A DNA stretch of 64,000 bases from a virus: IMG/VR virus record IMGVR_UViG_3300042503_000724, positions 1-64,000 of that record; one strand, written 5' to 3'. This document shows, one piece after another, positions 1 to 64,000 of the stretch. The translations under genes were made by a program, and so were the position numbers. How positions within the stretch are numbered: the stretch's first letter is position 1; every line of letters begins with the position of its first letter. The notes under the pieces are model-generated. The model searched no databases and had not been told where the DNA came from. It saw only the letters and a list, made by a program, of their open reading frames with translations.

Positions 1-1114
1 CATCTTCAGAGATAAATCCATCTCCCAAGAAGGTATTAATTAGTTGTTCTGTCTCAATGTCTGAGATAACACCACTTTCAGTAAAGGATTCAACAAATGT
101 ATCTATTTCAGTATCAGTTATTTCTGTGATAACATTATTAGATGGAAGATCAATGGATGGAAGATCTAGATCAGGAAATGAACTCTCGATTGGATCTGGA
201 GTTAATGGTTCTGGAAATGAAATCTCTGGCTCAGGATCTAGGGATGGAACTACAACAGGTCCTTCAGGCTGCCACGGATATTCTGAGGGACTTGAAAAGG
301 AAGGGACTGGAATAGGTGAAGAAGTTTCTGAAGGCAGCACAACAGGTTCTGACGGTACTGGGCTTGGCTCTATTGGCTGGGGTAACGGTTCTATTGTTGG
401 CGTTGGTGATTCTGACGGCTGTGGCTCAGGGCTGGCAGTAGGTGTTGGCTCAGGTGTTGGCTCAGGTGTTGGCTCAGGTGTTGGGCTTGGAGTTTCACTA
501 GGAACAACTGGAGGCTCTGTAAAGCTTGATGGTGTTGGTGATGGCTCAACCTCAATAGGAACCCCACCATTGACATCAAAGGCTGCTTCCATAGGAACAA
601 CAGCCTGACCTTCTTGATATCTAATTGCTCTTCTTGCATCTGCTGGAAGATCTGTCATTGTAACAATCTCACCATGCCATCCACCATTTGAAAACTTAGT
701 AACAACCAATCTCATTTGAGTTAAAGGTCCAGTAGACTGTGGAAATGGTCTAACAGACCACTCTATACAAAAGGAATTTTCATTATATCCATATGAAGTA
801 TATGCACCTTCTCCAAAAGAAACCCAGTCTTTTCCAGCTATTGATATAGATGGTGTTTGTGGATAGTCCCAATAAGTTCCATCCGCTTTTCCAAATGTTA
901 CAGTTGCATTAGTACTATAAAAAATTTGATTATACTCTGTATTGCCTAAAGTTAAACTAAAAGGTAGGGTCATTGGAAAAGACCCATCATCATCTCCAGT
1001 AATTGTAGACATATTGCAAACTAAAGGTGTAGCATGTGAAGATGTTGCTATAAAGAAAGAGCCCCCCACAAAAAGCAGGGAGCTAACTAAAATGTATGAT
1101 ATAAACCTTTTCAA
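1..1114 (-). CDS. secreted proline-rich surface protein (3' end beyond window)
   Basis: The reading frame is open from about 1114 to the left edge, so the C-terminus is missing. The proposed start is TTG at 1114-1112, chosen because it gives a classic signal peptide: Lys-Arg, then a hydrophobic stretch (FISYILVSSLLFVGGSFFI), then a likely ATSSHA cleavage site. An AGGGAG lies upstream. The mature part has a compact N-terminal domain of about 170 residues. A low-complexity Pro/Glu/Thr/Ser region follows, including three PEPT units, then an acidic Ser/Asp/Ile-rich tail. This architecture resembles secreted or wall-spanning surface proteins rather than a cytoplasmic phage enzyme. An ATG exists further in (about 1015) but would remove the signal peptide. 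Function is unknown; a role at the host envelope is inference. Confidence 0.7.
   Translation of the reverse strand, partial: MKRFISYILVSSLLFVGGSFFIATSSHATPLVCNMSTITGDDDGSFPMTLPFSLTLGNTEYNQIFYSTNATVTFGKADGTYWDYPQTPSISIAGKDWVSFGEGAYTSYGYNENSFCIEWSVRPFPQSTGPLTQMRLVVTKFSNGGWHGEIVTMTDLPADARRAIRYQEGQAVVPMEAAFDVNGGVPIEVEPSPTPSSFTEPPVVPSETPSPTPEPTPEPTPEPTPTASPEPQPSESPTPTIEPLPQPIEPSPVPSEPVVLPSETSSPIPVPSFSSPSEYPWQPEGPVVVPSLDPEPEISFPEPLTPDPIESSFPDLDLPSIDLPSNNVITEITDTEIDTFVESFTESGVISDIETEQLINTFLGDGFISED
441..484. repeat. 12-bp tandem repeat coding for PEPT units
   Basis: The unit GGTGTTGGCTCA (plus strand) occurs three times in a row plus a partial fourth copy. Read on the minus strand it encodes the Pro-Glu-Pro-Thr repeats of the secreted protein. 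The array is in frame, so repeat-number changes would lengthen or shorten the stalk without a frameshift. Confidence 0.9.
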
Positions 1115-1130
1115 CTCTCCCAAGTCTCCC

Positions 1131-1149
1131 TGTTAGTCTAAGACTAACA
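1131..1149. promoter_or_regulatory. 19-nt palindrome at the predicted transcription start
   Basis: TGTTAGTCT and AGACTAACA form a perfect 9-bp inverted repeat around one central base. It begins right where transcription from the -10 box at 1155-1160 should start and ends before the TTG start codon. It could be an operator or an mRNA 5' hairpin; as a terminator it lacks a T-run. Confidence 0.5.
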
Positions 1150-1154
1150 AGTTT

Positions 1155-1163
1155 ATTATATCA
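1155..1163 (-). promoter_or_regulatory. extended -10 promoter for the secreted protein gene
   Basis: On the minus strand the sequence reads TGATATAAT, an extended -10 (TGn plus consensus TATAAT), about 40 nt before the proposed TTG start. No good -35 is visible at 16-18 nt, as is common when the TG extension is present. The same TGATATAAT string recurs at other gene starts in this window. Confidence 0.6.
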
Positions 1164-1171
1164 CGGTGGGA

Positions 1172-1303
1172 TTATTTAGATAGTTCTTTCCACATTGCCT
1201 GGGTATCTTCAATTTTTAATAAGGCTTCAAGCACTGTCATTTGCAACAGTTCTTCTTGGTCAAGACCAATTTTTTCAGCATATCGTAAAATCTTTTGTAT
1301 CAT
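1172..1303 (-). CDS. 43-aa small protein of unknown function
   Basis: A short frame beginning MIQKILRYAEKIGLDQEELL and ending WKELSK. It looks like two amphipathic helices, and the N-terminal part resembles a small helical or HTH-like fold, which is weak evidence. Its ATG overlaps the stop of the upstream gene as ATGA, and a GATAAGGAT stretch upstream supplies a ribosome-binding site. The tight coupling to its neighbour is the main support for it being real. Confidence 0.65.
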   Translation of the reverse strand: MIQKILRYAEKIGLDQEELLQMTVLEALLKIEDTQAMWKELSK

Positions 1304-1548
1304 TTAAAGTTATCCTTATCATCTTCTAGTAGTCTTTCTTCTATGCCGTCTGGAACATCATGACCAGCATCTCTATGTTCTTTTATGTGCTTAATCATAG
1401 CTGGTGTACTTTTTGTGCGGAAAGATACTCCATTAGTTGAGTGAGCCATTACTGTTTTTGGGGCTAGCATGCATCCCATGCACTCTAAATGCCCTTGCAT
1501 GTTCATAAATAAATATAGGTCTGAGTGAGAAAGTCTAGCATATGACAT
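1300..1548 (-). CDS. small zinc-finger-like actinophage protein
   Basis: This 82-aa protein starts [19 protein letters not shown] and contains HLECMGCML near residues 20-28 followed by MIKHIKEHRDAGH near 51-63. The Cys pair and His set suggest one zinc site. From memory, small proteins of this composition (a CxxC after a strand, then a helix with H-x-x-E-H and AGHxVP) are frequent in actinobacteriophages without assigned function. Its ATG directly abuts the stop of the methylglyoxal synthase gene, so the two are co-translated. Confidence 0.8.
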   Translation of the reverse strand: MSYARLSHSDLYLFMNMQGHLECMGCMLAPKTVMAHSTNGVSFRTKSTPAMIKHIKEHRDAGHDVPDGIEERLLEDDKDNFK

Positions 1549-1943
1549 TATTTTTCACCTTTTCTTTTTTCAAATAACTGAGAAGATATCATCATGTCTG
1601 CGGTTGCTTTGTTTACTGCTACACCAGCGTTCCAAAGAGTTGCCAACCTTAACAATGCTTTTACGTCAGGGTCGTGTGGTTGTGCTTCCAGGGGATCCCA
1701 AAAGAAAATAAGAATATCAATTATACCTTCAGATATTGAAGCACCAATTTGTTGGTCTCCACCTAAAGGTCCACTTAAAAATTTTGTAATAGGCAATTGC
1801 AATTCGTTTTGTAACAAGATTCCAGTATTGCCAGTAGCATACAGGTGATGCTTACTAAGAATAGAATGATTAATTTTGCACCATTCTAGTAAATCTTGTT
1901 TTTTATTATCGTGAGCAACAAGGGCAATGTGTCTAGTTTTCAT
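1548..1943 (-). CDS. mgsA: methylglyoxal synthase
   Basis: Converts dihydroxyacetone phosphate to methylglyoxal plus phosphate, a cytosolic bypass of lower glycolysis. The match to the bacterial family is strong: HIALVAHD (5-12), YATGNTG (35-41), [10 protein letters not shown] (56-65), ILIFFWDPL (78-85) and [17 protein letters not shown]. By comparison with the E. coli enzyme, H11, K15, D63, H90 and D93 correspond to active-site positions. At 131 aa it is about 20 residues shorter than E. coli MgsA, and the C-terminal arginine (R150 there) has no obvious counterpart. It sits inside an operon of small phage genes, with its start overlapping the upstream stop as TAATG. Activity is plausible but not certain given the truncation. 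Confidence 0.92.
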
Positions 1944-2185
1944 TAAATCAAATCTTCTGTTAGGTGGTTAAATTGTGGTAAAGGCTCTAGGTTATCAAAT
2001 ATCCCCATTTGATTATGTGGCACAGCAAGACTATCTTCATCCTCATAGTCGTCCCATATCGCTGTGTACATGTCTGCATAATCATACAGGGGCTTTTCAA
2101 CCTTATGTAACAGGTTTAACATTTTGTTAGCAAACCAACGAACTACTGGACCAGCATCCTTTTCATGATGTAGTTCAAATTCCAT
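1943..2185 (-). CDS. 80-aa acidic protein of unknown function
   Basis: Starts [22 protein letters not shown], with an acidic middle ([10 protein letters not shown]). No family recognised. A strong GGAGG lies 7 nt before the ATG, so this start is well supported. It overlaps the tiny membrane-protein gene upstream by 11 nt and the mgsA start as TAATG. Confidence 0.75.
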
Positions 2186-2288
2186 TTCGTTTCCTCCTAT
2201 CCCAAATATATCTTCTTACATTAACATAACAGTTTAATGCTACAAATGTAAGAATAAGAAATTCTGCTACTGAGTGCGTAAGCTTCAT
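2175..2288 (-). CDS. 37-aa single-span membrane protein
   Basis: Short frame MKLTHSVAEFLILTFVALNC followed by a basic tail ([13 protein letters not shown]). The hydrophobic stretch at about residues 8-20 followed by Arg/Lys suggests an N-out, C-in single transmembrane helix. It begins with an ATGA overlap with the upstream stop and fills the otherwise empty gap between its neighbours. No strong Shine-Dalgarno is visible, so translation probably depends on coupling. Function unknown. Confidence 0.6.
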   Translation of the reverse strand: MKLTHSVAEFLILTFVALNCYVNVRRYIWDRRKRNGI

Positions 2289-2473
2289 CTATTGTCCTTT
2301 GGTAATGCTTGAATAATAGAATAGAAACATTCAGCAAAGCTGGCTGCCTCTATAGCAAAATCTTCTATATGTGATTCTTTTGTTCCAATACGACCAGCGA
2401 CATAATGCTCTAAAGCATTAGTATAAATTTCCATTAAGTCTTCTGTTGATTTAATTAAATAACTCTTAGCCAT
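2285..2473 (-). CDS. 62-aa helical protein of unknown function
   Basis: The start MAKSYLIKSTEDLMEIYTNA is chosen because its ATG overlaps the upstream stop as TAATG; an upstream in-frame codon would extend into the phosphatase gene. The protein is mostly helical with a mixed acidic and aromatic composition (SFAECFYSIIQAL). No family recognised. Confidence 0.7.
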   Translation of the reverse strand: MAKSYLIKSTEDLMEIYTNALEHYVAGRIGTKESHIEDFAIEAASFAECFYSIIQALPKDNR

Positions 2474-2883
2474 TAAAAATCTCCTGGGGCTACCTGTAAG
2501 CAAGTAAGACCAATTTCACGCCACATATCTACTACTTGTTGGCGATCATCAAGCACACATAAAATATCATAATCAGGTGCAATAAGTTGTTCGTAAATTT
2601 CTCGTTTAACAATTGAATCCTGTCTAAAGTCTCCATACTTACGCATGTAAAGCTTAATAAATGGTGGGCAGTTTAATGTTAACCACCTATATGTTTCATT
2701 AAAGCATGAATCATCACGACCTGAAACAAATATAATTTTATGTCCAGCTCGCCACAAAGCGTTTACAACTTCAATAACATTTTTGTCTGGAGTATCATGA
2801 ATAACTTTTGAGTAATCATATATCTCACGATTACTTCTGTGAGACACCGTTCCATCAATATCTACAATTACTGCACTACGCAT
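2473..2883 (-). CDS. PNKP-type 3'-phosphatase domain (HAD superfamily), stand-alone
   Basis: The 136 residues match the C-terminal phosphatase domain of phage T4 polynucleotide kinase (PseT): VDIDGT (7-12, nucleophile D8 and general acid D10), FVSGRDD, YMRKYGDFRQD, KREIYEQLIAPDYDI, LDDRQQVVDMW and QVAPGDF at the C-terminus. Family knowledge predicts removal of 3'-phosphates from RNA or DNA ends. The N-terminal kinase domain is absent here, and no RNA ligase is visible in the window. The start overlaps the upstream gene by 8 nt. Confidence 0.88.
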   Translation of the reverse strand: MRSAVIVDIDGTVSHRSNREIYDYSKVIHDTPDKNVIEVVNALWRAGHKIIFVSGRDDSCFNETYRWLTLNCPPFIKLYMRKYGDFRQDSIVKREIYEQLIAPDYDILCVLDDRQQVVDMWREIGLTCLQVAPGDF

Positions 2884-3175
2884 GTCTGTTCCAATTCTCT
2901 AAAAATGGATCTTCATATTCATATAAAATTACTGGAGTTAGTTCGCCCATCCAGGCACCTGCACAATTATATGAAATATATTCTTCTGCTTCCATTACAT
3001 CCATGCCATCACGCTCAACAAGTATCTGTAGCATCTTTATAAACGAGTATGTTGCTAGTGTTGGTTGACCACACCGTCTTGAAAAACCAATAAAGGCATC
3101 CTCAAATCCATCCATTAACAGCATCTCTTGATCTGTTTCATAATAGACTAAAGTTTCTAATTCTTTTTTGTTCAC
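2876..3175 (-). CDS. 99-aa protein of unknown function, GTG start
   Basis: The GTG at 3175-3173 is preferred because GGAGG lies exactly 6 nt upstream and the preceding gene's TAG shares its last base with this GTG. The protein starts M(V)NKKELETLVYYETDQEM. It has a region resembling a short enzyme fragment (GFEDAFIGFSRRCGQPTLA) and a second helical part (ILVERDGMDVMEAEEYISYNCAGAWMG). No family recognised with confidence. Confidence 0.75.
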   Translation of the reverse strand: MNKKELETLVYYETDQEMLLMDGFEDAFIGFSRRCGQPTLATYSFIKMLQILVERDGMDVMEAEEYISYNCAGAWMGELTPVILYEYEDPFLENWNRHA

Positions 3176-3336
3176 TACCATCCTCCAAGACAGCTTTTTG
3201 AGTGTGTGTGTATCCAAAAGTTTCCTTCTAGATGTTTTTTTGTTGGTGCATAAAGTTCTGTGCCACAGGCACCACAATTATGCAACCATTCTTGTGCAAA
3301 AAAATCGTACTGAAATCCTTTTTCGTACTTAATCAT
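3175..3336 (-). CDS. 53-aa zinc-ribbon-like protein
   Basis: Frame MIKYEKGFQYDFFAQEWLHN followed by CGACGTELYAPTKKH, with a late HTHSKSC. The CxxC plus the later His/Cys could form one zinc site. An AAGGAT ribosome-binding site precedes the ATG, and the gene is the first downstream of a TTGACA/TATTAT promoter at 3364-3393. Its stop overlaps the next gene's GTG start. Confidence 0.7.
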   Translation of the reverse strand: MIKYEKGFQYDFFAQEWLHNCGACGTELYAPTKKHLEGNFWIHTHSKSCLGGW

Positions 3337-3363
3337 TTAATATCCTTGGCTTTGTGTATATCT

Positions 3364-3393
3364 ATAATACACTATGTGGGGTGGGCTTGTCAA
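3364..3393 (-). promoter_or_regulatory. sigma-70-like promoter
   Basis: Minus-strand TTGACA (3393-3388), 18-nt spacer, then TATTAT (3369-3364), with a TG just before the -10. It lies in the short gap between two genes, about 28 nt before the ATG at 3336, leaving room for a leader with an AAGGAT ribosome-binding site. Confidence 0.75.
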
Positions 3394-3395
3394 GT

Positions 3396-3560
3396 TTATT
3401 CTTCATAGAGTTCGTAGGCAACAAAGTCTGTATTGTCCACAAACTCTTCATGAACTACTCCATCTACAAAGAACTTAATCTTAGAAAAATATGCTCCATA
3501 AGAAACAATTTCTCCAACAACTTCCTCTTCAAATAGCCATACTAGATTGCCCGATGTCAT
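3396..3560 (-). CDS. 54-aa acidic protein of unknown function
   Basis: Frame MTSGNLVWLFEEEVVGEIVS, ending VAYELYEE. It is strongly acidic and predicted mostly beta. Its ATG overlaps the stop of the upstream gene as ATGA. Its stop falls just upstream of the promoter at 3364-3393, so it closes a transcription unit. No family recognised. Confidence 0.7.
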   Translation of the reverse strand: MTSGNLVWLFEEEVVGEIVSYGAYFSKIKFFVDGVVHEEFVDNTDFVAYELYEE

Positions 3561-3814
3561 TTTATACTCCTTGGTGGATCGCCCTTGGCTCCATCAAAGT
3601 AGCATTTTACACCAAAGGATTCTATTAGCTTTCTAACCATTTGTAAATATTCCATAAAAGTTTCCATCTGCGGAGCATTCATAGACATAATTTGATTTTC
3701 ATAAATACGAATAGAAATATACTGATCAAACTCTACAAAATCCACAACAAGTTTTGGGTATGGTGGCTTAATTTGATGAACTGCAACGGACATTTCTTTT
3801 GTAAATTTAGCCAT
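3557..3814 (-). CDS. 85-aa protein of unknown function
   Basis: The start MAKFTKEMSVAVHQIKPPYP is chosen because its ATG overlaps the whiB stop (ATGGCTAA). The protein looks like alternating strands (LVVDFVEFDQYISIRIYENQ) followed by a helix (METFMEYLQMVRKLIESFGV). It may be a small binding protein; no family recognised. Confidence 0.7.
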   Translation of the reverse strand: MAKFTKEMSVAVHQIKPPYPKLVVDFVEFDQYISIRIYENQIMSMNAPQMETFMEYLQMVRKLIESFGVKCYFDGAKGDPPRSIK

Positions 3815-4091
3815 CTGACACCGCATCTAAAATCATAGACCATACCTCTTTTGTTTTATGCATATTTTTAGAGGGACTTGGCTCTCCATCTACTAAGTAT
3901 ACACCACCCCAAACTCCCCATTCTGAGTTTGTTGTTCCGTGATTAAAACACTCTGCTATAACAGGACACTGCAAACAAATAGTTTCATCAACTGTTTTTG
4001 CAAGTATTGGATCTTCTTCATACTTATCAAAAAACATTTCACGGTCAATGGCACGACACTTAGCCTTCATCATCCATTCTTCATCTAACAT
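3807..4091 (-). CDS. whiB: WhiB-family iron-sulfur transcription factor
   Basis: WhiB-like proteins bind a [4Fe-4S] cluster through four cysteines and interact with the principal sigma factor of Actinobacteria. All four are present with family spacing: C12 in AKCRAID, then C39, C42 and C48 in ICLQCPVIAEC. The diagnostic turn GVWGG follows at 59-63. The ATG at 4091 is chosen because it overlaps the upstream stop and gives the usual compact length (94 aa); a longer in-frame N-terminus would run into the upstream gene. Actinophage WhiB proteins are known to redirect host transcription and affect superinfection, so a similar role is inferred. This gene is the best single host indicator in the window. 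Confidence 0.93.
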   Translation of the reverse strand: MLDEEWMMKAKCRAIDREMFFDKYEEDPILAKTVDETICLQCPVIAECFNHGTTNSEWGVWGGVYLVDGEPSPSKNMHKTKEVWSMILDAVSDG

Positions 4092-4290
4092 ACTTTGCTG
4101 GCACTTCCCAACCATTTTCATTTGGCTCGTAGGTTTTATAGAATCCCCATTTGCCATCCCTTAGCAAACCGCCCTTTGACATTTCTCCAAGAGAGTCTGC
4201 CTTCCAGTCTACAATAGTCCAGCCATCCCAGTAAAGACCCTTGTTTTTTTCTACTATAGCGTGTGCTTCTTCGTAACCAATTATTGGCAT
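4081..4290 (-). CDS. 69-aa protein of unknown function
   Basis: Starts MPIIGYEEAHAIVEKNKGLY and is rich in Trp, Gly and Lys (YWDGWTIVDWKAD, KWGFYKTYEPNENGWEVP). It looks like a small beta-rich domain. It overlaps the whiB start by 11 nt, so the two are probably translated together. No family recognised. Confidence 0.75.
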   Translation of the reverse strand: MPIIGYEEAHAIVEKNKGLYWDGWTIVDWKADSLGEMSKGGLLRDGKWGFYKTYEPNENGWEVPAKYVR

Positions 4291-4299
4291 TTATTTTCC

Positions 4300-4677
4300 T
4301 TAGTATCTGTAGAATGAGGCTGGAATTTTTAGTTGTTCAGCCTTACGGATAAGTGCATCATGATTCTTGTCAGGATCTGACTTTGAATTAAATGACACGA
4401 TGTGGTCAATATTGTAGCTTTCTAAATTTTCTAAAACATCTTGGTACTTAGCACGAGCGAACTTAGTCCAGATTTTCTTTTGTTTAAACATATCCTCTGA
4501 CCTATTAATAAACTCTGCCGTATATCCATTTATTCTTCTTGGTCCTGCGGTTAAGATCTTAATGTGTTTTTCTTGGTATCCGTTTTTGTGTAGGTTTTCT
4601 TCAATTGCAACTACAACTCCACGCATAAATGTTGGATAGTCTCCAAAATCTTTACTACCGTATACTAAAATTTTCAT
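4300..4677 (-). CDS. SLOG/DUF2493-like nucleotide-binding protein
   Basis: This 125-aa protein begins MKILVYGSKDFGDYPTF, resembling the Rossmann-like first strand and glycine turn of SLOG-fold proteins (DUF2493/YspA type, which often have a [VI]xGSR-D-[FW] signature). A later strand reads NIDHIVSFNSKSDPDKNHDALIRKA and could be the second phosphate-binding part. SLOG domains bind nucleotide-derived ligands. The assignment is by motif shape only. The gene lies between the subtilase and a small protein, with an 8-nt gap upstream. Confidence 0.55.
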   Translation of the reverse strand: MKILVYGSKDFGDYPTFMRGVVVAIEENLHKNGYQEKHIKILTAGPRRINGYTAEFINRSEDMFKQKKIWTKFARAKYQDVLENLESYNIDHIVSFNSKSDPDKNHDALIRKAEQLKIPASFYRY

Positions 4678-4684
4678 AGCATTC

Positions 4685-5587
4685 CTAATTAACTAGATCA
4701 ACAATAAACATTTTTCCTGAACGCTTGTGTTCAAGGTATCTTGACTGGGACTTAATTCTATCATATACTTGAGACATTGACAACCCAGGGCTTAGTTCTT
4801 TTACTGCTACCCATTTTGCTGCCATAAGTGCACTGGAGTTTGATGTTCCAACAGAGTTTGCTGTTTTATTATTTGGTGCTGCTGCAAACATTGTTCCTAA
4901 TGCAAAAAAGTCAGTGCTGGCTGAGTTGTTGCTATATAGTGCTGGAGACATTTGCTTTCCATATGCTGGGTCTGTGGCACCAACAGAAATTGATGATGCA
5001 ATACATGCAGGAAAGTCTATCTTAGAATAATTATATCCATTTCCTGTTGGGAAAAATGATGGAATATTCTTTGATGCAAGAGAGTTGATTGCATTTTCAA
5101 TAGGCACATGCTTTGTGCAAGCATCTCTTGAAACATATGACTGACTCATATTTACCGCAACAATGTTATAAGTTTGGTGATTCTTGTCTACCCACTCTAG
5201 TGCTCTTTGCACAGCAGTCAGTGACGTACTTGCCCTAAGTCCATTTGCCGTCATTGGAATAATTCTAATAATAACAAGATTAACATTTGGATTGTTTTGA
5301 GTAATTACTGAAGCAATTTGTGTACCGTGATAAAAACCATTTCTACTAGCTCTTGCTGGATCTAAAGTTGCTGCTCCAACACCTTCCATAAAATTAGTTT
5401 TATTTGGACAAGTGTTAAAGTCAAGTACACATACTTCGTGTACAATTTTTCCAGATACTGAACTATGCGTAGCGTCAATTCCTGTATCAATTACGGCAAT
5501 GGTGGGCTTGGTGTTACCCTTTGCTGAAGTTCCTGTAATAACCAAAAGCAATGCTATTCCAATAATAGCAATAATACTTTTCTTCAT
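4685..5587 (-). CDS. secreted subtilisin-like serine protease (S8 family)
   Basis: A 300-aa subtilase with an N-terminal signal peptide (MKKSIIAIIGIALLLVITGT). The catalytic triad is complete: D34 in IAVIDTGID, H87 in YHGTQIASVI and S249 in GTSNSSALMAA. The oxyanion-hole Asn is N183 in PTGNGYN. There is no obvious long propeptide between signal and catalytic domain. Four cysteines (C53, C60, C157, C195) could form disulfides, fitting export. The gene has its own perfect promoter at 5617-5645 and an AAGGAAA ribosome-binding site, unlike its operon-embedded neighbours. Phage-encoded secreted subtilases are unusual; it may process host surface proteins or exclude other phages, which is inference. 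Confidence 0.92.
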   Translation of the reverse strand: MKKSIIAIIGIALLLVITGTSAKGNTKPTIAVIDTGIDATHSSVSGKIVHEVCVLDFNTCPNKTNFMEGVGAATLDPARASRNGFYHGTQIASVITQNNPNVNLVIIRIIPMTANGLRASTSLTAVQRALEWVDKNHQTYNIVAVNMSQSYVSRDACTKHVPIENAINSLASKNIPSFFPTGNGYNYSKIDFPACIASSISVGATDPAYGKQMSPALYSNNSASTDFFALGTMFAAAPNNKTANSVGTSNSSALMAAKWVAVKELSPGLSMSQVYDRIKSQSRYLEHKRSGKMFIVDLVN

Positions 5588-5616
5588 TTTATTTCCTTTT
5601 GTTAGTTGGGATTTAT

Positions 5617-5645
5617 ATTATATCAATTTAATTGTTAGTTGTCAA
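5617..5645 (-). promoter_or_regulatory. consensus sigma-70 promoter for the subtilase
   Basis: Minus-strand TTGACA (5645-5640), a 17-nt spacer, then TATAAT (5622-5617) preceded by TGA, giving an extended -10 as well. Both hexamers match consensus exactly. The -35 overlaps the 3' end of the upstream dehydratase gene. The predicted leader of about 25 nt carries AAGGAAA before the ATG at 5587. Confidence 0.9.
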
Positions 5646-6645
5646 GCCATTGAGGGTTATTGTATGTCCATTTTACAACCTTGTCAATTGACTCTTCAAT
5701 TGCCATTGGGTGTGTCCATCCAGACTTAGCAAGATTTTCTCCACTTAATGCGTAGTGCATGTCGTGTCCTGGTCTTTCTGTATTTGGATCCACCAAATCA
5801 TAGTTTAATTGCTTACCTGCTGCGTCTGCAACAAGCTGGGCAAGTTCTAGATTGCTTAATCTTTTTTCTCCAGCAATATGCATTCTTAATGGCAAATCTG
5901 CTTCTCCATACTTTGGAAAGTCCTGCTCTAAGATATGCATTAGTCCTGAGGCTAAGCTTCTTGCATGTAAATAATATCTGCTTCCAATGTCACCCTTATT
6001 AAAATGAACAACAACTTTTTCATTCTTGTAAATCTTTTTCATGATCATAGCCATATACTTTTCAGAGTCTTGAGTTTCTCCAATGATGTTCATGCTATTT
6101 ACAATTCCGACTGGAACTCCATAGGTTCTCCAATAGGAAAGGGCTATGTCTTCCTGGGCAGCTTTAGATGCTGCATACGGATTACTTGGAAGGTGCAGGT
6201 CTTTCCATTCCTTGTTTGTTCTGTGCTTTGATCCTGGACCATATACCTCGTCAGTAGATATGTGCAAAAACTTTTCTACCCCCGTGTGTCTTGCCCAATC
6301 AAGCATGTTACACATCAATGATACGTTGTTCATGATAAATGGAGCTGGGTTTTCAATGCTACGATTGACATGGCTTTCACTTGCACAATTAATTACATAG
6401 TCAATCTTACCAAAATCAGCATAGGTTACTGGGGACATTGGCTGTGCTAGGTCTATACCAACAAGCTTTACTCTTCTCATTGCATCTGGGGAGGAGCTAA
6501 ATAAATATCCAAGCCTATCTTGAATACCACGATGTTTATAACTTACTGGCAAGACAATGCTATTGCAATCTGTAGTTTTTAATATGTGCCTAACAACATG
6601 GACCCCCATTAGTCCACTAGCACCAGTAACCATTATTCTTTTCAT
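5635..6645 (-). CDS. NAD-dependent sugar-nucleotide dehydratase/epimerase (RmlB-like)
   Basis: A 336-aa short-chain dehydrogenase of the extended type. It shows the nucleotide-binding TGASGLMG (7-14), STDEVYG (130-136) with the D/E pair typical of dTDP-glucose 4,6-dehydratases, and the catalytic Y157-x-x-x-K161 in YAASK. The C-terminal PGHDMHYALSGE block also fits RmlB. The likely reaction is conversion of a dTDP-hexose to the 4-keto-6-deoxy sugar, feeding deoxysugar synthesis. It is co-translated (ATGA) with the glycosyltransferase upstream, and with the nucleotidyltransferase at 28966 it could make an activated sugar; whether that sugar goes to the virion, DNA or host envelope is unknown. 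Confidence 0.88.
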   Translation of the reverse strand: MKRIMVTGASGLMGVHVVRHILKTTDCNSIVLPVSYKHRGIQDRLGYLFSSSPDAMRRVKLVGIDLAQPMSPVTYADFGKIDYVINCASESHVNRSIENPAPFIMNNVSLMCNMLDWARHTGVEKFLHISTDEVYGPGSKHRTNKEWKDLHLPSNPYAASKAAQEDIALSYWRTYGVPVGIVNSMNIIGETQDSEKYMAMIMKKIYKNEKVVVHFNKGDIGSRYYLHARSLASGLMHILEQDFPKYGEADLPLRMHIAGEKRLSNLELAQLVADAAGKQLNYDLVDPNTERPGHDMHYALSGENLAKSGWTHPMAIEESIDKVVKWTYNNPQWLDN

Positions 6646-7598
6646 TGCATATCTCCAATAATTTTATCTAATTCCATCCACTGCCGTATACAATTATCTC
6701 TTGAAAATCTATTGTTAATGTATTCTATTTGTGGTTTTGGATCAAACTTATTTTTTCTAATTTCTTTTATTGCTTTTTTTATTTCTTTTGTAAAAATTTT
6801 TACCATTTCTTTTTCACGTTTTTCTATATCTTGAAAAGTTACTGGATAATTTTTAATAATTTTTGCAAACCCATTAGTTGTTTCTGGTAATGCACCAGCA
6901 TCAGTAGTAACTACTTTTACCCCAGCACTCATAGCTTCCATAACTCCAATACATGCAGTTTCTTCAAATGTGCAGGGATAAGCATAAATATGAGATTTTT
7001 GTAAAGTATCTAAAAGAACTTCTTTTGTACTATCTCCATTTTTAATAATTCTTTCATCTTGATCAAAAATTACTTTAGCCTCATAACTTATTTCTGATGG
7101 GGTCATGCAGTCTTCGCATTCGCAGCAATGAATGGTAAGAGTAACATCTTTGTCTTTTATTTTATTAAAACATTTTAGTAAAATGTCCAGACCTCTTGAT
7201 GCCTGAGATATATACATAAGGTTTATTTTGTCTTTTGGCTTTTCTTTAAACTCAATGGGATCAAACTGATTATTTACAATATAAAATCTATCCTCGTCTA
7301 TAGCAAAATTTTCTGATAAGTTTTTTTTATGGAACTCCGATTGAACTAAAAACATGCTGGTTATTGATAAAAAATCTGGGTGTACAAAAAACTTTTCTAA
7401 GCTCCATGGCATTCTATAAGCTGGAACGTGGCACCAAACTATATTTTTTGTGTATTCTTTCATATTACCCTCAAGACCAGGAAGAACAATTAAATTACAA
7501 TCTTTTAAAAAATTTGTTTTTGATAAAACATTTTCATTTACAAAGCTAGCCATGTTTCCTGTACCTCTGTTTCCAAATCCAGCAAATTTTCCTATCAT
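6642..7598 (-). CDS. GT4-type glycosyltransferase
   Basis: The start MIGKFAGFGNRG is chosen because its ATG overlaps the upstream stop as ATGA. The 318-aa protein has the C-terminal half of a GT-B fold retaining glycosyltransferase: NLMYISQASRGLDILLKCF, YAYPCTFEETACIGVMEAMSAG (the E-x7-E region) and VVTTDAGALPE. A small CxCxxC run (CCECEDC) in the middle is unusual for the family. The N-terminal acceptor domain is less clear. It lies between a CxxC protein and the RmlB-like enzyme, so it probably transfers the sugar made by the neighbouring pathway. Confidence 0.85.
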   Translation of the reverse strand: MIGKFAGFGNRGTGNMASFVNENVLSKTNFLKDCNLIVLPGLEGNMKEYTKNIVWCHVPAYRMPWSLEKFFVHPDFLSITSMFLVQSEFHKKNLSENFAIDEDRFYIVNNQFDPIEFKEKPKDKINLMYISQASRGLDILLKCFNKIKDKDVTLTIHCCECEDCMTPSEISYEAKVIFDQDERIIKNGDSTKEVLLDTLQKSHIYAYPCTFEETACIGVMEAMSAGVKVVTTDAGALPETTNGFAKIIKNYPVTFQDIEKREKEMVKIFTKEIKKAIKEIRKNKFDPKPQIEYINNRFSRDNCIRQWMELDKIIGDMQ

Positions 7599-7858
7599 TT
7601 TTTTTCCTTCATGGCTTCTGAGTGTATTCCCCACTTACCTATTGGACAAGAAGCGTCAGCTAGTTTTGTTTTTTGAGGCATAATACATGCACACTTGCTA
7701 CACTGGGTAGTTACTTTAATATAAAATGGGCATTCTTTGCATATAGCCATTCTTCTTTCTTGTGCTTTATCAGAGACTCTTTCTTTGTTTGGATTAAAAA
7801 GGTCCCAAGGTCTTACTGGTTTTAGAGGTGGAACTTCTAAAAATTCATCATCATTCAT
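7595..7858 (-). CDS. small CxxC zinc-binding protein of the phage 'CxxCPF' type
   Basis: This 87-aa protein has ICKECPFY (39-46), QCSKCACIMPQKTKLADASC and CPIGKW, which together form a compact cysteine site. Similar small proteins (CxxCPF...CxxCxC...CPxGKW) occur in many large tailed phages beside glycosyltransferase or sugar genes; that is recollection, not a search result. Function is unknown. The start of the glycosyltransferase overlaps its stop. Confidence 0.75.
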   Translation of the reverse strand: MNDDEFLEVPPLKPVRPWDLFNPNKERVSDKAQERRMAICKECPFYIKVTTQCSKCACIMPQKTKLADASCPIGKWGIHSEAMKEKK

Positions 7859-7867
7859 AATAACTTC

Positions 7868-8806
7868 CTAATAATATTGTTCTGGAATATATTCGTTGTC
7901 CTTGTAAAGACCTACAGACAGATTTATTTTAGCATAATTTTCATATTTTCTAACATAATCTTTGTTTGAAATTAATTTAATATATCTATTTTGAGAAATG
8001 TTGTGAAGAGCTATGTTATTTTTTTCAGATAAATATTGAGTAAAATATTTTCTTTCTCCACCAAATTCATTCTTAAAATCTGTATAAAAATGAGTAAGAG
8101 GTAGTTCCATGTTTGGATAAACCATGTAAAAACCGTTGTTTATTAAATTAATTCCCTGAATAATTTCTTCATCATAAAAGAACGCTTCGCTGTATGTTCC
8201 TGGATTTTTTGCAAATTCTTTATCACTAAAAGCAAAATTTCCATTAAACTTTACACACGGATAAAACTTTTTAGGATACAAAGGATCTCCAAACAAAGGC
8301 TTATCAGTCCATTTAGCATAAAAATTATTAAAAAATCCAGTAATATAAAATGGGTATCTTGAACGGGAATCTAATATCTTTAATCCATCTGAATCATACT
8401 TATAAACTCCAAGATATGCAGTTAAAACAATTTTGTCATGGTTTAATTCTGATTTTGCTTCCTTAAATAAATCAATTAAAATTTCATCCCAATCTTGTTC
8501 AAAGTTTGTATGAGAGTCACATTGCAAAATGTAGTCTTGTCCAGAATATAAAGAGATTGCTTGCTGTCTTGCAAATCCAGTTCCATATTTTGAAAGATCT
8601 TTATTATCAAGCTTGTTGTAAACCATCTTTACATTTTTCCCTTTAAAAGACTTAGAAAGCTTTTTATATAAAGACTTAGAATCTGAAGTGCAGGGCATTC
8701 CAACAAAAATTCTTTCGGGGTACTTTGCTTTTTCAAAAAGACCTAATATAGATCTTTCAGTTTCTGTGTCATCCATCGTTGCCGTTGAAACATAAATTGT
8801 TTCCAT
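7868..8806 (-). CDS. GlcNAc-type glycosyltransferase (PF11397-like)
   Basis: A 312-aa GT-A fold protein. The N-terminus TIYVSTATMDDTETERSILG, the GFARQQAISLYSGQDYILQ stretch and the metal-binding QCDSHTNF followed by WDEILI fit the family of polypeptide GlcNAc-transferases related to Skp1 glycosylation (GT60). Family members place GlcNAc on hydroxyl groups of proteins. In phages they may modify virion proteins. The ATG overlaps the methyltransferase stop as TAATG. Confidence 0.8.
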   Translation of the reverse strand: METIYVSTATMDDTETERSILGLFEKAKYPERIFVGMPCTSDSKSLYKKLSKSFKGKNVKMVYNKLDNKDLSKYGTGFARQQAISLYSGQDYILQCDSHTNFEQDWDEILIDLFKEAKSELNHDKIVLTAYLGVYKYDSDGLKILDSRSRYPFYITGFFNNFYAKWTDKPLFGDPLYPKKFYPCVKFNGNFAFSDKEFAKNPGTYSEAFFYDEEIIQGINLINNGFYMVYPNMELPLTHFYTDFKNEFGGERKYFTQYLSEKNNIALHNISQNRYIKLISNKDYVRKYENYAKINLSVGLYKDNEYIPEQYY

Positions 8807-9558
8807 TATTTTTTATCCTTTTCAAGTTCCTGTTTTATAAAATCAAATCTTATTTTTGCTAACTCTGTTTGATCTTCTGAAACATCTATGCTTATGGCTT
8901 TTCTATTTAAAAGGTAGGCTTCACAAGCAGTTGTTCCGCTACCGCCAAATGGATCTAAGACAATATCTTTTGGCTTAGAAAACATTTCAATAAGTTTTTT
9001 TGGAATTTCTGATCTAAAAGAATTTTCAACAAAACCAAGGGGTTCTAATTTTTTTGTAATTTTATTAGAATTATCTTTTGCTGGGATGTTCCAAATGGCT
9101 TCAGAATACTTTCTTACAGAGTATGGGTTGCTATACATAAGTCCTGGGCTTTTTATAAAATGATATATTAAATGATAATTAAAGTTTACTATACCAAGAT
9201 TATTTTCTTTTACATTTTCTGACCAATTCCATATAAACGGTGGATTTGCTAAAAACAAATTCGTTTTTTTTAAAACACTTGAAACGTATTCTGAGTATAA
9301 CGGCTCTGTATTAGAAATGCAAACAAAAATAGATCCTGTTGGCTTTAAAACTCGTTCCATTTCTTTTGTTGCAGATAGCAAAGAGCTAATATATTTTTTT
9401 GTATTTTTTTCAGAACCTATTTGTTTGGTTGGATCTCCACCGTAGTAATCAAAATCTAATTGATAAAAGGGGGCTTGAGTAACAATTAGATCTACAGAAT
9501 TATTTTCTAAATTAATTTTTTTAGAATCTGATGTAATAAAATTTACAGTGCTGTTCAT
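8806..9558 (-). CDS. beta-class-like DNA methyltransferase with atypical motif IV
   Basis: This 250-aa protein has the permuted order of beta-class N4/N6 amino-methyltransferases. Motif IV is at residues 27-32 and the AdoMet-binding motif I (LDPFGGSGTT) is near the C-terminus, followed by AISIDVSEDQTELAK. Motif IV reads TQAPFY where most relatives have (D/S/N)PP(Y/W). The first proline is therefore replaced, which could alter base flipping or substrate. No restriction endonuclease is adjacent. It is co-translated with DUF6065-like and glycosyltransferase genes, so a role in modifying phage DNA or another substrate is open. Confidence 0.82.
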   Translation of the reverse strand: MNSTVNFITSDSKKINLENNSVDLIVTQAPFYQLDFDYYGGDPTKQIGSEKNTKKYISSLLSATKEMERVLKPTGSIFVCISNTEPLYSEYVSSVLKKTNLFLANPPFIWNWSENVKENNLGIVNFNYHLIYHFIKSPGLMYSNPYSVRKYSEAIWNIPAKDNSNKITKKLEPLGFVENSFRSEIPKKLIEMFSKPKDIVLDPFGGSGTTACEAYLLNRKAISIDVSEDQTELAKIRFDFIKQELEKDKK

Positions 9559-10217
9559 TATCTAAATTCCTTTTTGGTCCACCAGTTTCTTTTGTATTGA
9601 CCAAATGGAGGATTAAAAATTTTATAAAAATCTTTTGGTTCAACATAGTCTTCATTGTCAATAACTTTACTTTCCCATTTATCTCTTTTAAATGGAATAA
9701 CCTGAATAATTGGAGTTCCTGCTGGAATTACCCCCTCAAATTCTTTTTTAATTAAGAATGGAAAATTTACTGTAACTGGGTGTTTGTCTGTATCAACAAT
9801 TCCAGAAAAAGAATAAAATGGAGAATCTCCCGAATTTAAAGGATGAACGAATAGGCAGCTATATCCTTTTGGTGTTTTAATGTTCCAAGGATTTACCCAC
9901 TTATAGGGCTGTGAATCAAATTCTTCTGGGGCTGGATAGGCTTCCGTTTGTAAAGGATAGTGCTCTGAAACAAAAGTAATGTCATTTCTTTGACCAAATT
10001 TTTTTACCTCCCTTGCTTTGTAAACATCTGAAGGTAAGGTTATAATATAACCTGCAGTTAAAGAATCTAATATGGGGACACATTTTTTCATTGTGTGCAT
10101 TTGTTCTTTTACAACAGAATCTTTTCTCCACCAATTTGGAACAGCCTTACTTGCTGGAACTGGATGTGGTATATCAAATTGTGGAAAGACGCTGGTAAAT
10201 GTAATCTTATTTGTCAT
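9558..10217 (-). CDS. DUF6065-like phage protein, copy A
   Basis: A 219-aa protein with PHPVPASKAVPNWW near the start, CVPILDSLTAGYIITLP, IKTPKGYSCLFVHP, GIVDTDKHPVTVNFPFLI and GTPIIQVIPFKRDKWE. The same landmarks in the same order occur in the protein at 10653-11342 and, more distantly, in the one at 24850-25581. I associate the family with DUF6065 from memory; its biochemical role is not established. The repeated motifs look like a beta-sandwich, with a final strand ending in P-x-K-R. Confidence 0.75.
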   Translation of the reverse strand: MTNKITFTSVFPQFDIPHPVPASKAVPNWWRKDSVVKEQMHTMKKCVPILDSLTAGYIITLPSDVYKAREVKKFGQRNDITFVSEHYPLQTEAYPAPEEFDSQPYKWVNPWNIKTPKGYSCLFVHPLNSGDSPFYSFSGIVDTDKHPVTVNFPFLIKKEFEGVIPAGTPIIQVIPFKRDKWESKVIDNEDYVEPKDFYKIFNPPFGQYKRNWWTKKEFR

Positions 10218-10218
10218 T

Positions 10219-10653
10219 TTATTTATTATCCTTTAAGCTAGTAATTACTGTTGATCCGCCAGAAATGCAAATTTCGCATTCTCCACAAGCATTTTCTATT
10301 AATCCAAAGCAAACTTCTCCTTCTCTAACCATTTTTGATGGGTTAAAAAATCTTCCATCTATGTATTTCCAACCAACAGCAGGAACATCTCCTGGATCTA
10401 AATTTTGACCAATTTCTTCAAAGGAAGGATTTGATAAAAATAAAGATGCCAAACCAGACTGAGCTCTAATAATTTCTTGAACCTCTTTGTCTAAAACAAT
10501 AGCAATGGTTACTATTTTTTCTCCAAAAGGTTCTGGTGGAGCTAAATTATATAGAAGTGACTGCTTATTTTCAAATCTTTTTCTTTTTGAAAACCATGCC
10601 TTAATAATATCTAGGGTGCTAAGAATAACTACCCCATCTTTGTGCTTAGCCAT
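10219..10653 (-). CDS. 144-aa protein with a VGWxY tail motif and Cys cluster
   Basis: The start MAKHKDGVVILSTLDIIKAW is chosen because its ATG overlaps the upstream stop as TAATG. Near residue 100 it has DPGDVPAVGWKYIDGRFFNP, a motif often seen at the ends of phage tail-associated proteins and also present in the neighbour at 11358. The C-terminus carries CFGLIENACGECEICISGG, a possible metal site (C-x8-C-x2-C-x2-C). It sits between two DUF6065-like copies. Function unknown. Confidence 0.7.
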   Translation of the reverse strand: MAKHKDGVVILSTLDIIKAWFSKRKRFENKQSLLYNLAPPEPFGEKIVTIAIVLDKEVQEIIRAQSGLASLFLSNPSFEEIGQNLDPGDVPAVGWKYIDGRFFNPSKMVREGEVCFGLIENACGECEICISGGSTVITSLKDNK

Positions 10654-11342
10654 TAACTGTATTCCTTTCTTACCCAAGATCTTTTTTTATAGTATGCTTT
10701 TTCACCAGTAATTTTTATATTTTGTTTCGCAACTAGGTCGTAGTTTTCAGGACTATTTATGGACTTCCAGTGTTTTCTTTTTATTGGAATAATTTGTGCA
10801 TATGGAGTTCCTTCTGGAATAACTCCATAAAAACCTTCTTTTAAAAAGAATGGAACGTTTCCATTAACTGAAATTTTATCAGAGTCCATAAAGCCAGACA
10901 TTGTTGTAAATGGTAAATCAAACCTATTATAAGGATGTGTAACAATTGTACTATACCCTCTCGGTGTTTTCCATCCCCATCTATTTGTCCAAACAAAATG
11001 ACTATCTAGATGACCTGCAGGTCTTGGAATTGTTTTTCCAGATTCATATGGTCTTTGGTTTATAAAATCTTGCCATGGACCTGGAGAGTTCCATTCAATG
11101 CTTAAAGACCCATCTTCTTTTTTACCAACAAATATATCAAAGGGTGTTACAAGAAGATATCCAGCAGTTAAAACGTCTAAGAAAGGAATGCATGTTTTTA
11201 AGCCAGCACTTGCCTCACTTCCATGTGTAGTAACATAAAATGTTTCTCCATCTTTGTACCATTGTGGAATCATTTTTTTTGCAGGTACTGGTATGTTTAA
11301 TGGATAGGTTTTATCCGAACATGTAAATTTTATTAATTTCAT
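10653..11342 (-). CDS. DUF6065-like phage protein, copy B
   Basis: A 229-aa paralogue of the protein at 9558-10217: NIPVPAKKMIPQWYKDG, TCIPFLDVLTAGYLLVTP, WKTPRGYSTIVTHPYNR, GFMDSDKISVNGNVPFFLK and GTPYAQIIPIKRKHWK align block by block. The two copies flank a 144-aa gene, which suggests duplication followed by divergence. An adenine-rich leader precedes the ATG. Function unknown. Confidence 0.75.
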   Translation of the reverse strand: MKLIKFTCSDKTYPLNIPVPAKKMIPQWYKDGETFYVTTHGSEASAGLKTCIPFLDVLTAGYLLVTPFDIFVGKKEDGSLSIEWNSPGPWQDFINQRPYESGKTIPRPAGHLDSHFVWTNRWGWKTPRGYSTIVTHPYNRFDLPFTTMSGFMDSDKISVNGNVPFFLKEGFYGVIPEGTPYAQIIPIKRKHWKSINSPENYDLVAKQNIKITGEKAYYKKRSWVRKEYS

Positions 11343-11357
11343 TATTATATAATCTTT

Positions 11358-11618
11358 CTAGTAGTAAAAAGTATCGGTGTCTGGGTCGTAAGTTGGTCTA
11401 GAAAAAGTTTTTGTTTCTGGGTTGTACCTCCATCCAACCTTTGTTTCTCCCTCTTTTACTCTAAGGTAAGTCGGCTGAGACAAATATTGTGCTGCAGACT
11501 GACCGTCTACGTTAAGCACTTGATAAACAACATTGTCAATCATCATTGCGATATCAAATGGCAACCGTTCTGGTTCTGGAAATGGTCTAACCACTTTAGG
11601 TAGTTCTTTTTCTGACAT
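11358..11618 (-). CDS. 86-aa protein with VGWRYNPETKTF motif
   Basis: Begins MSEKELPKVVRPFPEPERLP, then a short globular part (MIDNVVYQVLNVDGQSAAQY) and ends KVGWRYNPETKTFSRPTYDP. The VGW-Y-F-P signature is common at the C-terminus of small phage tail or fibre-associated proteins. It directly follows the fibre block, so a virion or assembly role is likely but inferred. Confidence 0.65.
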   Translation of the reverse strand: MSEKELPKVVRPFPEPERLPFDIAMMIDNVVYQVLNVDGQSAAQYLSQPTYLRVKEGETKVGWRYNPETKTFSRPTYDPDTDTFYY

Positions 11619-11629
11619 AATTTTATCCT

Positions 11630-12967
11630 TTAAATCTTTTCAATTGTAATTTCATCTATTTCATATCCTTGACTTGTTGGGGACGGTTCTACAATTATAC
11701 CATATGTAGAGGTTAGAGCAACACCACTTGGGGTGTATACCAAGTCACTTCCAATTTTTGAAGTAAGATCTGCATTTGCATATGGCTCAATTGTTATTTC
11801 AGAACCACTTGTAGTTATTCTCATGGAGTTAACTATTGATGTTCCAAGGCTAGATACCACCCACTTGGTTAGCTCTGTAACAGTTCCTGCAACAGACTTT
11901 ATGACTCTGATATATGATGGAAAACAGGTTTGACAGTTGCAACTAATATTGTTAAAGGACTCACAGCTCCAAGCAGTACAGGTATATGCTGCACAGTTGT
12001 AGCTTCCAGAACAAAAGCCTCCAGTACAAGCACTCCATACACCAGTTGGTGTAGCTGGATTATTTCCAGTAAAAACGTTATATGGTGTGTTTCCAGTAAA
12101 TGCATTGACGTTGCCTGGATTAAATATTTGATTGTTTCCGCCTCGTGTGTTGTAAGATGCAATACTTGAGGCTCTACAAAATCTATTTCCTGTTCTATCA
12201 CAGGCACTCCATCCAGAGCAAGGACGCACAAAGTTTTGTGTGTTCCAGGATATACAGTTTCTTGGAACGGGGTTTCTTCTCCATGCCCTACAGTTGTTTC
12301 CTGGCAGAGCAACAGGAGGATCTGGAATTGTACAGTTTTGTGGATTACAATTTCCAGTATTCCAAGCATTACAGTTATAGTTATTTGCATTTCCTCCAGT
12401 ATTAAATGAATTATATACTCCAGTTGGTGAAGGTGCGTTTGTGTTGCCTCCACCAGTTGCTGCATTGTATCCTCCAAAAGCAAAGTTTGGATTTCCTGGG
12501 GTAGCACTTGTATATTGAGCTGTATTACATGGTCCATTAATACAGTTTCCAGGGGTACTACAAAATCCAGTAGTGCAAGGAGTATTTACGGGCAGTGTGG
12601 CACATTCTGTACAAGTATCACATTGACAATTTTCTCCATTATCAATTCCTGTTGTAACAGCCCACCAATCACCAGTGTCTGAAATCCAAAGGGCTGCACC
12701 TGATCCAGGGGTAGTCCCCTTTAACGTAATAACTACATCTTGATCAAGTGGAGAATCTGGCATTGTAATAGAAGCAATTGGATATGTGCTAACAGAAGAA
12801 GTTGTTTTAGCTTTATTTCCAAAAATAGTAAATACTCCACGAAGAGCTGTCCATTTACTACCATCTGTTGCCTCTCCAAGTTCTCCTGCATCAGATCTAT
12901 TAAAATTATCTACGAATACATTACGGACTGCTGATGCAATTGTTGATAAATTTTTAAACAGGAACAT
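11630..12967 (-). CDS. virion protein with an inserted Cys/Asn/Trp-rich region
   Basis: The 445-aa protein begins with a lectin-like start typical of actinophage minor tail proteins (FVDNFNRSDAGELGEATDGS followed by W and a strand pattern). The same fold seems to resume after residue 350 (SYIRVIKSVAGTVTELTKWV, then SGSEITIEPYANADLTSKIG). Between them, residues about 113-349 form a low-complexity insert with 24 cysteines, abundant Asn/Gly/Pro and W-x-x-C pairs (CSGWSACDR, GVWSACTGGFC, CTAWSCESF). No other gene in the window has this composition. It may be a disulfide- or metal-stabilised adhesin loop exposed on the fibre; this is inference. Confidence 0.75.
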   Translation of the reverse strand: MFLFKNLSTIASAVRNVFVDNFNRSDAGELGEATDGSKWTALRGVFTIFGNKAKTTSSVSTYPIASITMPDSPLDQDVVITLKGTTPGSGAALWISDTGDWWAVTTGIDNGENCQCDTCTECATLPVNTPCTTGFCSTPGNCINGPCNTAQYTSATPGNPNFAFGGYNAATGGGNTNAPSPTGVYNSFNTGGNANNYNCNAWNTGNCNPQNCTIPDPPVALPGNNCRAWRRNPVPRNCISWNTQNFVRPCSGWSACDRTGNRFCRASSIASYNTRGGNNQIFNPGNVNAFTGNTPYNVFTGNNPATPTGVWSACTGGFCSGSYNCAAYTCTAWSCESFNNISCNCQTCFPSYIRVIKSVAGTVTELTKWVVSSLGTSIVNSMRITTSGSEITIEPYANADLTSKIGSDLVYTPSGVALTSTYGIIVEPSPTSQGYEIDEITIEKI

Positions 12968-12970
12968 AGT

Positions 12971-13648
12971 TTATACCGTCAAATCTCCAATTAAAGCCCA
13001 GGTATTAGTAGCTCTTTTAACTAAACTTGCAGCAGACCATTGTGCTCTTAGTTTGGCTCCAGGAGTAGCGTTTACAGTCACACCTGCTGCTCCAGAGATA
13101 GTTGTCTGACCAGCACCTGTTTGAAGCACTGAAATCTGAGTGCCTATTGGAAAGGCGTGGGACGAATTTAAGGGGATTTCAAGAGTGTTGCCTACTCCAG
13201 TAGTAGTATTCATCTCAATCATCTTACCGTCATCTGCCAAAACTAACGTATATTTGTAGGAATTGCCAGAATTTAAAGTTGGAGTATTTGTATCAATATG
13301 TGAGACAACATTTCCAGCAGAATATACTGTTCCAGTAAAAGATGGAGCATTTAAAAGTGCATAGTTGCTTAGTGTAATTGTTGCCCATGAAGCAGTAGTT
13401 CCATCAGTTGTTAGATATTTTCCTGAATTTGAAGACTGTGATGGTAAAGCATCTAGGGTAGCCCACTCAATTGTAGTTCCAGCAGAATTAACTTTAAGTA
13501 CTTGGTTTGGTTGTCCAAGCAATCCGTCAACAAGAGTTTCACCAAAAACATTAACGTCATCTAGTACAGTTACATCATTATTAGCCAGTAAAGAATCTAC
13601 TGTTAATGGCTCAGTAGAGTAAAGGTGGTTTAGTTTATTAAGTCCCAC
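12971..13648 (-). CDS. tail-fibre-associated structural protein
   Basis: A 225-aa protein with fibre-like segments: NQVLKVNSAGTTIEWATLDA, SGKYLTTDGTTASWATITLS and PSFTGTVYSAGNV. Its C-terminal domain (GAAGVTVNATPGAKLRAQWS, then LVKRATNTWALIGDL) is common at the end of phage fibre proteins. The SGKYLTTDG...SWA block matches SGYYLTNNGLTVEWK in the gene at 45885-46259, which occupies the same relative position in the second copy of the structural cassette. Confidence 0.78.
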   Translation of the reverse strand: MGLNKLNHLYSTEPLTVDSLLANNDVTVLDDVNVFGETLVDGLLGQPNQVLKVNSAGTTIEWATLDALPSQSSNSGKYLTTDGTTASWATITLSNYALLNAPSFTGTVYSAGNVVSHIDTNTPTLNSGNSYKYTLVLADDGKMIEMNTTTGVGNTLEIPLNSSHAFPIGTQISVLQTGAGQTTISGAAGVTVNATPGAKLRAQWSAASLVKRATNTWALIGDLTV

Positions 13649-13660
13649 GTTTTCCTCCTA

Positions 13661-16597
13661 CTATGCTTGGGCTTCGGTCCAAGAAAGCCTTCCGTTAACT
13701 GTAGCAGTTGTTACACCAGAACCAGAAAGGTTTCTAATTGCTATTGTTACAATGTCTGGTCCATCTGGGAAAACGTTAAGTTCTGTAGTAGATGCGGTAT
13801 TTGTTGTACCACCACCAAGAATTGAGTTTCCTAAATCTCTAACCAAACCAAGATCTTGCTGAACAACACTTGCTTCACCAGACTGAGTAGATACAAAGAA
13901 GGAGAAGATTGGTTCTCCACCAACTAGGGTTGTATTTACTGCGTGATAACAAACTTGAGACAAACTTGATCCACCAACATTTTCCCAAGTGTTTCCAGTT
14001 GCAGTATTAAATCTTGGATTCAAAATAAGTTCTACTAGGAATGCTCCTGGGTTTCCAGCAGTTCCTGCAACTAAGCTTAAAACGTCCATTTGTCTTAGTC
14101 GTAGCTGCATTCTGTTAATAAGCTCTCTTTCTCCAAAAACTCCAACAACTCCGTTGTCTACAGATGGAGCAAGTCTTAGGCTAAGAAGAGCAGATCTTGT
14201 TGATGAGCTTCTTGGAACAACAACACCAGACTTCATACCTGCTTGGAATACGAATGACTTATCATCATCGTATCCACCATCCATAATTACAGATGATCCC
14301 CAGTGACTTGTTCCAGTAGCATACTGTCTAGAGTATAGATCTACTCTTACAGGTGCTGTTGCAGAATATGTAAACGATTGTGCCGTTCCATTTCCACCAC
14401 CAGTGGCACCAGAAACTGGGTTAATGACTACGTTGCTTAGGGCTCTTGTTAGACCTGTAAAGGTTGTAGCAGTTTTTCCTGTGTAAGAAACATACTCAAT
14501 TTCTTGTGCAGTATTTCCAGCCTTTGTAATTGCAAGAGTTCCAGCTGATGGGAATCCTACAGTACTTGCAACTGACATACTAGTAGCAACATTTGAAAGC
14601 GTTGCTGAAAGTTTTGTAACTGGTGCATCTGCTGCTGCCTCATAGCGAGAAGGAAGGTTTCCAGAACGCATATAGGCTTCTGTCTTAACATTTGCGTGTG
14701 TCATTCTATGGCAATAAACAACCTCTCCACGCTCATCCTTAAATCCAAATCTAATTGCACCTGCACCATACCAAGCATAGTCAAGGTAGAACATCTGCAT
14801 CTTAGCTAAATCAACTGTCACACCTGATGGACCAGTTCCATCTAACTTATCAATGTTCCAATCAGACTGTGCAACCTTGGTGTCAACAATCTTGCTTACG
14901 ATTCCACCAGAGGCAATGGTCTGACCACGGTATTCTGGGAACACATAAAGCTCAGTATTACTTGTAATAGACTGAACTTGATAGGTTGCACCTCTAATAG
15001 AGATTCTATCTCCTGGGTTTAACTGTTCAGAGAATCTGGTATCAGTTCCTGTAATAGTTGGAGACCCTTGTGTTGCTGCAACTATACCAGAAATTTGATC
15101 TGTACTAGAACGTCTTACTGCATATAAAGTTTGTCCATCAAATTCAAAGAAGAATCCGTTTTGTTCATCAAACATACCGATTCTAGTCTGACCACCGAAC
15201 CACGATACTGGTGCGACTGTAATTGGGAATCCAGTTGCTGGAGTTGCAGATGGAACTGAGGATGCTGTGTACTGGAATTCTTTAGGTCCAGTAATTGCTG
15301 TAACTGTAAAGGTTCCATTGTATGCTGTTTGATCTGCACCACTTACTGTAACCTGTGCACCAATTCCAAGGAAATGTTCGTATCTAGTTTTTACCGTAAC
15401 GGTTGTGCTAGATGAAGAAATTAAATCAACTGCGAATACTGGCTTCATCATAGATCCAGTTGAGAACTGAATGCCCTTACCTGACTGGTATCTAAAATAT
15501 CTTCTTGTCTGTCTTATAATTTTTGATCCAGGAGCAGAAGAACCAGTTGTAAACTTCACTCCACCATCAAATGGTCTGTGTACAGATAGTGTTCCTGGTC
15601 TACCAGTTAAGGACTTCGCAACAGCAGTGATTGCACCAGATGGGGCATCAATTACATCGAAAGTGAACGTATTTGTTGTTGGAGTTGTCTTTACTTCCCA
15701 AGCACCATTTGGTGGGTTAGAAGAAGCTGCTGTGGTACCAGAAACATAAATCAAATCTCCGATGCTAAGACCATGAGCATTTGTAGTTGTTGCTGTTACT
15801 GTTGTGCTAGAAGCTGTAAATGCAGCACCAGATGAGGTGCTAAGTGGGATCTCTGATCCTGTGTAATTGTAAGCCTTGTATGCAAATGTCTTTGTTGCAT
15901 CACGAACGCTTCCGTTAGTAACATTTGCTCTTGCATAGTAGGTAAAAGTATCATTAGAAACTGTTGTTGTGGAAACGCTTCTTACTAGATACCAACCGTC
16001 TGCATTAACATCCAAGGTATCCTGAATGAAGAACTTATCTCCAACAGAAAGACCGTGGGCTGCAGTAGTTACTACTGTTACAAGTCTAGAAGATCCAGTT
16101 CCTGTAATTGAAACAAAAGTGTTTGTTCCTCCAGAAGGCTGTGCAATTGGTGTTTGAATATCATAAAAGGCTGAAGGCTTGTTGTTTGTAAGACTTAATA
16201 CTTCCCATTTAGTAGGCTGAGTTCCGTATTCAAAATCGGTATCAATTAAAGAAGTAGGTTCGGAAACTCTAAACTTTCCAACAGGATCCATGTATGCTTC
16301 ATCTGGTTGGAAGCTTTCAGCATACTCATCAACTGTGATTTGAAGTTTATCTGTAGCAGACATTGCTGCTGTGTTGTAATTAAGAACAACAGTTGTTGTG
16401 GCTACGTTGTTTGAGTCAATGGCTGGGGTATAGCTTGTTGCTTTAAGACTAGGGTCAGAGAAGTTGTAGATGACTTGGTTAGTAGTTACGTTTGTAATTA
16501 AAACCAGTCTCTCCCTTGGAATGTGATCTGGGATTACAATCGTTCGTGTTGACGGAGTGAATGTATAATTCGTCTCGTGAAGTACTTTTCTAGCCAT
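13661..16597 (-). CDS. large virion structural protein, paralogue 1
   Basis: A 978-aa protein starting MARKVLHETNYTFTPSTRTI, with LITNVTTNQVIYNFSDPSLK near residue 35. It contains repeated beta-domain phrases (TVTTAAHGLSVGDKFFI, TTTNAHGLSIGDLIYVSG, TVSGADQTAYNGTFTV), then DGTGPSGVTVDLAKMQMFYL, HWGSSVIMDGGYDDDKSF, RLAPSVDNGV and a C-terminal RLSWTEAQA. The same blocks in the same order occur in the 1212-aa protein at 46269-49907. These look like baseplate or fibre-network proteins. It is followed immediately by the 1333-aa fibre gene upstream, again as in the other locus. Confidence 0.85.
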   Translation of the reverse strand: MARKVLHETNYTFTPSTRTIVIPDHIPRERLVLITNVTTNQVIYNFSDPSLKATSYTPAIDSNNVATTTVVLNYNTAAMSATDKLQITVDEYAESFQPDEAYMDPVGKFRVSEPTSLIDTDFEYGTQPTKWEVLSLTNNKPSAFYDIQTPIAQPSGGTNTFVSITGTGSSRLVTVVTTAAHGLSVGDKFFIQDTLDVNADGWYLVRSVSTTTVSNDTFTYYARANVTNGSVRDATKTFAYKAYNYTGSEIPLSTSSGAAFTASSTTVTATTTNAHGLSIGDLIYVSGTTAASSNPPNGAWEVKTTPTTNTFTFDVIDAPSGAITAVAKSLTGRPGTLSVHRPFDGGVKFTTGSSAPGSKIIRQTRRYFRYQSGKGIQFSTGSMMKPVFAVDLISSSSTTVTVKTRYEHFLGIGAQVTVSGADQTAYNGTFTVTAITGPKEFQYTASSVPSATPATGFPITVAPVSWFGGQTRIGMFDEQNGFFFEFDGQTLYAVRRSSTDQISGIVAATQGSPTITGTDTRFSEQLNPGDRISIRGATYQVQSITSNTELYVFPEYRGQTIASGGIVSKIVDTKVAQSDWNIDKLDGTGPSGVTVDLAKMQMFYLDYAWYGAGAIRFGFKDERGEVVYCHRMTHANVKTEAYMRSGNLPSRYEAAADAPVTKLSATLSNVATSMSVASTVGFPSAGTLAITKAGNTAQEIEYVSYTGKTATTFTGLTRALSNVVINPVSGATGGGNGTAQSFTYSATAPVRVDLYSRQYATGTSHWGSSVIMDGGYDDDKSFVFQAGMKSGVVVPRSSSTRSALLSLRLAPSVDNGVVGVFGERELINRMQLRLRQMDVLSLVAGTAGNPGAFLVELILNPRFNTATGNTWENVGGSSLSQVCYHAVNTTLVGGEPIFSFFVSTQSGEASVVQQDLGLVRDLGNSILGGGTTNTASTTELNVFPDGPDIVTIAIRNLSGSGVTTATVNGRLSWTEAQA

Positions 16598-16600
16598 TGT

Positions 16601-19600
16601 TTATGCTCCTAATAATATATCCACTGCTTTGAATGGATACCCTTTCTTTATTGAATTTACGTTTGGTCCAAGCATTAACCTGGCATCAAATGTTGATCCT
16701 ACTGGTGGTACTTCAGAAAATGCGATGTAGCCATCTGAGTCTACCATAAAGCCTTCTCTTGGTAGCATAGATTGCCAGACATATTCTGGAAAGTCCACTG
16801 TTTGAATTATACCATTTATTGTTAACAAAAGTCTAAGTGGGTTGTTAATTGCTACTTGTTGTCCTTGGAATTTTGGAACAAATCTAGAATCCATATCGTT
16901 AAACTCATACCTCAAGTCATCCAGTGGAATAATGTCTGGAAGGTATGGCAAACTGGCAAAAATTAAATCGTCCACATATTCTTTATTTGCTGCATCTGTA
17001 TCATCTGTAGGAGATGGCACTGTAACATGACCAGTAAATACTGGATCGTTTGTTCTGGCTATTTCAACATCAATAAAGTCTTTATCAATTGGGGTTGCTG
17101 CCCAGGTTCCTGTTGTAACGTATCCAAGAGTACTAATATTATTTGGCACACCAGAGTACTGTGCAAAAATTATATTATCTGTTCCAATTTTTATTGCACC
17201 ACTTGGAGTCGTAGAAGTTCCACCCTGAGAAACAACATAAGAATCATTTGCAGAGTTGGTACCTGAAGTAACAAAAACGTAATCTCCATTTTTAATTAGT
17301 CCATTTGTTGAAGTATTTCCATTAAAATTTGTAGCCCTTGTAAGAATAAACGGATCGTCACCGTCACCAGCAAATGTTACAACATAAATACCATTATGCT
17401 TTGCGTCAGTCTGATCTTTAATAAGAACTCTTTGACCAGCCTCTACCTCTGGTCCATCAAGTATCAATGCTCCATCTACATTTCCAGTAAGGGTTGCTCC
17501 AACTCCAAGACCGCCAGAAGAATCGCTAGTTCCAGCTGCATATGTTGCATTTAGATTTGTTTGGGAAACATAGACCACCTGAGGTTTAACATTAATTCCA
17601 GCAGCCAATGCGTCAACATAGCTTTTAGTTGTAGCATGACCAGAACTTGTTGGAGTTGGCACAGTAACAGTTCCAACAAAATTTGTAGAAGGATAAACAG
17701 AAACTGTTCCAGTTGCTCCACTTGTTGAAGAACCAATGTTAATATTTGTTTCTGAACCTGATGCCCCACCAGTTCCAATGTTGATTGTTTTTGTAGTTGT
17801 AGTAGCATTTCCAAATAAAGTTGCAGTAACTGATCCTGTTGGAGTGCCTCCAATTGTAAATGTTGTTGCTGCACCTGCAAGGTTAACAGTAGTTGCGGTT
17901 GTATTAAATAAGTCTAAAGATGTGCTTGTTGTGACTATTGCAGGAGTTCTAATTGTAGTGCTTGCACCAGCATCAGTAGATCCCATAATTAATGTTGTTG
18001 CTGCCCCAGCAAAATTAACTGTTGTTGCAGTAGCATTTATTAAATTAAAGGTACTTGTTCCAGATATTAAGGATGTGCTAATTGTTGGGGAAGAACCAGT
18101 TATATAAGAATTTGTGTCAATAGACCAGCTGTCTGGTCCAAGTCTTTTTAATAGACCAACTCCAGAAGTTATTGCTGCAATTGCACTAAGATCTCCGTCA
18201 ACTGGTTGATATCCAGACAAAGAAGATGATAGTGCATATGTACTTGAGTCATAGGACCATGTTCCTGCTGTATTTTTTAGAAGACCAGTGCCAGAACCAA
18301 GAGTATTAATTCCTGCAAGATGTGAACTGTAAGCTTGAACGTCTGTTCCAATTACAAGACCTAAAGATGTTCTTCCAGAGGATGCATCAAGACCTGAAGA
18401 TCCACCGTCCCATTTATTTCTATCAGTATATGCGGTGTCCCAATTAGAAGAATTATTAGTTACTGTAGTGTATGTTGAATCTGTTCCACGAACAACAATT
18501 CCAGTTGTTGACAATGCAGAAATATTTGTAAGGTCTAAATCTTTTGGTTGGTAGTCTGATATGGCATCAGCCTTGGTTAAATATGTAGCTTCTGCTGTTG
18601 CTGTTGAGAGCAAGTTACCAAGTTGTGTTTGTATAGAAGATGTTACTCCATCTAGGTATCCTATTTCTGTAGATGTAACATTTCCAATACTTGTTGTTGA
18701 TGGAAGAATTACTATGCCAGTAAATGTTGGACCAGATAATGTAGCATATGCTGTTAGGTCTAACTGTGTGCTTGGAACTTTTCCTGATGGATCATCAAGT
18801 GTCGCTACGCCACCTGCAATACCTTTTGCACTCATAGGAATGTAGCCAGTTGAAGTGTTGCTTATGTCAGAAACTCTTGCAATTGTATCTGGTATAACTG
18901 CATCTGAAATTTCTCCGCCAGTAAGTGTTGGCTTTGAGTCTAGCTGAGTTTGTATAGCAGAGGTTACGCCATTTAAATATCCAACTTCTGTAGCACTTAC
19001 GTCACCAATTGATGTTGTGGATGGCAAGACAACTATCCCAGTAAATGTTGGTGCATCTAAAGGTGCAAAACTTGTTGCAACAAACTCTGTTGTTGCAATT
19101 CTAGTACTATTGTTTCCAGCTGTAGCAGTTGTTGCTAAGGGTAAGCCAGTAAACTCTGGACTTTCTAGTGGTGCATAGCTAGAAAGACTTGAATTTAAAG
19201 CGTAAGAATTTGTGTCTATGCTAAATGCATCTTCACCAGTTCTTTTTACAAATCCAGTACCAATAATTTCTGTAATTGAAGTAAGTCCTGGATTATATTC
19301 TTGTACATCTAGACCAATGCTACCAGAAGTAAGAAGATCTGCTTCTGCTGCAGTTTGATTTTTCCATTGAGAGGTTGCACTATCATATGCAAGAACTTCA
19401 TTGTCTGCTATAGTTCCACTAATTGTTACATCTGTAAGACTGCTTATATCTGTGACTGCAGAAACCGTTTCATTTATCCACTTTGAAGTTGTGGTATCCC
19501 AAACAAGTGCTTGTCCATCTGTTGGGGTTCCAGTAATTACAACATTTGAAAGACTGTCAACTGTATGGTTGTGTGATGTAGAAGACTTGCTATCAATTTG

Positions 19601-20602
19601 TGTTTGAATGGCGGAAGTTACACCGTCAAGATATCCTATTTCAGTGTCAGTAACTCCAGATACAACTGTTTGAAGCCCTGCTTCTGCTGCTGTTTGATTT
19701 TTCCAAAGACCACTTGCACTATCATAGGAGAGGATTTCATTATCTGCTATTGACGCATTAGCTTCAAGAAGTACATCATGAATTTCTTTTAACTCAAAAC
19801 CATTTTGTACCTTAACAAAAATCTCACCAGTGTTTGCATTTTTTCTAGTAACAACACCAATAAAAACTAAATGTGCAGGAGCAACAGGCTTGTTTGTAAG
19901 ACCATAAATTAAATTACCATCTGTACCAAGCCATACTGGATCACCCTCTGCACCTGCGGTAGATGTGTCAAGACCTGCTAGAAGACCTTCTGTTACAACT
20001 TTAACCAATGCATTGTTTGCTCCGCCAGATTCTAAAAGACCAATAGTCTTACTAGATGTTGCTTCGGATGCGTTAGAAGCTTTTGAAACAACCATGTTTG
20101 TTCCATTAGAAGAACTTACATATACTGCTTGACCTTTTGCAATAGCACCATTTAATCTAACATCATGTTTTAAAACTGCGGTATAGTCTGCAGATGGAGC
20201 ATTTATTACATCAATATGTAATTCATTAGATGCGTCTTCATATGTTACAGAAGCATTGGTGTGGTTTGCGTGGGTAAATAGTGGGGCTACAAAGTCTTGT
20301 ACCTGCTCTTGTGAAAGGCTTACAACACCGTTTACTTCTACCCAATAAGTACCATCATAAATATAGAACTCACCAGTATCATTCTTATACCAGGCATCTC
20401 CAGTTGCTGGACTTGATGGGGCAGTGGTTGAAACATTAATGTCTGATCCGCCATCATTACCAACGGGAACCCAAGCACCATTGGCATATACTTTTACTGC
20501 ATCAGATGTGGTATTGTAATAAATGTCACCTTCAACTGGTGAGGATGGGTCTGAAGCTAAATTGACCAAATTAATAGGGTTTAAAAACTTTTTACTAGCC
20601 AT
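16601..20602 (-). CDS. 1333-aa tail fibre with GYLDGVTS repeats
   Basis: A long fibre protein. Near the N-terminus are trimeric-fibre-like blocks (PVEGDIYYNTTSDAVKVYA, ATGDAWYKNDTGEFYIYDG). The shaft carries repeats of (E)IGYLDGVTSxIQTQ separated by variable loops, and TTATTVNLAGAATTFTIGG-type collagen-free beta repeats. The C-terminal domain (about residues 1225-1333: LTINGIIQTVDFPEYVWQS, GFMVDSDGYIAFSEVPPVGS, YPFKAVDILLGA) is shared with the 1300-aa protein at 49919. It is preceded by an extended -10 motif 9 nt before the ATG. Likely host recognition. Confidence 0.88.
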   Translation of the reverse strand: MASKKFLNPINLVNLASDPSSPVEGDIYYNTTSDAVKVYANGAWVPVGNDGGSDINVSTTAPSSPATGDAWYKNDTGEFYIYDGTYWVEVNGVVSLSQEQVQDFVAPLFTHANHTNASVTYEDASNELHIDVINAPSADYTAVLKHDVRLNGAIAKGQAVYVSSSNGTNMVVSKASNASEATSSKTIGLLESGGANNALVKVVTEGLLAGLDTSTAGAEGDPVWLGTDGNLIYGLTNKPVAPAHLVFIGVVTRKNANTGEIFVKVQNGFELKEIHDVLLEANASIADNEILSYDSASGLWKNQTAAEAGLQTVVSGVTDTEIGYLDGVTSAIQTQIDSKSSTSHNHTVDSLSNVVITGTPTDGQALVWDTTTSKWINETVSAVTDISSLTDVTISGTIADNEVLAYDSATSQWKNQTAAEADLLTSGSIGLDVQEYNPGLTSITEIIGTGFVKRTGEDAFSIDTNSYALNSSLSSYAPLESPEFTGLPLATTATAGNNSTRIATTEFVATSFAPLDAPTFTGIVVLPSTTSIGDVSATEVGYLNGVTSAIQTQLDSKPTLTGGEISDAVIPDTIARVSDISNTSTGYIPMSAKGIAGGVATLDDPSGKVPSTQLDLTAYATLSGPTFTGIVILPSTTSIGNVTSTEIGYLDGVTSSIQTQLGNLLSTATAEATYLTKADAISDYQPKDLDLTNISALSTTGIVVRGTDSTYTTVTNNSSNWDTAYTDRNKWDGGSSGLDASSGRTSLGLVIGTDVQAYSSHLAGINTLGSGTGLLKNTAGTWSYDSSTYALSSSLSGYQPVDGDLSAIAAITSGVGLLKRLGPDSWSIDTNSYITGSSPTISTSLISGTSTFNLINATATTVNFAGAATTLIMGSTDAGASTTIRTPAIVTTSTSLDLFNTTATTVNLAGAATTFTIGGTPTGSVTATLFGNATTTTKTINIGTGGASGSETNINIGSSTSGATGTVSVYPSTNFVGTVTVPTPTSSGHATTKSYVDALAAGINVKPQVVYVSQTNLNATYAAGTSDSSGGLGVGATLTGNVDGALILDGPEVEAGQRVLIKDQTDAKHNGIYVVTFAGDGDDPFILTRATNFNGNTSTNGLIKNGDYVFVTSGTNSANDSYVVSQGGTSTTPSGAIKIGTDNIIFAQYSGVPNNISTLGYVTTGTWAATPIDKDFIDVEIARTNDPVFTGHVTVPSPTDDTDAANKEYVDDLIFASLPYLPDIIPLDDLRYEFNDMDSRFVPKFQGQQVAINNPLRLLLTINGIIQTVDFPEYVWQSMLPREGFMVDSDGYIAFSEVPPVGSTFDARLMLGPNVNSIKKGYPFKAVDILLGA

Positions 20603-20611
20603 AGTAGTTTA

Positions 20612-20620
20612 ATTATATCA
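20612..20620 (-). promoter_or_regulatory. extended -10 promoter close to the fibre gene start
   Basis: Minus-strand TGATATAAT, 9 nt upstream of the ATG at 20602. There is no convincing -35. The short distance means the transcript would have almost no leader. The 55-nt gap after the upstream gene holds nothing else. Confidence 0.55.
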
Positions 20621-20657
20621 TTTATGTAGGTTTAAGTATAGGATGTTCTACAAGCCA

Positions 20658-22373
20658 TTATAGTTCTGCTTCTGATGCCCAATGAAAAGATATTCCATTT
20701 GCGTTAGCACCAGAAGAACTAAGTGCTCTAAACGAGTTTTCTCCTGAACCATCAAGACTTCCAGTAACGCTTTGCTGGCTAGAGCCATAAGTTTCTCTTG
20801 TAACTTTTCCAGAAGCACCAGTCATGGTATCCCAAATAGATAAAGTTGGGCTTGACTTTCTTTTTGATACTTTATACGGAACAGATGTAACTATGTATCC
20901 AGTGGTAGGTGCAGCAGACCCACTAAAAAATGCTCCTACGATGGTACTTGTTCCAAGAGCAGTTCCTAAATCGTAAGACTTCTCATAGTACCTTTGGCAC
21001 AATGCTAGTTCTGTACCAATAGGACGTTGTTCAAACGGGGTGGCTATAGAACCCTTTTCAACTTGCACACCCCACACATCAAATGTAAAGGTTGCATTTA
21101 TTGGTAAAGAAAAGAATATGTGTAGCGATGAATCTGGATTAGTTCCTAATGTTTTTCCAGATAAAGACGGAACGGTAACTGTGTAAGTAAACTTAGTCCA
21201 AGAAGTTGTAACCGCTACGCTTGTAGCAACTGTTGTGTACTGAAAAGAAGATGGTGAACCACCAGAGCCATAAGCTTGACCAATTAAAATTCCAGGAATT
21301 GTAGTGTTAGCAGATGTTTTAGCCCAGAATGAAATTACAATATTCTGTCCAGCAAAAGTACGGACGTCTTCAATTTTCTGGAGTAAATAGTTATACGTTG
21401 CTCCAGAGCCAGCAACAGACTGATTGTATCTTAAAAAGTATTTTGGTTCGTATTCTGAAATTGCTCCTGCTCCAGGGGTAAAAGATTGCTGAGTGATAAG
21501 GCGAGTTGAGCCAGAACCATCTAGCCAAGTTAACCATCTATCTGCGTTGTAACCACCATTACTTGGAGTAATTGATGTGCCTCGTTGCCAGATATCCATA
21601 CCACCATTGATAATGGCATTGCGGAAACCACTGATAGGTGTAGTAGTCATGTTTGGGTACTCTGACAGATCAGCAGAAGTTAAATAGGTGTTAGTGTCTA
21701 GTGACCAGGATATCATTCCCATTCCATAGTTTGCAAACTTAACTATTCCACTTTGAATAGTAATATTTCCAAATGTACTAGAGAGTGTTGATAAAGCACC
21801 ATTAAGTGGCTGATATGTAGAACTTGCTGTAGATATATCTAATTTATTTCCAAGAGCAGTTGTGATGGTGGATGCATAGTTTGCATCATCTCCAAGTGCT
21901 GCTGCAAGTTCATTAAGAGTATTTAATGTTGAGGGTGCAGCATCAATTAAATTGGTTATTGCTGTTCCAACATATGTTTCTGTTGCGTATCCAGAAATAG
22001 ATGCACCTGCAGGAATTGTAACCGTACCAGTAAATGTGGGGGAGGCTAGTGGAGATTTTGTACCCAACTGTGTTTGAATAGCACTAGTTACGCCATCAAG
22101 GTACCCAATTTCAGTGTCTGTTACGTTGGTTACTATTGGCTGGTATGTGGTTGCTGCGGTAGATGAAGAAAGCTTTGTACCTAACTGAGTCTGAATAGAT
22201 GATGTAACGCCATCTAAATATCCTAGTTCAGTATCTGAAACATTTGAAACTCTTGGCTGGTAGTCAGCAGTTAGATCAATTCCAATAATTTCCCAAGATG
22301 TACCATTATAACGATATCCCTGATATTCATCATTAACTTGTGGAGCAGGAGAGGTTGGAAAGATAGTTGCCAT
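20658..22373 (-). CDS. 571-aa tail fibre with carbohydrate-binding-like C-terminus
   Basis: The N-terminal third has two GYLDGVTSxIQTQLGTK repeats of the same family as in the 1333-aa fibre. The second half begins FRNAIINGGMDIWQRGTSIT, then NADRWLTWLDG and a jelly-roll-like domain (ENSFRALSSSGANANGISFH). The IINGxMDIWQRG and ADRW phrases are widespread in phage receptor-binding proteins and prophage fibres. It is therefore a candidate receptor-binding protein. Confidence 0.85.
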   Translation of the reverse strand: MATIFPTSPAPQVNDEYQGYRYNGTSWEIIGIDLTADYQPRVSNVSDTELGYLDGVTSSIQTQLGTKLSSSTAATTYQPIVTNVTDTEIGYLDGVTSAIQTQLGTKSPLASPTFTGTVTIPAGASISGYATETYVGTAITNLIDAAPSTLNTLNELAAALGDDANYASTITTALGNKLDISTASSTYQPLNGALSTLSSTFGNITIQSGIVKFANYGMGMISWSLDTNTYLTSADLSEYPNMTTTPISGFRNAIINGGMDIWQRGTSITPSNGGYNADRWLTWLDGSGSTRLITQQSFTPGAGAISEYEPKYFLRYNQSVAGSGATYNYLLQKIEDVRTFAGQNIVISFWAKTSANTTIPGILIGQAYGSGGSPSSFQYTTVATSVAVTTSWTKFTYTVTVPSLSGKTLGTNPDSSLHIFFSLPINATFTFDVWGVQVEKGSIATPFEQRPIGTELALCQRYYEKSYDLGTALGTSTIVGAFFSGSAAPTTGYIVTSVPYKVSKRKSSPTLSIWDTMTGASGKVTRETYGSSQQSVTGSLDGSGENSFRALSSSGANANGISFHWASEAEL

Positions 22374-22379
22374 ATGTCT

Positions 22380-22388
22380 ATTTTATCA
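22380..22388 (-). promoter_or_regulatory. extended -10 promoter giving a leaderless fibre mRNA
   Basis: Minus-strand TGATAAAAT, with only six bases (AGACAT) between the -10 hexamer and the ATG at 22373. With transcription starting 6-7 nt after the -10, the mRNA would begin at the start codon. No ribosome-binding site is visible upstream. Confidence 0.55.
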
Positions 22389-22408
22389 CCTATTTATGCG
22401 TATGGCAC

Positions 22409-22681
22409 CTAGTTATCATATATAATGTATGATACAGGACTGTTAATTTTGTCATCTAAACTCTTCTGAATTCTAATCTGCTGAATAGCAGTTTCTTCAG
22501 CAATTTTTTTAGATTGAAAAACTACTCCCTTTAATCCACACCTAACCTTAACCCACTCGTTAATCCCAGTTCTTCTTTGAACTGATGCCTTATAGGTTCC
22601 TTTTTCAGGCAGGTATGTAATAACTGCACGATACTGATGTTCTTCTACAAGCATCTCATCTTTTAGTTTGCGATTAAACAT
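22409..22681 (-). CDS. 90-aa protein of unknown function
   Basis: Start ATG at 22681 (MFNRKLKDEMLVEEHQYRAV), chosen because it overlaps the thioredoxin stop and a TTG further up is less likely. The protein looks like beta strands (AVITYLPEKGTYKASVQRR, WVKVRCGLKGVVFQS) followed by a helix. No family recognised. It ends just before the promoter of the fibre gene. Confidence 0.7.
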   Translation of the reverse strand: MFNRKLKDEMLVEEHQYRAVITYLPEKGTYKASVQRRTGINEWVKVRCGLKGVVFQSKKIAEETAIQQIRIQKSLDDKINSPVSYIIYDN

Positions 22682-22967
22682 TATCAAACAACGCTTTCTT
22701 TAGTGCTGGCTTTGGCTTAGCCCCAACAATATGCTTTAGTTTTTCTCCACTATTGTATAGCATAATAACTGGGATGCTATTGATGCCAAGTGCTTGTGCA
22801 AGTTCTGGACTCTCATCAACATTGATCTTTAGCAAACGAACATCCTGCTCTTTAGATAGTTCTTCAATTACAGGTGTTAACATCTTGCATGGTCCACACC
22901 ACTCAGCCCAGAAGTCCACGAGGGTCTGACCTGACTTAACTTCTTCAATAAATTCTACTAGATTCAT
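22674..22967 (-). CDS. trx: thioredoxin
   Basis: A 97-aa thioredoxin with a complete WCGPCK active site (W23-C24-G25-P26-C27), FWAEWCGPCKMLTPVIEELS, DVRLLKINVDESPELAQALG and the cis-Pro loop SIPVIMLYNSGEK. It is cytosolic and a thiol-disulfide reductant. Phage thioredoxins can supply electrons to ribonucleotide reductase or act as polymerase processivity factors; no RNR is visible in the window. The ATG overlaps the upstream stop as TAATG. Confidence 0.95.
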   Translation of the reverse strand: MNLVEFIEEVKSGQTLVDFWAEWCGPCKMLTPVIEELSKEQDVRLLKINVDESPELAQALGINSIPVIMLYNSGEKLKHIVGAKPKPALKKALFDNV

Positions 22968-23170
22968 TACGACACTACTCCATTGTTTCTCTTGTTTTTT
23001 ATTTTATATTCTGAAGCTCTACCAGAGGATGTTCCTTTGTATGTGGCTTCAATCATTCTACGATTATATAACAGTTCTTTTTCTGCTCTTTCAATCTGTT
23101 TGTCCCAGCTAAACTTTTCTTTTTTTGCTCTTGGTTTTCTTGGTTGTCTTGGCTTTCTTGGTTGTCTCAC
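22967..23170 (-). CDS. 67-aa very basic protein, GTG start
   Basis: The GTG at 23170-23168 is chosen because AAGGAT lies 6-7 nt upstream and a longer frame would run into the tRNA gene. The protein opens RQPRKPRQPRKPRAKK and continues KFSWDKQIERAEKELLYNRR, giving a high positive charge. Such a composition suggests DNA or RNA binding or a virion-packaged protein. No family recognised. Confidence 0.65.
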   Translation of the reverse strand: MRQPRKPRQPRKPRAKKEKFSWDKQIERAEKELLYNRRMIEATYKGTSSGRASEYKIKNKRNNGVVS

Positions 23171-23196
23171 AATATAATCCTTTTGTTTTATTTTAG

Positions 23197-23268
23197 AGCT
23201 CCAAGTGAATTCCGAGATCACAACCTATGCTTTACAAGAGCATCGCTCTACCGTTGAGCTATTGGAGC
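23197..23268 (-). tRNA. tRNA-Thr (anticodon UGU)
   Basis: The minus strand folds as a cloverleaf. The acceptor arms GCTCCAA/TTGGAGC pair perfectly over 7 bp. The D stem is GCTC/GAGC. The anticodon stem ATGCT/AGCAT encloses CTTGTAA, giving anticodon TGT for ACA. The T arm GTGAT/TTCAC has one mismatch at the loop end and an unusual CTCGGAA loop, so the score would be lower than for the three tRNAs in the cluster. No CCA is encoded. Confidence 0.82.
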
Positions 23269-23281
23269 AATTCTTTATTTA

Positions 23282-23488
23282 TTAATACTTATCGTGACTT
23301 ACTTCGTGTCTATCATCAATGTACTTGTGAATCTTTTTAAGTACTCGTGATTTTGAAATAGCAAGTAGTGCTACTGCAAACACAATGTTCCAAAAAAATT
23401 CTGCAACAACGTGCTCTAGCCCAAACATTACTTCAAACAACTCGCTTGTATGTCCTGCATGTTCTGATTCTTCACCTGTGTAAATCAT
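23282..23488 (-). CDS. 68-aa single-span membrane protein
   Basis: Starts MIYTGEESEHAGHTSELFEV. A hydrophobic stretch of roughly 19 residues (AEFFWNIVFAVALLAISK) is followed by a basic tail (SRVLKKIHKYIDDRHEVSHD), predicting N-out/C-in orientation. Position two genes after the M23 peptidase makes a holin-like role possible, but the length and single span are not diagnostic. Its ATG overlaps the upstream small gene as ATGA. Confidence 0.7.
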   Translation of the reverse strand: MIYTGEESEHAGHTSELFEVMFGLEHVVAEFFWNIVFAVALLAISKSRVLKKIHKYIDDRHEVSHDKY

Positions 23489-23622
23489 CTCTTAATTCCT
23501 CGCTTTACATATCCTGTTTTCTTTTTGTTCATAGAACCTGGCATATTGTATCCACCTCTTTGTGGTACATTGTTTTTGCGAACCTCTAGGGCTGCAAGAA
23601 TTTTATCGTGATGTTTTCCCAT
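23485..23622 (-). CDS. 45-aa basic protein of unknown function
   Basis: Frame MGKHHDKILAALEVRKNN, with a basic end (GSMNKKKTGYVKRGIKR). The stop of the upstream gene directly abuts its ATG, and its own stop overlaps the next ATG, forming a tight three-gene string. It is short but clearly packed between neighbours. No family recognised. Confidence 0.6.
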   Translation of the reverse strand: MGKHHDKILAALEVRKNNVPQRGGYNMPGSMNKKKTGYVKRGIKR

Positions 23623-23790
23623 TTAGTTGTTATCTCCATTGTGTTGTTTTAGGTATTTAATAACTTCTTCTAAAGCATTGTTCCATCCATTAATAAACGC
23701 CTGAAATTCTGGTGATTGAACCGCTAGAGCTTCTGCGTGTTTCATAGGAATAATTTCTTCAATTAAAAAATCTATTTCAATATTTGACAT
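23623..23790 (-). CDS. 55-aa protein from a predicted leaderless transcript
   Basis: The start MSNIEIDFLIEEIIPMKHAE is chosen because a full promoter (TTGACA, TGC, TATAAT) ends 7 nt before this ATG, so translation would begin at the 5' end of the mRNA. A longer frame would cross the promoter. The protein is helical (FQAFINGWNNALEEVIKYLK). Function unknown. Confidence 0.65.
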   Translation of the reverse strand: MSNIEIDFLIEEIIPMKHAEALAVQSPEFQAFINGWNNALEEVIKYLKQHNGDNN

Positions 23791-23797
23791 AAGAAAT

Positions 23798-23827
23798 ATT
23801 ATAGCAGAAGCCCCTGACAATTGTCAA
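23798..23827 (-). promoter_or_regulatory. promoter embedded in a hairpin, leaderless output
   Basis: Minus-strand TTGACA (23827-23822), 18-nt spacer, TATAAT (23803-23798) with a TGC extension. The -35 lies in the central palindrome of the hairpin at 23807-23835. Seven bases separate the -10 from the ATG at 23790. Confidence 0.85.
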
Positions 23828-23835
23828 GGGGCTTC
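23807..23835. terminator. GC-rich hairpin between the lysin and the next promoter
   Basis: GAAGCCCC pairs with GGGGCTTC over 8 bp, and the interior TGACAATTGTCA is itself a perfect palindrome, leaving one unpaired base. It lies just after the stop of the M23 peptidase gene at 23851. On the minus strand no T-run follows, as is common for actinobacterial terminators; on the plus strand a T-rich stretch does follow. Termination is therefore likely but not proven. Confidence 0.65.
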
Positions 23836-23850
23836 ACTATTTATTTTTTA

Positions 23851-24240
23851 TTAAGATGCAAGAATTGCAGCAGGATCAATGTCCTTGCCAGCACTCCATC
23901 TAATGTTATCTCTCATTTCAAAGTGTAGGTGAGGACCTGAAGAGTTGCCTGTATTACCAGACTCTCCAATATGCTGACCCTTTGTTACTTTGTCTCCAGC
24001 CTTAACTAGAGCCTTTGAAAGGTGTGCATAGATTACCCAGCCACCTTCAACTTTTTGTACTAACTGTGTACCATAGCTGGCACCCCAGGATGCATTTTCA
24101 ATCTTACCGTCAGCAACAGCAACAATGTCTGTTCCTACTTTGCAAGCGTAGTCTACTCCTGTGTGATAGCCCTTGCTCCACATTTTTCCAAGCTTCTTGT
24201 AAGGTGTTGTAACCTTACCTCCCACGATTGGTGAACCCAT
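23851..24240 (-). CDS. M23-family peptidase, probable endolysin
   Basis: A 129-aa LytM/lysostaphin-type zinc endopeptidase expected to cut cross-links in peptidoglycan. The zinc site is intact: H26 and D30 in GYHTGVDYA and H106 in PHLHFE. The catalytic histidines H73 (YAHLS) and H104 are also present. It is a minimal single domain without a signal peptide or obvious wall-binding domain. A terminator-like hairpin follows it. Small membrane proteins nearby could act as holins. This is the best candidate for host lysis in the window. Confidence 0.85.
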   Translation of the reverse strand: MGSPIVGGKVTTPYKKLGKMWSKGYHTGVDYACKVGTDIVAVADGKIENASWGASYGTQLVQKVEGGWVIYAHLSKALVKAGDKVTKGQHIGESGNTGNSSGPHLHFEMRDNIRWSAGKDIDPAAILAS

Positions 24241-24285
24241 TTAGAATCACTCTTTTCCTATAAATTAGGTATTAAACCCAAATCT

Positions 24286-24291
24286 ATTATA
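24286..24291 (-). promoter_or_regulatory. possible -10 box for the M23 gene
   Basis: Minus-strand TATAAT in the 3' end of the upstream gene, about 45 nt before the ATG, followed by an AGGAAAAG ribosome-binding site. No good -35 is visible, so this is a weak call. Confidence 0.35.
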
Positions 24292-24293
24292 TC

Positions 24294-24518
24294 CTAGATA
24301 GGACTTGAAGACGATCTTTCGTTAATAAAGTCTCTTTCATCTATAATTTCATAGGAAAATTTAATAAGAGCATCTTCATTTTTTGTATAGTGATGCCCGC
24401 AGAAATATAGCTCTCCTGCTACGCCTTTTACAAGGACAAATGCTTGAGCACCACACCTGTCACATCTATCTGCTATTAGTAACTTTCGTTCCTGTTTTTC
24501 TTCTACAGTTGTTTCCAT
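24294..24518 (-). CDS. DUF7455-like zinc protein
   Basis: This 74-aa protein has ADRCDRCGAQAFVLV and, about 15 residues on, LYFCGHHYTKNE. The C-x2-C ... C-x-H-H pattern with ADRCDxCGAQA is characteristic of small proteins abundant in Actinobacteria and their phages (DUF7455-type; name from memory). An AAGGAG lies 6 nt before the ATG, so the start is firm. Function unknown; its presence supports an actinobacterial host. Confidence 0.8.
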   Translation of the reverse strand: METTVEEKQERKLLIADRCDRCGAQAFVLVKGVAGELYFCGHHYTKNEDALIKFSYEIIDERDFINERSSSSPI

Positions 24519-24560
24519 TACATCTCCTTAGATGTTTCTTAGTTTAATTATACTCTAAAG

Positions 24561-24633
24561 CCCCCAATAAGAGATTCGAACTCCTGACCTAACGGGTAGA
24601 AACCGTTTGCTCTATCCACTGAGCTAATTAGGG
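24561..24633 (-). tRNA. tRNA-Arg (anticodon UCU)
   Basis: The minus strand gives acceptor CCCTAAT/ATTGGGG (with one G-U), D stem GCTC/GAGC, anticodon stem AACGG/CCGTT with loop TTTCTAC (anticodon TCT, reading AGA), and T arm AGGAG/CTCTT around TTCGAAT. A discriminator G follows. AGA is a common codon in AT-rich phages and rare in high-GC hosts. Confidence 0.92.
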
Positions 24634-24634
24634 G

Positions 24635-24705
24635 AGCGAATGGAGAGAATCGAACTCTCACCGTCAGTTTGGAAAACTGAGGCACTACCATTATGCAACA
24701 TTCGC
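24635..24705 (-). tRNA. tRNA-Gly (anticodon UCC)
   Basis: Acceptor GCGAATG/CATTCGC pairs over 7 bp. The D stem is GCAT/GTGC, the anticodon stem TCAGT/ACTGA with loop TTTCCAA gives anticodon TCC for GGA, and the T arm is GAGAG TTCGATT CTCTC. Only one base separates it from the tRNA-Arg gene, so the two must be cut from one precursor. Confidence 0.93.
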
Positions 24706-24706
24706 C

Positions 24707-24754
24707 TGTCAGTTTGCCATGCCACTTAACATGTGGGAGTATATGCAACTGACA
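24707..24754 (-). ncRNA. structured spacer between tRNA-Asn and tRNA-Gly
   Basis: TGTCAGTT (24707-24714) and AACTGACA (24747-24754) form a perfect 8-bp stem. Inside, CCAC and GTGG can make a second hairpin. The element is about 48 nt, lacks a full cloverleaf and could be a decayed tRNA, a processing signal or a small RNA. Its identity is not known. Confidence 0.4.
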
Positions 24755-24768
24755 AACATATACTGCTG

Positions 24769-24841
24769 CTCCCCAACCTGGACTCGAACCAGGAACATTT
24801 AAATTAACAGTTTAACGCTCTGCCAATTGAGCTATTGGGGA
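24769..24841 (-). tRNA. tRNA-Asn (anticodon GUU)
   Basis: Acceptor TCCCCAA/TTGGGGA is perfect. The D stem is GCTC/GAGC, anticodon stem TTAAA/TTTAA encloses CTGTTAA (anticodon GTT), and the T arm CCTGG TTCGAGT CCAGG is canonical with a discriminator G. It is the first tRNA of the cluster, 8 nt after the stop of the DUF6065-like gene. Confidence 0.95.
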
Positions 24842-24849
24842 TTGGGTAT

Positions 24850-25581
24850 TTAATATTTAAATTCTTTAATCTTACTTGTCTTTAAATGATTATCAACTTC
24901 ATGTTTTTTAACTGGACTTTCTGCTCTTCCATAATGACCATCTATTTCTGTTATACCTGCTTGTTGAGATGTTCTATGATTTGCATACATGTCGTATTCT
25001 TTTTTAAATTCTGGATAGTCTTCAATTCCTGAAACTAAAGTATTAAACTGCTCAACGTATCCTCTTTCTACTGGGAAAAAACTAAACAATGGCTGATCTT
25101 TTTCAAATTTAATTTTTCCTGGTTTAATAAACTTAAAGTTATAAGTAAATGTAAATGGTAACCAGTCTGTTTCTACAACACCGTCAAGTGGCTGTATTCC
25201 ATTTGCAATTAAGTTTGGAATACCACGAACATATGTAGAAACTCCTGGACTTGTTTTAATAATAAAGTCTGGAATCAAACTTAATATTCCATGACCAAAA
25301 TTAGTTGCAGTCATTTTAAAGTCTTCATTGCTACTTTCTGGAGGATTTATTACTGTTACTGAAAGGTCTGACCCCAAAGGTCCACCGTTCCATTCTGCTG
25401 TAAAATCCATTGGACATAAAACATACCACCCATAGGTATTTCCAACATTTAATGGGGTACAACGATAAGCATTGTTGTGTGTTTCATCCATCCATGTTCT
25501 TTTTACTTTTGGATTTACTACTTTAAAAAGCTTGTTTTCTTTGTCAAAGTATCTTAACTCAATTGTTTTTTCGGAATCCAT
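24850..25581 (-). CDS. DUF6065-like protein, distant copy C
   Basis: A 243-aa protein with YGWYVLCPMDFTAEWNGGPL, NFGHGILSLIPDFIIKTSPG, VRGIPNLIANGIQPLDGVVE-TDW and KFEKDQPLFSFFPVERGYVE. I recall this composition as DUF6065. It follows the same motif order as the copies at 9558 and 10653 (pG-x-x-hh...TP-G...G-h-x-[DT]D...G-x-P-h-x-x-h-P-x-x-R), so the three are probably remote homologues. It is transcribed from its own TTGACA/TAAGAT promoter, with 7 nt between -10 and ATG. Function unknown. Confidence 0.8.
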   Translation of the reverse strand: MDSEKTIELRYFDKENKLFKVVNPKVKRTWMDETHNNAYRCTPLNVGNTYGWYVLCPMDFTAEWNGGPLGSDLSVTVINPPESSNEDFKMTATNFGHGILSLIPDFIIKTSPGVSTYVRGIPNLIANGIQPLDGVVETDWLPFTFTYNFKFIKPGKIKFEKDQPLFSFFPVERGYVEQFNTLVSGIEDYPEFKKEYDMYANHRTSQQAGITEIDGHYGRAESPVKKHEVDNHLKTSKIKEFKY

Positions 25582-25588
25582 AGCCTCT

Positions 25589-25618
25589 ATCTTACACTAT
25601 TGGCATGACATTTGTCAA
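25589..25618 (-). promoter_or_regulatory. promoter with leaderless geometry for DUF6065-like copy C
   Basis: Minus-strand TTGACA (25618-25613), 18-nt spacer, TAAGAT (25594-25589) with an adjacent TG, then 7 nt (AGAGGCT) to the ATG at 25581. The AGAGG inside that short gap cannot work as a normal ribosome-binding site if transcription starts at the ATG. Confidence 0.75.
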
Positions 25619-25620
25619 GT

Positions 25621-25980
25621 CTATTGGTCGTCTCTTTTTTTCATTTCACTCAGCTCCCACAAAAGAAGCCTTTCTTCTTTTGTAAGGTTAGGAATTTCTT
25701 CATAGTTTAATGTAACATCAGTTGGAATAATTAGCCATTCTCCATCTTCCGTCATTGTCATTTCAACGTATCCTTTTTGCCAAACAGAAAATAAAAGCTC
25801 ATTTGTAAATTCCATATGAGCTTCAAAAATATCTGGGTAGTCCTCAATTAAATCTTGTGTCATTTTGTAAATTGGCTCGCCATCTTCATCAATGCCAACG
25901 CTTTGTATGTAGTTATGTTTGATCATGTAATCCATCATTTCATCATACTCTTCACTTGAGAAGTCGTCTGGGATTTCCAC
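25621..25980 (-). CDS. 119-aa acidic protein next to terminase
   Basis: Starts MEIPDDFSSEEYDEMMDYMI and is strongly acidic throughout, with a C-terminal EIPNLTKEERLLLWELSEMK helix. Its ATG abuts the terL stop, so it is co-translated with the large terminase. It may be a packaging accessory protein, but no family is recognised. Confidence 0.75.
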   Translation of the reverse strand: MEIPDDFSSEEYDEMMDYMIKHNYIQSVGIDEDGEPIYKMTQDLIEDYPDIFEAHMEFTNELLFSVWQKGYVEMTMTEDGEWLIIPTDVTLNYEEIPNLTKEERLLLWELSEMKKRDDQ

Positions 25981-27770
25981 TAAACCATTCCTATTCCATT
26001 TAAATATCTGAGAATATCATCTGGAGCCTGTCTATTTCTTTCAAGGTCTCTTTGTAAAATATTATCCCATTCTTTTTGCTTGTTGTCAAGTGCTTGTTGC
26101 TTGTATGTGTGAACTTCTATTTCTCTTCCGCCTTGCCTTCTTGGGGTTAAAGCAATAGCATTATATATTGCACCACAGACAGCATCTGCAAGATCCTTAG
26201 ATCCCTTTCTTGGGTGATCTACCTTGTCACGAATAATTCTTAACTGGAGCAGCTCTTCTACTAGCAATCTAATTGCTGGACCCACTAACCTTTCTTCTGC
26301 TACAAGCATTTGCATATCTTCATAATGCTTTTTTGCAACAGACAAAGTTTCTGATTTCATTCCACTTGCCTTTAACTCATTCATAATGTCAAGTGAGTTC
26401 CATCTATCAAATGTTACAAGTTTAATCTTGAACCCACGGTTTCTAAGATCTAAAATATAATTTTTTACATCCTTAAAGTCTACAGTTTTATCTGCAGTTG
26501 GTGTCCACCATCTAACAGCATCAACAACAACTAATGGGTTAATTACATCATAGTCATTAAATGTTGTAATCTTTACAAACTTTTCAACGTGAGCCAAAGC
26601 AACTGCACAGTGGTCATGCTTTTGTGCAAGGTCAACGTGAATAAAATATTCTTTGTCATCGTCTGGTACAAACCACTCTGCAAATCTTCCGCTCTCATCT
26701 ATTGCAAGTGATGGCTGATTAAAACATGCTTCAATTTTTTCCTTTGATCTAAAGAATGCATCCACTGCATCTGGAGGCATACAGGCAAATCTTGACAAAG
26801 CATCTGTAGGGTTTGTGTAAAACTGAATCTTAAAATCTTCTATTTTTCTTGTTGGATTTATTTCCCATGTTGGTCTGCGTAGGGCAAACACTTTAGGAAA
26901 CTTGTAGGCACTAATGTGATCTTCTTCCCACTGAATAGTAAACTCGTTATTTGAATCTTCAACCTCTAGTGTTTCATCTAGCTTAAAGGTATGTTCACGA
27001 ATAGTTGTTTCTTTGGCTGCAATCACTGCATCATACCTTTGCTGAATGTAGTCATTGCGATATCTTGGGAATGATAGCAAAACTACTTTGCCAAAATCTG
27101 GGAAACGAGAATCTACAGAGGCACGATACATATCGTAAATTGCCTGACCAGTTTTTGCTTGATCATGACCCGTTGTGTTATCAATGGCAAAGCCAGAGAT
27201 CTCATCAAGAATTACACAAAGGACGTTGTACCCCTCCCAGGATTCTCTTTCAGAGTGTCCTGAGTGGCAAGTAATTCCCTTATCAAAACTTACCGAACCT
27301 GCAGTGTAAGAATACTTTCCTTGAAACCAAGGAGACTTATCAATTCTATTTTTTAAACCCTTAAAGAAAACATTCTTTGCTTGCTCAGCATTAATAGCAA
27401 TATTAAGAATATCGATAGAGTCGCCTGGAGGTTTTCCGTAATACTTTGCAGGATCCTTTAAACATAAAAGAAGATATACCATGTAAGAAACAGAAATGGT
27501 TGACATGTAGTCCTTACCAGAACCTTTACCAAGCTGCAATACTACTTCATTACAAGTTTGCTTTGATATCTTAGTTCCCTCTTCTTGACCAAAAACATTA
27601 ATCAAAGTTTCTTTTTTATAAATTTGACTCATTGCTTTAATTGCAGTGTACTGATAATCAGAAAGCGGTGGTAGACCAAGGTAATCTCTAGAGGTTACAA
27701 ACTCTTCTAAATTTACTGGCTTCTCGTCAAATTCATCTCCGCCAAGGAGATCAATCATATCTTCAAACAC
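25980..27770 (-). CDS. terL: terminase large subunit
   Basis: A 596-aa DNA-packaging motor with ATPase and nuclease domains. The ATPase half has Walker A GKGSGKD (81-87) and Walker B CVILDE (185-190). The nuclease half opens with YFIHVDLAQKHDHCAVALAH, the first metal-binding Asp of the RNase H-like fold, followed by VVVDAVRWWTP and LVTFDRWNSLDIMNEL. It acts at the portal to translocate and cut concatemeric DNA. It overlaps the small-subunit gene upstream by one base. Packaging genes lie about 15 kb from the tail block, so the capsid genes are elsewhere. Confidence 0.95.
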   Translation of the reverse strand: MFEDMIDLLGGDEFDEKPVNLEEFVTSRDYLGLPPLSDYQYTAIKAMSQIYKKETLINVFGQEEGTKISKQTCNEVVLQLGKGSGKDYMSTISVSYMVYLLLCLKDPAKYYGKPPGDSIDILNIAINAEQAKNVFFKGLKNRIDKSPWFQGKYSYTAGSVSFDKGITCHSGHSERESWEGYNVLCVILDEISGFAIDNTTGHDQAKTGQAIYDMYRASVDSRFPDFGKVVLLSFPRYRNDYIQQRYDAVIAAKETTIREHTFKLDETLEVEDSNNEFTIQWEEDHISAYKFPKVFALRRPTWEINPTRKIEDFKIQFYTNPTDALSRFACMPPDAVDAFFRSKEKIEACFNQPSLAIDESGRFAEWFVPDDDKEYFIHVDLAQKHDHCAVALAHVEKFVKITTFNDYDVINPLVVVDAVRWWTPTADKTVDFKDVKNYILDLRNRGFKIKLVTFDRWNSLDIMNELKASGMKSETLSVAKKHYEDMQMLVAEERLVGPAIRLLVEELLQLRIIRDKVDHPRKGSKDLADAVCGAIYNAIALTPRRQGGREIEVHTYKQQALDNKQKEWDNILQRDLERNRQAPDDILRYLNGIGMV

Positions 27771-28288
27771 TAGAGTGCCTCTGCTTGTCCTGTTATCTTA
27801 CTTAACCTTGAAGAAACTTGAGGCTTACATTTTTCGCAAGACGAAACAACATCTCTAATAATCTCAACAAGCATCTGTTGCTTTTCTTCTGTTTCAATAA
27901 TTTGTTCTGCTAGTTCGTTGTTGTCTAGCACACCTGCTTTTTGTAGCATGTCCATTTGTTTTTGTTGAATATCAGCAATTAGTTTTAAGGCTGATGTTTT
28001 TTGTGGTAACTGTGCAGTAAGGTCTGCTTGCTCTACTACATCCCAGGCTTCTTTAATAAGCATTGAGTAGTGCTGATCTGCACCTGCAAGAGCTTCTCTG
28101 GCTCGCATTTGAATCTGTCTATCACTTTGAATAACTGTACGCCACTCATTTAGGTACTCAGTTACTTGGGATCTTTTAAATCCAGTGATTGTAGCAATAT
28201 CGTTAGGGTTTGTGTTTCCACGAAGGAACTCCTCAACAACCTTGTTGATTCTTTCCCAACGCTCTGCTAGCTCAATTTCCGCTGCCAT
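27770..28288 (-). CDS. terS: terminase small subunit
   Basis: A 172-aa protein immediately upstream of terL. An N-terminal helix-turn-helix (IATITGFKRSQVTEYLNEWR, about residues 32-51) fits DNA recognition by TerS. A long helical region follows (KLIADIQQKQMDMLQKAGVL), suitable for ring oligomerisation. Two late cysteines (CEKC) are not typical. The identification rests on position plus the HTH-coiled-coil layout. Confidence 0.85.
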   Translation of the reverse strand: MAAEIELAERWERINKVVEEFLRGNTNPNDIATITGFKRSQVTEYLNEWRTVIQSDRQIQMRAREALAGADQHYSMLIKEAWDVVEQADLTAQLPQKTSALKLIADIQQKQMDMLQKAGVLDNNELAEQIIETEEKQQMLVEIIRDVVSSCEKCKPQVSSRLSKITGQAEAL

Positions 28289-28550
28289 TCTTCTTAATCC
28301 TTTTCTTCTTAGGTTTAATTATACCCTTTAAATCCCACAAATAAAAGGACCTATATCCAGTGGGACCAATAACATCAATCCATTCCATACCAGAATCGGT
28401 GTTCTTTACATACTTTTCAAACTTAAAGTCTCCACGAACATTCTTTATTTTAAGAGGTGTTCCTGGAACAATTAGGTCTTTGCCATGCTGGTGTTCAAAC
28501 TTTACATCCCAGTTTGGATTATACTTAATTACAGTTTTTGTTTTAGCCAT
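28272..28550 (-). CDS. 92-aa basic protein of unknown function
   Basis: Begins MAKTKTVIKYNPNWDVKFEH and ends in a Lys-rich tail (KPKKKRIKKNGSGN). The middle has SGMEWIDVIGPTGYRSFYLWDL, a beta-rich pattern. It overlaps the terS start by 17 nt, so it belongs to the packaging operon. Similar small proteins beside terminase are known in actinophages, but I cannot name the family. Confidence 0.75.
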   Translation of the reverse strand: MAKTKTVIKYNPNWDVKFEHQHGKDLIVPGTPLKIKNVRGDFKFEKYVKNTDSGMEWIDVIGPTGYRSFYLWDLKGIIKPKKKRIKKNGSGN

Positions 28551-28723
28551 TATCTATATCCGCCAGCAGTTGGAGCCCATACAGAAACATTTCCAAGAGT
28601 CCAACTCCTAGTAAGAACATTACCACATTTTTCACATTGCTGATGGTCTCTATCGTCAACTTTAACATTTGGTTTTTCAATAGAGTTATCACAGGTTACA
28701 CAAGTGTATTCATAGGTGGGCAT
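28550..28723 (-). CDS. 57-aa FmdB-like zinc-ribbon protein
   Basis: Frame MPTYEYTCVTCDNSIEKPN, then DHQQCEKCGNVLTRSWTLGN. The MPxYEYxCxxC...CxxCG layout matches the small FmdB-type regulatory zinc ribbons (CxxC_CxxC family). Both stop/start junctions are TAATG overlaps, which fixes the gene exactly between its neighbours. Confidence 0.75.
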   Translation of the reverse strand: MPTYEYTCVTCDNSIEKPNVKVDDRDHQQCEKCGNVLTRSWTLGNVSVWAPTAGGYR

Positions 28724-28965
28724 TATCTTCCTTCCAGCCTATTAATTTCATCATTAATATAAAAGATTGCCTTTTGCAAATCTTCTATTTGTTTTTTGTC
28801 ATCCTTAATTCCAGCTCTCCAAAGATACTTAAAAGCATTACCAATGTTAAAGTTTCTATGACGTGTAATTTGAATGCACTCAACTCCAGATGGATCAGTT
28901 GTGTAGTGTGCAGGATGATTTACTTGATCTACCTCAATATGAAACTTATCCTCATACTCGTGCAT
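28723..28965 (-). CDS. DUF3310-family protein
   Basis: An 80-aa protein with VNHPAHYTTDPSGVECIQIT, FNIGNAFKYLWRAGIKDDKK and DLQKAIFYINDEIN. These phrases are the hallmark of DUF3310 (SaV-like) proteins common in phage replication regions. Their molecular role is not settled; a nucleotide-kinase-linked role has been proposed. It is co-translated with the zinc-ribbon gene. Confidence 0.88.
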   Translation of the reverse strand: MHEYEDKFHIEVDQVNHPAHYTTDPSGVECIQITRHRNFNIGNAFKYLWRAGIKDDKKQIEDLQKAIFYINDEINRLEGR

Positions 28966-29634
28966 CTAATTTTCCATTCTTCTGTAAAGATCTTTTAAAC
29001 CTTTTAGTGTACCAATATCCATGTATTCTCCGTCATTTCTAACTGCTTGAATATTAAACCTTGATGTTATCCACTCCTGAATTTGTTCTCCTGGATGGTT
29101 TCTACTTGGGTCTACATATCTTATCATATTTTTTCGGAAAAGTAAAGTGCCCCACAAATATTCATAGTCGCAATCATTTGTTTTATCTTTTGAAGCTACT
29201 ACTTTATTGTCTCGTAAAGATACCTGACCAACTCTTCCTCTAAGTTCTTCTGGACAATTCCAAACTCCTAAAACTAAGTCTGCGTTGTCTTGATTTTTCA
29301 TAAGCTCTGAGTAAATGTTCTTTGTTGAATTTAAGATATAAGTGTCAGGCATTCCAATAAGCACAGTGTCATTATAGTCGCCTATCATAAAATCAATTGC
29401 GTCAGACATGGTTGAGGGCTCTCTAACAATAAGCTTTATGTTCATGTCCATGTTTTGAATAATTGGAACCCACTCAGGTCGTGTTGATACACGAACCTCA
29501 TCACATACCTCAAGCATTTGATTTACATGCCACTGCAACAAACATCTATCATCACTAATAGGCAAACAAAATTTTGGTATTCCACCAATCCTAGATGCCT
29601 TTCCTGATGCAGGAAGAACTCCAACTGTAGGCAT
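28966..29634 (-). CDS. sugar-phosphate nucleotidyltransferase
   Basis: A 222-aa GT-A fold NTP transferase. The N-terminal LPASGKASRIGGIPKFCLPI is a variant of the GxGTRxxP-x-(T/S)-x-x-x-PK signature. VLIGMPDTYI supplies the metal-binding Asp, and GVWNCPEELRGRVGQVSL plus DYEYLWGTLLFRKN complete the fold. It should join a sugar phosphate to a nucleotide. Together with the RmlB-like enzyme (5635) it could start a deoxysugar pathway, though the two genes are 23 kb apart. It overlaps the next glycosyltransferase gene by one base. Confidence 0.82.
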   Translation of the reverse strand: MPTVGVLPASGKASRIGGIPKFCLPISDDRCLLQWHVNQMLEVCDEVRVSTRPEWVPIIQNMDMNIKLIVREPSTMSDAIDFMIGDYNDTVLIGMPDTYILNSTKNIYSELMKNQDNADLVLGVWNCPEELRGRVGQVSLRDNKVVASKDKTNDCDYEYLWGTLLFRKNMIRYVDPSRNHPGEQIQEWITSRFNIQAVRNDGEYMDIGTLKGLKDLYRRMEN

Positions 29635-30392
29635 TACTCTTTCCAGTCTTTTGGATCAAACCCATCTTTATAGGATTGGTTTACTAGTGGGTCTGCCTTC
29701 CAAGCAATGTATCCTTCTTTGCGACCAGTATCTCCCCAGTATAAATGCTGAACGTATCTATCAAGCAAGCACCTTGCCTTGTCTCCAGAAAAAGCAAAGA
29801 ACCTATTTTCTTGTGCTAGTTTAGACTCATTATACTCTGCTGCCTTTAATCTTAAGTCACCTTCGTGTGGTGGAAGCCCCATTGAGTTCATTAGGCTATC
29901 TGTAAACATTGCAACATCTGTATAGTAATGAACCATGTTAGGAATGCTCCAGTCCCCCAGCTTTACTCTTTCAACACATAAATCCATTGCATCTTTTAAG
30001 AATGGATGACCTGATCTTGCTGCAATAACTTGTGTTGCATACCAAGGTGTGTCTCCTTCAATATCAACTACCATTTCATATCCTTGTGGGAACCATCTAG
30101 AAATTTTACTAATACAGTTTGTATCTAAGTCTGCATAAACTCCACCATAAGCATGTAAGATTGCAAATCTCCAAAGTCCAGCTTTCATAACGCCCATTGG
30201 CATTTTCATGTAAGTGTCGTAAACCTCTGTGCTATATTCATATTTAAAGAAGTGTTCTCTATCTTCTGCACTCATATAGTTGTGCTCCCAAGAAGGATTT
30301 TGAGTCACCCAAGAGTTTATTCCTTCTAGTGCATATGCTGGTAAATCTTCTTTTTTACATTCATAGGTTTGCCAAATATTTTTTTCAATCAT
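29634..30392 (-). CDS. GT32-like glycosyltransferase
   Basis: The start MIEKNIWQTYECKKEDLP is chosen because its ATG overlaps the HTH gene's stop as ATGA. The N-terminus IEKNIWQTY and the central block GLWRFAILHAYGGVYADLD contain the D-x-D metal motif and context of the capsular/mannosyl transferase family (Gly_transf_sug). It would transfer a sugar to a glycan or protein acceptor. Its partner is likely the nucleotidyltransferase just downstream. Confidence 0.82.
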   Translation of the reverse strand: MIEKNIWQTYECKKEDLPAYALEGINSWVTQNPSWEHNYMSAEDREHFFKYEYSTEVYDTYMKMPMGVMKAGLWRFAILHAYGGVYADLDTNCISKISRWFPQGYEMVVDIEGDTPWYATQVIAARSGHPFLKDAMDLCVERVKLGDWSIPNMVHYYTDVAMFTDSLMNSMGLPPHEGDLRLKAAEYNESKLAQENRFFAFSGDKARCLLDRYVQHLYWGDTGRKEGYIAWKADPLVNQSYKDGFDPKDWKE

Positions 30393-30553
30393 CGTGACCA
30401 CTTTCTTTGATTTCTAATTAGGTCAAACTCTACTAAATATCTATAGACTGTTTGATGACTAGTCTCACACTCTTTGGCAATTTCTTCAATAGTTTTTCTA
30501 TCAATAATGTATCTTTTTGTAAGCCAGGTTTTTGACTGATAAAGTTTTTTCAT
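30389..30553 (-). CDS. 54-aa helix-turn-helix protein
   Basis: Frame MKKLYQSKTWLTKRYIIDRK, then TIEEIAKECETSHQTVYRYL, which is a clear HTH (IAKEC, turn, QTVYRYLV). The region resembles the DNA-binding N-terminal module of phage homing-type endonucleases and small repressors. It overlaps both neighbours by ATGA, so translation is coupled. It could be a transcription regulator. Confidence 0.75.
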   Translation of the reverse strand: MKKLYQSKTWLTKRYIIDRKTIEEIAKECETSHQTVYRYLVEFDLIRNQRKWSR

Positions 30554-31119
30554 GATCTCTCCGTAAGTTTATTATATGCGTAGTAGGCAATTCCAATAGC
30601 ATCACCAGTGTCGTTATCTGTAACACTTATGTTAAACTTATTATTAAAGTAGTCCATTGTTTTTTGCTTTCTATTCTCTCTTATTTTACCCTTATACCAA
30701 CTATCAGTCTTGTCTGGAAACTGTAGTCTAATGTTAGCCTTGTCTGCTTTAGTTGGATTATTGTTTCCAATAAAGGATTGCCATTGAATTGGAGCAACAG
30801 TAATTACTTTTGTTTCAGGTTTTAGTAGTGCTGCTAATGAAGCACCAACGATCATAGCAATCTTTAGTCCTGCATCTGCTGACCTAACCATAATTGCAGA
30901 TTCAACTGCAACGTAATCTGGATCCACCAGTGACGCAATAGCTTCCGACTTTCTATGAGCATCTTTAACCTTATCATAAATGTCAGCACCTACAATTGGC
31001 ATCTTTCCAAATTTTACTGGCTTATCATTTTCAAACAAACAAAATGCTAGTGAGGCAGTTGAAGCATCAATTCCTAAAACTTTATGAGCACTAGACTTTT
31101 TTAGTACTGCTAATGACAT
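30550..31119 (-). CDS. RuvC-like Holliday junction resolvase
   Basis: The ATG at 31119 is preferred because GGAGG lies 9 nt upstream. The protein begins MSLAVLKKSSAHKVLGIDAS, and the RuvC fold supplies D18 in LGIDASTASLAF, an acid in DYVAVESAIM and the C-terminal pair in DNDTGDAIGIAYYAY. These are the four carboxylates of RNase H-like resolvases. It should cut branched recombination or replication intermediates before packaging. It overlaps the zinc-finger gene upstream by 29 nt. Confidence 0.82.
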   Translation of the reverse strand: MSLAVLKKSSAHKVLGIDASTASLAFCLFENDKPVKFGKMPIVGADIYDKVKDAHRKSEAIASLVDPDYVAVESAIMVRSADAGLKIAMIVGASLAALLKPETKVITVAPIQWQSFIGNNNPTKADKANIRLQFPDKTDSWYKGKIRENRKQKTMDYFNNKFNISVTDNDTGDAIGIAYYAYNKLTERS

Positions 31120-31381
31120 TTGACATTGCCTCCATCGCCAAGTATCTTTTATTTTTTTTGTTTTTAGAATCACATACTGAGCAAGTGTCATCAGAGTTGT
31201 ATCTACTCAAAGTTGATCCGCAACCACAAAGTCTTTCAAGACCGTTTAGCCTTGCTTTTTTCTGGTAGTACTTTTCCATAATTCTTTTGTTTGTTGCAAT
31301 GCGACAGCATTCTCCAGAACAATATTTTTGATTATGAGTTTTTGCATCAAACTTTAAGTTGCATTCTTTACATACTTTCAT
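31091..31381 (-). CDS. zinc-finger protein with two Cys clusters
   Basis: The 96-aa protein begins MKVCKECNLKFDAKTHNQKY, then CSGECCRIATNKRIMEKYYQ, an FCS/MYM-like zinc finger. A second cluster has LCGCGSTLSRYN and CSVCDSKNKK. Two zinc sites suggest nucleic-acid binding. It overlaps the nuclease gene upstream by 4 nt. Its 3' end holds the ribosome-binding site of the resolvase. Confidence 0.75.
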   Translation of the reverse strand: MKVCKECNLKFDAKTHNQKYCSGECCRIATNKRIMEKYYQKKARLNGLERLCGCGSTLSRYNSDDTCSVCDSKNKKNKRYLAMEAMSNVISSTKKV

Positions 31382-32154
31382 GCTTGTCTAATTTCTAATG
31401 GGACAATTTTGTGTCTTCCGTCAGGCTTTTCAAAACAAACTTCTTTAACTGGACAATAGGTGCATGGAGCTTTGTCTCCCTTAAATGGACGCTTGATGTT
31501 TTTCTTTTCTTCCCAAGCAGCACGAACTTCTTTCATCCAGTCAAAGATATAGTCTACATAATCTAAGTTTTCTGGTGACATTACCATTGGAATTACAGTA
31601 ATCTCGTGAGTGTTCTTGTTCTCATACAAAAAGAATCCTTCTTCCGCACCAGTTACCTTCATGTAAATAAGCAATTGAACTACATGGCTATCTGCACCAG
31701 TTGAAGTATCTTTTCTTAGAGTATATTGGTCATCTTTAATTGTTTTAATTTCTCCAACAATCTCTTCACCCTCAACATCTAAAATTAAATCTATAAAGCC
31801 ACGAATTGGTGGGCTGTCTAGTTTAATCTCACGCTCTGATTCTTTTAGATATCCAGTTTTTGCAATAACCTTTTCAAGCCTTGTGTGTGCATCTGTACCG
31901 TTATCCATTGCAGCAACGCCTTGAGCGTTAAACGTTTCTTTAAAATCTGCACCGTCAAAAGCAATTGACCAATATCTAGGACACTTACCGTGACCATATC
32001 CAACTGTTGATGGAGAGAAGGTAGTTTTCTTTCTATGAATATATCCAGTTTTTCCTTCTAGGTAAGCTTTTCCAATTGCAAGTCTAAACTTTTTTGCATC
32101 CAGTTTTGTGTTTCTTGGCTTCTTTGTTAATGTTCCAATTAAGTTTCTAGCCAT
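31378..32154 (-). CDS. Cas4/RecB-like PD-(D/E)XK nuclease
   Basis: A 258-aa nuclease with D122 in GFIDLILD, E135-x-K137 in VGEIKT and Q160 in VQLLIY, forming the PD-(D/E)XK active site. Cysteines at 58 (GHGKCPRYW) and 231, 234 and 240 (CTYCPVKEVC) match the [4Fe-4S] arrangement of Cas4 and AddB-type nucleases. A stand-alone phage version probably processes DNA ends for recombination beside RecA and RuvC. No CRISPR array is present. Confidence 0.88.
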   Translation of the reverse strand: MARNLIGTLTKKPRNTKLDAKKFRLAIGKAYLEGKTGYIHRKKTTFSPSTVGYGHGKCPRYWSIAFDGADFKETFNAQGVAAMDNGTDAHTRLEKVIAKTGYLKESEREIKLDSPPIRGFIDLILDVEGEEIVGEIKTIKDDQYTLRKDTSTGADSHVVQLLIYMKVTGAEEGFFLYENKNTHEITVIPMVMSPENLDYVDYIFDWMKEVRAAWEEKKNIKRPFKGDKAPCTYCPVKEVCFEKPDGRHKIVPLEIRQA

Positions 32155-32483
32155 TATGCACCAAGCCTTGCAATATATTTTAGAGAGTCTACAAGCTTGT
32201 CTAATGAGTCACGCATAGAGTAGTACACATGCTTTTTAGTATTGTTAATACTTCCAGAAGGTCCCTTTTCTACAGTTGTATACCACGTTGCAAGCATTCC
32301 AAACTTTGCACTCATAGCCTGTAACTTGCTAATTAAAACAACTGCTTGAACAGATGGAATGTCTGGCTTCATCATAATCTTAACAACAATAGCCATTGCC
32401 TCATCAAGGTCTTTATCTTTCATAAACTCGTGAATATCATTAAACTCAGTTACCTGACTAATATAATCAAGGGTTGATTCCAT
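32154..32483 (-). CDS. 109-aa helical protein of unknown function
   Basis: Starts MESTLDYISQVTEFNDIHEF. It is predicted mostly helical, with a central LISKLQAMSAKFGMLATWYT. It overlaps the neighbouring gene by 17 nt and sits between two recombination nuclease-like genes, so a link to DNA metabolism is plausible. No family recognised. Confidence 0.7.
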   Translation of the reverse strand: MESTLDYISQVTEFNDIHEFMKDKDLDEAMAIVVKIMMKPDIPSVQAVVLISKLQAMSAKFGMLATWYTTVEKGPSGSINNTKKHVYYSMRDSLDKLVDSLKYIARLGA

Positions 32484-32772
32484 TTGCTCTCTCCATTAAA
32501 TCTTCTAGCATTGCCCATTCAATGACTGCTAGTCTTATCTTTTGTGTTTCTCCAATTGCCAACAGCAATGCTGGAGACTTAGTATTATCAGTTCTTAGTG
32601 TGTCAGTTACAATCTTTGCCCAAACATCTTGGTTTAAAGTAAAACTTTTTCCTGCTTCTTTTACGTCAACAATGAACTCGTCAAGTGATCCGTCACCTTT
32701 TTGATATTGACCACGACCAGAATTTTTATGTGCCTTAGCACCAATTCTTTTTAGTTCACCACGTTCGCTCAC
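32467..32772 (-). CDS. PD-(D/E)XK nuclease-like small protein
   Basis: A 101-aa protein with RGELKRIGAKAHKNSGRGQY, then QKGDGSLDEFIVDVKEAGKS. The spacing of E6, D27 and the D-x-K of VDVK, and a following W-x-K-I helix, resemble a minimal resolvase or nuclease fold of the PD-(D/E)XK type. It is close to the Cas4-like and RuvC-like genes. The assignment rests on motif shape only. Confidence 0.5.
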   Translation of the reverse strand: MSERGELKRIGAKAHKNSGRGQYQKGDGSLDEFIVDVKEAGKSFTLNQDVWAKIVTDTLRTDNTKSPALLLAIGETQKIRLAVIEWAMLEDLMERANGINP

Positions 32773-32957
32773 AGTTTAATTTCGTTTCTGTGATTGCTAG
32801 AACAAACATAAACTATTACCAATTCATCTTCGTTGAGCTTTGCCTGTCTTAAATGCTCATCACAATCCTGACACATAAATGTTCCAAAAATTGTGTCTAC
32901 GCCAATATCTGCTTGTCTTTCTGAAGACTTTATAAAATCTTCTGGGTTAATGCTCAT
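32769..32957 (-). CDS. 62-aa CxxC protein
   Basis: Starts MSINPEDFIKSSERQADIGV. TFMCQDCDEHL and VYVCSSNHRN give a C-x2-C...C-x3-H set that could bind one zinc. It overlaps the recA-like stop as ATGA. No family recognised. Confidence 0.7.
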   Translation of the reverse strand: MSINPEDFIKSSERQADIGVDTIFGTFMCQDCDEHLRQAKLNEDELVIVYVCSSNHRNEIKL

Positions 32958-33955
32958 AACTTGCTGTATACCATGCTTTCTAAAGTATCAAATACTGCTG
33001 GATTTTCTTTTACATAGTCAATAACTTTTGCACGACCCTGCAATCTTTGATCCATAATAGTATACCAGGCTCCACCACGTTCGATAATGCCCATCATTTC
33101 TGCAATGTCAACAAGGTCAGCTACTTTGTCTACCCCCACAACATCTCCTTGGAAATAAAAGTCATAGGACCCACTAATGAATTGTGGTCCTGTTTTATTA
33201 TAGTCAATTGTCCAGTTTACTGGACGACCAACACGTTGTTCAATTAGCTTATCTCCAATGGCAATCTTGTCTTTAATAGAAGATGCCTCTGACTCAGATG
33301 ACCATAGTTTAATAATTGTGCTTGAGAAAAACTTGACAGCCATTCCACCAGTTGGAATATGGGTTGCATGCATTCCTCCAAAACTATTACGTTGCTGTGA
33401 AATTAAAACAAGCAATGTATTTTTATTTGCATAGTTCATCATTTTTACTGCATGAGTCATGTCTTTTGCCTCTGCACCAATTTGCTTAGTGTTTTCAAGA
33501 GACTTTAATTCTTCACCATCTTTTTCAAAATAGATTGCAGGGAGTAGTGCTGAAATAGAGTCTACAACAACAAGATCAACCCCTGCATTCATCAAGTCAA
33601 CAACTACGTCTACCATGTCATTTACAGACTTTGCTGCAGAATAAATCAATTTACTTGAATCTACTCCAAGCTTTTCTGCCCACTCAGGTGAGTACGATGC
33701 TTCAGAATCAATCCAGGCACAGGTCTTTCCTTCTTTTTGTGCCTCACCAATCATCTGCAAACAGAAAGAAGATTTACCTGCAGACTTATTCCCCCAAACT
33801 AAAACTTGACGACCATAACCCAGTCCACCCTTAAGCCCAACATTCAAGCTTAAACTTGGAGTAGGCTGTTTTTCAGTTTCTACTTCTGTTGCTTGCTGCA
33901 CACGCTTTCTTGTCTTTGGATCTAGCCTTGATAAAATATCTTCCATTGTTGTCAT
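32954..33955 (-). CDS. recA: RecA-like recombinase
   Basis: The start MTTMEDILSRLDPKTRKRVQ follows a GGAG ribosome-binding site; a longer frame would cross the promoter at 33984. The 333-aa protein shows Walker A GNKSAGKSS (55-63), the Glu region CAWIDSEASYSPEWAEKLG, Walker B VDLVVVDSISAL and ISQQRNSFGGMHATHIPTGG, which matches the RecA L2 region. It should coat single-stranded DNA and drive strand exchange with the gp32-like SSB. Confidence 0.93.
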   Translation of the reverse strand: MTTMEDILSRLDPKTRKRVQQATEVETEKQPTPSLSLNVGLKGGLGYGRQVLVWGNKSAGKSSFCLQMIGEAQKEGKTCAWIDSEASYSPEWAEKLGVDSSKLIYSAAKSVNDMVDVVVDLMNAGVDLVVVDSISALLPAIYFEKDGEELKSLENTKQIGAEAKDMTHAVKMMNYANKNTLLVLISQQRNSFGGMHATHIPTGGMAVKFFSSTIIKLWSSESEASSIKDKIAIGDKLIEQRVGRPVNWTIDYNKTGPQFISGSYDFYFQGDVVGVDKVADLVDIAEMMGIIERGGAWYTIMDQRLQGRAKVIDYVKENPAVFDTLESMVYSKL

Positions 33956-33983
33956 TTTATATCTCCATCTTGTATAAGCATCT

Positions 33984-33992
33984 ATTATATCA
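33984..33992 (-). promoter_or_regulatory. extended -10 promoter for the recA-like operon
   Basis: Minus-strand TGATATAAT, overlapping the stop codon region of the MazG-like gene, 28 nt before the ATG at 33955. A GGAG ribosome-binding site lies between. No clear -35 is seen. Confidence 0.55.
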
Positions 33993-34334
33993 TCCCAATA
34001 CGCCATGCATTTTTGGACGTTGGCTATTAATAATTGTCTTCTTTGTAACTACATCCTCAAGAGAGTCTTTGGCTTCTCCAGCCATTACAAGACCCTGGTA
34101 CAAGTCAACTACACGAATAATAATATCCGCTAGCTCTTCTACAACCTCTTGTTGTCCCTTTTGCTTTCTAAGTGCTTCCAAGACTTCTGTTGCTTCTGAG
34201 TGAATCATTGCAATTTGTTTTGCAAAGAAAATAAATGGGTCTGCCTTTGGCTCTACATTTTCATACATGTAGTCCCAAAATCCTTTTTCTGTTGCATTGT
34301 GATGTACGCTTCTTGCTAAATTATCTAAGTTCAT
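33990..34334 (-). CDS. MazG-like nucleotide pyrophosphohydrolase
   Basis: A 114-aa all-alpha NTP-PPase-like protein. IHSEATEVLEAL and EELADIIIRVVDLYQ give the E-x-x-E ... E-x-x-D metal site of MazG and dUTPase-2-type enzymes. Such phage enzymes clean or adjust nucleotide pools or hydrolyse alarmones. It overlaps the dnaE stop by ATGA. Confidence 0.82.
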   Translation of the reverse strand: MNLDNLARSVHHNATEKGFWDYMYENVEPKADPFIFFAKQIAMIHSEATEVLEALRKQKGQQEVVEELADIIIRVVDLYQGLVMAGEAKDSLEDVVTKKTIINSQRPKMHGVLG

Positions 34335-37300
34335 ACTCTTTCAAATCCTTTCACAGTGACTGAGCCACTTGATGTTGTGTTTAATACTGGCTTACAAACG
34401 CCACCAGGTTTCATCCTAACTAGCGATTCTGCATATGCAGTTGGAAATACTACGACACTGTATAGTTCTTTATCTTCATCAGCAAGTACTACGTTTGCCA
34501 TCTTATCTCCCTTTTTTGTTTTTCTTGGAGTAAAACTAATAACCATGTATTCTTTATCTCCAAGACTCAATGTTCTTGACATTAAATATTTAATAAAAGG
34601 ATTTGATGTGTCCTTTAAATCTTCTGGTGTAGCAAAGGCACCAATTCTATTGTCTGCAATTAAAAAGATGTACATCTTTCCAGCTTCAATAGTAGTTTCT
34701 GATCTATCAAAAACTCCAACACTACCTGTCTTGTCTACAACTTCAATACGACTCCAGCCATCACCACGCTTAATAGCCTTTACCATTCCAATTACAAGGA
34801 AGCAACCTTCTTCTTCATATTCTTCAATTGGTCTTGTGTATGCTTCAATCCATCTAGGAATGTCAGTATGAAATTCTGGGATGTTAAGGTACTCATAAAA
34901 ATTTTTATTTTCTTCTCCAGTACGTTGGTTATCATTAAATGCTGCAGCACCAACCTTGTTTAGTGCATCTATTGCACGACTGTTAATACCAGAACCTTTT
35001 TTATTTGCATGCTCCATAAACTCTTCATAAGAATAGAAGGGTCTTTTATCAACAATCTTCTTGCTAATATTTTCAGAAATGTATTTAATATTTCCTAGAC
35101 CAAACCTAATTGACTTTTCTTCTAGGGTAAAGTCTAAGTCTGATTCATTAATGTGAGGAAGTCTAATTTTAATTCCCATACGCTTAGCTTCAATTAGATA
35201 GTCTGTGCGAGTATCTTTATCTTTTTCATTCTTAAGCAAAGAATACATAAACTCATGTGGGTAGTAACGCTTAATCCATGCAGACCAATATGAAAGCATA
35301 GAGTACGCAACAGCGTGAGACTTGTTAAAAGAATACCCAGCATGAGCTTCAAAGTCGTGCCATAAAGACTCTGCTTGTTTTTCTGTAATGTGCTTTGAAG
35401 CACCCTTAACAAATTGATCCTTAAACTTATCAAACTCTTTAGCATCTTTTTTCTTACCAATAATTTTACGAACCTTGTCTGCTTCTGCCATAGACATTCC
35501 ACCCAAATGCACACAAGCAAGCATTACCTGTTCCTGATACAAGATACACCCATAAGTATCTTTTGTAAAATCTTTTACAATATCGTGCAAATATTTTACT
35601 GGCTTCTTACCTTTTTTGCGAGCAATATATTCTGCACCAATTGTATTCATGGCACCTGGACGAACTAAAGCATTTGAGGCAGCAAGTTCATCAAAGTTGT
35701 ACACACCCATTTTTACAAGCAGGTTTGTATAGGGAGTTGTTTCTGCTTGAAATACACCCTTAGTAAATCCTGCAGTTAAGTCTGCATACACTTCTCTATC
35801 TGTTAAATCAATCTTTCTTAGATCTAGTTTAACTCCCTGTCGCTCTTCAATCATATCCATAGCATCATGGATTACAGTCAGTGTCTTTAGACCAAGTGCA
35901 TCAATCTTAATTAGACCAATGTCTGCAGCCTGTTCCATATCTACTGCTACTACTTGAACACGATCATCTGATTGCGTATCCTTGCGAGTTTCCATTGGAG
36001 CATATTTTGAAATATTATCTTTAGCAGCAACAATACCAGCAGCATGCATTCCTGTTCCACGAACACGCCCACGAAGCCTTTCTGCGTACTTGACTACTTC
36101 TGGATACTTCTGTCTAAACTCAGCAGTGGATTTATCGCTAATAAAATCATCCCATGTTTCAACACCCTTAAGTGCCTTATTAACTTCGGGCAAAGGAATA
36201 TGGAAAACACGAGCAACGTCTCTTACAACACCCTTATCCTTAAAGGTTAGGAATGTAGCAATAGATGCAACGTGCTTGTATTGCTCAGCAAGGTAGTCCT
36301 TTACTTGACCACGCTTTCTATCTTCATAGTCAGTATCAATGTCTGGAAAGTCGTTACGCTCTGGATTAATAAATCGAAAGAACAGTAAACCAAATTTAAT
36401 TGGATCAACTTCTGTAATTTCAAGTGCATAGCAAACTAGAGAACCTGCTGCAGAGCCACGACCAGGACCAACAAAGATATTGTTATTCTTTGACCAGCCA
36501 ATCATATCTGATACAACAAGAAAGTAAGAAGAAAAGTTTTTAGACTTAATAATTTCAAGTTCTTCTTTGAGCCTATCCAAATAAACTTTGTCTTCTCCAA
36601 ACCCACGCTTTATCAAACCCTCCATAGCTAATCTTTCAAGCTCTGAGTTAGGGTCTTTGTGGTCAACTGGAAGTAGGTCTAGATTTTCTTTTAAGTCATA
36701 GGAGCCAACTTTAGAACTAATCTCCATAGAGTTTTCATAAAGATCATCCCTATCAATTCCTTGGTCAATCATTTTGTCACGAACAGTTTTATGATCCATT
36801 AAGAATATGTCTAGGTCCTTAAACGACATAAAGCGATCACCATATAGGTAGTCCAGTCTTTCAATTAAGTCTTTAATCTTTCTACTATCATCAAATGTCG
36901 CTTCCTTTAAAACCTTTGGGTGCGTTCCAAGAATAAGCATGATTTCTTCTGCAATCTTATCTTCTGGAGAAGCATAGTGACAGTCTAAAGTTACAGTACT
37001 TTTAACTCCCATATCATCTGCTAGTTTTAACATCTGTAAATTAAGCTCTGCAGGATTATGTGGCTGGAGTTCCATGTAAAAGTTATCTTTAAATACTTGC
37101 TTGAACCAATCTGTATGTCGTTTTGCTGCATCCATGTTGCCATTTTGAATTGCCTTAGCAATAATGCTATTCATACATCCAGACAAAACAATTAAATCTT
37201 TTGAGTTTTCTTGCAGCACTTCAAAGTCAATACGGGGCTTACTAAAGAATCCGTCATTCCACCCAATCTCTGAAAGCTTTGACAGGTTCTGCAAACCATT

Positions 37301-37594
37301 TTCATTTTGTGCTAAAACAATTAAGTGATTGTAAATTTGATCCTCGTCTGCACGATCTTTTCTTGCTCTTTTGTCCAAACGATCTGTTGTAAAATATGCC
37401 TCTAATCCCAAAATAGGTTTTACAGAACTGTTCTTTGCAGCAACTAATAAATCTCTGTGACCACTTAAAGTACCATGATCAGTAATAGATATGGCACCCA
37501 TACCAATCTCCTCTGCTCTTTTAAGCAGTTCTTCTGGAGAAGAGAAGCCGTCTAGTAGGCTGTAGTAAGAATGTGAATGATGATTGTGAAACAT
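34331..37594 (-). CDS. dnaE: DNA polymerase III alpha subunit (DnaE-type)
   Basis: A 1087-aa C-family replicative polymerase. The N-terminal PHP domain is intact in FHNHHSHSYYSLLDGFSSPE and ISITDHGTLSGH, giving the metal-binding His and Asp residues. The catalytic palm has FVGPGRGSAAGS and FPDIDTDYED (the D-x-D pair) and a third acid further on. GTGMHAAGIV and HAGYSFNKSHAVAYS are classic PolC/DnaE blocks. The C-terminal part carries an OB-like fold. It should copy the phage genome, together with the DnaB-like helicase, DnaG-like primase and SSB nearby. Its promoter is the composite element at 37611-37654. Confidence 0.97.
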   Translation of the reverse strand: MFHNHHSHSYYSLLDGFSSPEELLKRAEEIGMGAISITDHGTLSGHRDLLVAAKNSSVKPILGLEAYFTTDRLDKRARKDRADEDQIYNHLIVLAQNENGLQNLSKLSEIGWNDGFFSKPRIDFEVLQENSKDLIVLSGCMNSIIAKAIQNGNMDAAKRHTDWFKQVFKDNFYMELQPHNPAELNLQMLKLADDMGVKSTVTLDCHYASPEDKIAEEIMLILGTHPKVLKEATFDDSRKIKDLIERLDYLYGDRFMSFKDLDIFLMDHKTVRDKMIDQGIDRDDLYENSMEISSKVGSYDLKENLDLLPVDHKDPNSELERLAMEGLIKRGFGEDKVYLDRLKEELEIIKSKNFSSYFLVVSDMIGWSKNNNIFVGPGRGSAAGSLVCYALEITEVDPIKFGLLFFRFINPERNDFPDIDTDYEDRKRGQVKDYLAEQYKHVASIATFLTFKDKGVVRDVARVFHIPLPEVNKALKGVETWDDFISDKSTAEFRQKYPEVVKYAERLRGRVRGTGMHAAGIVAAKDNISKYAPMETRKDTQSDDRVQVVAVDMEQAADIGLIKIDALGLKTLTVIHDAMDMIEERQGVKLDLRKIDLTDREVYADLTAGFTKGVFQAETTPYTNLLVKMGVYNFDELAASNALVRPGAMNTIGAEYIARKKGKKPVKYLHDIVKDFTKDTYGCILYQEQVMLACVHLGGMSMAEADKVRKIIGKKKDAKEFDKFKDQFVKGASKHITEKQAESLWHDFEAHAGYSFNKSHAVAYSMLSYWSAWIKRYYPHEFMYSLLKNEKDKDTRTDYLIEAKRMGIKIRLPHINESDLDFTLEEKSIRFGLGNIKYISENISKKIVDKRPFYSYEEFMEHANKKGSGINSRAIDALNKVGAAAFNDNQRTGEENKNFYEYLNIPEFHTDIPRWIEAYTRPIEEYEEEGCFLVIGMVKAIKRGDGWSRIEVVDKTGSVGVFDRSETTIEAGKMYIFLIADNRIGAFATPEDLKDTSNPFIKYLMSRTLSLGDKEYMVISFTPRKTKKGDKMANVVLADEDKELYSVVVFPTAYAESLVRMKPGGVCKPVLNTTSSGSVTVKGFERV

Positions 37595-37610
37595 TTATCT
37601 CCAATAATAG

Positions 37611-37645
37611 TTGGGGGCAGTAAGATTATATCCTACTGCCCCCAA
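37611..37645. terminator. 12-bp perfect hairpin after the SSB gene
   Basis: TTGGGGGCAGTA (37611-37622) pairs perfectly with TACTGCCCCCAA (37634-37645) across an 11-nt loop. It follows the SSB stop at 37656 by 10 nt. There is no U-run on the minus strand. The dnaE -10 box is in the loop of this hairpin. Confidence 0.75.
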
Positions 37646-37654
37646 GTCTGTCAA
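37625..37654 (-). promoter_or_regulatory. dnaE promoter with -10 in a hairpin loop
   Basis: Minus-strand TTGACA (37654-37649), 18-nt spacer, TATAAT (37630-37625). The spacer contains one arm of the hairpin and the -10 sits in its loop. A GGAGATAA ribosome-binding site precedes the ATG at 37594. Confidence 0.88.
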
Positions 37655-37655
37655 A

Positions 37656-38312
37656 TTACCACTCAGAGGAGGTAGATACTGAATCGTCTGCATCTAGACC
37701 AGAGTAGAATGACTCTTGGTCTGCATACTTAACCGAACGAATTGCAGTTTTTTCTAATTCATATTGCTCAACAGATGACCAGTCAAATGCTGTTTCATCT
37801 ACTACTAGTGGGAACAAGGCATAGCTTGTCTGCGTACCTGTACCTGAACGCTTTAAACGCCATGTAAGGTTACTGATAGCACCTGTATCACTTGCATATT
37901 CAATTAGTGTTTGTGTTGTTACTGACTTAGGACCAACGCCCTGTGACCAAATTGCGGTGTACTGTTCTCCAGTACCATCATCAACTAGTACGTTTGCATA
38001 AAGTCTTAGACGAGCTTTCCAGCCAGCCTTTGGATCTCTACGGTGCATTTCGCAACCATGACAGCGACCTTCTTCTTCCATGCTGCATACAGCCTTACGG
38101 CGATAGTCTTTTGGATTTGTGTGTTCTGCGACTACAATTGCTAATCCACGAGATGTGTCATAGTTCTTTGAGTCTGGATCAACTTCGTTAACAAAACGAA
38201 GCTTGATTGATTGTCCATCTTCTAGCTTTAGCCATCGGGCTTTTGGACCGTCAGATCCCTTTGGCTTGTCAATGTGACTCTTGATTGCATCAAGACCCTG
38301 AATGATACCCAT
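37656..38312 (-). CDS. gp32-like zinc single-stranded DNA-binding protein
   Basis: A 218-aa protein with an OB-fold core and a zinc site at H64, C76, C84 and C87 (AEHTN..., AVCSM, GRCHGCEM). The spacing is strikingly close to that of T4 gp32 (H64, C77, C87, C90). The C-terminal tail is acidic and ends DSVSTSSEW, as expected for recruitment of partner proteins. It should protect single-stranded DNA during replication and recombination. It has its own consensus promoter at 38357-38385. Confidence 0.88.
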   Translation of the reverse strand: MGIIQGLDAIKSHIDKPKGSDGPKARWLKLEDGQSIKLRFVNEVDPDSKNYDTSRGLAIVVAEHTNPKDYRRKAVCSMEEEGRCHGCEMHRRDPKAGWKARLRLYANVLVDDGTGEQYTAIWSQGVGPKSVTTQTLIEYASDTGAISNLTWRLKRSGTGTQTSYALFPLVVDETAFDWSSVEQYELEKTAIRSVKYADQESFYSGLDADDSVSTSSEW

Positions 38313-38356
38313 ATATTTCTCCTAATATTTGATTCTATAAGTGAATCTGTTGTTTT

Positions 38357-38385
38357 ATTATATCAGAGTTGTAGAGCAATGTCAA
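38357..38385 (-). promoter_or_regulatory. SSB promoter superimposed on a hairpin
   Basis: Minus-strand TTGACA (38385-38380), 17-nt spacer, extended TGATATAAT (-10 at 38362-38357). The stop codon of the primase gene is the TGA that forms the extended -10. The arms TATCAGAGTT and AACTCTGATA (38361-38394) flank the -35. Confidence 0.9.
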
Positions 38386-38394
38386 ACTCTGATA
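38361..38394. terminator. 10-bp hairpin at the end of the primase gene
   Basis: TATCAGAGTT (38361-38370) pairs with AACTCTGATA (38385-38394) across a 14-nt loop. It overlaps the primase stop codon and the SSB promoter. No U-run follows on the minus strand, so it may serve regulation rather than termination. Confidence 0.5.
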
Positions 38395-39313
38395 GTATTT
38401 TGTACGAACTTAATATTTGTTCGTCTGTCATATCTCCAATGTCTTTTACGCCATCTGGAAAACTCATATTTGATGTTGGAATAGATACGTTGCTTGAAAT
38501 ATTTTTTCTTAACGTGCTTCCTGCATCGTCTTGGTCCATTGCTAAAATTAATCTAGAAACATACTTGTTAATTAATTGTATTTGCATCTTGCCAAGATTT
38601 GCACCTAGCGTTGCTACTGCTGGAATTCCTAATTGCCACAACCTAATTGCATCAAAGGATGACTCTACAATTACAACCTCTTTATGTAAAACATTATTTA
38701 AGTTAAACAAGATCTTATTTCTTGGAGTTCCCGTAGAGTTTTTAAAGGTCTTTCCTTCAATTGATCTACCAACAAATCCAACACAGATTCCAGTGTTAGA
38801 ATAAACTGGGACAGTAACCATGTCTTGTTTTTCAGAGTACCCTAGCTTAAAATTTTTGATTGAATCTAAATTAATTTTTCTTGATTCAAAATATTCTATT
38901 GCACGAGTATTTTCTAGTAGTGTGGAGTGAAGTCTTTCAATTGTGTTTAAATCAAATTCAACAAACTCTGGTTTTTCTTCTACTGCTTTATCAATTACAT
39001 CTACAAAGTCTATAGATTTTTCTGCAGCAGAAATAACACGCATTGCTTCAAAGTAGTTTCTTGATGTTGTACGCATAATTAAATCTAATAGCGTTCCGTT
39101 TTCCCCACAAGAAAAACAGATGAACAATCCTTTTTCTTTATCTACTTCACATGCTGGAGTGTGTACGTTGTAATGAAATGGGCAGTATACAAGAAAGTGA
39201 GTGTCTAACTCAGTTCCTATTGAGATTCCGCAGACTTTGACAATTTCTCTAATCTGGTCTTGCTGGTATGAATCGCTGGTATAAGCCTGTTTCCTAAAAC
39301 TCCCTTGTAACAC
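38363..39313 (-). CDS. DnaG-like primase
   Basis: A 316-aa primase with an N-terminal CHC2 zinc-binding domain (C44-P-F-H47 and C66-x-x-C69 in FICFSCG) and a Toprim domain (VVIVESSFDAIRLWQLGIP, then RLILAMDQDDAGS). It should lay RNA primers for the DnaE polymerase. The ATG at 39313 makes a 97-nt overlap with the upstream gene, which is unusually long; no shorter start keeps the whole zinc domain plus its preceding helix. Confidence 0.87.
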   Translation of the reverse strand: MLQGSFRKQAYTSDSYQQDQIREIVKVCGISIGTELDTHFLVYCPFHYNVHTPACEVDKEKGLFICFSCGENGTLLDLIMRTTSRNYFEAMRVISAAEKSIDFVDVIDKAVEEKPEFVEFDLNTIERLHSTLLENTRAIEYFESRKINLDSIKNFKLGYSEKQDMVTVPVYSNTGICVGFVGRSIEGKTFKNSTGTPRNKILFNLNNVLHKEVVIVESSFDAIRLWQLGIPAVATLGANLGKMQIQLINKYVSRLILAMDQDDAGSTLRKNISSNVSIPTSNMSFPDGVKDIGDMTDEQILSSYKILSEFDIALQL

Positions 39314-39552
39314 TTTGCCTTAGCCTTTCCTACATAAATTCCGTAACGAGTTATTTTAAAATCAAACGATGTTCCATTATACGACAAAGAGAAGACACTT
39401 TCAAGTTCCAGGTGTGGAACATATCCTCTTTCCTTCATATAATGGTCTAACAGTATGTCATATTCTTTTCTTAGACGCATAGTATCTGACTCATCTGCGA
39501 TGTTACCATCTAGAGAAAAGTCTTTAATTTTCTTGTGTCCAACGAAATCCAT
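39217..39552 (-). CDS. 111-aa protein of unknown function before the primase
   Basis: Starts MDFVGHKKIKDFSLDGNIAD. It contains MRLRKEYDILLDHYMKERGY and a basic C-terminal half (RYGIYVGKAKAKCYKG, KTRLEKLSKSAESQ). It may be a DNA-binding accessory factor of the replisome by position. A TATAAT lies 6 nt before its ATG, making a leaderless start possible. The last 97 nt overlap the primase frame. Confidence 0.65.
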   Translation of the reverse strand: MDFVGHKKIKDFSLDGNIADESDTMRLRKEYDILLDHYMKERGYVPHLELESVFSLSYNGTSFDFKITRYGIYVGKAKAKCYKGVLGNRLIPAIHTSKTRLEKLSKSAESQ

Positions 39553-39558
39553 ACCTCA

Positions 39559-39564
39559 ATTATA
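39559..39564 (-). promoter_or_regulatory. possible leaderless -10 box
   Basis: Minus-strand TATAAT, with six bases (TGAGGT) between it and the ATG at 39552. There is no convincing -35, so this rests on geometry shared with the stronger leaderless promoters elsewhere in the window. Confidence 0.35.
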
Positions 39565-39566
39565 GA

Positions 39567-40796
39567 TTAGGTTGAGTCATCACTTGGGTCATATACTTCT
39601 GAAAACTTTCCTTTATCAAAGTCTGCTACCATTACGAAGTCTCCCAAAAATCCATGACGATTTTTTCTAAACGCCACTTCAAGAGCATCGCTATTTGCTT
39701 TACGACCCATTGCAAGAACCCAGTCAGCATCGTAAGCAATTTGTCGTGACCAAGCCACCTGACCAAGCTGTGGTACAGACTCCAAATCTGAGGCATCATC
39801 GGGCGTAGCAGAGGCGATTGCAACAACTGGTATCTGTTCTGAGATAGCCAATAATTTAAGCTCTCTAGATAGATTCTTTATTTTAACAGTCTCATTTTGA
39901 GAAGATCCAGAATTGTCTGTCATAAGTTGTAAGTAATCAATAAATACAATGTCTGGCTTATACTGGTCAATCTTGGCTCTTACAACATTTGGATTTACTT
40001 CGCTTCCACCGTCATTAGAGATAATCTTAAATGGTGGTTTGCCTTCTAAGTTTTCTTTTGCCCAAGCCTTAAACTCATCTTGATTTACACGACCAGAACT
40101 TAAGGCACGATGTGACCATTTACCATCTCCAATAATTGCAAAAATTCTATTACGAACTTCCTGCTCTGTCATTTCTAAAGAAAGGATCATTGGGGTGCGA
40201 CCATTCTTCCAAGCCTGAACAGCAAAATAAAGTGCTAACCAAGACTTACCAATTGCAGGATACGCAAGAAGAACTCCAAGTTGTCCCTTAGAAATTCCCA
40301 TTGGAAGACAAACATCAAATGATGCAATGTTAGATCGAATACCTACATCACCATTCATTGCTGCTTCTCTTTGTTTATCAAAGTATGCGATAGCATCATC
40401 AACATCTGTTACATCAATGTCTCTTACCTTTGCAGTAATTCTTGATAGAGAAGAAATATCTGAGTTAAGAGAAGACAGTGCCTTATTAGACTCATTGTCT
40501 TGTAAAAGTTGTGCAGCCTTCTTTACAGTTGATCTAAGAGATTCGTCAAGAAAGGTTTCCTTCAATCTATTAACGTGATAAATCGTTGGTCCAGAATCAT
40601 TAGACGGTTCAAAGTCTCTAAACCTAGTTGCAATAAGATTCTTGTCTGGAATTTGACGAGTCTCGTTATAGTATTCTTTTATAAAGTCCCAAACATCTGA
40701 CGTGCTTTTAAGCATTGAGTCAATGTTGTTTTCAAATAGCACATGAATATCTTTATTCTTGCAAGCAGCTGTAATAACATCTACTTCCTCACGCAT
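39567..40796 (-). CDS. DnaB-like replicative helicase
   Basis: The start MREEVDVITAACKNKDIHVL overlaps the upstream stop (ATGCGTGA). The 409-aa RecA-fold ATPase has Walker A LAYPAIGKSW, ILSLEMTEQEVRNRI, Walker B VFIDYLQLM and VAIASATPDD, typical of the SF4 DnaB/T7 gp4 family. Its Walker A lacks the usual first glycine (A in place of G). It should unwind DNA at the fork as a hexamer. The 111-aa gene just upstream could be its loader. Confidence 0.88.
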   Translation of the reverse strand: MREEVDVITAACKNKDIHVLFENNIDSMLKSTSDVWDFIKEYYNETRQIPDKNLIATRFRDFEPSNDSGPTIYHVNRLKETFLDESLRSTVKKAAQLLQDNESNKALSSLNSDISSLSRITAKVRDIDVTDVDDAIAYFDKQREAAMNGDVGIRSNIASFDVCLPMGISKGQLGVLLAYPAIGKSWLALYFAVQAWKNGRTPMILSLEMTEQEVRNRIFAIIGDGKWSHRALSSGRVNQDEFKAWAKENLEGKPPFKIISNDGGSEVNPNVVRAKIDQYKPDIVFIDYLQLMTDNSGSSQNETVKIKNLSRELKLLAISEQIPVVAIASATPDDASDLESVPQLGQVAWSRQIAYDADWVLAMGRKANSDALEVAFRKNRHGFLGDFVMVADFDKGKFSEVYDPSDDST

Positions 40797-41124
40797 TCCC
40801 ATTTAGATACTCCTCACGCAATTTTGCTGTTTCTTTTCTACGCTCTAGTCTTAGGCGTTCGTCACGTTCTTTTTCTTTTAAAGTTGAAATAATGGTGTCT
40901 ACATTGTTGTAAAACCAAGCAAGGGGATGACCCTCTTTCTGTAAAGTAAAGTAGTATTCTAAAGCCTTGTCTATTTGGTCCAACTGGTAATCTTCAATAA
41001 TTGAAACCGCTGCCCATTTTTCTTTGTACTTGTTTATGTTTGGCTTTATGTTATATTTCTTTTCATACAACTTTGCATAGTTGTTTAAGAAAATATATGC
41101 TAGCTTTGCTTTATCCGCTGTCAC
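40789..41124 (-). CDS. possible helicase loader or accessory protein
   Basis: The start is a GTG at 41124 overlapping the upstream stop as GTGA. The 111-aa protein is highly charged and helical (MTADKAKLAYIFLNNYAKLY; VSIIEDYQLDQIDKALEYYF; RLRLERRKETAKLREEYLN). Position directly before a DnaB-like helicase, and the helical charged make-up, suggest a loader-type role, but no sequence signature proves it. Confidence 0.6.
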   Translation of the reverse strand: MTADKAKLAYIFLNNYAKLYEKKYNIKPNINKYKEKWAAVSIIEDYQLDQIDKALEYYFTLQKEGHPLAWFYNNVDTIISTLKEKERDERLRLERRKETAKLREEYLNGNA

Positions 41125-41333
41125 TTTTTAAGGTCCTGCTCTATCTCTTGAACCTTTTCCATTAATTTATTTTCTACAAAAGAGTATACCCTGTTCATGG
41201 CTGAATCAACGTTGCCATCTGTATCTCTTACAAAGTCTTCTACACCTAATTCAACATGTACGCTTTCGTAGTTTCCTAAGTTTCTAACAAACTTTAGGTT
41301 AACTCTAACCGTTGTTGTTTCCTTTTGACTCAT
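41121..41333 (-). CDS. 70-aa protein of unknown function
   Basis: The start MSQKETTTVRVNLKFVRNLG is chosen because GGGAGACAGTA precedes the ATG and a longer frame would enter the promoter at 41363-41390. The pattern NLGNYESVHVELGVEDFVRD followed by MNRVYSFVENKLMEKVQEIE is one I recognise as recurrent in phage replication regions without assigned function. Confidence 0.7.
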   Translation of the reverse strand: MSQKETTTVRVNLKFVRNLGNYESVHVELGVEDFVRDTDGNVDSAMNRVYSFVENKLMEKVQEIEQDLKK

Positions 41334-41595
41334 TACTGTCTCCCTGGCTACTTGTAAAACCAATCATACCATATCTTGACGATTTGTCAAAATCCTTTTC
41401 TTCCGAAAGAAATCTAGAAAGTGTTAGCCAACCTTCAACTGCATTAATTAAAGAGTCTACATCTTTCTTTTTTGTTGCAATTTTTGATGCCTGTGCTAAT
41501 GTTTCTGCTGCACCAATCAATGCAGTATCTTCTGAAAGCTCAGAACCAATAAACTTTTCTAGTTCTGTCATTTTTATTTTTTTATGTCTAGCCAC
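41305..41595 (-). CDS. 96-aa protein of unknown function, GTG start
   Basis: The GTG at 41595 is chosen because GAGGAG lies 5 nt upstream and the upstream stop shares its last base (TAGTG). The protein is basic at the start (ARHKKIKMTELEKF), then helical (ETLAQASKIATKKKDVDSL), and ends in a Ser/Asn/Gly tail. No family recognised. The downstream promoter lies inside its 3' end. Confidence 0.65.
   Translation of the reverse strand: MARHKKIKMTELEKFIGSELSEDTALIGAAETLAQASKIATKKKDVDSLINAVEGWLTLSRFLSEEKDFDKSSRYGMIGFTSSQGDSNESKGNNNG
41363..41390 (-). promoter_or_regulatory. promoter inside the upstream gene's 3' end
   Basis: Minus-strand TTGACA (41390-41385), 16-nt spacer, TATGAT (41368-41363) preceded by TGG (extended). 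It would drive the gene at 41333 and the replication genes after it. Confidence 0.75.
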
Positions 41596-42095
41596 TAGAA
41601 CTCCTCTGCTTTCCAAATAGGAACATAGGTTCCATCTTCTTTTCTTACATATAGCATTTGCCTAAGATTTAATTTTGCTTCTAGTTCTTCACGACTTGGA
41701 ACCCTTGAAGATATTATCATGCCGTCTTTTCTGGGTCTGCCTATGTGAACTCCAGCAAAATATTCTCTAAACTCAAATATATTTTCTGTAGAAAAATAAT
41801 ATGTAGACTTATTGTTTGACCATATCAGTTTTGGTTTTGAAACAAGACCGTTCTTCATAGCAAACCTAAGTCTATCTGGATGCCTATTTAAAGATCTTGA
41901 AACTTCGCCTATTCTATAACAAGGTTTTTTAAATTCTTTATAATCATGATAAGAAAATGTTGCTTGAGTTTTTGTTTCCATATTAAACAAATAAACAATA
42001 CCTTTTGGTCTATCTATTCTAACAACATGGTGCACGTCACCATTTATAAAGCACTTTTTCTTAACAGGCTTTATTGTCCCATTGACGAGTACCAT
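41595..42095 (-). CDS. MerR-like DNA-binding protein with AT-hook
   Basis: The 166-aa protein has a helix-turn-helix (YRIGEVSRSLNRHPDRLRFA, about residues 60-79) followed by a wing (LIWSNNKSTYYFSTENIFEF), close to the MerR-family pattern. Further on GRPRKDG is an AT-hook-like minor-groove motif. It is likely a transcription or replication regulator. It overlaps the zinc-ribbon gene upstream by 25 nt. Confidence 0.75.
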   Translation of the reverse strand: MVLVNGTIKPVKKKCFINGDVHHVVRIDRPKGIVYLFNMETKTQATFSYHDYKEFKKPCYRIGEVSRSLNRHPDRLRFAMKNGLVSKPKLIWSNNKSTYYFSTENIFEFREYFAGVHIGRPRKDGMIISSRVPSREELEAKLNLRQMLYVRKEDGTYVPIWKAEEF

Positions 42096-42262
42096 TTAAA
42101 TTTCTTTTCCTTTTCTAAAAGCCACAAAGGAAATGTGCCATAATTTGCAGGGTTGTTAAATATCCATCTTTTCCCACAGGAAAAACAAAACATTTCAATG
42201 TGAGAGTCAGTAGTAAATACTCTATCTACTAAGACTCTACCACTGCATACCTTACACCACAT
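42071..42262 (-). CDS. 63-aa zinc-ribbon protein
   Basis: Starts MWCKVCSGRVLVDRVFTTDS. CKVC and FCFSCGKRWIF form a C-x2-C...C-x2-C ribbon of the kind found in transcription-related proteins. A TATAAT box lies 6 nt before its ATG. It may act with the MerR-like protein downstream. Confidence 0.75.
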   Translation of the reverse strand: MWCKVCSGRVLVDRVFTTDSHIEMFCFSCGKRWIFNNPANYGTFPLWLLEKEKKFKWYSSMGQ

Positions 42263-42268
42263 TATTAA

Positions 42269-42274
42269 ATTATA
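42269..42274 (-). promoter_or_regulatory. possible leaderless -10 box
   Basis: Minus-strand TATAAT, with six bases (TTAATA) before the ATG at 42262. It overlaps the end of the phosphoesterase gene region. No clear -35 is present. Confidence 0.45.
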
Positions 42275-42282
42275 GCCTAAAG

Positions 42283-43092
42283 TTATACCTTAAAGAACTT
42301 ACCATCTACTATACAAGAGTAGTCAGGAGAGACGTGTACTAGCTGAATATGAGGGTAGTTTCCATTTTCAATATGTGCAATTGCAAAAGCTTTTTGCCAG
42401 TTATGATTATTTGTATACATCATTCCTGTAGACTTTTCATCACACATATGACCAATTTCGTATCCACGCAAAGTTTCTCCTAGTCCACCGTTTCTTAACT
42501 CATAGGTGTTAAAGTAAACACCTGCACGATGAGAGTGACCACGAATAAGAGATACCCCAAAGTTATCTACATCTTTACGAACAGACTCTCCTGCATTTTG
42601 CGAAATGGCATTTCCATGATGAACATGGATATCTCCAAAGCGATGAGCAGGTGGCTGATTATAATAAATATAATCGTAACCAAGGCTGTCTAAATTCCAT
42701 AGTGCCTCTGGAGTTGTTGCCTCTACATATTCTGGAAGCTTTTTATCAATGTATTCAAATACACGAATGTCATGGTTTCCAAGTGCTGAAAACAACTGTG
42801 CATTTTTTGCTATTTTTCGTGTCTTGGTATAAAAGTCTCTTGCTAGTTTTGCTTCATGTCGCATAAGGGGCATAATTGCATTTCCGTTATCATCCTTGTG
42901 CATCTTTAAAAACTCTGCTGAGCGACCTTCTGTGTACTTGCTATAGCAAGCCTGATCATCAGTGTCACCTAGATAATCAACTACGTCTGGCTTAAACCAT
43001 CTCATGACCTTAAACCATAGCTCAATCATCTTATCATCTTGATATGGGAATTGCTGGTCTGATGACAGCATCCACTTCAAATCGTTTGTCAT
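42283..43092 (-). CDS. calcineurin-like metallophosphoesterase
   Basis: The 269-aa protein has the five metal-binding blocks in order: SSDQQFP (D-x-Q variant of D-x-H), YLGDTDD, LGNHD, VHHGN and GHSH. The D-x-Q form is familiar from phage members of this family. The substrate is not predictable from sequence. It has a strong promoter and an AT-rich leader with a hairpin at 43111-43128, and starts the replication block. Confidence 0.85.
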   Translation of the reverse strand: MTNDLKWMLSSDQQFPYQDDKMIELWFKVMRWFKPDVVDYLGDTDDQACYSKYTEGRSAEFLKMHKDDNGNAIMPLMRHEAKLARDFYTKTRKIAKNAQLFSALGNHDIRVFEYIDKKLPEYVEATTPEALWNLDSLGYDYIYYNQPPAHRFGDIHVHHGNAISQNAGESVRKDVDNFGVSLIRGHSHRAGVYFNTYELRNGGLGETLRGYEIGHMCDEKSTGMMYTNNHNWQKAFAIAHIENGNYPHIQLVHVSPDYSCIVDGKFFKV

Positions 43093-43110
43093 TAAAAACT
43101 TTCTGTTTGG

Positions 43111-43128
43111 GCATAGATATGGCTATGC
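43111..43128. promoter_or_regulatory. 6-bp hairpin in the phosphoesterase leader
   Basis: GCATAG (43111-43116) pairs with CTATGC (43123-43128) across a six-base loop. It lies between the promoter at 43144-43172 and the ATG at 43092. It could stabilise the mRNA or regulate translation. Confidence 0.35.
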
Positions 43129-43143
43129 TTGTATTAATAAAAA

Positions 43144-43172
43144 AGTATATCACTTTAATATACGGATGTCAA
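43144..43172 (-). promoter_or_regulatory. sigma-70-like promoter opening the replication block
   Basis: Minus-strand TTGACA (43172-43167), 17-nt spacer, extended TGATATACT (-10 at 43149-43144). It lies between the last tail gene and the phosphoesterase, at a functional boundary in the genome. Confidence 0.85.
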
Positions 43173-43180
43173 GTATCTGA

Positions 43181-43633
43181 CTATTTCTTTTTTCCAATTG
43201 CAATATAGTTTACTGTAACTGTTTTGTCAGCGGTAAATAGGTCTCTATCATTTACTAACATTACTGTCATTTTAAATGATGCTGCTCTAATATTTGAAAC
43301 AGAAACAGATGCTCTTGCTGGTCTACCAGTTGAATCCGAAAAGGTTGGAGTCGCAACAATAAAAACATTGTTATCAGCAAACGGTATAGAGAAGTTAACG
43401 TTTCCTTCTACTAATGCCTGTGAAGCTGCAGCTTGAGTTTGAAATGATCCAGTTTGAACTTGAATAGGAGTGTTACCTGCAAGACCTGGACCATAAAATT
43501 CAACCACTCTTTGTGCTGCTTGGCTAGATGATGATGAGCTAGAATTAGAATTTTTTAATTCATTAATTTCTGCAACTAGTTGATTTAGCCATTCTGTTGT
43601 AATTGGCATTCCATCGCTAAGTCTAGTTGCCAT
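43181..43633 (-). CDS. structural protein with serine linker
   Basis: The start MATRLSDGMPITTEWLNQLV is chosen because the upstream ATG is the end of a coiled-coil gene and this one has GGGTGAAAGC nearby. An eight-residue Ser run with Asn follows a helix (AEINELKNSNSSSSSSS), then a beta domain (RVVEFYGPGLAGNTPIQVQT; TVTVNYIAIG). It looks like an accessory tail or fibre component with an N-terminal attachment helix. Confidence 0.65.
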   Translation of the reverse strand: MATRLSDGMPITTEWLNQLVAEINELKNSNSSSSSSSQAAQRVVEFYGPGLAGNTPIQVQTGSFQTQAAASQALVEGNVNFSIPFADNNVFIVATPTFSDSTGRPARASVSVSNIRAASFKMTVMLVNDRDLFTADKTVTVNYIAIGKKK

Positions 43634-43790
43634 TGCTTTCACCCTTTAGAGAAGCAATCTCTGCATCTTTTCCAGCAAGTGCTTCTGTTGCCTGTGCCTT
43701 AAGTACAGCCATCTGTTTTTCATACTGGCTTGTAATTTGACCAATACGATTTTGTAGTTCTTGAACTACTAGTTCTAAAGTTGTTGACAT
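43623..43790 (-). CDS. 55-aa coiled-coil protein
   Basis: Frame MSTTLELVVQELQNRIGQIT, then QYEKQMAVLKAQATEALAG, a heptad-like amphipathic helix. A GGAGACATA ribosome-binding site precedes the ATG and an extended -10 (TGCTATAAT) lies upstream. It overlaps the next gene's start. A structural or chaperone role is plausible. Confidence 0.7.
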   Translation of the reverse strand: MSTTLELVVQELQNRIGQITSQYEKQMAVLKAQATEALAGKDAEIASLKGESNGN

Positions 43791-43814
43791 TATGTCTCCT
43801 TATGTTTGACTTCT

Positions 43815-43823
43815 ATTATAGCA
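43815..43823 (-). promoter_or_regulatory. extended -10 promoter before the coiled-coil gene
   Basis: Minus-strand TGCTATAAT, about 24 nt before the ATG at 43790, in the gap after the FN3-type gene. No strong -35. Confidence 0.5.
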
Positions 43824-43830
43824 CTAAGTA

Positions 43831-45885
43831 CTATTTATTTCCAGTTATACTCATTGCTATGGCACTTGTTATTGTGTAGGCTTCCTGAAGAGACCATTCA
43901 ACAATCAATCTTCCATCATCAAAGTTTGCAACTGATCCTGTTCCAGTAAAAATTACAGAGTTTACATTTGATAATTTTAAGTAATCATAATAGGCTTTAG
44001 AAACAAAGCTTTTTGTTCCAACCCCAGCAACTGTTGTAGTATTAAAGAAATAAATTAAACTTGGGTCTGTAGTTCCAATGTGGATAGTTATACCTTTTGA
44101 AGTAGAAGTATCTTTGTAGAACCTAAAGGTTGCAGCATCAAGTCTTGCTGCTGCTGGAAGATCTGTTGAGCTTGTAATTGGAGTATAGAATACACCAAAG
44201 TATTGTTTAGTTGTTGTTTCTACTACAGTGTAGTCTACTCTTTCTGTTACATATCTTCCAGGTGTTCCAGGAACATATTCTCTTCTTGCAGGAACCCATC
44301 TTCTAGGTCTTGTATTGGTCCAGTATCCAGGAACAGTTATCCAATATCCTGGTCTTCCTGGCTGCCAAACTCTCATAAGTCTACTCTTAACTACGTTTGC
44401 GGAAGAAACAGTTACTCCTACGCCAGCCTTAGTGGTTGAGTAAGTACTCCATGTATCATTAGAAAAAGATCTTCCATCATAAGGATCGAAGTATGAAACA
44501 GTAGTTCTAAGCCTTGTAGATTCTGTAGAGGTGTAATTTTTATCTGTTTGTGCCACCCATCTTTTTCCAGTTTCTGCTGCCCTGCCTGTTGAAACTGAAA
44601 TTTCATTTGAGTAGGCACTTGATGCCTCATAAATTGTTCCAGCAGCACCCCTTGCCCTAATCCTAATTTTATAATCTGTTTCATCTGCAAGATTTACTAT
44701 ATATTCAATTCTGTTTGCATCTGCTATAGTTGTTGTTGCTATTGCTATATCATCACTAAACGTTCCGTATGCTCCACCTTCGATTTGAATAAAGTATCTA
44801 TCTGCATTTACAACGTCTGTCCACTGTAACTTAACACTGTTGTGGTCAGTAGATACGCCCTTTAAGGATATGTTTCCAAGAGTTGGTGGAGTAGATACAA
44901 AATTTATAGAGTTTGATGCACTAGATTGCTGTGCCGTTGCTGGATCATTGTCTGGTGCTATGGTTAAAATATTATTTTTTGCCACAACATAATAGGCATA
45001 GTCTAGTCCTGATGAATCTGGAAGTGGCGTGTAGGTTTCTTCCATTCCACCACTTGGAGTAACATTGGCATGTAGAACAAAAGATCCCGTTCTATTCCTA
45101 TAAATATCGTATGAAGTTGCTCTTCTATCTTTTGTCCATGCAATTGTTATTGTTCCTGCTGTTTCATTTTTAAACTTAACAGTTACTACTGGTGCATCTG
45201 GAACTTTAATTGGAGTTGCTCTAGTTAATTGAGAAGAAGATATTCCTGGATTGTTTGATGCGTCAAGAGAGTTTACAAAAAACTTATAGTTTGCTTCTCT
45301 ATTAGTTGATATAGTTTTTGTATTCTTTTTATAAATAGTAAAAGATAGTCCAGAAGCAGTGGTAAAAGTCCAATCAGTATACAAGGTTAACTTTGTATTG
45401 CTTTCAATAGACTTTACTTTTCCAATATATGTGGGTGTTCCGCCAATAGTTGCAAACAATATTTCATCCACAACTATTTGTGAAGTAAAACTTGTTCCTG
45501 TTCCTGTTACAATTGAAGACAATATATTTAATGCTATTGTTCCAGTTCCAGTTAAAGTAACTTTGTTTTGAGACGATAAGAACTGAAAATCATTTGTTTG
45601 TTGAGTTACTACTGGATCTAAATATGTTCCTTGCGGGGTTTCAGATACAAATACTGAATATGTTTCTGCTGTAGCATTTGGATCCCATTCAAGTACTACC
45701 TCATCTGCAGTTTTGCTTTTAATTTTAAAGTTTTGAATTGTATTTAATGCTGGAGAAAATACTTCTTTCCATTGTCCATTTACTTTTGCATAGGCAGACT
45801 TTACTTGCTTCCACTCACCATTTATTTTTGTGTATCCTGTTGAAATGGGAGTCCATTTATCTTTTACTCCAATGTATCCAGCCAT
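43831..45885 (-). CDS. FN3-containing tail protein with Trp/Pro/Arg-rich segment
   Basis: The start MAGYIGVKDKWTPISTGYTK is chosen because its ATG overlaps the upstream stop as TAATG. The 684-aa protein has a small N-terminal domain with W-x(2,4)-[TS] repeats, then several fibronectin-III-like domains (NFKIKSKTADEVVLEWDPNA, ITIAWTKDRRATSYDIYRN, SVKLQWTDVVNADRYFI). A distinctive segment, WQPGRPGYWITVPGYW then RRWVPARREYVPGTPG, lies at about 44265-44390 nt. It closes the second structural cassette region. Likely exposed tail-tip decoration. Confidence 0.75.
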   Translation of the reverse strand: MAGYIGVKDKWTPISTGYTKINGEWKQVKSAYAKVNGQWKEVFSPALNTIQNFKIKSKTADEVVLEWDPNATAETYSVFVSETPQGTYLDPVVTQQTNDFQFLSSQNKVTLTGTGTIALNILSSIVTGTGTSFTSQIVVDEILFATIGGTPTYIGKVKSIESNTKLTLYTDWTFTTASGLSFTIYKKNTKTISTNREANYKFFVNSLDASNNPGISSSQLTRATPIKVPDAPVVTVKFKNETAGTITIAWTKDRRATSYDIYRNRTGSFVLHANVTPSGGMEETYTPLPDSSGLDYAYYVVAKNNILTIAPDNDPATAQQSSASNSINFVSTPPTLGNISLKGVSTDHNSVKLQWTDVVNADRYFIQIEGGAYGTFSDDIAIATTTIADANRIEYIVNLADETDYKIRIRARGAAGTIYEASSAYSNEISVSTGRAAETGKRWVAQTDKNYTSTESTRLRTTVSYFDPYDGRSFSNDTWSTYSTTKAGVGVTVSSANVVKSRLMRVWQPGRPGYWITVPGYWTNTRPRRWVPARREYVPGTPGRYVTERVDYTVVETTTKQYFGVFYTPITSSTDLPAAARLDAATFRFYKDTSTSKGITIHIGTTDPSLIYFFNTTTVAGVGTKSFVSKAYYDYLKLSNVNSVIFTGTGSVANFDDGRLIVEWSLQEAYTITSAIAMSITGNK

Positions 45886-46259
45886 TATTGATACACGAAC
45901 CAAATATCACCATCTAGTCCATCTGTACTAAGTGGTGCTCTCTGAGAAATTGTTGTTCTTCTAAATGCAGAAACAAGAGTATTTATTGAATTAGCTTTAT
46001 CAACAGCACTAACTATAGTTGAGCTGGCTGAGGATATATCTAACCATGTAGGCTGTTTCCATTCAACAGTAAGTCCGTTATTTGTTAGATAGTATCCTGA
46101 ATTATTTGAACTAATAGATAAACTATTTGTAAGACCTGATGCATCATTTATAACAACGCCAGGACTTTCAAAGCTTAGAATTTTAAAAGGCTCTTGGCTT
46201 GTAATACTTGAAGTTCTAAGAGGAGTTTTAAATGAATGAATAATTTTGTCTGCAGACAT
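45885..46259 (-). CDS. 124-aa structural protein, cassette member
   Basis: Contains SGYYLTNNGLTVEWKQPTWL, matching the block SGKYLTTDGTTASWA of the 225-aa gene at 12971 in the other cassette, and ends DGDIWFVYQ. It sits directly after the 1212-aa protein, as the 225-aa gene does after the 978-aa protein. It lacks the C-terminal RAQWS-type domain of that protein. Confidence 0.75.
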   Translation of the reverse strand: MSADKIIHSFKTPLRTSSITSQEPFKILSFESPGVVINDASGLTNSLSISSNNSGYYLTNNGLTVEWKQPTWLDISSASSTIVSAVDKANSINTLVSAFRRTTISQRAPLSTDGLDGDIWFVYQ

Positions 46260-46268
46260 TTTTGCTCC

Positions 46269-49200
46269 TTATGCTTGGGATTCAGTCCACGAAAGCTTTG
46301 CGTTAATAAACTTGGAACCAGATGTTTCTAGGTTTGTTGCAACAATTGTTAAAACATCTGGACCATTAGGGAATCCTGGAGTTGAAATACTTCCATTTCC
46401 ACTAAGAATAGATGTTCCAAGCTCTCGTGTTGAACCAAGGTTATATGTAGAAATTCCATATCCACTTCCTGAATTTTCTGTGTAGAAAGAGAATATGTTG
46501 TCTCCTCCAGTAATAGTTGCTGCCGTTCCATGATACAAAACTTGAGCTAAAGATCCAGAGCCTACAGAAGTATATTCCCAGCTATCTGGATATGTTAGTG
46601 TTGATGATCCATTTGCTGAACTCCATCCAGAATCACTAATTGTAGATGGATTTAAAAACCCTTCTATAAGGAATCTACCATTTGCAGATGTTTGAATTTC
46701 TCTTAAAATTAATTGCATTGTATTAATAACGTCTCTCTTGCCAAAGTTTCTAGCAATTCCATTATCAACAGATGGTGCTATTCTAATACTTAGTAGGGCA
46801 TTTGATGCACCTGCAGCAACTGAAAGTCCTGCACCTCTCATTCTAGCATTAAGCTGGAAAGCTTTATCTTCGTCAAATGTTCCGTCCATGATTACGGAAG
46901 ATCCCCAGTGGCTTAGAGAAGGGGCACAGGTTTGTGTAATTACTTGAACTGAAACCTGACCATCTGTTCCAGTTCCATTTTGAATAGATGAGTCTGGGCT
47001 AAACGATACTGTGTTGGCAGTTCCCTGCAAAGCAATTGTTGAAGATATGCTGTATCCAACAGTTGCAATTGTATTCGTAGAGGTATATCCGTAAGGAACA
47101 TTTGTTCCGTTTGAATCTTTATTTGGAGAGTCTGGAACTTCCCATGTCTTTCCATTAAACACACTTGAAATTGTTAAGCTTTGTCCATCTGCAGCAGGAT
47201 TTGCAGCACCACCAAGCTCTAGAGATGTTGCAACTCTTCCAAGTTTTGTTCCATCTGCAGCAAAGATAACATTTCCTTGCTGAATACCAGCAGTATTAAA
47301 GTTTGTACTTGCTCCTGCAAACAGCTTCATCCTATCTGTATAGGCTCCAGAACTATATGTTCCGTTTCTAAACGATCCTACCCCAACACTTCCTTGGCTA
47401 GTAATAAACTGAGTTACTCTTCTTTGAATTGTAATTGGATATCCGCCAACCTTAGCATTATACGATCCAACTGCTGTATAAGAAACAATTTCAGTATTTG
47501 TCTTATCACTAATCAAAAGGTAGCCAATAATATCTGTTGAGTTTCCAGATGGTGCAGTAGTTCTCCAACCTTCAATATCTTTTACATACATTACGGTCTG
47601 ACTAGAATTTAAAGGTGTTCCAGGAACATCTGCTGCTGTTGGGTTACTTGTTTGTGCCAATGGAGTTCCTGGAGAAGAGACTAAAACAGTTGTTGGACCA
47701 AAGTTAGAAACTTCGTATCTAGCAGGAAGGTTTCCAGAACGCATATAGGACTGACTATTTAAATTGTTATTTGGAATTCTATGACAATAAACAATATCTC
47801 CGTTTGTTGCTCTTAATCCATAGCGAATAAATCCAGAGCCATACCAAGAATAATCAATATAAAGCATCTGCATTTTTGTTGGGTCAATAATATATCCAGA
47901 AGGTCCTGTTCCATCTAGTCTGTCAATGTTAAATTCATTTTGTGGAATTCTAACTTCTTGGACTTTGTATACCTTTACATTTCCTCCAACAGTTTGTCCT
48001 CTATAGGCTGGAGAAATATGCATGGTTGTGTCGCTATCAATATTTACAACTCTATAGGTCATGCCTTTAATTACAATGTTTTGGTTTTTCTCTATTTGCT
48101 TTAGAAATAGCGTTGAAGTTCCAGTCACAATAGAGCTGTCTTTAGTTACAGATACTGTTCCAAAAATTGGTTTATTAGAAAATCTTCTACAAGCAAACAG
48201 CTTTTGACCATCATATTCAAAGTACATTCCGTTTTGATCATTGAATAAACCAAGTCTTGTTGAAGATCCTGCCCAATTTGTTACAGTAACAAGAGCATTG
48301 TCTCCACTTGGATTTCTGTTTGTAGTGCTAATTGCTGTTGGAATTGTAGTTTCAAAGCTAAAAGTATTTTCATCAACAATGCCAGTTACTAAAAAGCTTC
48401 CATTGTATGGGTTTGCATCAGTTCCAACAACTTGCACACCACTAATTGTTACTCTAGCATTTTCCTGAAGACCGTGATCCTGTACGGTTTTAACGACAAT
48501 TGTAGCATCTCCAACAGTTGTGTTTGAATAAATTTCAGTAATGTCATAGCTTGGAGTTAACTTAGTACCTGTAGAAAATTGAATTGCCTTTCCTGACTGA
48601 TATCTAAATGTTCTTCTTGACTGTCTTACCTGCTGAACATTTACAACGTTGTTTCCAGTTGCTAAAAGTACTCCACCATTATATGCCGTGTGTTGAACAT
48701 AGGCATCTGGCTTACAGTAAAGCTTTGATCCAGAGACTGTTGCTGCTGGAGAAATATTTGTTACGGTATCTCCAGTTACGGTAAAGTTAAAGATTTTTGG
48801 AGTTGGTGTGGCAGATACTACCCAAGATCCGTTTAAGAATGTGTTAGTAGTTGCACCATTAATAAGAATTGGAGTTCCTGGAATTAATCCATGTGGATTT
48901 GGAGTTGTTACGGTTGCAACGGATCCTGCAACTTCAACCGTAAAGGAAGAAGACCCTGGAACATTTGCTCCATCAAATAAGTCTCCACCATAAATGCTAG
49001 TAAGGTTGCTGTCTTTAATTGAATCATTTCCAACACGACCATTTGCAAGATATGTAAACATTTTATTTACATCAACTGTTGGAGTTCCATTAGTAAATGT
49101 TGTAATTGCTGATCCTGCAATTGAAGTTGCTACCATAAATGAATTAGCTAAAACTGTCTTAACATAGTAAACAGTACTTGTTGATACGCCAGAAGTGCTT

Positions 49201-49907
49201 GCAGCACTAAATCTAATTGGTTGGTTTGCTGAAAGTCCGTGAGCATTTGCGGTAAACACACCAGCAGAAACACCTGTAATTGACGGTGCAGCTGGCTTTG
49301 TTACAATAAACGTTCCTTCGGCTGCATCATTTGTTGTTTCTTGAATACTAACAACGCTGTTTGAAACAAGACCATGATCTGATTCAGTCAATACATATAC
49401 TCTTGACTTTCTTGCAGTTGTAGTTCCGTCTCCAACAATATCTGCTACAGCTAAAGAGTTTCCGCCAGTACCCTTTGAAAAGAAAGATGGGTAATTGGCT
49501 ACCAAGGAAACAGTTTCCCATTTAGAAGGTTGGGTTCCGTATTCAAAATCTGTGTCAATTAAAGACTGTGGGTTTGCAACACGCATCTTACCAACAGCAT
49601 CAACTAGCAAGTCTGACGGTGTAATTTTTTCATCGTACTCTTCATAAACAATTTGAAGCTTGTCTTTAGAGTCCATTTCATTACAGTTGTAATTTAATAC
49701 AATTGTTGTTGTTGAAGAAGATGCTGATCCTGCAACGGTGTAAGATGTGGCATTTAAGTCTGGGTCTGAAAAATTATAAATTACCTGATTTGTTGTTACG
49801 TTTGTAATCAACATTAGGCTTTCTCTTTGAATTACTCTTGGGAGAATAATTTTATCCTCAGAAGGTATGAAAGTATAATACGTTTCCTGCATTACCTTTT
49901 TAGCCAT
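46269..49907 (-). CDS. large virion structural protein, paralogue 2
   Basis: A 1212-aa paralogue of the 978-aa protein at 13661. It shares the N-terminus (LITNVTTNQVIYNFSDPDL; VLNYN), the middle block (DGTGPSGYIIDPTKMQMLYI), HWGSSVIMDGTFDEDKAF, RIAPSVDNGI and the C-terminus AKLSWTESQA. About 230 extra residues are accounted for by added AHGL-type repeats and an insertion between residues about 740 and 960. It is likely part of a baseplate or fibre scaffold. Confidence 0.85.
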   Translation of the reverse strand: MAKKVMQETYYTFIPSEDKIILPRVIQRESLMLITNVTTNQVIYNFSDPDLNATSYTVAGSASSSTTTIVLNYNCNEMDSKDKLQIVYEEYDEKITPSDLLVDAVGKMRVANPQSLIDTDFEYGTQPSKWETVSLVANYPSFFSKGTGGNSLAVADIVGDGTTTARKSRVYVLTESDHGLVSNSVVSIQETTNDAAEGTFIVTKPAAPSITGVSAGVFTANAHGLSANQPIRFSAASTSGVSTSTVYYVKTVLANSFMVATSIAGSAITTFTNGTPTVDVNKMFTYLANGRVGNDSIKDSNLTSIYGGDLFDGANVPGSSSFTVEVAGSVATVTTPNPHGLIPGTPILINGATTNTFLNGSWVVSATPTPKIFNFTVTGDTVTNISPAATVSGSKLYCKPDAYVQHTAYNGGVLLATGNNVVNVQQVRQSRRTFRYQSGKAIQFSTGTKLTPSYDITEIYSNTTVGDATIVVKTVQDHGLQENARVTISGVQVVGTDANPYNGSFLVTGIVDENTFSFETTIPTAISTTNRNPSGDNALVTVTNWAGSSTRLGLFNDQNGMYFEYDGQKLFACRRFSNKPIFGTVSVTKDSSIVTGTSTLFLKQIEKNQNIVIKGMTYRVVNIDSDTTMHISPAYRGQTVGGNVKVYKVQEVRIPQNEFNIDRLDGTGPSGYIIDPTKMQMLYIDYSWYGSGFIRYGLRATNGDIVYCHRIPNNNLNSQSYMRSGNLPARYEVSNFGPTTVLVSSPGTPLAQTSNPTAADVPGTPLNSSQTVMYVKDIEGWRTTAPSGNSTDIIGYLLISDKTNTEIVSYTAVGSYNAKVGGYPITIQRRVTQFITSQGSVGVGSFRNGTYSSGAYTDRMKLFAGASTNFNTAGIQQGNVIFAADGTKLGRVATSLELGGAANPAADGQSLTISSVFNGKTWEVPDSPNKDSNGTNVPYGYTSTNTIATVGYSISSTIALQGTANTVSFSPDSSIQNGTGTDGQVSVQVITQTCAPSLSHWGSSVIMDGTFDEDKAFQLNARMRGAGLSVAAGASNALLSIRIAPSVDNGIARNFGKRDVINTMQLILREIQTSANGRFLIEGFLNPSTISDSGWSSANGSSTLTYPDSWEYTSVGSGSLAQVLYHGTAATITGGDNIFSFYTENSGSGYGISTYNLGSTRELGTSILSGNGSISTPGFPNGPDVLTIVATNLETSGSKFINAKLSWTESQA

Positions 49908-49918
49908 TTATTTCCACC

Positions 49919-52900
49919 TTATCCTAATGCTACATCCGCTGCTTTGAACGGATATATCCTTGCTGTTTTATTTTTTACTGGTCCTGGAAAAACTCTTACA
50001 TTAATAGTTGATCCAAGTGGAGGGGATTCAGAAAACTTTATTCTTCCTTCTGTGTCCAGTGTAAATCCTCTGTAGGATAAAAGACCAGACTGCCAGACAT
50101 ATTCTTTGTTTTGAATAAATCCTGACTGAATTACTCCATTTAATGAAACTACTAGGTTTAATGGGTTTTTAACAGTTACGTCTTTGTAGTTATACTTGGG
50201 CGTAAATGTGTTTCTTCTACCATTAAAAGAACTAGAAAAATCATCTAGCTCAATTATATCAGAATAAAATCCAATTACCTCTCCTGTAACTTCTAAATCT
50301 TTAACTTTTAGCTTATTTCCGTATGGATCAATAGTAATTGGAGCTACGTCTGGCTTTGAGGCTCCAATCCAAAGGGAATAGTTTTTGTCAAAGCTTATAA
50401 TTTTTCCACTAGGGAAAGAATATGCAACTACTCCAGGATCTATAGATGTTGGTAGCTTGTCTGGGAACACTGCCTGATAAGTAAATTGATTAGATGCTGG
50501 AACATCTATAATTTCAAATTCTCCAACAAAATCGTCTGATAGGTACGAGGTTTCTCTGAACCCTGTAACAGTTACTGTTTTTCCAACCACAAAGTTATGA
50601 TTTGTACTGGTAGTAATTGTTACTTTATTATCTGTTGCAGACAAACTTGATACAACGTAAGAGGTGTAGGTTCTAGAAAAAGCTGCTGCTGTTGGACTTG
50701 GTTCTGGAGTCTTAGGAGCATAGTTTAAATATCCATCTCCATACAACACAATTCCTGTTGCATCTTCTTTATCTTCTACAATATTTCTATCATTATCAAC
50801 AAATCCAATAATTGGAAAGTACCCATCGTTCAATGGTTCAAAAAGTTTGTTATATTCTGTGCTTGTTGAATCTACTGGAATATTTGATAGGTAGAGGTTT
50901 TCTCCAGTTACCATGTTTAGCAAAGAAAGTTTGGTTGAGTTTGTAGGATAAATATAAACGTTATAAAAATATTCTCCAGGATTTGCTGTATCTTCAGAAT
51001 AAGTTGTTTCAATTTTAGATATTTCAATAGCCGTACTATTTTCTTCTCCAACAAAAGTTGTAAGGTATGAAGAATTTTTAACATATGTTTTTGGCAAGTA
51101 GGTTGGAGTAACATATGTAACAGACCCACCATTAATAAATCCACCAATTTCATCAACGGTTCCGTCACCATTAGAGTCTGAGTTTTCTCCAAGTATTGGA
51201 CCTGGAACAGAATCTGTAAGTAGTTCATAGGTGTTTTCTGTTGTTCTTGGTAAAACTCTAGCTCCAAATGTAGCAAAGCCAGAAGTTTCTGAATCCTCAA
51301 TAGAAAATATTGGTAGGCTTAATACAAGGGAAGCACCTGAAGCAGAGTATGTAACTGCTGGAGCAAAAGTGTTATCTGAATAATCTGTTAACACATTTTG
51401 TTTTTGTGCAGTAATGGTTACGCTTGTAGTTGTTACTGTTTTAACATAGTAGGTTGTATTTGACAATATTCCAGTCAAAAAGGATCCAGAGTCTGCAAGG
51501 AATATTTCGTCAAATCTAATTTCGTCCCCAACTTGATATTTTGTATCTGCTAAATCTATTGGGATTGCTGTAAGATTTGTTCCAGCTAAACTAATTTTTT
51601 CTGGATTTTCAATGTCTGTGTAGAACTGAGTCCTAATTATTGTTTCAAATTTATAAGCATAAAAATTTTGATCTTTAATAAAAATAGTAATATTTGGATT
51701 TTCATATAAGGATAATTCTGTATCACTTATAACACTATCAACGTTTCCAACAAAATATCTTCTTGTGCCTTCAACAACATATATTGAATATCCTCGTCTA
51801 AGTTCTTGGGTAAACTTGGTTCCACTACCAGTTACAATCTTGGTTCTTTGATTTGCTGTAATTTTACCAGTTACTGTTGGAAGACTACTTACTAGTTTTC
51901 CAACTCTAATTGGTGCACTTTGAGTAATATTTTCAATTGGGTTTGAATGAAATCCAGATTGCAGATAAGCCGTAGCATTTGATGTTCCAGAAAAAAGACC
52001 TCCAGAGCCAGCAACCCAACCAAAATCATTTCCACCAATTTGTGCAGAGTTTGCAAATACATCAGAACCACGGATTCTAGATCCGATAATTTCTGTAGAA
52101 GATATTGTTGCATTAGACATTAAAGGTGCTGTAAGAGTTAGCTTATTGTCATACCATCTTAGATAGTGTGTTGCGTCTCCAATTTTAAATCCATTTGTTG
52201 TGGAGTACCAATAATTATTTGCATCTAGTCTTATACCAACACCACCAAGACCATATCCGTTTGCTGTGCTAGGAGAAGATAACGGGTCATGGTATCCGAC
52301 ACCCATTGCATTTGTAACTAGAGGAACTGGAGTAAGTGCACTAGACTCAATGTATCCTCTTAGGATACCGTTAATTTTAAGAACTGAACCTGTAGGGTTC
52401 CAGCTAAGACCAGAACCAAGAGAAAACTTTCCAGTTCCTTCTGCATAAAATGGAGCAGACTCAAACCCACCAGTTCCAATTTGAATGTTTGTTAGTGCAT
52501 CTGTAGTTCCACCAGTTAGCTTAATCTTATTTGTTCCAGTACCAATATTTACTGTATTTGTAAATGTTCCACCAGTAGCATTAATAATTGCATTTACATT
52601 TAAATCAGTTCCGTCCCAGTAAATATATTTATCTGCAGATCCAACTCTAAACTTTCCTTCATCGTTTTTATTCCAGTATTGAAACTCATCAACAATTATA
52701 GACTCTGCTTCTAGGGATCCACTAATGCTTACGTCTCCGTTTTTAAATACTTTGAATACGTTTCCAAATTGAACAACAGCATCTTCTGGATTTACAACAT
52801 AGTCTGGGTTCTTTAAGAAGTATTTATCTCCCCATGGATTGCTACTACTATCAGTTCCTCCAGCTTTAATAACGCCCTCTGCAATTATCCAACCGTCTTC

Positions 52901-53737
52901 TCCACCAAGATATCCAGTGTCTGCTTTAATATCTCCAGTTACAGAAAATAAATCTACGTCTGGATTCCAAGAAATTCCTTTAAATACTTCGTCAACTATG
53001 CCTCCAGCTTTAAATGTTCCATCTGCATACCAGTAATTGTTTGCATCAACCCTAATTCCATCATCGCCATCTACTGAGACATTTGCACCAAGCCTCATGT
53101 CTCCACCATTAATGGTTACATATCCTTCAAAATTTCCTGCTGTTGCATCAATTATTCCACGAACATGCAAGTTGTTAAAGATTGCATTTCCTTCGCCACT
53201 AATAATCCACCCTTTAGATCCAACTGCTCTTTGTGACCAATTTTCTTTTGCTGCATACACCTTATTGCTTGGAAAACCATTAGAGTCTAAGGTTGTATTT
53301 ACAGTATATGTTTTTGATTCTCCAGTTGGTAAAATATAGTCTATAAAAACTTTAGTTGGCTGACCTTCTAGTGGATGACCAGGACTATAAACAAAAGATT
53401 TACTTAAATCTATTTCTCCAGATTCATCATTAACGGCTAGAGACCCTCCGTAATAATTTCCATCATCTATTCTTATTTGTGTTACAAGTCTTAAATCCTC
53501 AGAACCATATTCATCTGTAACTAAAAAATATTGACCAATCTCTAAATTAAACTTTCCATTAACAGAGTCATATAGATAAATTTCTTCAGCATACTTTGGA
53601 ATATTTCCGTTAAAATTTCTAGACGCAATATTGTCATTTAGCATCCTTAAAGTATCTGCATTTGGATCATAGAATCCATACATTGCAGATACTGGACCAG
53701 TTGGTGGAAATACCGTAGTTGTACTATTTCTAGGCAT
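49919..53737 (-). CDS. large fibre/adhesin with shared C-terminal domain
   Basis: The start MPRNSTTTVFPPTGPVSAMY is chosen because it overlaps the upstream stop by 8 nt. The 1272-aa protein has many GxxIDAxxG-like beta repeats (GGTFTNTVNIGTGTNKIKL, NNYWYADGTFKAGGI), typical of a long trimeric fibre shaft. The C-terminal domain (LVVSLNGVIQSGFIQNKEYV; GFTLDTEGRIKFSESPPLGS; YPFKAADVALG) matches that of the 1333-aa fibre at 16601. Confidence 0.85.
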   Translation of the reverse strand: MPRNSTTTVFPPTGPVSAMYGFYDPNADTLRMLNDNIASRNFNGNIPKYAEEIYLYDSVNGKFNLEIGQYFLVTDEYGSEDLRLVTQIRIDDGNYYGGSLAVNDESGEIDLSKSFVYSPGHPLEGQPTKVFIDYILPTGESKTYTVNTTLDSNGFPSNKVYAAKENWSQRAVGSKGWIISGEGNAIFNNLHVRGIIDATAGNFEGYVTINGGDMRLGANVSVDGDDGIRVDANNYWYADGTFKAGGIVDEVFKGISWNPDVDLFSVTGDIKADTGYLGGEDGWIIAEGVIKAGGTDSSSNPWGDKYFLKNPDYVVNPEDAVVQFGNVFKVFKNGDVSISGSLEAESIIVDEFQYWNKNDEGKFRVGSADKYIYWDGTDLNVNAIINATGGTFTNTVNIGTGTNKIKLTGGTTDALTNIQIGTGGFESAPFYAEGTGKFSLGSGLSWNPTGSVLKINGILRGYIESSALTPVPLVTNAMGVGYHDPLSSPSTANGYGLGGVGIRLDANNYWYSTTNGFKIGDATHYLRWYDNKLTLTAPLMSNATISSTEIIGSRIRGSDVFANSAQIGGNDFGWVAGSGGLFSGTSNATAYLQSGFHSNPIENITQSAPIRVGKLVSSLPTVTGKITANQRTKIVTGSGTKFTQELRRGYSIYVVEGTRRYFVGNVDSVISDTELSLYENPNITIFIKDQNFYAYKFETIIRTQFYTDIENPEKISLAGTNLTAIPIDLADTKYQVGDEIRFDEIFLADSGSFLTGILSNTTYYVKTVTTTSVTITAQKQNVLTDYSDNTFAPAVTYSASGASLVLSLPIFSIEDSETSGFATFGARVLPRTTENTYELLTDSVPGPILGENSDSNGDGTVDEIGGFINGGSVTYVTPTYLPKTYVKNSSYLTTFVGEENSTAIEISKIETTYSEDTANPGEYFYNVYIYPTNSTKLSLLNMVTGENLYLSNIPVDSTSTEYNKLFEPLNDGYFPIIGFVDNDRNIVEDKEDATGIVLYGDGYLNYAPKTPEPSPTAAAFSRTYTSYVVSSLSATDNKVTITTSTNHNFVVGKTVTVTGFRETSYLSDDFVGEFEIIDVPASNQFTYQAVFPDKLPTSIDPGVVAYSFPSGKIISFDKNYSLWIGASKPDVAPITIDPYGNKLKVKDLEVTGEVIGFYSDIIELDDFSSSFNGRRNTFTPKYNYKDVTVKNPLNLVVSLNGVIQSGFIQNKEYVWQSGLLSYRGFTLDTEGRIKFSESPPLGSTINVRVFPGPVKNKTARIYPFKAADVALG

Positions 53738-54935
53738 TAGCGAATGCCGCCTCTTTGGACCAAATAATTGCTTCGGGATCTGAAACTCTTGGCTCTGAGT
53801 TTTCGCTCTGCAACCATCCACCTTCCCAGTTTCCAGTTACAGTATTTTTCTTATATCTTGCAATAGTAAAATAATATTTTTTAGAGGTATTGTCGTAATC
53901 TACTACTTGAGTAGCTTCATTAAATACAGCCCTATTTACATTTAAGAAAGTTTTATTTAAACTTACTCCATCTTTTCTTGCATTTCCATTTCCATCATAG
54001 TCATAAATCTCTTGCATCATGGCTGCGTTGCTTAACTGAATTGGATTATTAATTGCAACAAAACTAGAATGATCTGGATTGTGCCAAGTTCCTCTTGTTA
54101 AATTTTTATAAGCAAAAACTGGAATATCAACAACTCCTCCAGGAATATTTCTAATTAATGGAAATCTTTCTGGTAAAGAAATTGTTACATTAAATTCCTT
54201 ATAAGTTCCTGTTGGTGTTCTTGAGCTTGCATCGGTGTGTCCTGTATAAACAGTTCCAGTAGCAGCATTTGGTTGGTTGGTTCGTGTTTTTAAAGCTCTT
54301 CCGTCAAGAAAGAACTGAAACCATCTATTGCTAGAACTGTCTGGTCTTTGATTTGACTTAGTTCCAACCTTTGAGTAAATGTGTCTATTGTGTCCTGCTC
54401 TTCCAGAACACCAATCGTTAGCAGTTAAAGCTCTTGTATTAACTTTATATACACCGTCAGCAGCTAAAACTATGGAGGTTACTGTAGAGCTAGCAACTGT
54501 ATCTATATAAGTAGATTTTTTATCAATGACTCTGTAGTCAAAAGTGTCATAATAAGCATGATTATTTACATAGTCAGATATTCCAGAAACCCTAATTATG
54601 TCTCCTTTTCCAACCCTAGAAGAAAAATTAGATCCAGAACAAAAAAATCTATAATTTCTTTCATCGTCTACGGCTGACCAATTAGTTATTGTAAACGTGT
54701 CTGCTCTTGCATTTATTGCATTTGTTACAATTGGATTTAAAGAATATCCTCTATCAACAGGTATTTCATTTACTCCAATAGGAGTATAGGCAGAAATTAA
54801 ATCTGGTGCCGTTGGAGCAACAAACTCAATTGATGGCAATTTAATTGGGTCAGTAGAGTTAGATAGGGCAGTTATAACCATTCTATATCTTGTTCCAGGA
54901 ATTAAACCTCTGACGTATCCAGTAAGATCTGCCAT
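53730..54935 (-). CDS. virion protein with FN3-like start
   Basis: The start MADLTGYVRGLIPGTRYRMV follows the upstream stop by one base; the longer frame overlaps it. The N-terminus resembles an FN3 domain (LIPGTRYRMVITALSNS). The rest is a large beta-rich, Arg/Asn-rich protein (DDERNYRFFCSGSNFSSRVG, TFDYRVIDKKSTYIDTVASS). It is placed between two tail genes. Function unknown but structural by context. Confidence 0.7.
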   Translation of the reverse strand: MADLTGYVRGLIPGTRYRMVITALSNSTDPIKLPSIEFVAPTAPDLISAYTPIGVNEIPVDRGYSLNPIVTNAINARADTFTITNWSAVDDERNYRFFCSGSNFSSRVGKGDIIRVSGISDYVNNHAYYDTFDYRVIDKKSTYIDTVASSTVTSIVLAADGVYKVNTRALTANDWCSGRAGHNRHIYSKVGTKSNQRPDSSSNRWFQFFLDGRALKTRTNQPNAATGTVYTGHTDASSRTPTGTYKEFNVTISLPERFPLIRNIPGGVVDIPVFAYKNLTRGTWHNPDHSSFVAINNPIQLSNAAMMQEIYDYDGNGNARKDGVSLNKTFLNVNRAVFNEATQVVDYDNTSKKYYFTIARYKKNTVTGNWEGGWLQSENSEPRVSDPEAIIWSKEAAFANA

Positions 54936-54936
54936 T

Positions 54937-55935
54937 TTAAACCGCCTTATTAAACCCAAAACTTAAGTAATATTCAATGTCTAGGGACTCTGAGGCAGAT
55001 TTAGTAATTACATTTTCACTACCAAGAACAGTTCTAGATACCATTCCATATGTTGTATCTACATTTAAATTATCATTAATTCTAATTGCATCAATAATTA
55101 CATCTGCAACTTCGGCTTTAATTTCTATAGCATTTATGTTTCCCCATCCAAGTGTGCTAGGTCCAAATCTACTAAAAGCACTTCTTAAAATATCCTTAAA
55201 TCCATAAGTATGTCCAGAGGCTGCAGTAAATTCATATGAAAAATAATTTGCATCATTATATAAAAACTTTAAAATAATTTTTGGAGTCTCTGTATTTTTT
55301 TTAGAATAAGCAATTGATATAAAGTCTTCAATGTTAAATGCATTTTGACCAGAAGATGTAAACTGATCAAAGTTTTTATTTATTCTTAATGTTTGATCCT
55401 TTTTTAAATATAGTGCGGTTGAGCCAACTCTAAATCCTCCAGTAAAGCCAGTTGGTGAGGTAGAAACATATCCAGATGTTTCAACAGGGTTTCCAGAAAC
55501 AGGACCAATTGGCTGTCCATTATTTAACCAACCATCTGTTGACGTTCCAGATACCAAAGAAAGTTCTGAAAAAGCTCTTTCTTCATCTGGATTGCTTGGA
55601 AATATTCCAAGTTCATAAATTGTAAAGGCATCAGCACTAGATGGGATAGTTCCTCTAAAAACCATAGCATCGTAGTTTCCACTATTGTCTAAGAATGCTA
55701 AGCGAACTGGAATGCTGCTTACAGAAAATCCAAGTCTAGTATCTGGGATAAGACCATTACTATCTGCAGTCTGATTTGCTGTTGAAGAAATGCCAACCTG
55801 AATGTTTCCACCAATACTTGGTATTAAACCCATCAAAGCTTTTAAAACAATTGAACGACCAGCAACTGTCATTTGATTTTCTTTTTCTGCTACTAATTTT
55901 CCATCTTTATAAATTCTGTAAATTCCCTGCATCAT
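54937..55935 (-). CDS. tail protein, predicted leaderless start
   Basis: The ATG at 55935 lies 6 nt after an extended -10 (TGGTATAAT), and a second ATG follows directly; a TTG one codon earlier is unlikely. The 332-aa protein begins MMQGIYRIYKDGKLVAEKEN, then MTVAGRSIVLKALMG, a block common in phage tail fibre-associated proteins. IYELGIFPSNPDEE and the VQVGISST context fit a distal tail component. Confidence 0.75.
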   Translation of the reverse strand: MMQGIYRIYKDGKLVAEKENQMTVAGRSIVLKALMGLIPSIGGNIQVGISSTANQTADSNGLIPDTRLGFSVSSIPVRLAFLDNSGNYDAMVFRGTIPSSADAFTIYELGIFPSNPDEERAFSELSLVSGTSTDGWLNNGQPIGPVSGNPVETSGYVSTSPTGFTGGFRVGSTALYLKKDQTLRINKNFDQFTSSGQNAFNIEDFISIAYSKKNTETPKIILKFLYNDANYFSYEFTAASGHTYGFKDILRSAFSRFGPSTLGWGNINAIEIKAEVADVIIDAIRINDNLNVDTTYGMVSRTVLGSENVITKSASESLDIEYYLSFGFNKAV

Positions 55936-55941
55936 AAACAA

Positions 55942-55950
55942 ATTATACCA
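55942..55950 (-). promoter_or_regulatory. extended -10 promoter with leaderless geometry
   Basis: Minus-strand TGGTATAAT, six bases (TTGTTT) before the ATG at 55935. The bases between -10 and ATG, TTGTTT, also precede the ATG at 63985. Confidence 0.6.
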
Positions 55951-55952
55951 CT

Positions 55953-56705
55953 TTAACTGACATTATAGCATTCTATTCTGTATACAACATCGTATCCAAA
56001 GCCTTGTAGCTCTGGAAGTTTTAGCTCTAAATCATATACGGATGCTCCGCCTTGTATTCTTGGCATACCTCCTTGAAAATTTAAATTTTCCTTTTTTATT
56101 CCAAATTTAGCAAGTTTTGTACCAGAAGGAACTAGGTCTCCAATTTGATTTGCAACTAGATTAATTACATCATTTAACCTATCTCTAATTTGAAGCTCTG
56201 TAAGTTCTACCTCTGACCTTGACCTAATTATGTTGGAAACAACTGCAGTTGATCTTTGAGAGGCATCATCTGACTCAAGCATGTAGGATGCAATCCTATT
56301 AATGCTTGTAAAGTTATATGCAAATAAAAGACCTTCAGCACTTGAAATTAATCCTAGCGTAAGCCTTTCAATTTCTTTAATATATGCTTCTTGAATGTTA
56401 GGAGTTATTGCTTGACCAGAGCCAAGAGGTATTTGTATCTGAGATACAGGAACGTTTGGTCTTGGATCTACTTTATCTTTCTTGTTCTTATCTCCACTGC
56501 CACCTTTTCCACCTTTTCCACCTTTGCCACCTTTAACATTTAAAGTTGAACTTGGGTCAAATCCAGGATAGACGTATGCTGGCTTCCTATCTTCTCTTGC
56601 ATTTGCTCTATTTGGGTCAGGTCGGTTTCCAAGCCTTTTATTTTCTCTTGCTGTTTCAGCATCGATCTTTTTTTTCTTTTTTAATGAATCTGCATATTCT
56701 CCCAT
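55953..56705 (-). CDS. 250-aa protein with Gly/Lys-rich linker
   Basis: It opens MGEYADSLKKKKKIDAETAR and contains a repetitive basic linker KGGKGGKGGKGGSGDKNKKD (about residues 58-77). A folded C-terminal domain of about 130 residues follows (EAYIKEIERLTLGLISSAEG; YMLESDDASQRSTAVVSNI). The linker could join a virion anchor to a functional domain. No family recognised. Confidence 0.7.
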   Translation of the reverse strand: MGEYADSLKKKKKIDAETARENKRLGNRPDPNRANAREDRKPAYVYPGFDPSSTLNVKGGKGGKGGKGGSGDKNKKDKVDPRPNVPVSQIQIPLGSGQAITPNIQEAYIKEIERLTLGLISSAEGLLFAYNFTSINRIASYMLESDDASQRSTAVVSNIIRSRSEVELTELQIRDRLNDVINLVANQIGDLVPSGTKLAKFGIKKENLNFQGGMPRIQGGASVYDLELKLPELQGFGYDVVYRIECYNVS

Positions 56706-56706
56706 A

Positions 56707-59700
56707 TTACAACATCTCTCTTAACTCAACCGACATAGAAATATCGTCTGGTGTAGCGGTGTAGTTTATTCTAGATAAAATATATGTTTTATCTCCATCT
56801 TGTTCCACGCAATATCCTCTAGACTTATAAAATACCTTTACTTTATCTCCAAGTTGAAGTAGTGGGTTTGGAAAAATCTCAGCCGTAATAACAACTTTTT
56901 CTTTTGATGCTTTTTTGGCTACCCAATTTGCTAGCTTTTTAGCCATGTTAATTCCAGATATATATGTTCCAGAAATATTGTAAGACTGCTCACCATAGAG
57001 TTTCCTATTAATTTCTAGCTCTTGATTTTTTCTTTCTTCAATATCTAATGAATTAATATAGTCATCAATTCTTACTTCTCCTCCACCTAACTTGTCTAAA
57101 AGAATTCCACTTATATATACTGGTACAGAACTTCCAGAGTCAATTCTTACCGTTGCACCTGCAGTACAATAAATCCAAAACTCTCCTCCAAATGAAGTAT
57201 ACTTAAAGTCTTTAACCAAATAATCTGGAATAATTCTACCAAGTTCTATTAATTGAGCAGAAAATGTTGGATACTGAAATCTTGCTTCAATTTTTCTTGC
57301 TTCTCTAACCAAGCAGCCAAAGTCATCATAGAATAAAGGATAGTTTCCTCCACCGTATGCATCGCTTACAGAAGATGTAATTACTCCACGATCAATTGCT
57401 TGATCGAAAGAATACGGAACTGGGGCAGAAAGGATTGGGTGATTTATTCCAATGTCTACACCTTCTACTGTTGCGATTGCATAAAAGTATTCAAAAATTG
57501 CTGCGGAGTCATCTCTAACAAACATAGATACATCTTGTCTTGGAGGAATATACCCTGCTTCTCCAACTTTAGCATCGTCAATTGCAGTAAACACTAATAT
57601 GTCTTCAAAATAAACGTCAAAGGCTCTGTAAGATGTTGACTCGTATGTAACTATATCTAAACTAAATGTTGTTCTCCATCCATCAGAGTCTGACAAGGCA
57701 GTATAAGCTGGAAGAACTCCTTCTTCTCCAAATTTTGCAGCATTAACTCTAGCAAATCCAACGCCAAGCAATGTTGGTGTTCTATCACTACCTGTAACTT
57801 TATAAAATTTAATATTGTTACTTTCTGGCTTATCTGCTTCAAATGCATCTCCAGAAGTAGAAACTTCAAGGAAGTATCCGTTTGTTCCACTTGTGGTTGA
57901 AGAATTGTAAAGACCTATTCCAGCAAAAGTTGAATTAGAAGATGACTCAAGTATTCTCATTTTTGCACCAACTCTTGTTGGATTAAATCCTGCTGACTGT
58001 TTAAATCCTGTTAAAAATTGTTGACCTGCATCTCTAATAATAATTTGATCACTTGGTGGTAAATTTAGCGTTGAAGAAGATGTAGCATTAGACGGTGGTC
58101 CAATTAACTTTGCATAGCCAGCATTACTAGAAATATACTGATTCACTGAAGAGTCTCCAGTTGAAACTTTTTGTTGAGTAAGTAAATTTAAAGTTGCAGA
58201 AATTGTTGTTGGCTGGCTTGAAGAATACAGCTTTGTTGCAAATGCATTCCACGAAACGGCATTACCAACAGATGCAACATGTTCAGAAACTCTTGTATCA
58301 TTAAATCCTCTACCAGTTCTTGAAACTGTATATTTATATTTTTCATTAGTAAGTCCTGGGTCTGAAACCACAGACATTTCTAAGTCAACAATAAGTCCAA
58401 CTGGAATAAAGTCTGCTCCTGATGGTGCCTTTAAAATATCTGTTAATTTTTCTTCTTCTGAAAAATAAATAATCAGGTCTGTTGAATACCCTCTTCTTGA
58501 AACCTTGTATAAAACTCCATTAAATTTAACCGTTTCGTCATCAATCACAACGTAGCCGTTATACTTTCTGTGGAAAGAAGATGTTAAAGTATCTTCTGCC
58601 ATAAAAATTGTCAAGTCTTTCTTTTGATTTTCAGTAAGACTGGCATAGGCTTCTCTTATTGCTTGAAGTTCTGTGTCTGCCTCATATTGAATTTTTGTAC
58701 CACTACTACTAAAATAACTTAATCCATTCGAGCCACCCAAGTTTCTTTGTAGTGATCCAACACCCAAATATGAATCTAAGTCTGTATTGGCTGGCTGCCA
58801 AACAATATGAGGAACAAAGGATAAATTTCTATTTAAATTTACTTCACTAAATCCAGTCAATTTAGTAACATTGGTAATATCTGTTTCGTCTCCTCTTTGC
58901 AGTGCTTCTTTTACTAAATTAAGTGGCTTTTTTTCTATACCAAGATGATCATAAGCTACTTCACCTGAAGTAATTGGTGGAATTATTGAATCTTCAAAAC
59001 TTTCAATATTACTTATGTATTTGTTGTTTAAATAGGCATATTCTGCGTCTCCAGAAGATAACTCTCCAATGTCTCCGACAAGCCAATAGTCATGTAGGTT
59101 TGTTTTATTTGCTACAGCCTCTTTTGTCATTGCAATTAAATTATTAAAACTATCAAAAAATATTGATAGTTGTGTAGACTTAGCAATTTCATTTAACACT
59201 TCTGCAACTGATTGTTCTTTTCTGCATCTAAAAAAGTCAAGGGATATGTCTTCATAATCATACTCTTCCCCTTCTTTACTTTTATAGAATCCAAACTTAT
59301 TATATCCAGCATTATCTAAAACAATTTTAATAATTGCAGATACTTTAATTCCATCTCTTGATGCTAAAAGCATGTCTGGGGCTGGCTTATCTTTTAAGAA
59401 ACGCATTGAATCTTCTAGTGAAACAGAAACTTTCCAGTTTGACTCTTCGTCCCAAGACTCTACATACAGTACTTTAACTGGAACATATTTAGTTGTAGGT
59501 CCAGAAGTTATAGCATTTAATATTGTAAATTTTACGTTTGGCTTTAATATGTCATCTAATATAGAGTTCATGTTTTTATTGCTAATTAAATTATCTTCAT
59601 TAAATAGCTCTATTGATCCAGTTGAAGAAACAATAGATCCAACTGGTAGTCCAAGAGAAGCATCTCCAATAGTAGTATCAACAGAAAATGATTCTGTATA

Positions 59701-60924
59701 TCCAGTAAAATCAACTACTAGTCTTGGGGAAATTTCAATAATATCTAAAGTTGCACCTTCTTTTGACATTGTTTGTGCAGAAAATCTAACTGCAGTAATT
59801 AGCTCAACGTCTAGACCAGTTATTCCATCATTTGGAATATTAAAAGATGTTAGTGCATTTTCTTCTTCAACTGCACCTGCTAAAGACCATGACATTGATC
59901 CACTGACTTTTTTACCAGTTATTCTAACTATGCCATCAGATAGCGATGGTGTGTCTACAAACTTAATACTTGCAGCAGCAAGGTTTCCAGTGAGGTTTTT
60001 ATCTAGCACAACAAGACCATCTTGTTTTACTTCTGCTACATAAGTTTCTGTTGGAACATTTGTTGTTGACCCAACCTGTACAACTCTCATTCCAACATAG
60101 ATTCCTGAACTGTCTGTTAGTGTTATGTTTTTTGAACCACTTGTTCCAGTAACTGTTTTAGTTTTAGCCACCGCAAGACGAGTGTCATCATCTTCTGAAT
60201 AGATTGTTGACCAAGTTGTTGATCCAGATTTTAAAACCTGAATAGTAAAATTTTTAGCATATCCATTTACAGTTTGAGTTTTAATAGTAATCTTGTTTGT
60301 TTTTAAGGGTCCTTTCTCAACTACATCATAAACAATAAATGCATTATTTCCTTTCATTTTAAAATCTGATCCAGATTTTCCAATAAGTTCATGAGTAATA
60401 GCTGGTGTATTTTCATTAGCAACTGCAGAGTTTGGCTTACAGTATCTAAAAGAATTCCAATACTTAAATCCTTGACTATCTGAAAGAGGGTATAGCCTTA
60501 CTGGAGATTGTAAAACATTATAAGATTTTACTGTTTTTGAATCTTCAATAATTATTGAAGATGTTTGAGATCCAATTCCATAAATAATTCCAGGATCAGG
60601 TCTGTCTGCTTCAACTACATTATATAGACTACAAAGCTTTTTAACAGTCTTTTCTTCTCTTGATATAGATGAGTCATCTACTCTTACTACAGTATAAAAC
60701 CCTCCGTTATCCCATCCACCTACATCTGTTGTAACAAATGTTTTTGAGTATGTTGGGTCGTTAGATCCACTTGACTTAGCATCAATATATACTGGATATG
60801 ATCCAACATAGTTAATTTTATAATATGAGTTATGGTTCCATTCTGCTAAAATTTTATGTTTTGAAGATATTGTAGATTCGTTTTTATAAATTGAATCGAT
60901 TGCTGTTAGTCCTGTAGTTAGCAT
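56707..60924 (-). CDS. very large tail protein (baseplate hub/Tal-like candidate)
   Basis: A 1405-aa protein that begins MLTTGLTAIDSIYKNESTIS. It contains strand-rich domains (SFSVDTTIGDASLGLPVGSI; KVSVSLEDSMRFLKDKPAPD; SISRTGRGFNDTRV-like region), and ends MSVELREML. Its placement directly after the tape measure and a 183-aa gene is the usual position of the large Tal or minor-tail hub protein in actinophages. Domain-level assignment is inference. Confidence 0.75.
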   Translation of the reverse strand: MLTTGLTAIDSIYKNESTISSKHKILAEWNHNSYYKINYVGSYPVYIDAKSSGSNDPTYSKTFVTTDVGGWDNGGFYTVVRVDDSSISREEKTVKKLCSLYNVVEADRPDPGIIYGIGSQTSSIIIEDSKTVKSYNVLQSPVRLYPLSDSQGFKYWNSFRYCKPNSAVANENTPAITHELIGKSGSDFKMKGNNAFIVYDVVEKGPLKTNKITIKTQTVNGYAKNFTIQVLKSGSTTWSTIYSEDDDTRLAVAKTKTVTGTSGSKNITLTDSSGIYVGMRVVQVGSTTNVPTETYVAEVKQDGLVVLDKNLTGNLAAASIKFVDTPSLSDGIVRITGKKVSGSMSWSLAGAVEEENALTSFNIPNDGITGLDVELITAVRFSAQTMSKEGATLDIIEISPRLVVDFTGYTESFSVDTTIGDASLGLPVGSIVSSTGSIELFNEDNLISNKNMNSILDDILKPNVKFTILNAITSGPTTKYVPVKVLYVESWDEESNWKVSVSLEDSMRFLKDKPAPDMLLASRDGIKVSAIIKIVLDNAGYNKFGFYKSKEGEEYDYEDISLDFFRCRKEQSVAEVLNEIAKSTQLSIFFDSFNNLIAMTKEAVANKTNLHDYWLVGDIGELSSGDAEYAYLNNKYISNIESFEDSIIPPITSGEVAYDHLGIEKKPLNLVKEALQRGDETDITNVTKLTGFSEVNLNRNLSFVPHIVWQPANTDLDSYLGVGSLQRNLGGSNGLSYFSSSGTKIQYEADTELQAIREAYASLTENQKKDLTIFMAEDTLTSSFHRKYNGYVVIDDETVKFNGVLYKVSRRGYSTDLIIYFSEEEKLTDILKAPSGADFIPVGLIVDLEMSVVSDPGLTNEKYKYTVSRTGRGFNDTRVSEHVASVGNAVSWNAFATKLYSSSQPTTISATLNLLTQQKVSTGDSSVNQYISSNAGYAKLIGPPSNATSSSTLNLPPSDQIIIRDAGQQFLTGFKQSAGFNPTRVGAKMRILESSSNSTFAGIGLYNSSTTSGTNGYFLEVSTSGDAFEADKPESNNIKFYKVTGSDRTPTLLGVGFARVNAAKFGEEGVLPAYTALSDSDGWRTTFSLDIVTYESTSYRAFDVYFEDILVFTAIDDAKVGEAGYIPPRQDVSMFVRDDSAAIFEYFYAIATVEGVDIGINHPILSAPVPYSFDQAIDRGVITSSVSDAYGGGNYPLFYDDFGCLVREARKIEARFQYPTFSAQLIELGRIIPDYLVKDFKYTSFGGEFWIYCTAGATVRIDSGSSVPVYISGILLDKLGGGEVRIDDYINSLDIEERKNQELEINRKLYGEQSYNISGTYISGINMAKKLANWVAKKASKEKVVITAEIFPNPLLQLGDKVKVFYKSRGYCVEQDGDKTYILSRINYTATPDDISMSVELREML

Positions 60925-61475
60925 TAGACTTCCACCAAGCTAATAGACACATCCCATAAATCATTATGTTGCCCTCTTTTTACAATAGAAAAATCAAAAT
61001 CGTCAAAGAAAACATTGTACTTTTCAACATTAGTTACTGAGTTTCCTGTCACTGATGCGTCATATACTAATAGCATCCAAAAATCTGAAAAGTTTGCTTC
61101 GTACCAAGCTTTAATGTCTTGACCAGCACCAAAACCATCTGAAGTAATTTTATTTGAAAGACCATCTGAAACTGCTGGAGTTGGTCTTGTTTTTCTAGAA
61201 GGAAGAGATTCCCAAGAAGTACTAAAGGTCATCTTGTCTGCAATATGAACAGAACGCATTGTTCCATCAATCATTCTTCTCTTAGACTCAAGTCTTTGTG
61301 GTACTACTGATAAAGAAGACCTATTGTCGTCAGTTAAATATAGCACTTGTCCAGAACCAAAGTCCCATAATCCGTTTGGAACACCACTAGTTAATTGTGC
61401 AACTGGGTTAGATGTAGAAAATATAATCAATGATGGCTTTGAGTATGCTCTACTTAATAGTGCTGGATCTGCCAT
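60924..61475 (-). CDS. 183-aa tail protein (Dit-like candidate)
   Basis: Starts MADPALLSRAYSKPSLIIFS and continues GVPNGLWDFGSGQVLYLTDD and VEKYNVFFDDFDFSIVKRGQ. Size and position between the tape measure and the large hub protein match the distal tail protein slot of siphophages. The sequence itself does not give a decisive signature. Confidence 0.65.
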   Translation of the reverse strand: MADPALLSRAYSKPSLIIFSTSNPVAQLTSGVPNGLWDFGSGQVLYLTDDNRSSLSVVPQRLESKRRMIDGTMRSVHIADKMTFSTSWESLPSRKTRPTPAVSDGLSNKITSDGFGAGQDIKAWYEANFSDFWMLLVYDASVTGNSVTNVEKYNVFFDDFDFSIVKRGQHNDLWDVSISLVEV

Positions 61476-63985
61476 TAGCTACTCCTCCCAAAACTTCTTC
61501 TATCTTCTTCTCTGCTAATAGCAGTAACAATTTTTTGTGCAATCTTATTTGGATCCATTGAAGGACCAGATGCATCAACGCTAATGTTGTAGGTGTTACT
61601 GCTAGATACCATTGTACCACTATCTATTGGAGAAATGCCAGATATTGATGGCATACCAAACTTTAACTCTGCAATTCCATCTTTTAATTGTTGAGTAAGC
61701 GGTTTTGTTAATACAATTTCTCCCTTGTGAAGATTAGCAAGACCATCTGACATTGTTTCTCCACCAATTCTCATTCCTGGAGGATTTTCTCCATTCTTAA
61801 GGGCAGACCATTCAAAGTGCAAGTGTGGACCAGTTGAGTTTCCTGAGTTTCCAGAGTATCCAATTAGATCTCCAGCACTTACGGATCCATCTTTTCCAAA
61901 TTCATTTAGGTGAGCGTATAAAGACTCTGTTCCGTCCGAATGTTTAATTGTTACAAATCTTCCAAAAGAAGAATTTCCTCTATTTCTTTGACTTGCAGTT
62001 CCTGAAGCCATTGCATACACTGGAGTTCCTGTTGGAGTTTTATAGTCAATAGCTGTTGCGTATCTTGCACTATGCTGTTTTCCACTTGGATATAAACCTC
62101 TTGCACTAATTGGAAAAGCTTGTCTAAGAATTTTTGCAACTGCTCCAAGTTTTTCTGGAATAGATGATGGAAGACCAGATCCTCCACCGTCATTATTTTC
62201 TGGCTCCTCATTAATGCTTTCTGAAGCTTTTTGAACAAGTGCATTTGCTATTGTTGTTGCACCAATTCTTTGCCCCATAGATCCAGTTATTGCTCCAGCT
62301 GAAGCAATTGCAACTCCTCCAACACGATCCCCATTATTAATTTTATCTAAAGTTCCCTTGCCAATTCTTTTTACAGAATCTGCCTTAACCACATATTCTC
62401 CATTTGAAAGACGTGCTGGAATAGAGTCCGAAGTTGAAGTTCCTGGACCAGAAACATAGCCACCATCTGCATAGGTTCCAGTTCCATCTTTTGCTGCTGG
62501 ATTATTTTTTCCTGCTTTAGGCAAACTATTTTCAATTAACTCTTTTAAGCTTGTAGGATCTAAATCAAATTCTTTAGCTGCTGCATCTATTTGTTGATTA
62601 AATACTCCAGAAAATCCACTAGTAAATCCTTCTGCAAGCCCCTTCATAATTGCTTGAGACTCTGCTGGCATGTTTGAAGCAACAGTAGTTATAGCTGTAG
62701 CATATTCAGAAAGGTCTTTTCCAAGTTTTTCTCCAACTGGTGTATTTATAAAATCTTCTAGAGCAGATTTTGCTGAGTTAAACTTATTTAGCTCGTCAGC
62801 CTTGTTTTTTTGAATTTGAATAGATTCTTTATTTAATGCCTCCATTCTATTGTCGTGACGCTCAGATTCCTTATCCATTAGCTCCTGGTTAGCATCTAAT
62901 TGATCTTGTAGTGTTTGAGTTTCAGCATCTGCTTTTTCTTTAATACTATCAATAGTTTTTTCAATATCAGTAACTCTTGCGTCAGTAAGGTCTTCAATTT
63001 TTTTAATTTCACTTTGTTGAGCATTTTCTTGTGCAGAACTTGCCATTTCATCTCTTGCTTGAAGGAAACCAATAACATCTCCACTAGCCAATGCATTAAG
63101 ACCTCCAAGTGCAGTTTGTCCCTGACTAGCTAAGAAAGAAGATTCTTCTTTTTGTGATTCAAGAGCCTTTAAGTATTTTTCTGAGCTTTCTTCAATAGCA
63201 TCTATTTCTTTTTCTTTTGATTTTATTTGCTCGTCTGCAGCTCTTTGAATTCCTTTAATTTCTTTTTGAATAGCCTTATTTCTTTTTTCCATATTTTTTT
63301 GGAAATTTTTAGTTCTTTCATTTTCTGATTCTTGTGCAGATTCATTATTTGCAATCAATTGATCGTAGTAGGCTGTTCTTGTCTGGATTTCAGCATCGAT
63401 CACACTTATTGCTTCTTGGACGTTAGAATTAATTTCAATATCGATTCTTTTTTGTGTTTCTACTGCAGCAATTTGTTGTTGTAGACCAAATGCTTCATCT
63501 TTTGAGTTCTTTAAATCTGCAATCAACTGAGTTAAATCAATGTTCATAGCTTCTGCTTGTAAAAGCAGCATTTGATTTTTTATTCCTTCTGCTTCAGAGT
63601 CAGCTGACACCAATGCATCTTTTAATGTTAAAACAAATTTTGAATCGTCTGCATATCCAAGCTCTTTAGCTTTATCTAAATTAGCTTGCTGCAAGGCTTG
63701 TGTTGTTTTTCCTATATTAGTTCCTGTTTCTTCTGCATTTGCATAAACCTGGTCTACTGTTGTTGAAAGCATATTAAAACCTTTAATTACATCTGGAGAT
63801 GTAAGTGCTGCATTTAATGCCCCAGTTATTTGACCAGTTAAGTTTTTAAAATCTTCTTCTCCAGATAGTTTTGTCATTTCTGGCTGTGGTGCCACAGGTA
63901 TTGGTATTGGTTGTTCCCCAAGAGGAAGGGTATTAGCGTCATTAAGCAGTGCGTTCTGAACTGCGGTTTTGCTTGAAACTTGCAT
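61475..63985 (-). CDS. tape-measure-like protein with degenerate M23 domain
   Basis: The start MQVSSKTAVQNALLNDANTL is chosen because GATAAT lies 6 nt before the ATG and a TTG two codons earlier is weak. The 836-aa protein has long coiled-coil stretches (QKNMEKRNKAIQKEIKGIQR; KEKADAETQTLQDQLDANQE), a Gly-rich transition and a C-terminal M23 peptidase-like domain. That domain keeps the D of AIDYKTP, YAHLNEF and GPHLHFEW, but the first zinc His is replaced (ATAIDY where HxxxD is expected), so activity is doubtful. Tail peptidases of this kind help penetrate the cell wall. Confidence 0.85.
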   Translation of the reverse strand: MQVSSKTAVQNALLNDANTLPLGEQPIPIPVAPQPEMTKLSGEEDFKNLTGQITGALNAALTSPDVIKGFNMLSTTVDQVYANAEETGTNIGKTTQALQQANLDKAKELGYADDSKFVLTLKDALVSADSEAEGIKNQMLLLQAEAMNIDLTQLIADLKNSKDEAFGLQQQIAAVETQKRIDIEINSNVQEAISVIDAEIQTRTAYYDQLIANNESAQESENERTKNFQKNMEKRNKAIQKEIKGIQRAADEQIKSKEKEIDAIEESSEKYLKALESQKEESSFLASQGQTALGGLNALASGDVIGFLQARDEMASSAQENAQQSEIKKIEDLTDARVTDIEKTIDSIKEKADAETQTLQDQLDANQELMDKESERHDNRMEALNKESIQIQKNKADELNKFNSAKSALEDFINTPVGEKLGKDLSEYATAITTVASNMPAESQAIMKGLAEGFTSGFSGVFNQQIDAAAKEFDLDPTSLKELIENSLPKAGKNNPAAKDGTGTYADGGYVSGPGTSTSDSIPARLSNGEYVVKADSVKRIGKGTLDKINNGDRVGGVAIASAGAITGSMGQRIGATTIANALVQKASESINEEPENNDGGGSGLPSSIPEKLGAVAKILRQAFPISARGLYPSGKQHSARYATAIDYKTPTGTPVYAMASGTASQRNRGNSSFGRFVTIKHSDGTESLYAHLNEFGKDGSVSAGDLIGYSGNSGNSTGPHLHFEWSALKNGENPPGMRIGGETMSDGLANLHKGEIVLTKPLTQQLKDGIAELKFGMPSISGISPIDSGTMVSSSNTYNISVDASGPSMDPNKIAQKIVTAISREEDRRSFGRSS

Positions 63986-63991
63986 AAACAA

Positions 63992-63997
63992 ATTATC
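63992..63997 (-). promoter_or_regulatory. possible -10 box before the tape-measure gene
   Basis: Minus-strand GATAAT, six bases before the ATG at 63985, followed by the same TTGTTT seen before the ATG at 55935. Any -35 lies outside the window, so the call is weak. Confidence 0.35.
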
Positions 63998-64000
63998 AAT

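Follow-up and report, generated by a model that had tools for sequence, protein, structure and literature searches.

A family of putative phage tail-fibre adhesins with a hypervariable, cysteine-rich loop in viruses of probable lake actinobacteria

Results

Here, we analysed a stretch of 64,000 nucleotides (hereafter 'the window'), which comprises positions 1 to 64,000 of the IMG/VR virus record IMGVR_UViG_3300042503_000724. The 445-aa protein at the centre of this study is encoded in a tail-fibre module: its gene lies directly downstream of a series of co-oriented fibre genes (Table 1), and the order of fibre genes, adhesin gene, gene of the 86-aa protein and phrog_7084 genes is kept in many unrelated contigs. 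The 978-aa fibre protein shares at most 46% identity with cyanophage fibre proteins, and the C-terminal domain of the adjacent 225-aa protein is common to the fibre gene beside the adhesin in many relatives. The window also holds a clear DUF6065 member at 24850-25581 and a Peptidase_S8 (subtilase-family) protein at 4685-5587 on the minus strand, the latter among glycosyltransferase and epimerase genes.

A gene for a WhiB-like protein was detected in the window and in all 11 adhesin-bearing virus records tested; among 14 control genomes, only that of Corynebacterium had one. Its presence in every tested record suggests that the hosts are probably Actinomycetota, and the virus analysed here probably infects lake actinobacteria. 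Actinomycetia phage DSL-LC01, also from a lake, carries a related fibre gene together with a WhiB gene, and the proteins encoded downstream of its fibre gene differ.

Table 1 Features of the adhesin locus and its surroundings in the window.
Feature	Position	Strand	Evidence
Tail fibre protein, 571 aa	20658..22373	-	phrog_4492, E = 2e-70
Fibre/structural protein, 1333 aa	16601..20602	-	Weak PHROG virion-structural matches
Fibre protein, 978 aa, related to cyanophage virion structural proteins	13661..16597	-	phrog_5838, E = 2e-279; 176 phage records
Fibre protein, 225 aa	12971..13648	-	PHROG minor tail / virion structural matches; synteny
Whole gene of the putative fibre-tip adhesin, 445 aa	11630..12967	-	Intact ORF, kept in contigs L001-L005
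Short hydrophobic N-terminus, proposed fibre-docking peptide, residues 1-18	12914..12967	-	Putative docking role
Scaffold N-half, residues 19-105 (FxDNFNR ... NWWAV)	12653..12913	-	Seed profile match in relatives
Cysteine-rich hypervariable insert, residues 113-349, 24 Cys	11921..12631	-
Putative 5' cysteine clamp of the loop, CQCDTC, residues 114-119	12611..12628	-	CxCxxC clusters in relatives
Cys-free, Asn/Gly-rich, indel-prone stretch 1, residues 148-198	12374..12526	-	Alignment of window and L001-L005
Cys-free, Asn/Gly-rich, indel-prone stretch 2, residues 265-313	12029..12175	-	Alignment of window and L001-L005
Putative 3' cysteine clamp of the loop, CNCQTC, residues 343-348	11924..11941	-	Invariant in alignment A1 except for one Q/S position
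Scaffold C-half, residues 351-445	11633..11917	-	Seed profile match in relatives
86-aa protein directly downstream of the adhesin, co-conserved	11358..11618	-	Similar ORF at many relatives' loci
phrog_7084 protein, 229 aa, paralogue of the 219-aa protein, co-conserved downstream	10653..11342	-
phrog_7084 / weakly DUF6065-like protein, 219 aa, co-conserved downstream	9558..10217	-
WhiB-like protein	3807-4157	-	Pfam, E = 1.6e-12

An earlier note on this DNA had described a 24-cysteine insert in the 445-aa protein, and both count and coordinates proved exact: all 24 cysteines fall within the 237 residues of the insert, none within the remaining 208. Measured against the mean cysteine content of the window's ORFs (0.69%, n = 39), the binomial probability of such an insert is ~1e-20, which excludes chance as a cause of its cysteine density. 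Its most frequent other residues are Asn (42), Thr (28), Gly (25), Ala (20) and Pro (20). Repeated W-x-x-C or W-x-C units, a further feature mentioned in the note, do occur, but just three times, and are thus weaker than claimed. The arrangement C-x-x-[W/Y/F], on the other hand, exceeds chance in the window protein (7 seen versus 2.6 expected from shuffles, p = 0.006) and is likewise enriched in five relatives (p < 0.0005, shuffles). A frameshift artefact was rejected, as contigs L001-L005 (66-100% identity) carry an uninterrupted ORF with all 24 cysteines retained, and these align across the window and the five contigs despite indels. Of 106 relatives among the matches listed, 17 have CxCxxC clusters close to both insert ends and a further 9 close to one end.

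Searches of Pfam, NCBIfam, PHROGs, PDB sequences and 50,697 phage records returned marginal or weak matches at best for the 445-aa protein. Employing tblastn with six family members or the scaffold consensus (low-complexity filter on), no named relative was found among sequenced phages; bacterial genomes gave a single weak match (L125, 34% over 97 residues), and a sequence search of solved structures gave chance-level matches only. The regions flanking the insert had been called lectin-like; no match in Pfam, NCBIfam or PDB assigned the scaffold to the concanavalin A-like / laminin G group. The insert-free scaffold weakly matched the virion structural protein family phrog_23819 (E = 0.0076), which we regard as a lead only.

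Relatives were found in IMG/VR, whose contigs are fragments of uncultured viruses: 9 loci at first, and many more with widened alignments (from one scan, 80 of 170 relatives were taken into the set). We defined the family by the presence of both scaffold halves, in order, detected with two profiles covering the regions before and after the insert, and by this definition it has at least 106 distinct members. Among the matches listed, the insert ranges from 67 to 492 residues and its composition is entirely different from one relative to another. Contigs L001-L005 carry inserts of the Asn/Thr/Gly type seen in the window protein. Inserts rich in Tyr, Ser, Gly and Cys occupy the same insertion point in L006-L009 and keep the ending CNCQTCFP, and further relatives have inserts rich in Ser/Cys/Trp, Thr/Ser or Tyr/Thr. 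The long inserts of L041 and L046 (201 and 137 residues, respectively) contain no cysteine at all. In L062-L066, the insertion site is a 15-residue turn, and cysteine-rich modules are instead found after the scaffold, between poly-proline rods. These insert-free forms show that the flanking halves make up a single domain with an optional insert. The proposal that the insert splits a single domain was thus borne out by natural relatives, and the metagenome search suggested in the earlier note did recover homologues lacking the insert. The note had named as refutation a cysteine region that is a general fold of the family. An insert, mostly a cysteine-rich one, occupies this site in nearly all members, but two have long cysteine-free inserts and one group has no insert. 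Judged from sequence, the region is no peculiarity of a single protein and no invariant fold either. The N-terminus of the relatives is also of more than one type (short and hydrophobic in 69 of 106, with KVGGxW-type repeats in 29 of 106, among the matches listed), which suggests exchangeable docking elements.

Several relatives show additional features. L006-L009, and only these, have a second insertion in the scaffold N-half (residues ~75-160), a repeat-like domain with SVGSTFVFSASGTISTVT.... Contig IMGVR_UViG_3300032236_000862 encodes two scaffold paralogues, L009 with a 24-cysteine insert and L041 with its Tyr-rich, cysteine-free one. Even-cysteine modules separated by poly-proline rods are seen in the insert-free relative at 3971-6060 of L062, and also in L063, L064 and L066. 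From position 3197 of L113 onwards, an adjoining fibre-like protein combines PTPT rods with a C-terminal part that contains 10 cysteines, which may be a further use of these cysteine-rich modules.

Comparison of close relatives revealed how unevenly the protein varies. In the pair L104/L118, scaffolds are 99% identical and inserts 53-54%, and in the pair L087/L101 the values are 99% and 53%. At DNA level, identity in such pairs is 93-100% outside the insert, drops sharply to ~50% within it and recovers immediately afterwards; no other region shows such a drop. Within the clade of the window protein, dN/dS is 0.29-0.46 for the insert versus 0.09-0.22 for its flanks. These values indicate that the insert is translated and constrained, and, being below 1, that it is relaxed or exchanged, not provably under diversifying selection. 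Between L004 and the window, the fibre-shaft proteins are 97-99% identical and the adhesins 69%. Downstream of the L004 adhesin, the genes show roughly the same divergence as the adhesin's scaffold; exchange in this virus may therefore have involved the entire distal module and not the loop alone. A diversity-generating retroelement was rejected on present evidence: there was no reverse transcriptase in the 11 records examined, which may be incomplete, and no adenine bias of the insert changes was seen. Taken at the level of sequence, the insert is a hypervariable cassette, and exchange by recombination together with indels is the likely route of its change.

The number of cysteines in the insert turned out to be even throughout. 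Among the matches listed, this applies to 102 of 102 cysteine-containing inserts, with counts ranging from 4 to 64. The first set comprised 33 clusters at 45% insert identity, all even; evenness was then set as a prediction, and two more scans added 37 members, again without exception. Counted by cluster, 56 of 56 are even at 45% insert identity and 39 of 39 at 35%, although the clusters are not fully independent (just 11 at 30% identity, where low complexity joins unrelated inserts). As a control, we used the other ORFs of the same loci with two or more cysteines; 25 of 63 families had members with odd counts, and the mean even fraction was 0.72, a bias to even numbers for which the following P value allows. 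At this base rate, the probability of 39 even clusters out of 39 is ~3e-6. The modules between the poly-proline rods of L062-L066 are each even as well (2, 18, 12, 6, 6). Cysteine makes up 9.9% of insert residues compared to 3 in 17,097 scaffold residues; one extra cysteine is found in the scaffold of L113. The simplest explanation of the even counts would be complete pairing of the cysteines inside the loop, with selection against a free thiol.

Discussion

We consider it likely that the 445-aa protein is a receptor-binding adhesin at the tail-fibre tip of an actinobacterial phage, which displays a disulfide-knit hypervariable loop oxidised after lysis. The short N-terminal element would dock the adhesin onto the fibre, and the conserved scaffold, probably a beta-sandwich, would carry the long loop at a hairpin turn. 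The cysteines of the loop may pair with one another (as 12 disulfides in the case of the window protein), and the CxCxxC clusters, one per end, may clamp its base to give a rigid knob. As covalent links and not a buried core would hold the shape of the knob, the residues between the cysteines would be free to change, expand, shrink or be swapped, which in turn would allow the phage to track changing surface receptors of its host. Made in reduced form in the cytoplasm, the chain would become oxidised once the cell has lysed. A phage-encoded thiol redox enzyme was rejected: in 11 records, neither a thiol oxidase nor a glutaredoxin scoring above the cut-off was seen, and the scanned ORFs of the window gave no thioredoxin-like Pfam match. 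Oxidation must then be spontaneous or host-made. Altogether, the interpretation given in the earlier note is partly supported, while its suggestion that the insert mimics a host adhesin found no support.

Might the insert serve the virion in another way? It could be a rigid, disulfide-rich element that acts as a spacer or stabilises the fibre tip without binding a receptor itself, and structural disulfides do have a precedent in virions, namely Agrobacterium phage Milano (PMC10811340). The long cysteine-free inserts of L041 and L046 raise the thought that length may matter more than cysteines. For a spacer, however, there would be no need to vary more than the rest of its module, and inserts differ by ~46% where scaffolds are 99% identical; we thus regard a mere spacer as rather unlikely.

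The earlier note had also considered metal binding. A zinc or iron-sulfur loop, in which cysteines coordinate a metal in the cytoplasm, would agree with the dense CxC and CxxC spacing and with the fact that thiolates are favoured in a reducing compartment. Yet counts that are multiples of four are not preferred over others (54:48), some inserts have just 4 or 6 cysteines, the spacing is variable with no repeated Cys4 pattern, and His amounts to only 0.3% of insert residues. Even counts with no preference for multiples of four are more readily explained by disulfide pairing than by Cys4 metal sites; the cysteines of the insert probably form disulfides, and a mainly metal-binding role is improbable.

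It is very improbable, in our view, that the protein binds an extracellular target other than a host receptor, such as polysaccharide or particles, or crosslinks virions by intermolecular disulfides. Loops rich in Tyr, Ser, Thr, Asn and Gly are frequent in sticky proteins, and the composition of the inserts would suit such a role, and location of the protein on the virion is no more than presumed; the strictly even number of cysteines per protein and per module, however, points to pairing within the chain and not to free thiols for crosslinking. That the inserts are low-complexity expansions by slippage, with cysteines as neutral by-products of codon composition, is hardly credible: they are repetitive and indels are common, but it is the cysteines that are conserved (all 24 align), the inserts are under purifying selection, and evenness in 102 of 102 cases, not expected of neutral cysteines, already contradicts it.

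The receptor-binding adhesin that we favour resembles known systems in several respects. T2-type gp38 is a small protein whose gene lies directly downstream of the fibre genes, as does the adhesin gene relative to the distal fibre gene here (fibre genes at 12971-22373). In phages S16 and PP01, gp38 exposes hypervariable receptor-binding loops on a constant scaffold (PMC12892980), a division into constant and hypervariable parts that is shared by the present family, and the confinement of variation to the putative tip of a conserved fibre follows the same receptor-binding pattern. In contrast to gp38, which employs a beta-helix and a poly-glycine II sandwich with glycine-rich motifs, the scaffold is a different one and is split by a single long cysteine-rich loop; it lacks the glycine-rich PGII motif repeats, and no homology to gp38 appeared in Pfam, PHROGs or phage records. 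The targets of diversity-generating retroelements are also phage tip proteins (here putative) in which a constant scaffold holds a variable segment, but in the present family whole inserts differ and not point positions. The many disulfides of phage Milano form in a virion assembled in the bacterial cytoplasm (PMC10811340); unlike those proposed here, they lie within and between subunits of the sheath, baseplate and fibre attachment, and no hypervariable loop is involved.

The nearest known design, as an analogy only and with no kinship implied, may be the ultralong CDR-H3 of bovine antibodies, in which a stalk and knob rich in Cys, Tyr, Gly and Ser form a long loop off a beta-sandwich, cysteines are biased to even numbers, and diversity arises via residues and disulfide patterns (PMC7366855; PMC5994613). 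CDR-H3 reaches ~70 residues at most and changes by somatic mutation, whereas the phage inserts extend over 67-492 residues and diversify between viral lineages. On balance, and with less assurance than for the single protein, we lean towards a large, uncharacterised family of phage adhesins of antibody-like design in viruses of lake actinobacteria: a constant scaffold would present a disulfide-knit hypervariable knob, cysteines would be acquired or lost in pairs, and disulfide patterns would add diversity of shape.

Phage receptor-binding proteins vary. A family with a variable loop of 67-492 residues and up to 64, always even, cysteines is undescribed in the open PMC literature that we searched. 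The even-cysteine rule itself is a simple sequence test for disulfides where the fold of a protein is not known. If our reading is true, these viruses would hold a large natural library of disulfide-rich binding knobs, in principle like those of cow antibodies. It would also prompt one to ask how such loops can fold when the phage is made under the reducing conditions of the cytoplasm, and would provide a handle on the recognition of abundant, hard-to-grow freshwater actinobacteria.

Follow-up and report, generated by a model that had tools for sequence, protein, structure and literature searches.

Two homologous fibre and tip modules in the genome of a probable actinophage, the second probably gained by exchange

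Genome setting and gene content of the two loci

The DNA analysed here (the window) is a stretch of 64,000 nt that covers nearly all of an IMG/VR virus record of 64,542 bp. Tape measure and minor tail genes make up a tail module, and a DNA polymerase gene belongs to a replication module; a terminase and the actinobacterial marker WhiB (PF02467 at 3807-4157, E 2e-12) are encoded as well. WhiB is a marker for freshwater actinophages (PMC10202952), and from the module content together with this gene it seems probable that the genome is that of a phage of actinobacteria, the host probably being a freshwater organism. A near-identity search of a phage collection returned no match to the genome, and a scan of genome contigs found only three distant loci, in bins assigned to a beta proteobacterium and Euryarchaeota, which gave no clue to the host. 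Two homologous fibre and tip loci were found, as the original prediction had proposed. An independent 93-kb record from another metagenome (G001), the replication genes of which are 97-100% identical to those here, carries both in this order on a single contig, and the pair is therefore no assembly artefact.

Locus B (11.6-22.4 kb) lies beyond the replication and terminase genes, and all of its genes are on the minus strand. It is preceded by a tail fibre gene, P0007 (20658..22373; phrog_4492, E 2e-70), and begins with P0003 (16601..20602), a proximal fibre of 1333 aa with a repetitive shaft that ends in a docking-type domain we call A2 (16607..17014; HMM 197 bits; last residues YPFKAVDILLGA). 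The next gene, P0002 (13661..16597), encodes the putative tip, a 978-aa phrog_5838 protein. Its first 95 residues (NTD; 16313..16597) form a conserved segment that all A2-associated tips have, and residues 110-775 (14273..16270) are predicted to form a discontinuous ConA-like lectin/glucanase sandwich with inserted domains. One of these (residues 351-466, 15200..15547) resembles the phi92/K1F endosialidase stalk barrel (4hiz, Z 10.6, 24% identity), and another (residues 658-756, 14330..14626) a GP4 portal-tail chain (8jov_1, Z 10.6, 23% identity). The third gene, P0001 (12971..13648; 225 aa), has a conserved N-terminus that in relatives reads GLNKLNHxYxTEPLTVxSLL, and P0008 (11630..12967), a Cys/Asn/Gly-rich protein of 445 aa for which no family match was found, closes the locus; close relatives have P0008 in this position too, and it changes fast. 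Programmed readthrough of the in-frame stop between P0003 and P0002 was considered and set aside: although this genome and many relatives have the two in the same reading frame, many other relatives have them out of frame.

Locus A (43.8-54 kb), also on the minus strand, directly follows the tape measure gene (61475..63991, the C-terminal part with an M23 domain; phrog_10030, E 8e-38) and the minor tail genes, and it is assigned to the tail module because a minor tail protein lies upstream (56707..60924; phrog_10359, E 2e-50). Its fibre, P0006 (49919..53821), is 1300 aa long when read from a GTG, the earlier figure of 1272 aa being counted from an internal ATG, and it too ends in A2 (49922..50341; HMM 179 bits; last residues YPFKAADVALG). 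The locus A tip, P0005 (46269..49907), is a phrog_5838 protein of 1212 aa with an NTD at 49623..49907 and an extra insertion at about residues 742-985. It is followed by P0004 (45885..46259; 124 aa), the third gene of the locus, and by P0009 (43831..45903; 690 aa), an fn3-containing virion protein (PF00041, E 5e-8).

Other features of the window were observed in passing. The tail gene at 53730-54959 is hypervariable, with 46% identity to its G001 counterpart vs 78% and 90% for its two neighbours. A free-standing M23 peptidase (23851-24240) and the tape measure M23 domain share 41% identity, and a subtilisin-like protease (PF00082, 4685-5587) has a hydrophobic N-terminal segment and is 92% identical in G001. 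Tandem phrog_7084 paralogues (9558-10217 and 10653-11342; 34% identity, E 4e-37), with one ORF between them, are both kept in the relatives G001 and G018.

Likeness between the loci and the predicted fold of the tips

The original prediction paired three consecutive genes of one locus with three of the other, and it was accurate as to the position and length of all six open reading frames and as to their similar order and tight spacing (gaps of 3 and 12 nt in locus B, 11 and 9 nt in locus A). The second pair, P0002 and P0005, is homologous end to end (BLASTP E 3e-160; 41% identity over 748 columns and 41% over a further 245), and both match the phrog_5838 profile (P0002 at E 2e-279, 930 bits in two stretches; P0005 at E 4e-235 over 1-1106 of 1106). 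Region by region, the NTDs are 62% identical and the other regions 24-56%, the pattern to be expected if the docking part stays constant and the recognizing part changes. In the first pair, P0003 and P0006, the proposed common C-terminal domain was confirmed as A2, the last ~130 aa (43% identity, E 2e-27), and the shafts do not align; the two A2 domains fall in the same supported 19-row clade. No third copy of A2 or of the tip-family domain was found in the 64-kb window. Homology of the third pair, P0001 and P0004, had been proposed from the motif SGxYLTxxG and did not rise above background, the E value of 0.008 coming from a single two-sequence comparison. The motif also turns up in numerous fibre ORFs of other phages that are not equivalent to this pair, and the match of the P0004 N-terminus to a P0001-type N-terminal profile was equalled by 80 of 3000 shuffles and by 194 of 2747 real N-termini; the correspondence of the third pair is therefore positional only.

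The AlphaFold model of P0002, built from 50 sequences, has a pLDDT of 87 and a pTM of 0.81. In VIA-align comparisons it matched the beta-1,3-glucanase 7eo3 over 227 residues at Z 16.1, and further matches at about Z 11-13 were to GH43 enzymes, a legume lectin-like domain, and sialidases. The model has the beta-sandwich of the ConA-like lectin/glucanase fold, an assignment of fold only, and this prediction suggests glycan recognition. A similar ConA-like sandwich is found in the C-terminal receptor-binding domain of mycobacteriophage TM4 gp23 (PDB 9n6a; Z 12.1 over 185 residues), but identity to P0002 is about 7%, and P0002 differs further in its inserted domains and separate NTD. On the strength of the model, the P0002 and P0005 tips probably bind a host surface glycan, and it is plausible that the two, both predicted to be lectin-like, serve two receptors. 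More than one receptor-binding system per virion is likewise described for Shigella phage Sf14, which has two long tail fibres (PMC11821841), and for the Ackermannviridae, with multiple exchangeable receptor-binding proteins and modular acquisition (PMC11414711). Unlike the systems in those accounts, the tips and docking domains here are homologous and of separate origin, and they belong to an uncultured, probable actinophage.

The tip family is represented by more than 590 loci in IMG/VR. Its hundreds of members in aquatic phages are annotated only as "virion structural protein", phrog_5838 being placed by PHROGs under head and packaging. Cyanophage members (Synechococcus phage S-PM2 p175, S-RSM4, and the "fiber protein" of ACG-2014h) are about 42-46% identical to P0002 over the full length. 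In S-PM2 there is a single copy, and the protein upstream of it gave no A2 match, whereas the window has two copies from different clades, each following an A2 fibre. The structural prediction would recast this family as lectin-like receptor-binding tips with a candidate docking partner, which would allow host recognition to be tested directly in uncultured actinophages and cyanophages.

Origin of the second set

In a 111-row tree of the tip family, P0005 falls with its counterpart in a related contig (L159 in G046) in a starred 30-row clade and P0002 in a different starred clade, and a careful 42-row tree placed both proteins in the same way. Approximately unbiased (AU) tests rejected P0002 and P0005 as sisters (lnL difference 630, p 2e-35) and also rejected joining the small clades to which they belong (lnL difference 404, p 2e-44). 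A duplication that predated the whole family would give the same tree, but this is not a duplication within the lineage. Large tip-family members occur at least twice in five of the 70 records searched (G000, G001, G007, G037, G038).

Both sites are present in three sister records (G021, G022, G025), in which most replication genes are about 67-95% identical to those here. Site B of these records carries orthologues of P0003, P0002 (81-83%), and P0001. At site A each has a single fibre of 1237-1593 aa (that of G021 incomplete at the end of the piece), the N-terminal part of which matches P0006 aa 45-447 (27%, E 2e-24), and the two complete ones bear a Collar domain (PF07484) near the end. The C-terminal domain of P0006, P0005, P0004, and P0009 are all absent from site A of these sisters. 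The G046 contig, which ends before site B, has the locus A set at site A, with identities of 39% for the C-terminal part of P0006, 50% for P0005, 42% for P0004, and 33% for P0009; P0009 is co-present with the locus A set only.

The separate clades and the alternative fibre at site A in the sisters thus point to a second set gained by module exchange and not by copying, most simply by a swap that took in the distal portion of the fibre at the tail locus along with its adjoining genes. We consider it fairly likely that the genome holds two receptor-binding modules of the same type and that the one at locus A was acquired separately by exchange and is no duplicate of the one at locus B. In each module a long fibre (P0003 or P0006) ends in A2, a predicted docking-type jelly roll, and the next gene encodes the putative tip (P0002 or P0005), a large protein of several domains with a predicted ConA-like sandwich that probably binds glycans and an NTD probably seated on A2. 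The locus B module is the one common to the sister lineages. The locus A module, from the other tip-family clade, occupies the site of the sisters' single tail-collar fibre, and would have entered when the distal fibre part and the adjoining tip genes were exchanged. The case would then show how a second homologous tip gained by module exchange is easily mistaken for a duplication.

A refinement that is compatible with this exchange, and that we hold to be possible if somewhat on the doubtful side, is that P0005 is a chimera in which an A2-compatible NTD is joined to a receptor-binding body of the collagen-fibre clade, the A2+NTD junction having been either conserved or exchanged. The P0005 NTD has a mean identity of 54% to A2-associated NTDs and 43% to its own body clade, while its body shows the reverse (39% to A2-associated tips vs 48% to its own clade), and P0002 ranks 4th among the matches of P0005 for the NTD and 41st-84th elsewhere. 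These identities are suggestive of NTD transfer from A2-type phages into P0005, but a tree of the NTD, which has 95 columns only, does not reject P0005 with its body clade (AU 0.55), so that the AU test gives transfer no support and we did not adopt it. In addition, some A2-less NTDs are equally similar (58%), and the identities could equally arise if the NTD evolved faster in the collagen-type clade.

We judge it unlikely that both tips belong to one branched complex, or that one is a decoration of the head or tail and does not bind a receptor. XD docking domains are the basis of branched complexes of the CBA120 kind (PMC8825819), and the PHROGs category of phrog_5838 would agree with a decorating role, but locus A lies in the tail-tip operon, its site holds a collar-bearing fibre in the sisters, and relatives of the tips adjoin fibres and are annotated as fibre or structural proteins. 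Finally, an ancient duplication of the three-gene cassette in the ancestors of this phage, with later diversification, was the original prediction's own explanation and would fit the matching gene order and spacing, the similar NTDs, and the grouping of the two A2 domains, but it was rejected as highly improbable on the tree, the AU test, and the synteny of the sister phages, since the tips are not nearest relatives, the sisters are without the second set at its site, the third pair is at background, and only the second pair is homologous over its full length, the first being so C-terminally.

The A2 domain and its candidate partner

In relatives A2 occurs either at the C-terminus of a fibre or as a separate ORF of ~135 aa, and in every case in which A2 and a tip gene were detected together, A2 immediately precedes the tip gene. 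Structure prediction of this domain, recommended at the outset, gave a putative jelly-roll, docking-like fold, with a pLDDT mostly of 81-91 over residues 1-90 that is weak at 51-60. The best eight structural matches were all phage tail, fibre, or tailspike chains (Z 5.8-7.4), including cyanophage A4 (7.4), LME-1 (6.7), CBA120 TSP4 (6.7), HRP29 (6.2), a T7-type tail (6.1), and P-SCSP1u (6.1); unrelated chains scored Z 4.8 or less, and all the A2 values lie below Z 8, the level taken as safe. The putative jelly roll of A2 resembles the XD domains of CBA120 TSP4 and T4 gp10 and the N-terminal domain of T7 gp17 (Z 6-7.4). It differs from them in sitting at a fibre C-terminus, or in a free protein upstream of the tip, and in having no match to the Pfam families of that kind: 15 members gave none at E values up to 5, a result that holds at that sensitivity. 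XD domains of T4 gp10 bind partner trimers, and those of CBA120 TSP4 mediate the binding of other tailspikes (PMC8825819).

Tips of the family occur with or without the NTD of ~95 residues, and in the 175 loci where sufficient sequence precedes the tip gene, A2 comes immediately before 85 of the 148 NTD-bearing tips and before none of the 27 that have no NTD. Corrected for the tree, this association reduces to only seven independent pairs, two to four of them concordant and none discordant, and is no longer significant (p at least 0.125). Distances between A2 domains and between NTDs are correlated once the rest of the protein is accounted for (partial r 0.30, equalled in 0 of 5000 permutations), vs 0.02 for a neighbouring control region, a signal that could instead come from close DNA linkage. 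An AlphaFold model of A2 and NTD in tandem, with the stop read as Q, folded both domains (pLDDT 73, pTM 0.40) and showed no confident interface between them; the tandem spans TSP4 residues 186-335.

The tip is probably seated on A2 through its first 95 residues, and the A2+NTD combination is possibly the gene-split equivalent of the XD2-XD3 pair of TSP4 and gp10. A broader proposal, that A2+NTD is a portable docking junction across a gene boundary, used twice here, by which lectin-type tips of this very large, hardly characterized family are swapped between fibres, tail loci, and phage families, is a speculative one that we regard as rather unlikely at present. The 63 NTD-bearing tips with no recognizable A2 upstream indicate that A2 is not the sole partner, and since these tips follow collagen-type, LamG-like (by reading of the sequence), or other fibres, the NTD probably takes several partners.

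Two observations concern the ends of the upstream proteins. The mean hydrophobic fraction of their last seven residues is 0.58-0.59 for NTD partners, 0.39 for non-NTD proteins, and 0.46 for the background, and hydrophobic C-terminal tails such as ...DILLGA, ...ATIALGD, and ...SVALG are a candidate common feature. In the A2-less part of the P0005 clade (L162, L164, L174, L191, L204, and others) the tip gene is preceded by one for a short collagen-type fibre with a conserved hydrophobic tail at its end (...AASSFLF, ...PPITLI, ...IALALL), which, judged from these residues, is possibly an alternative docking tail.
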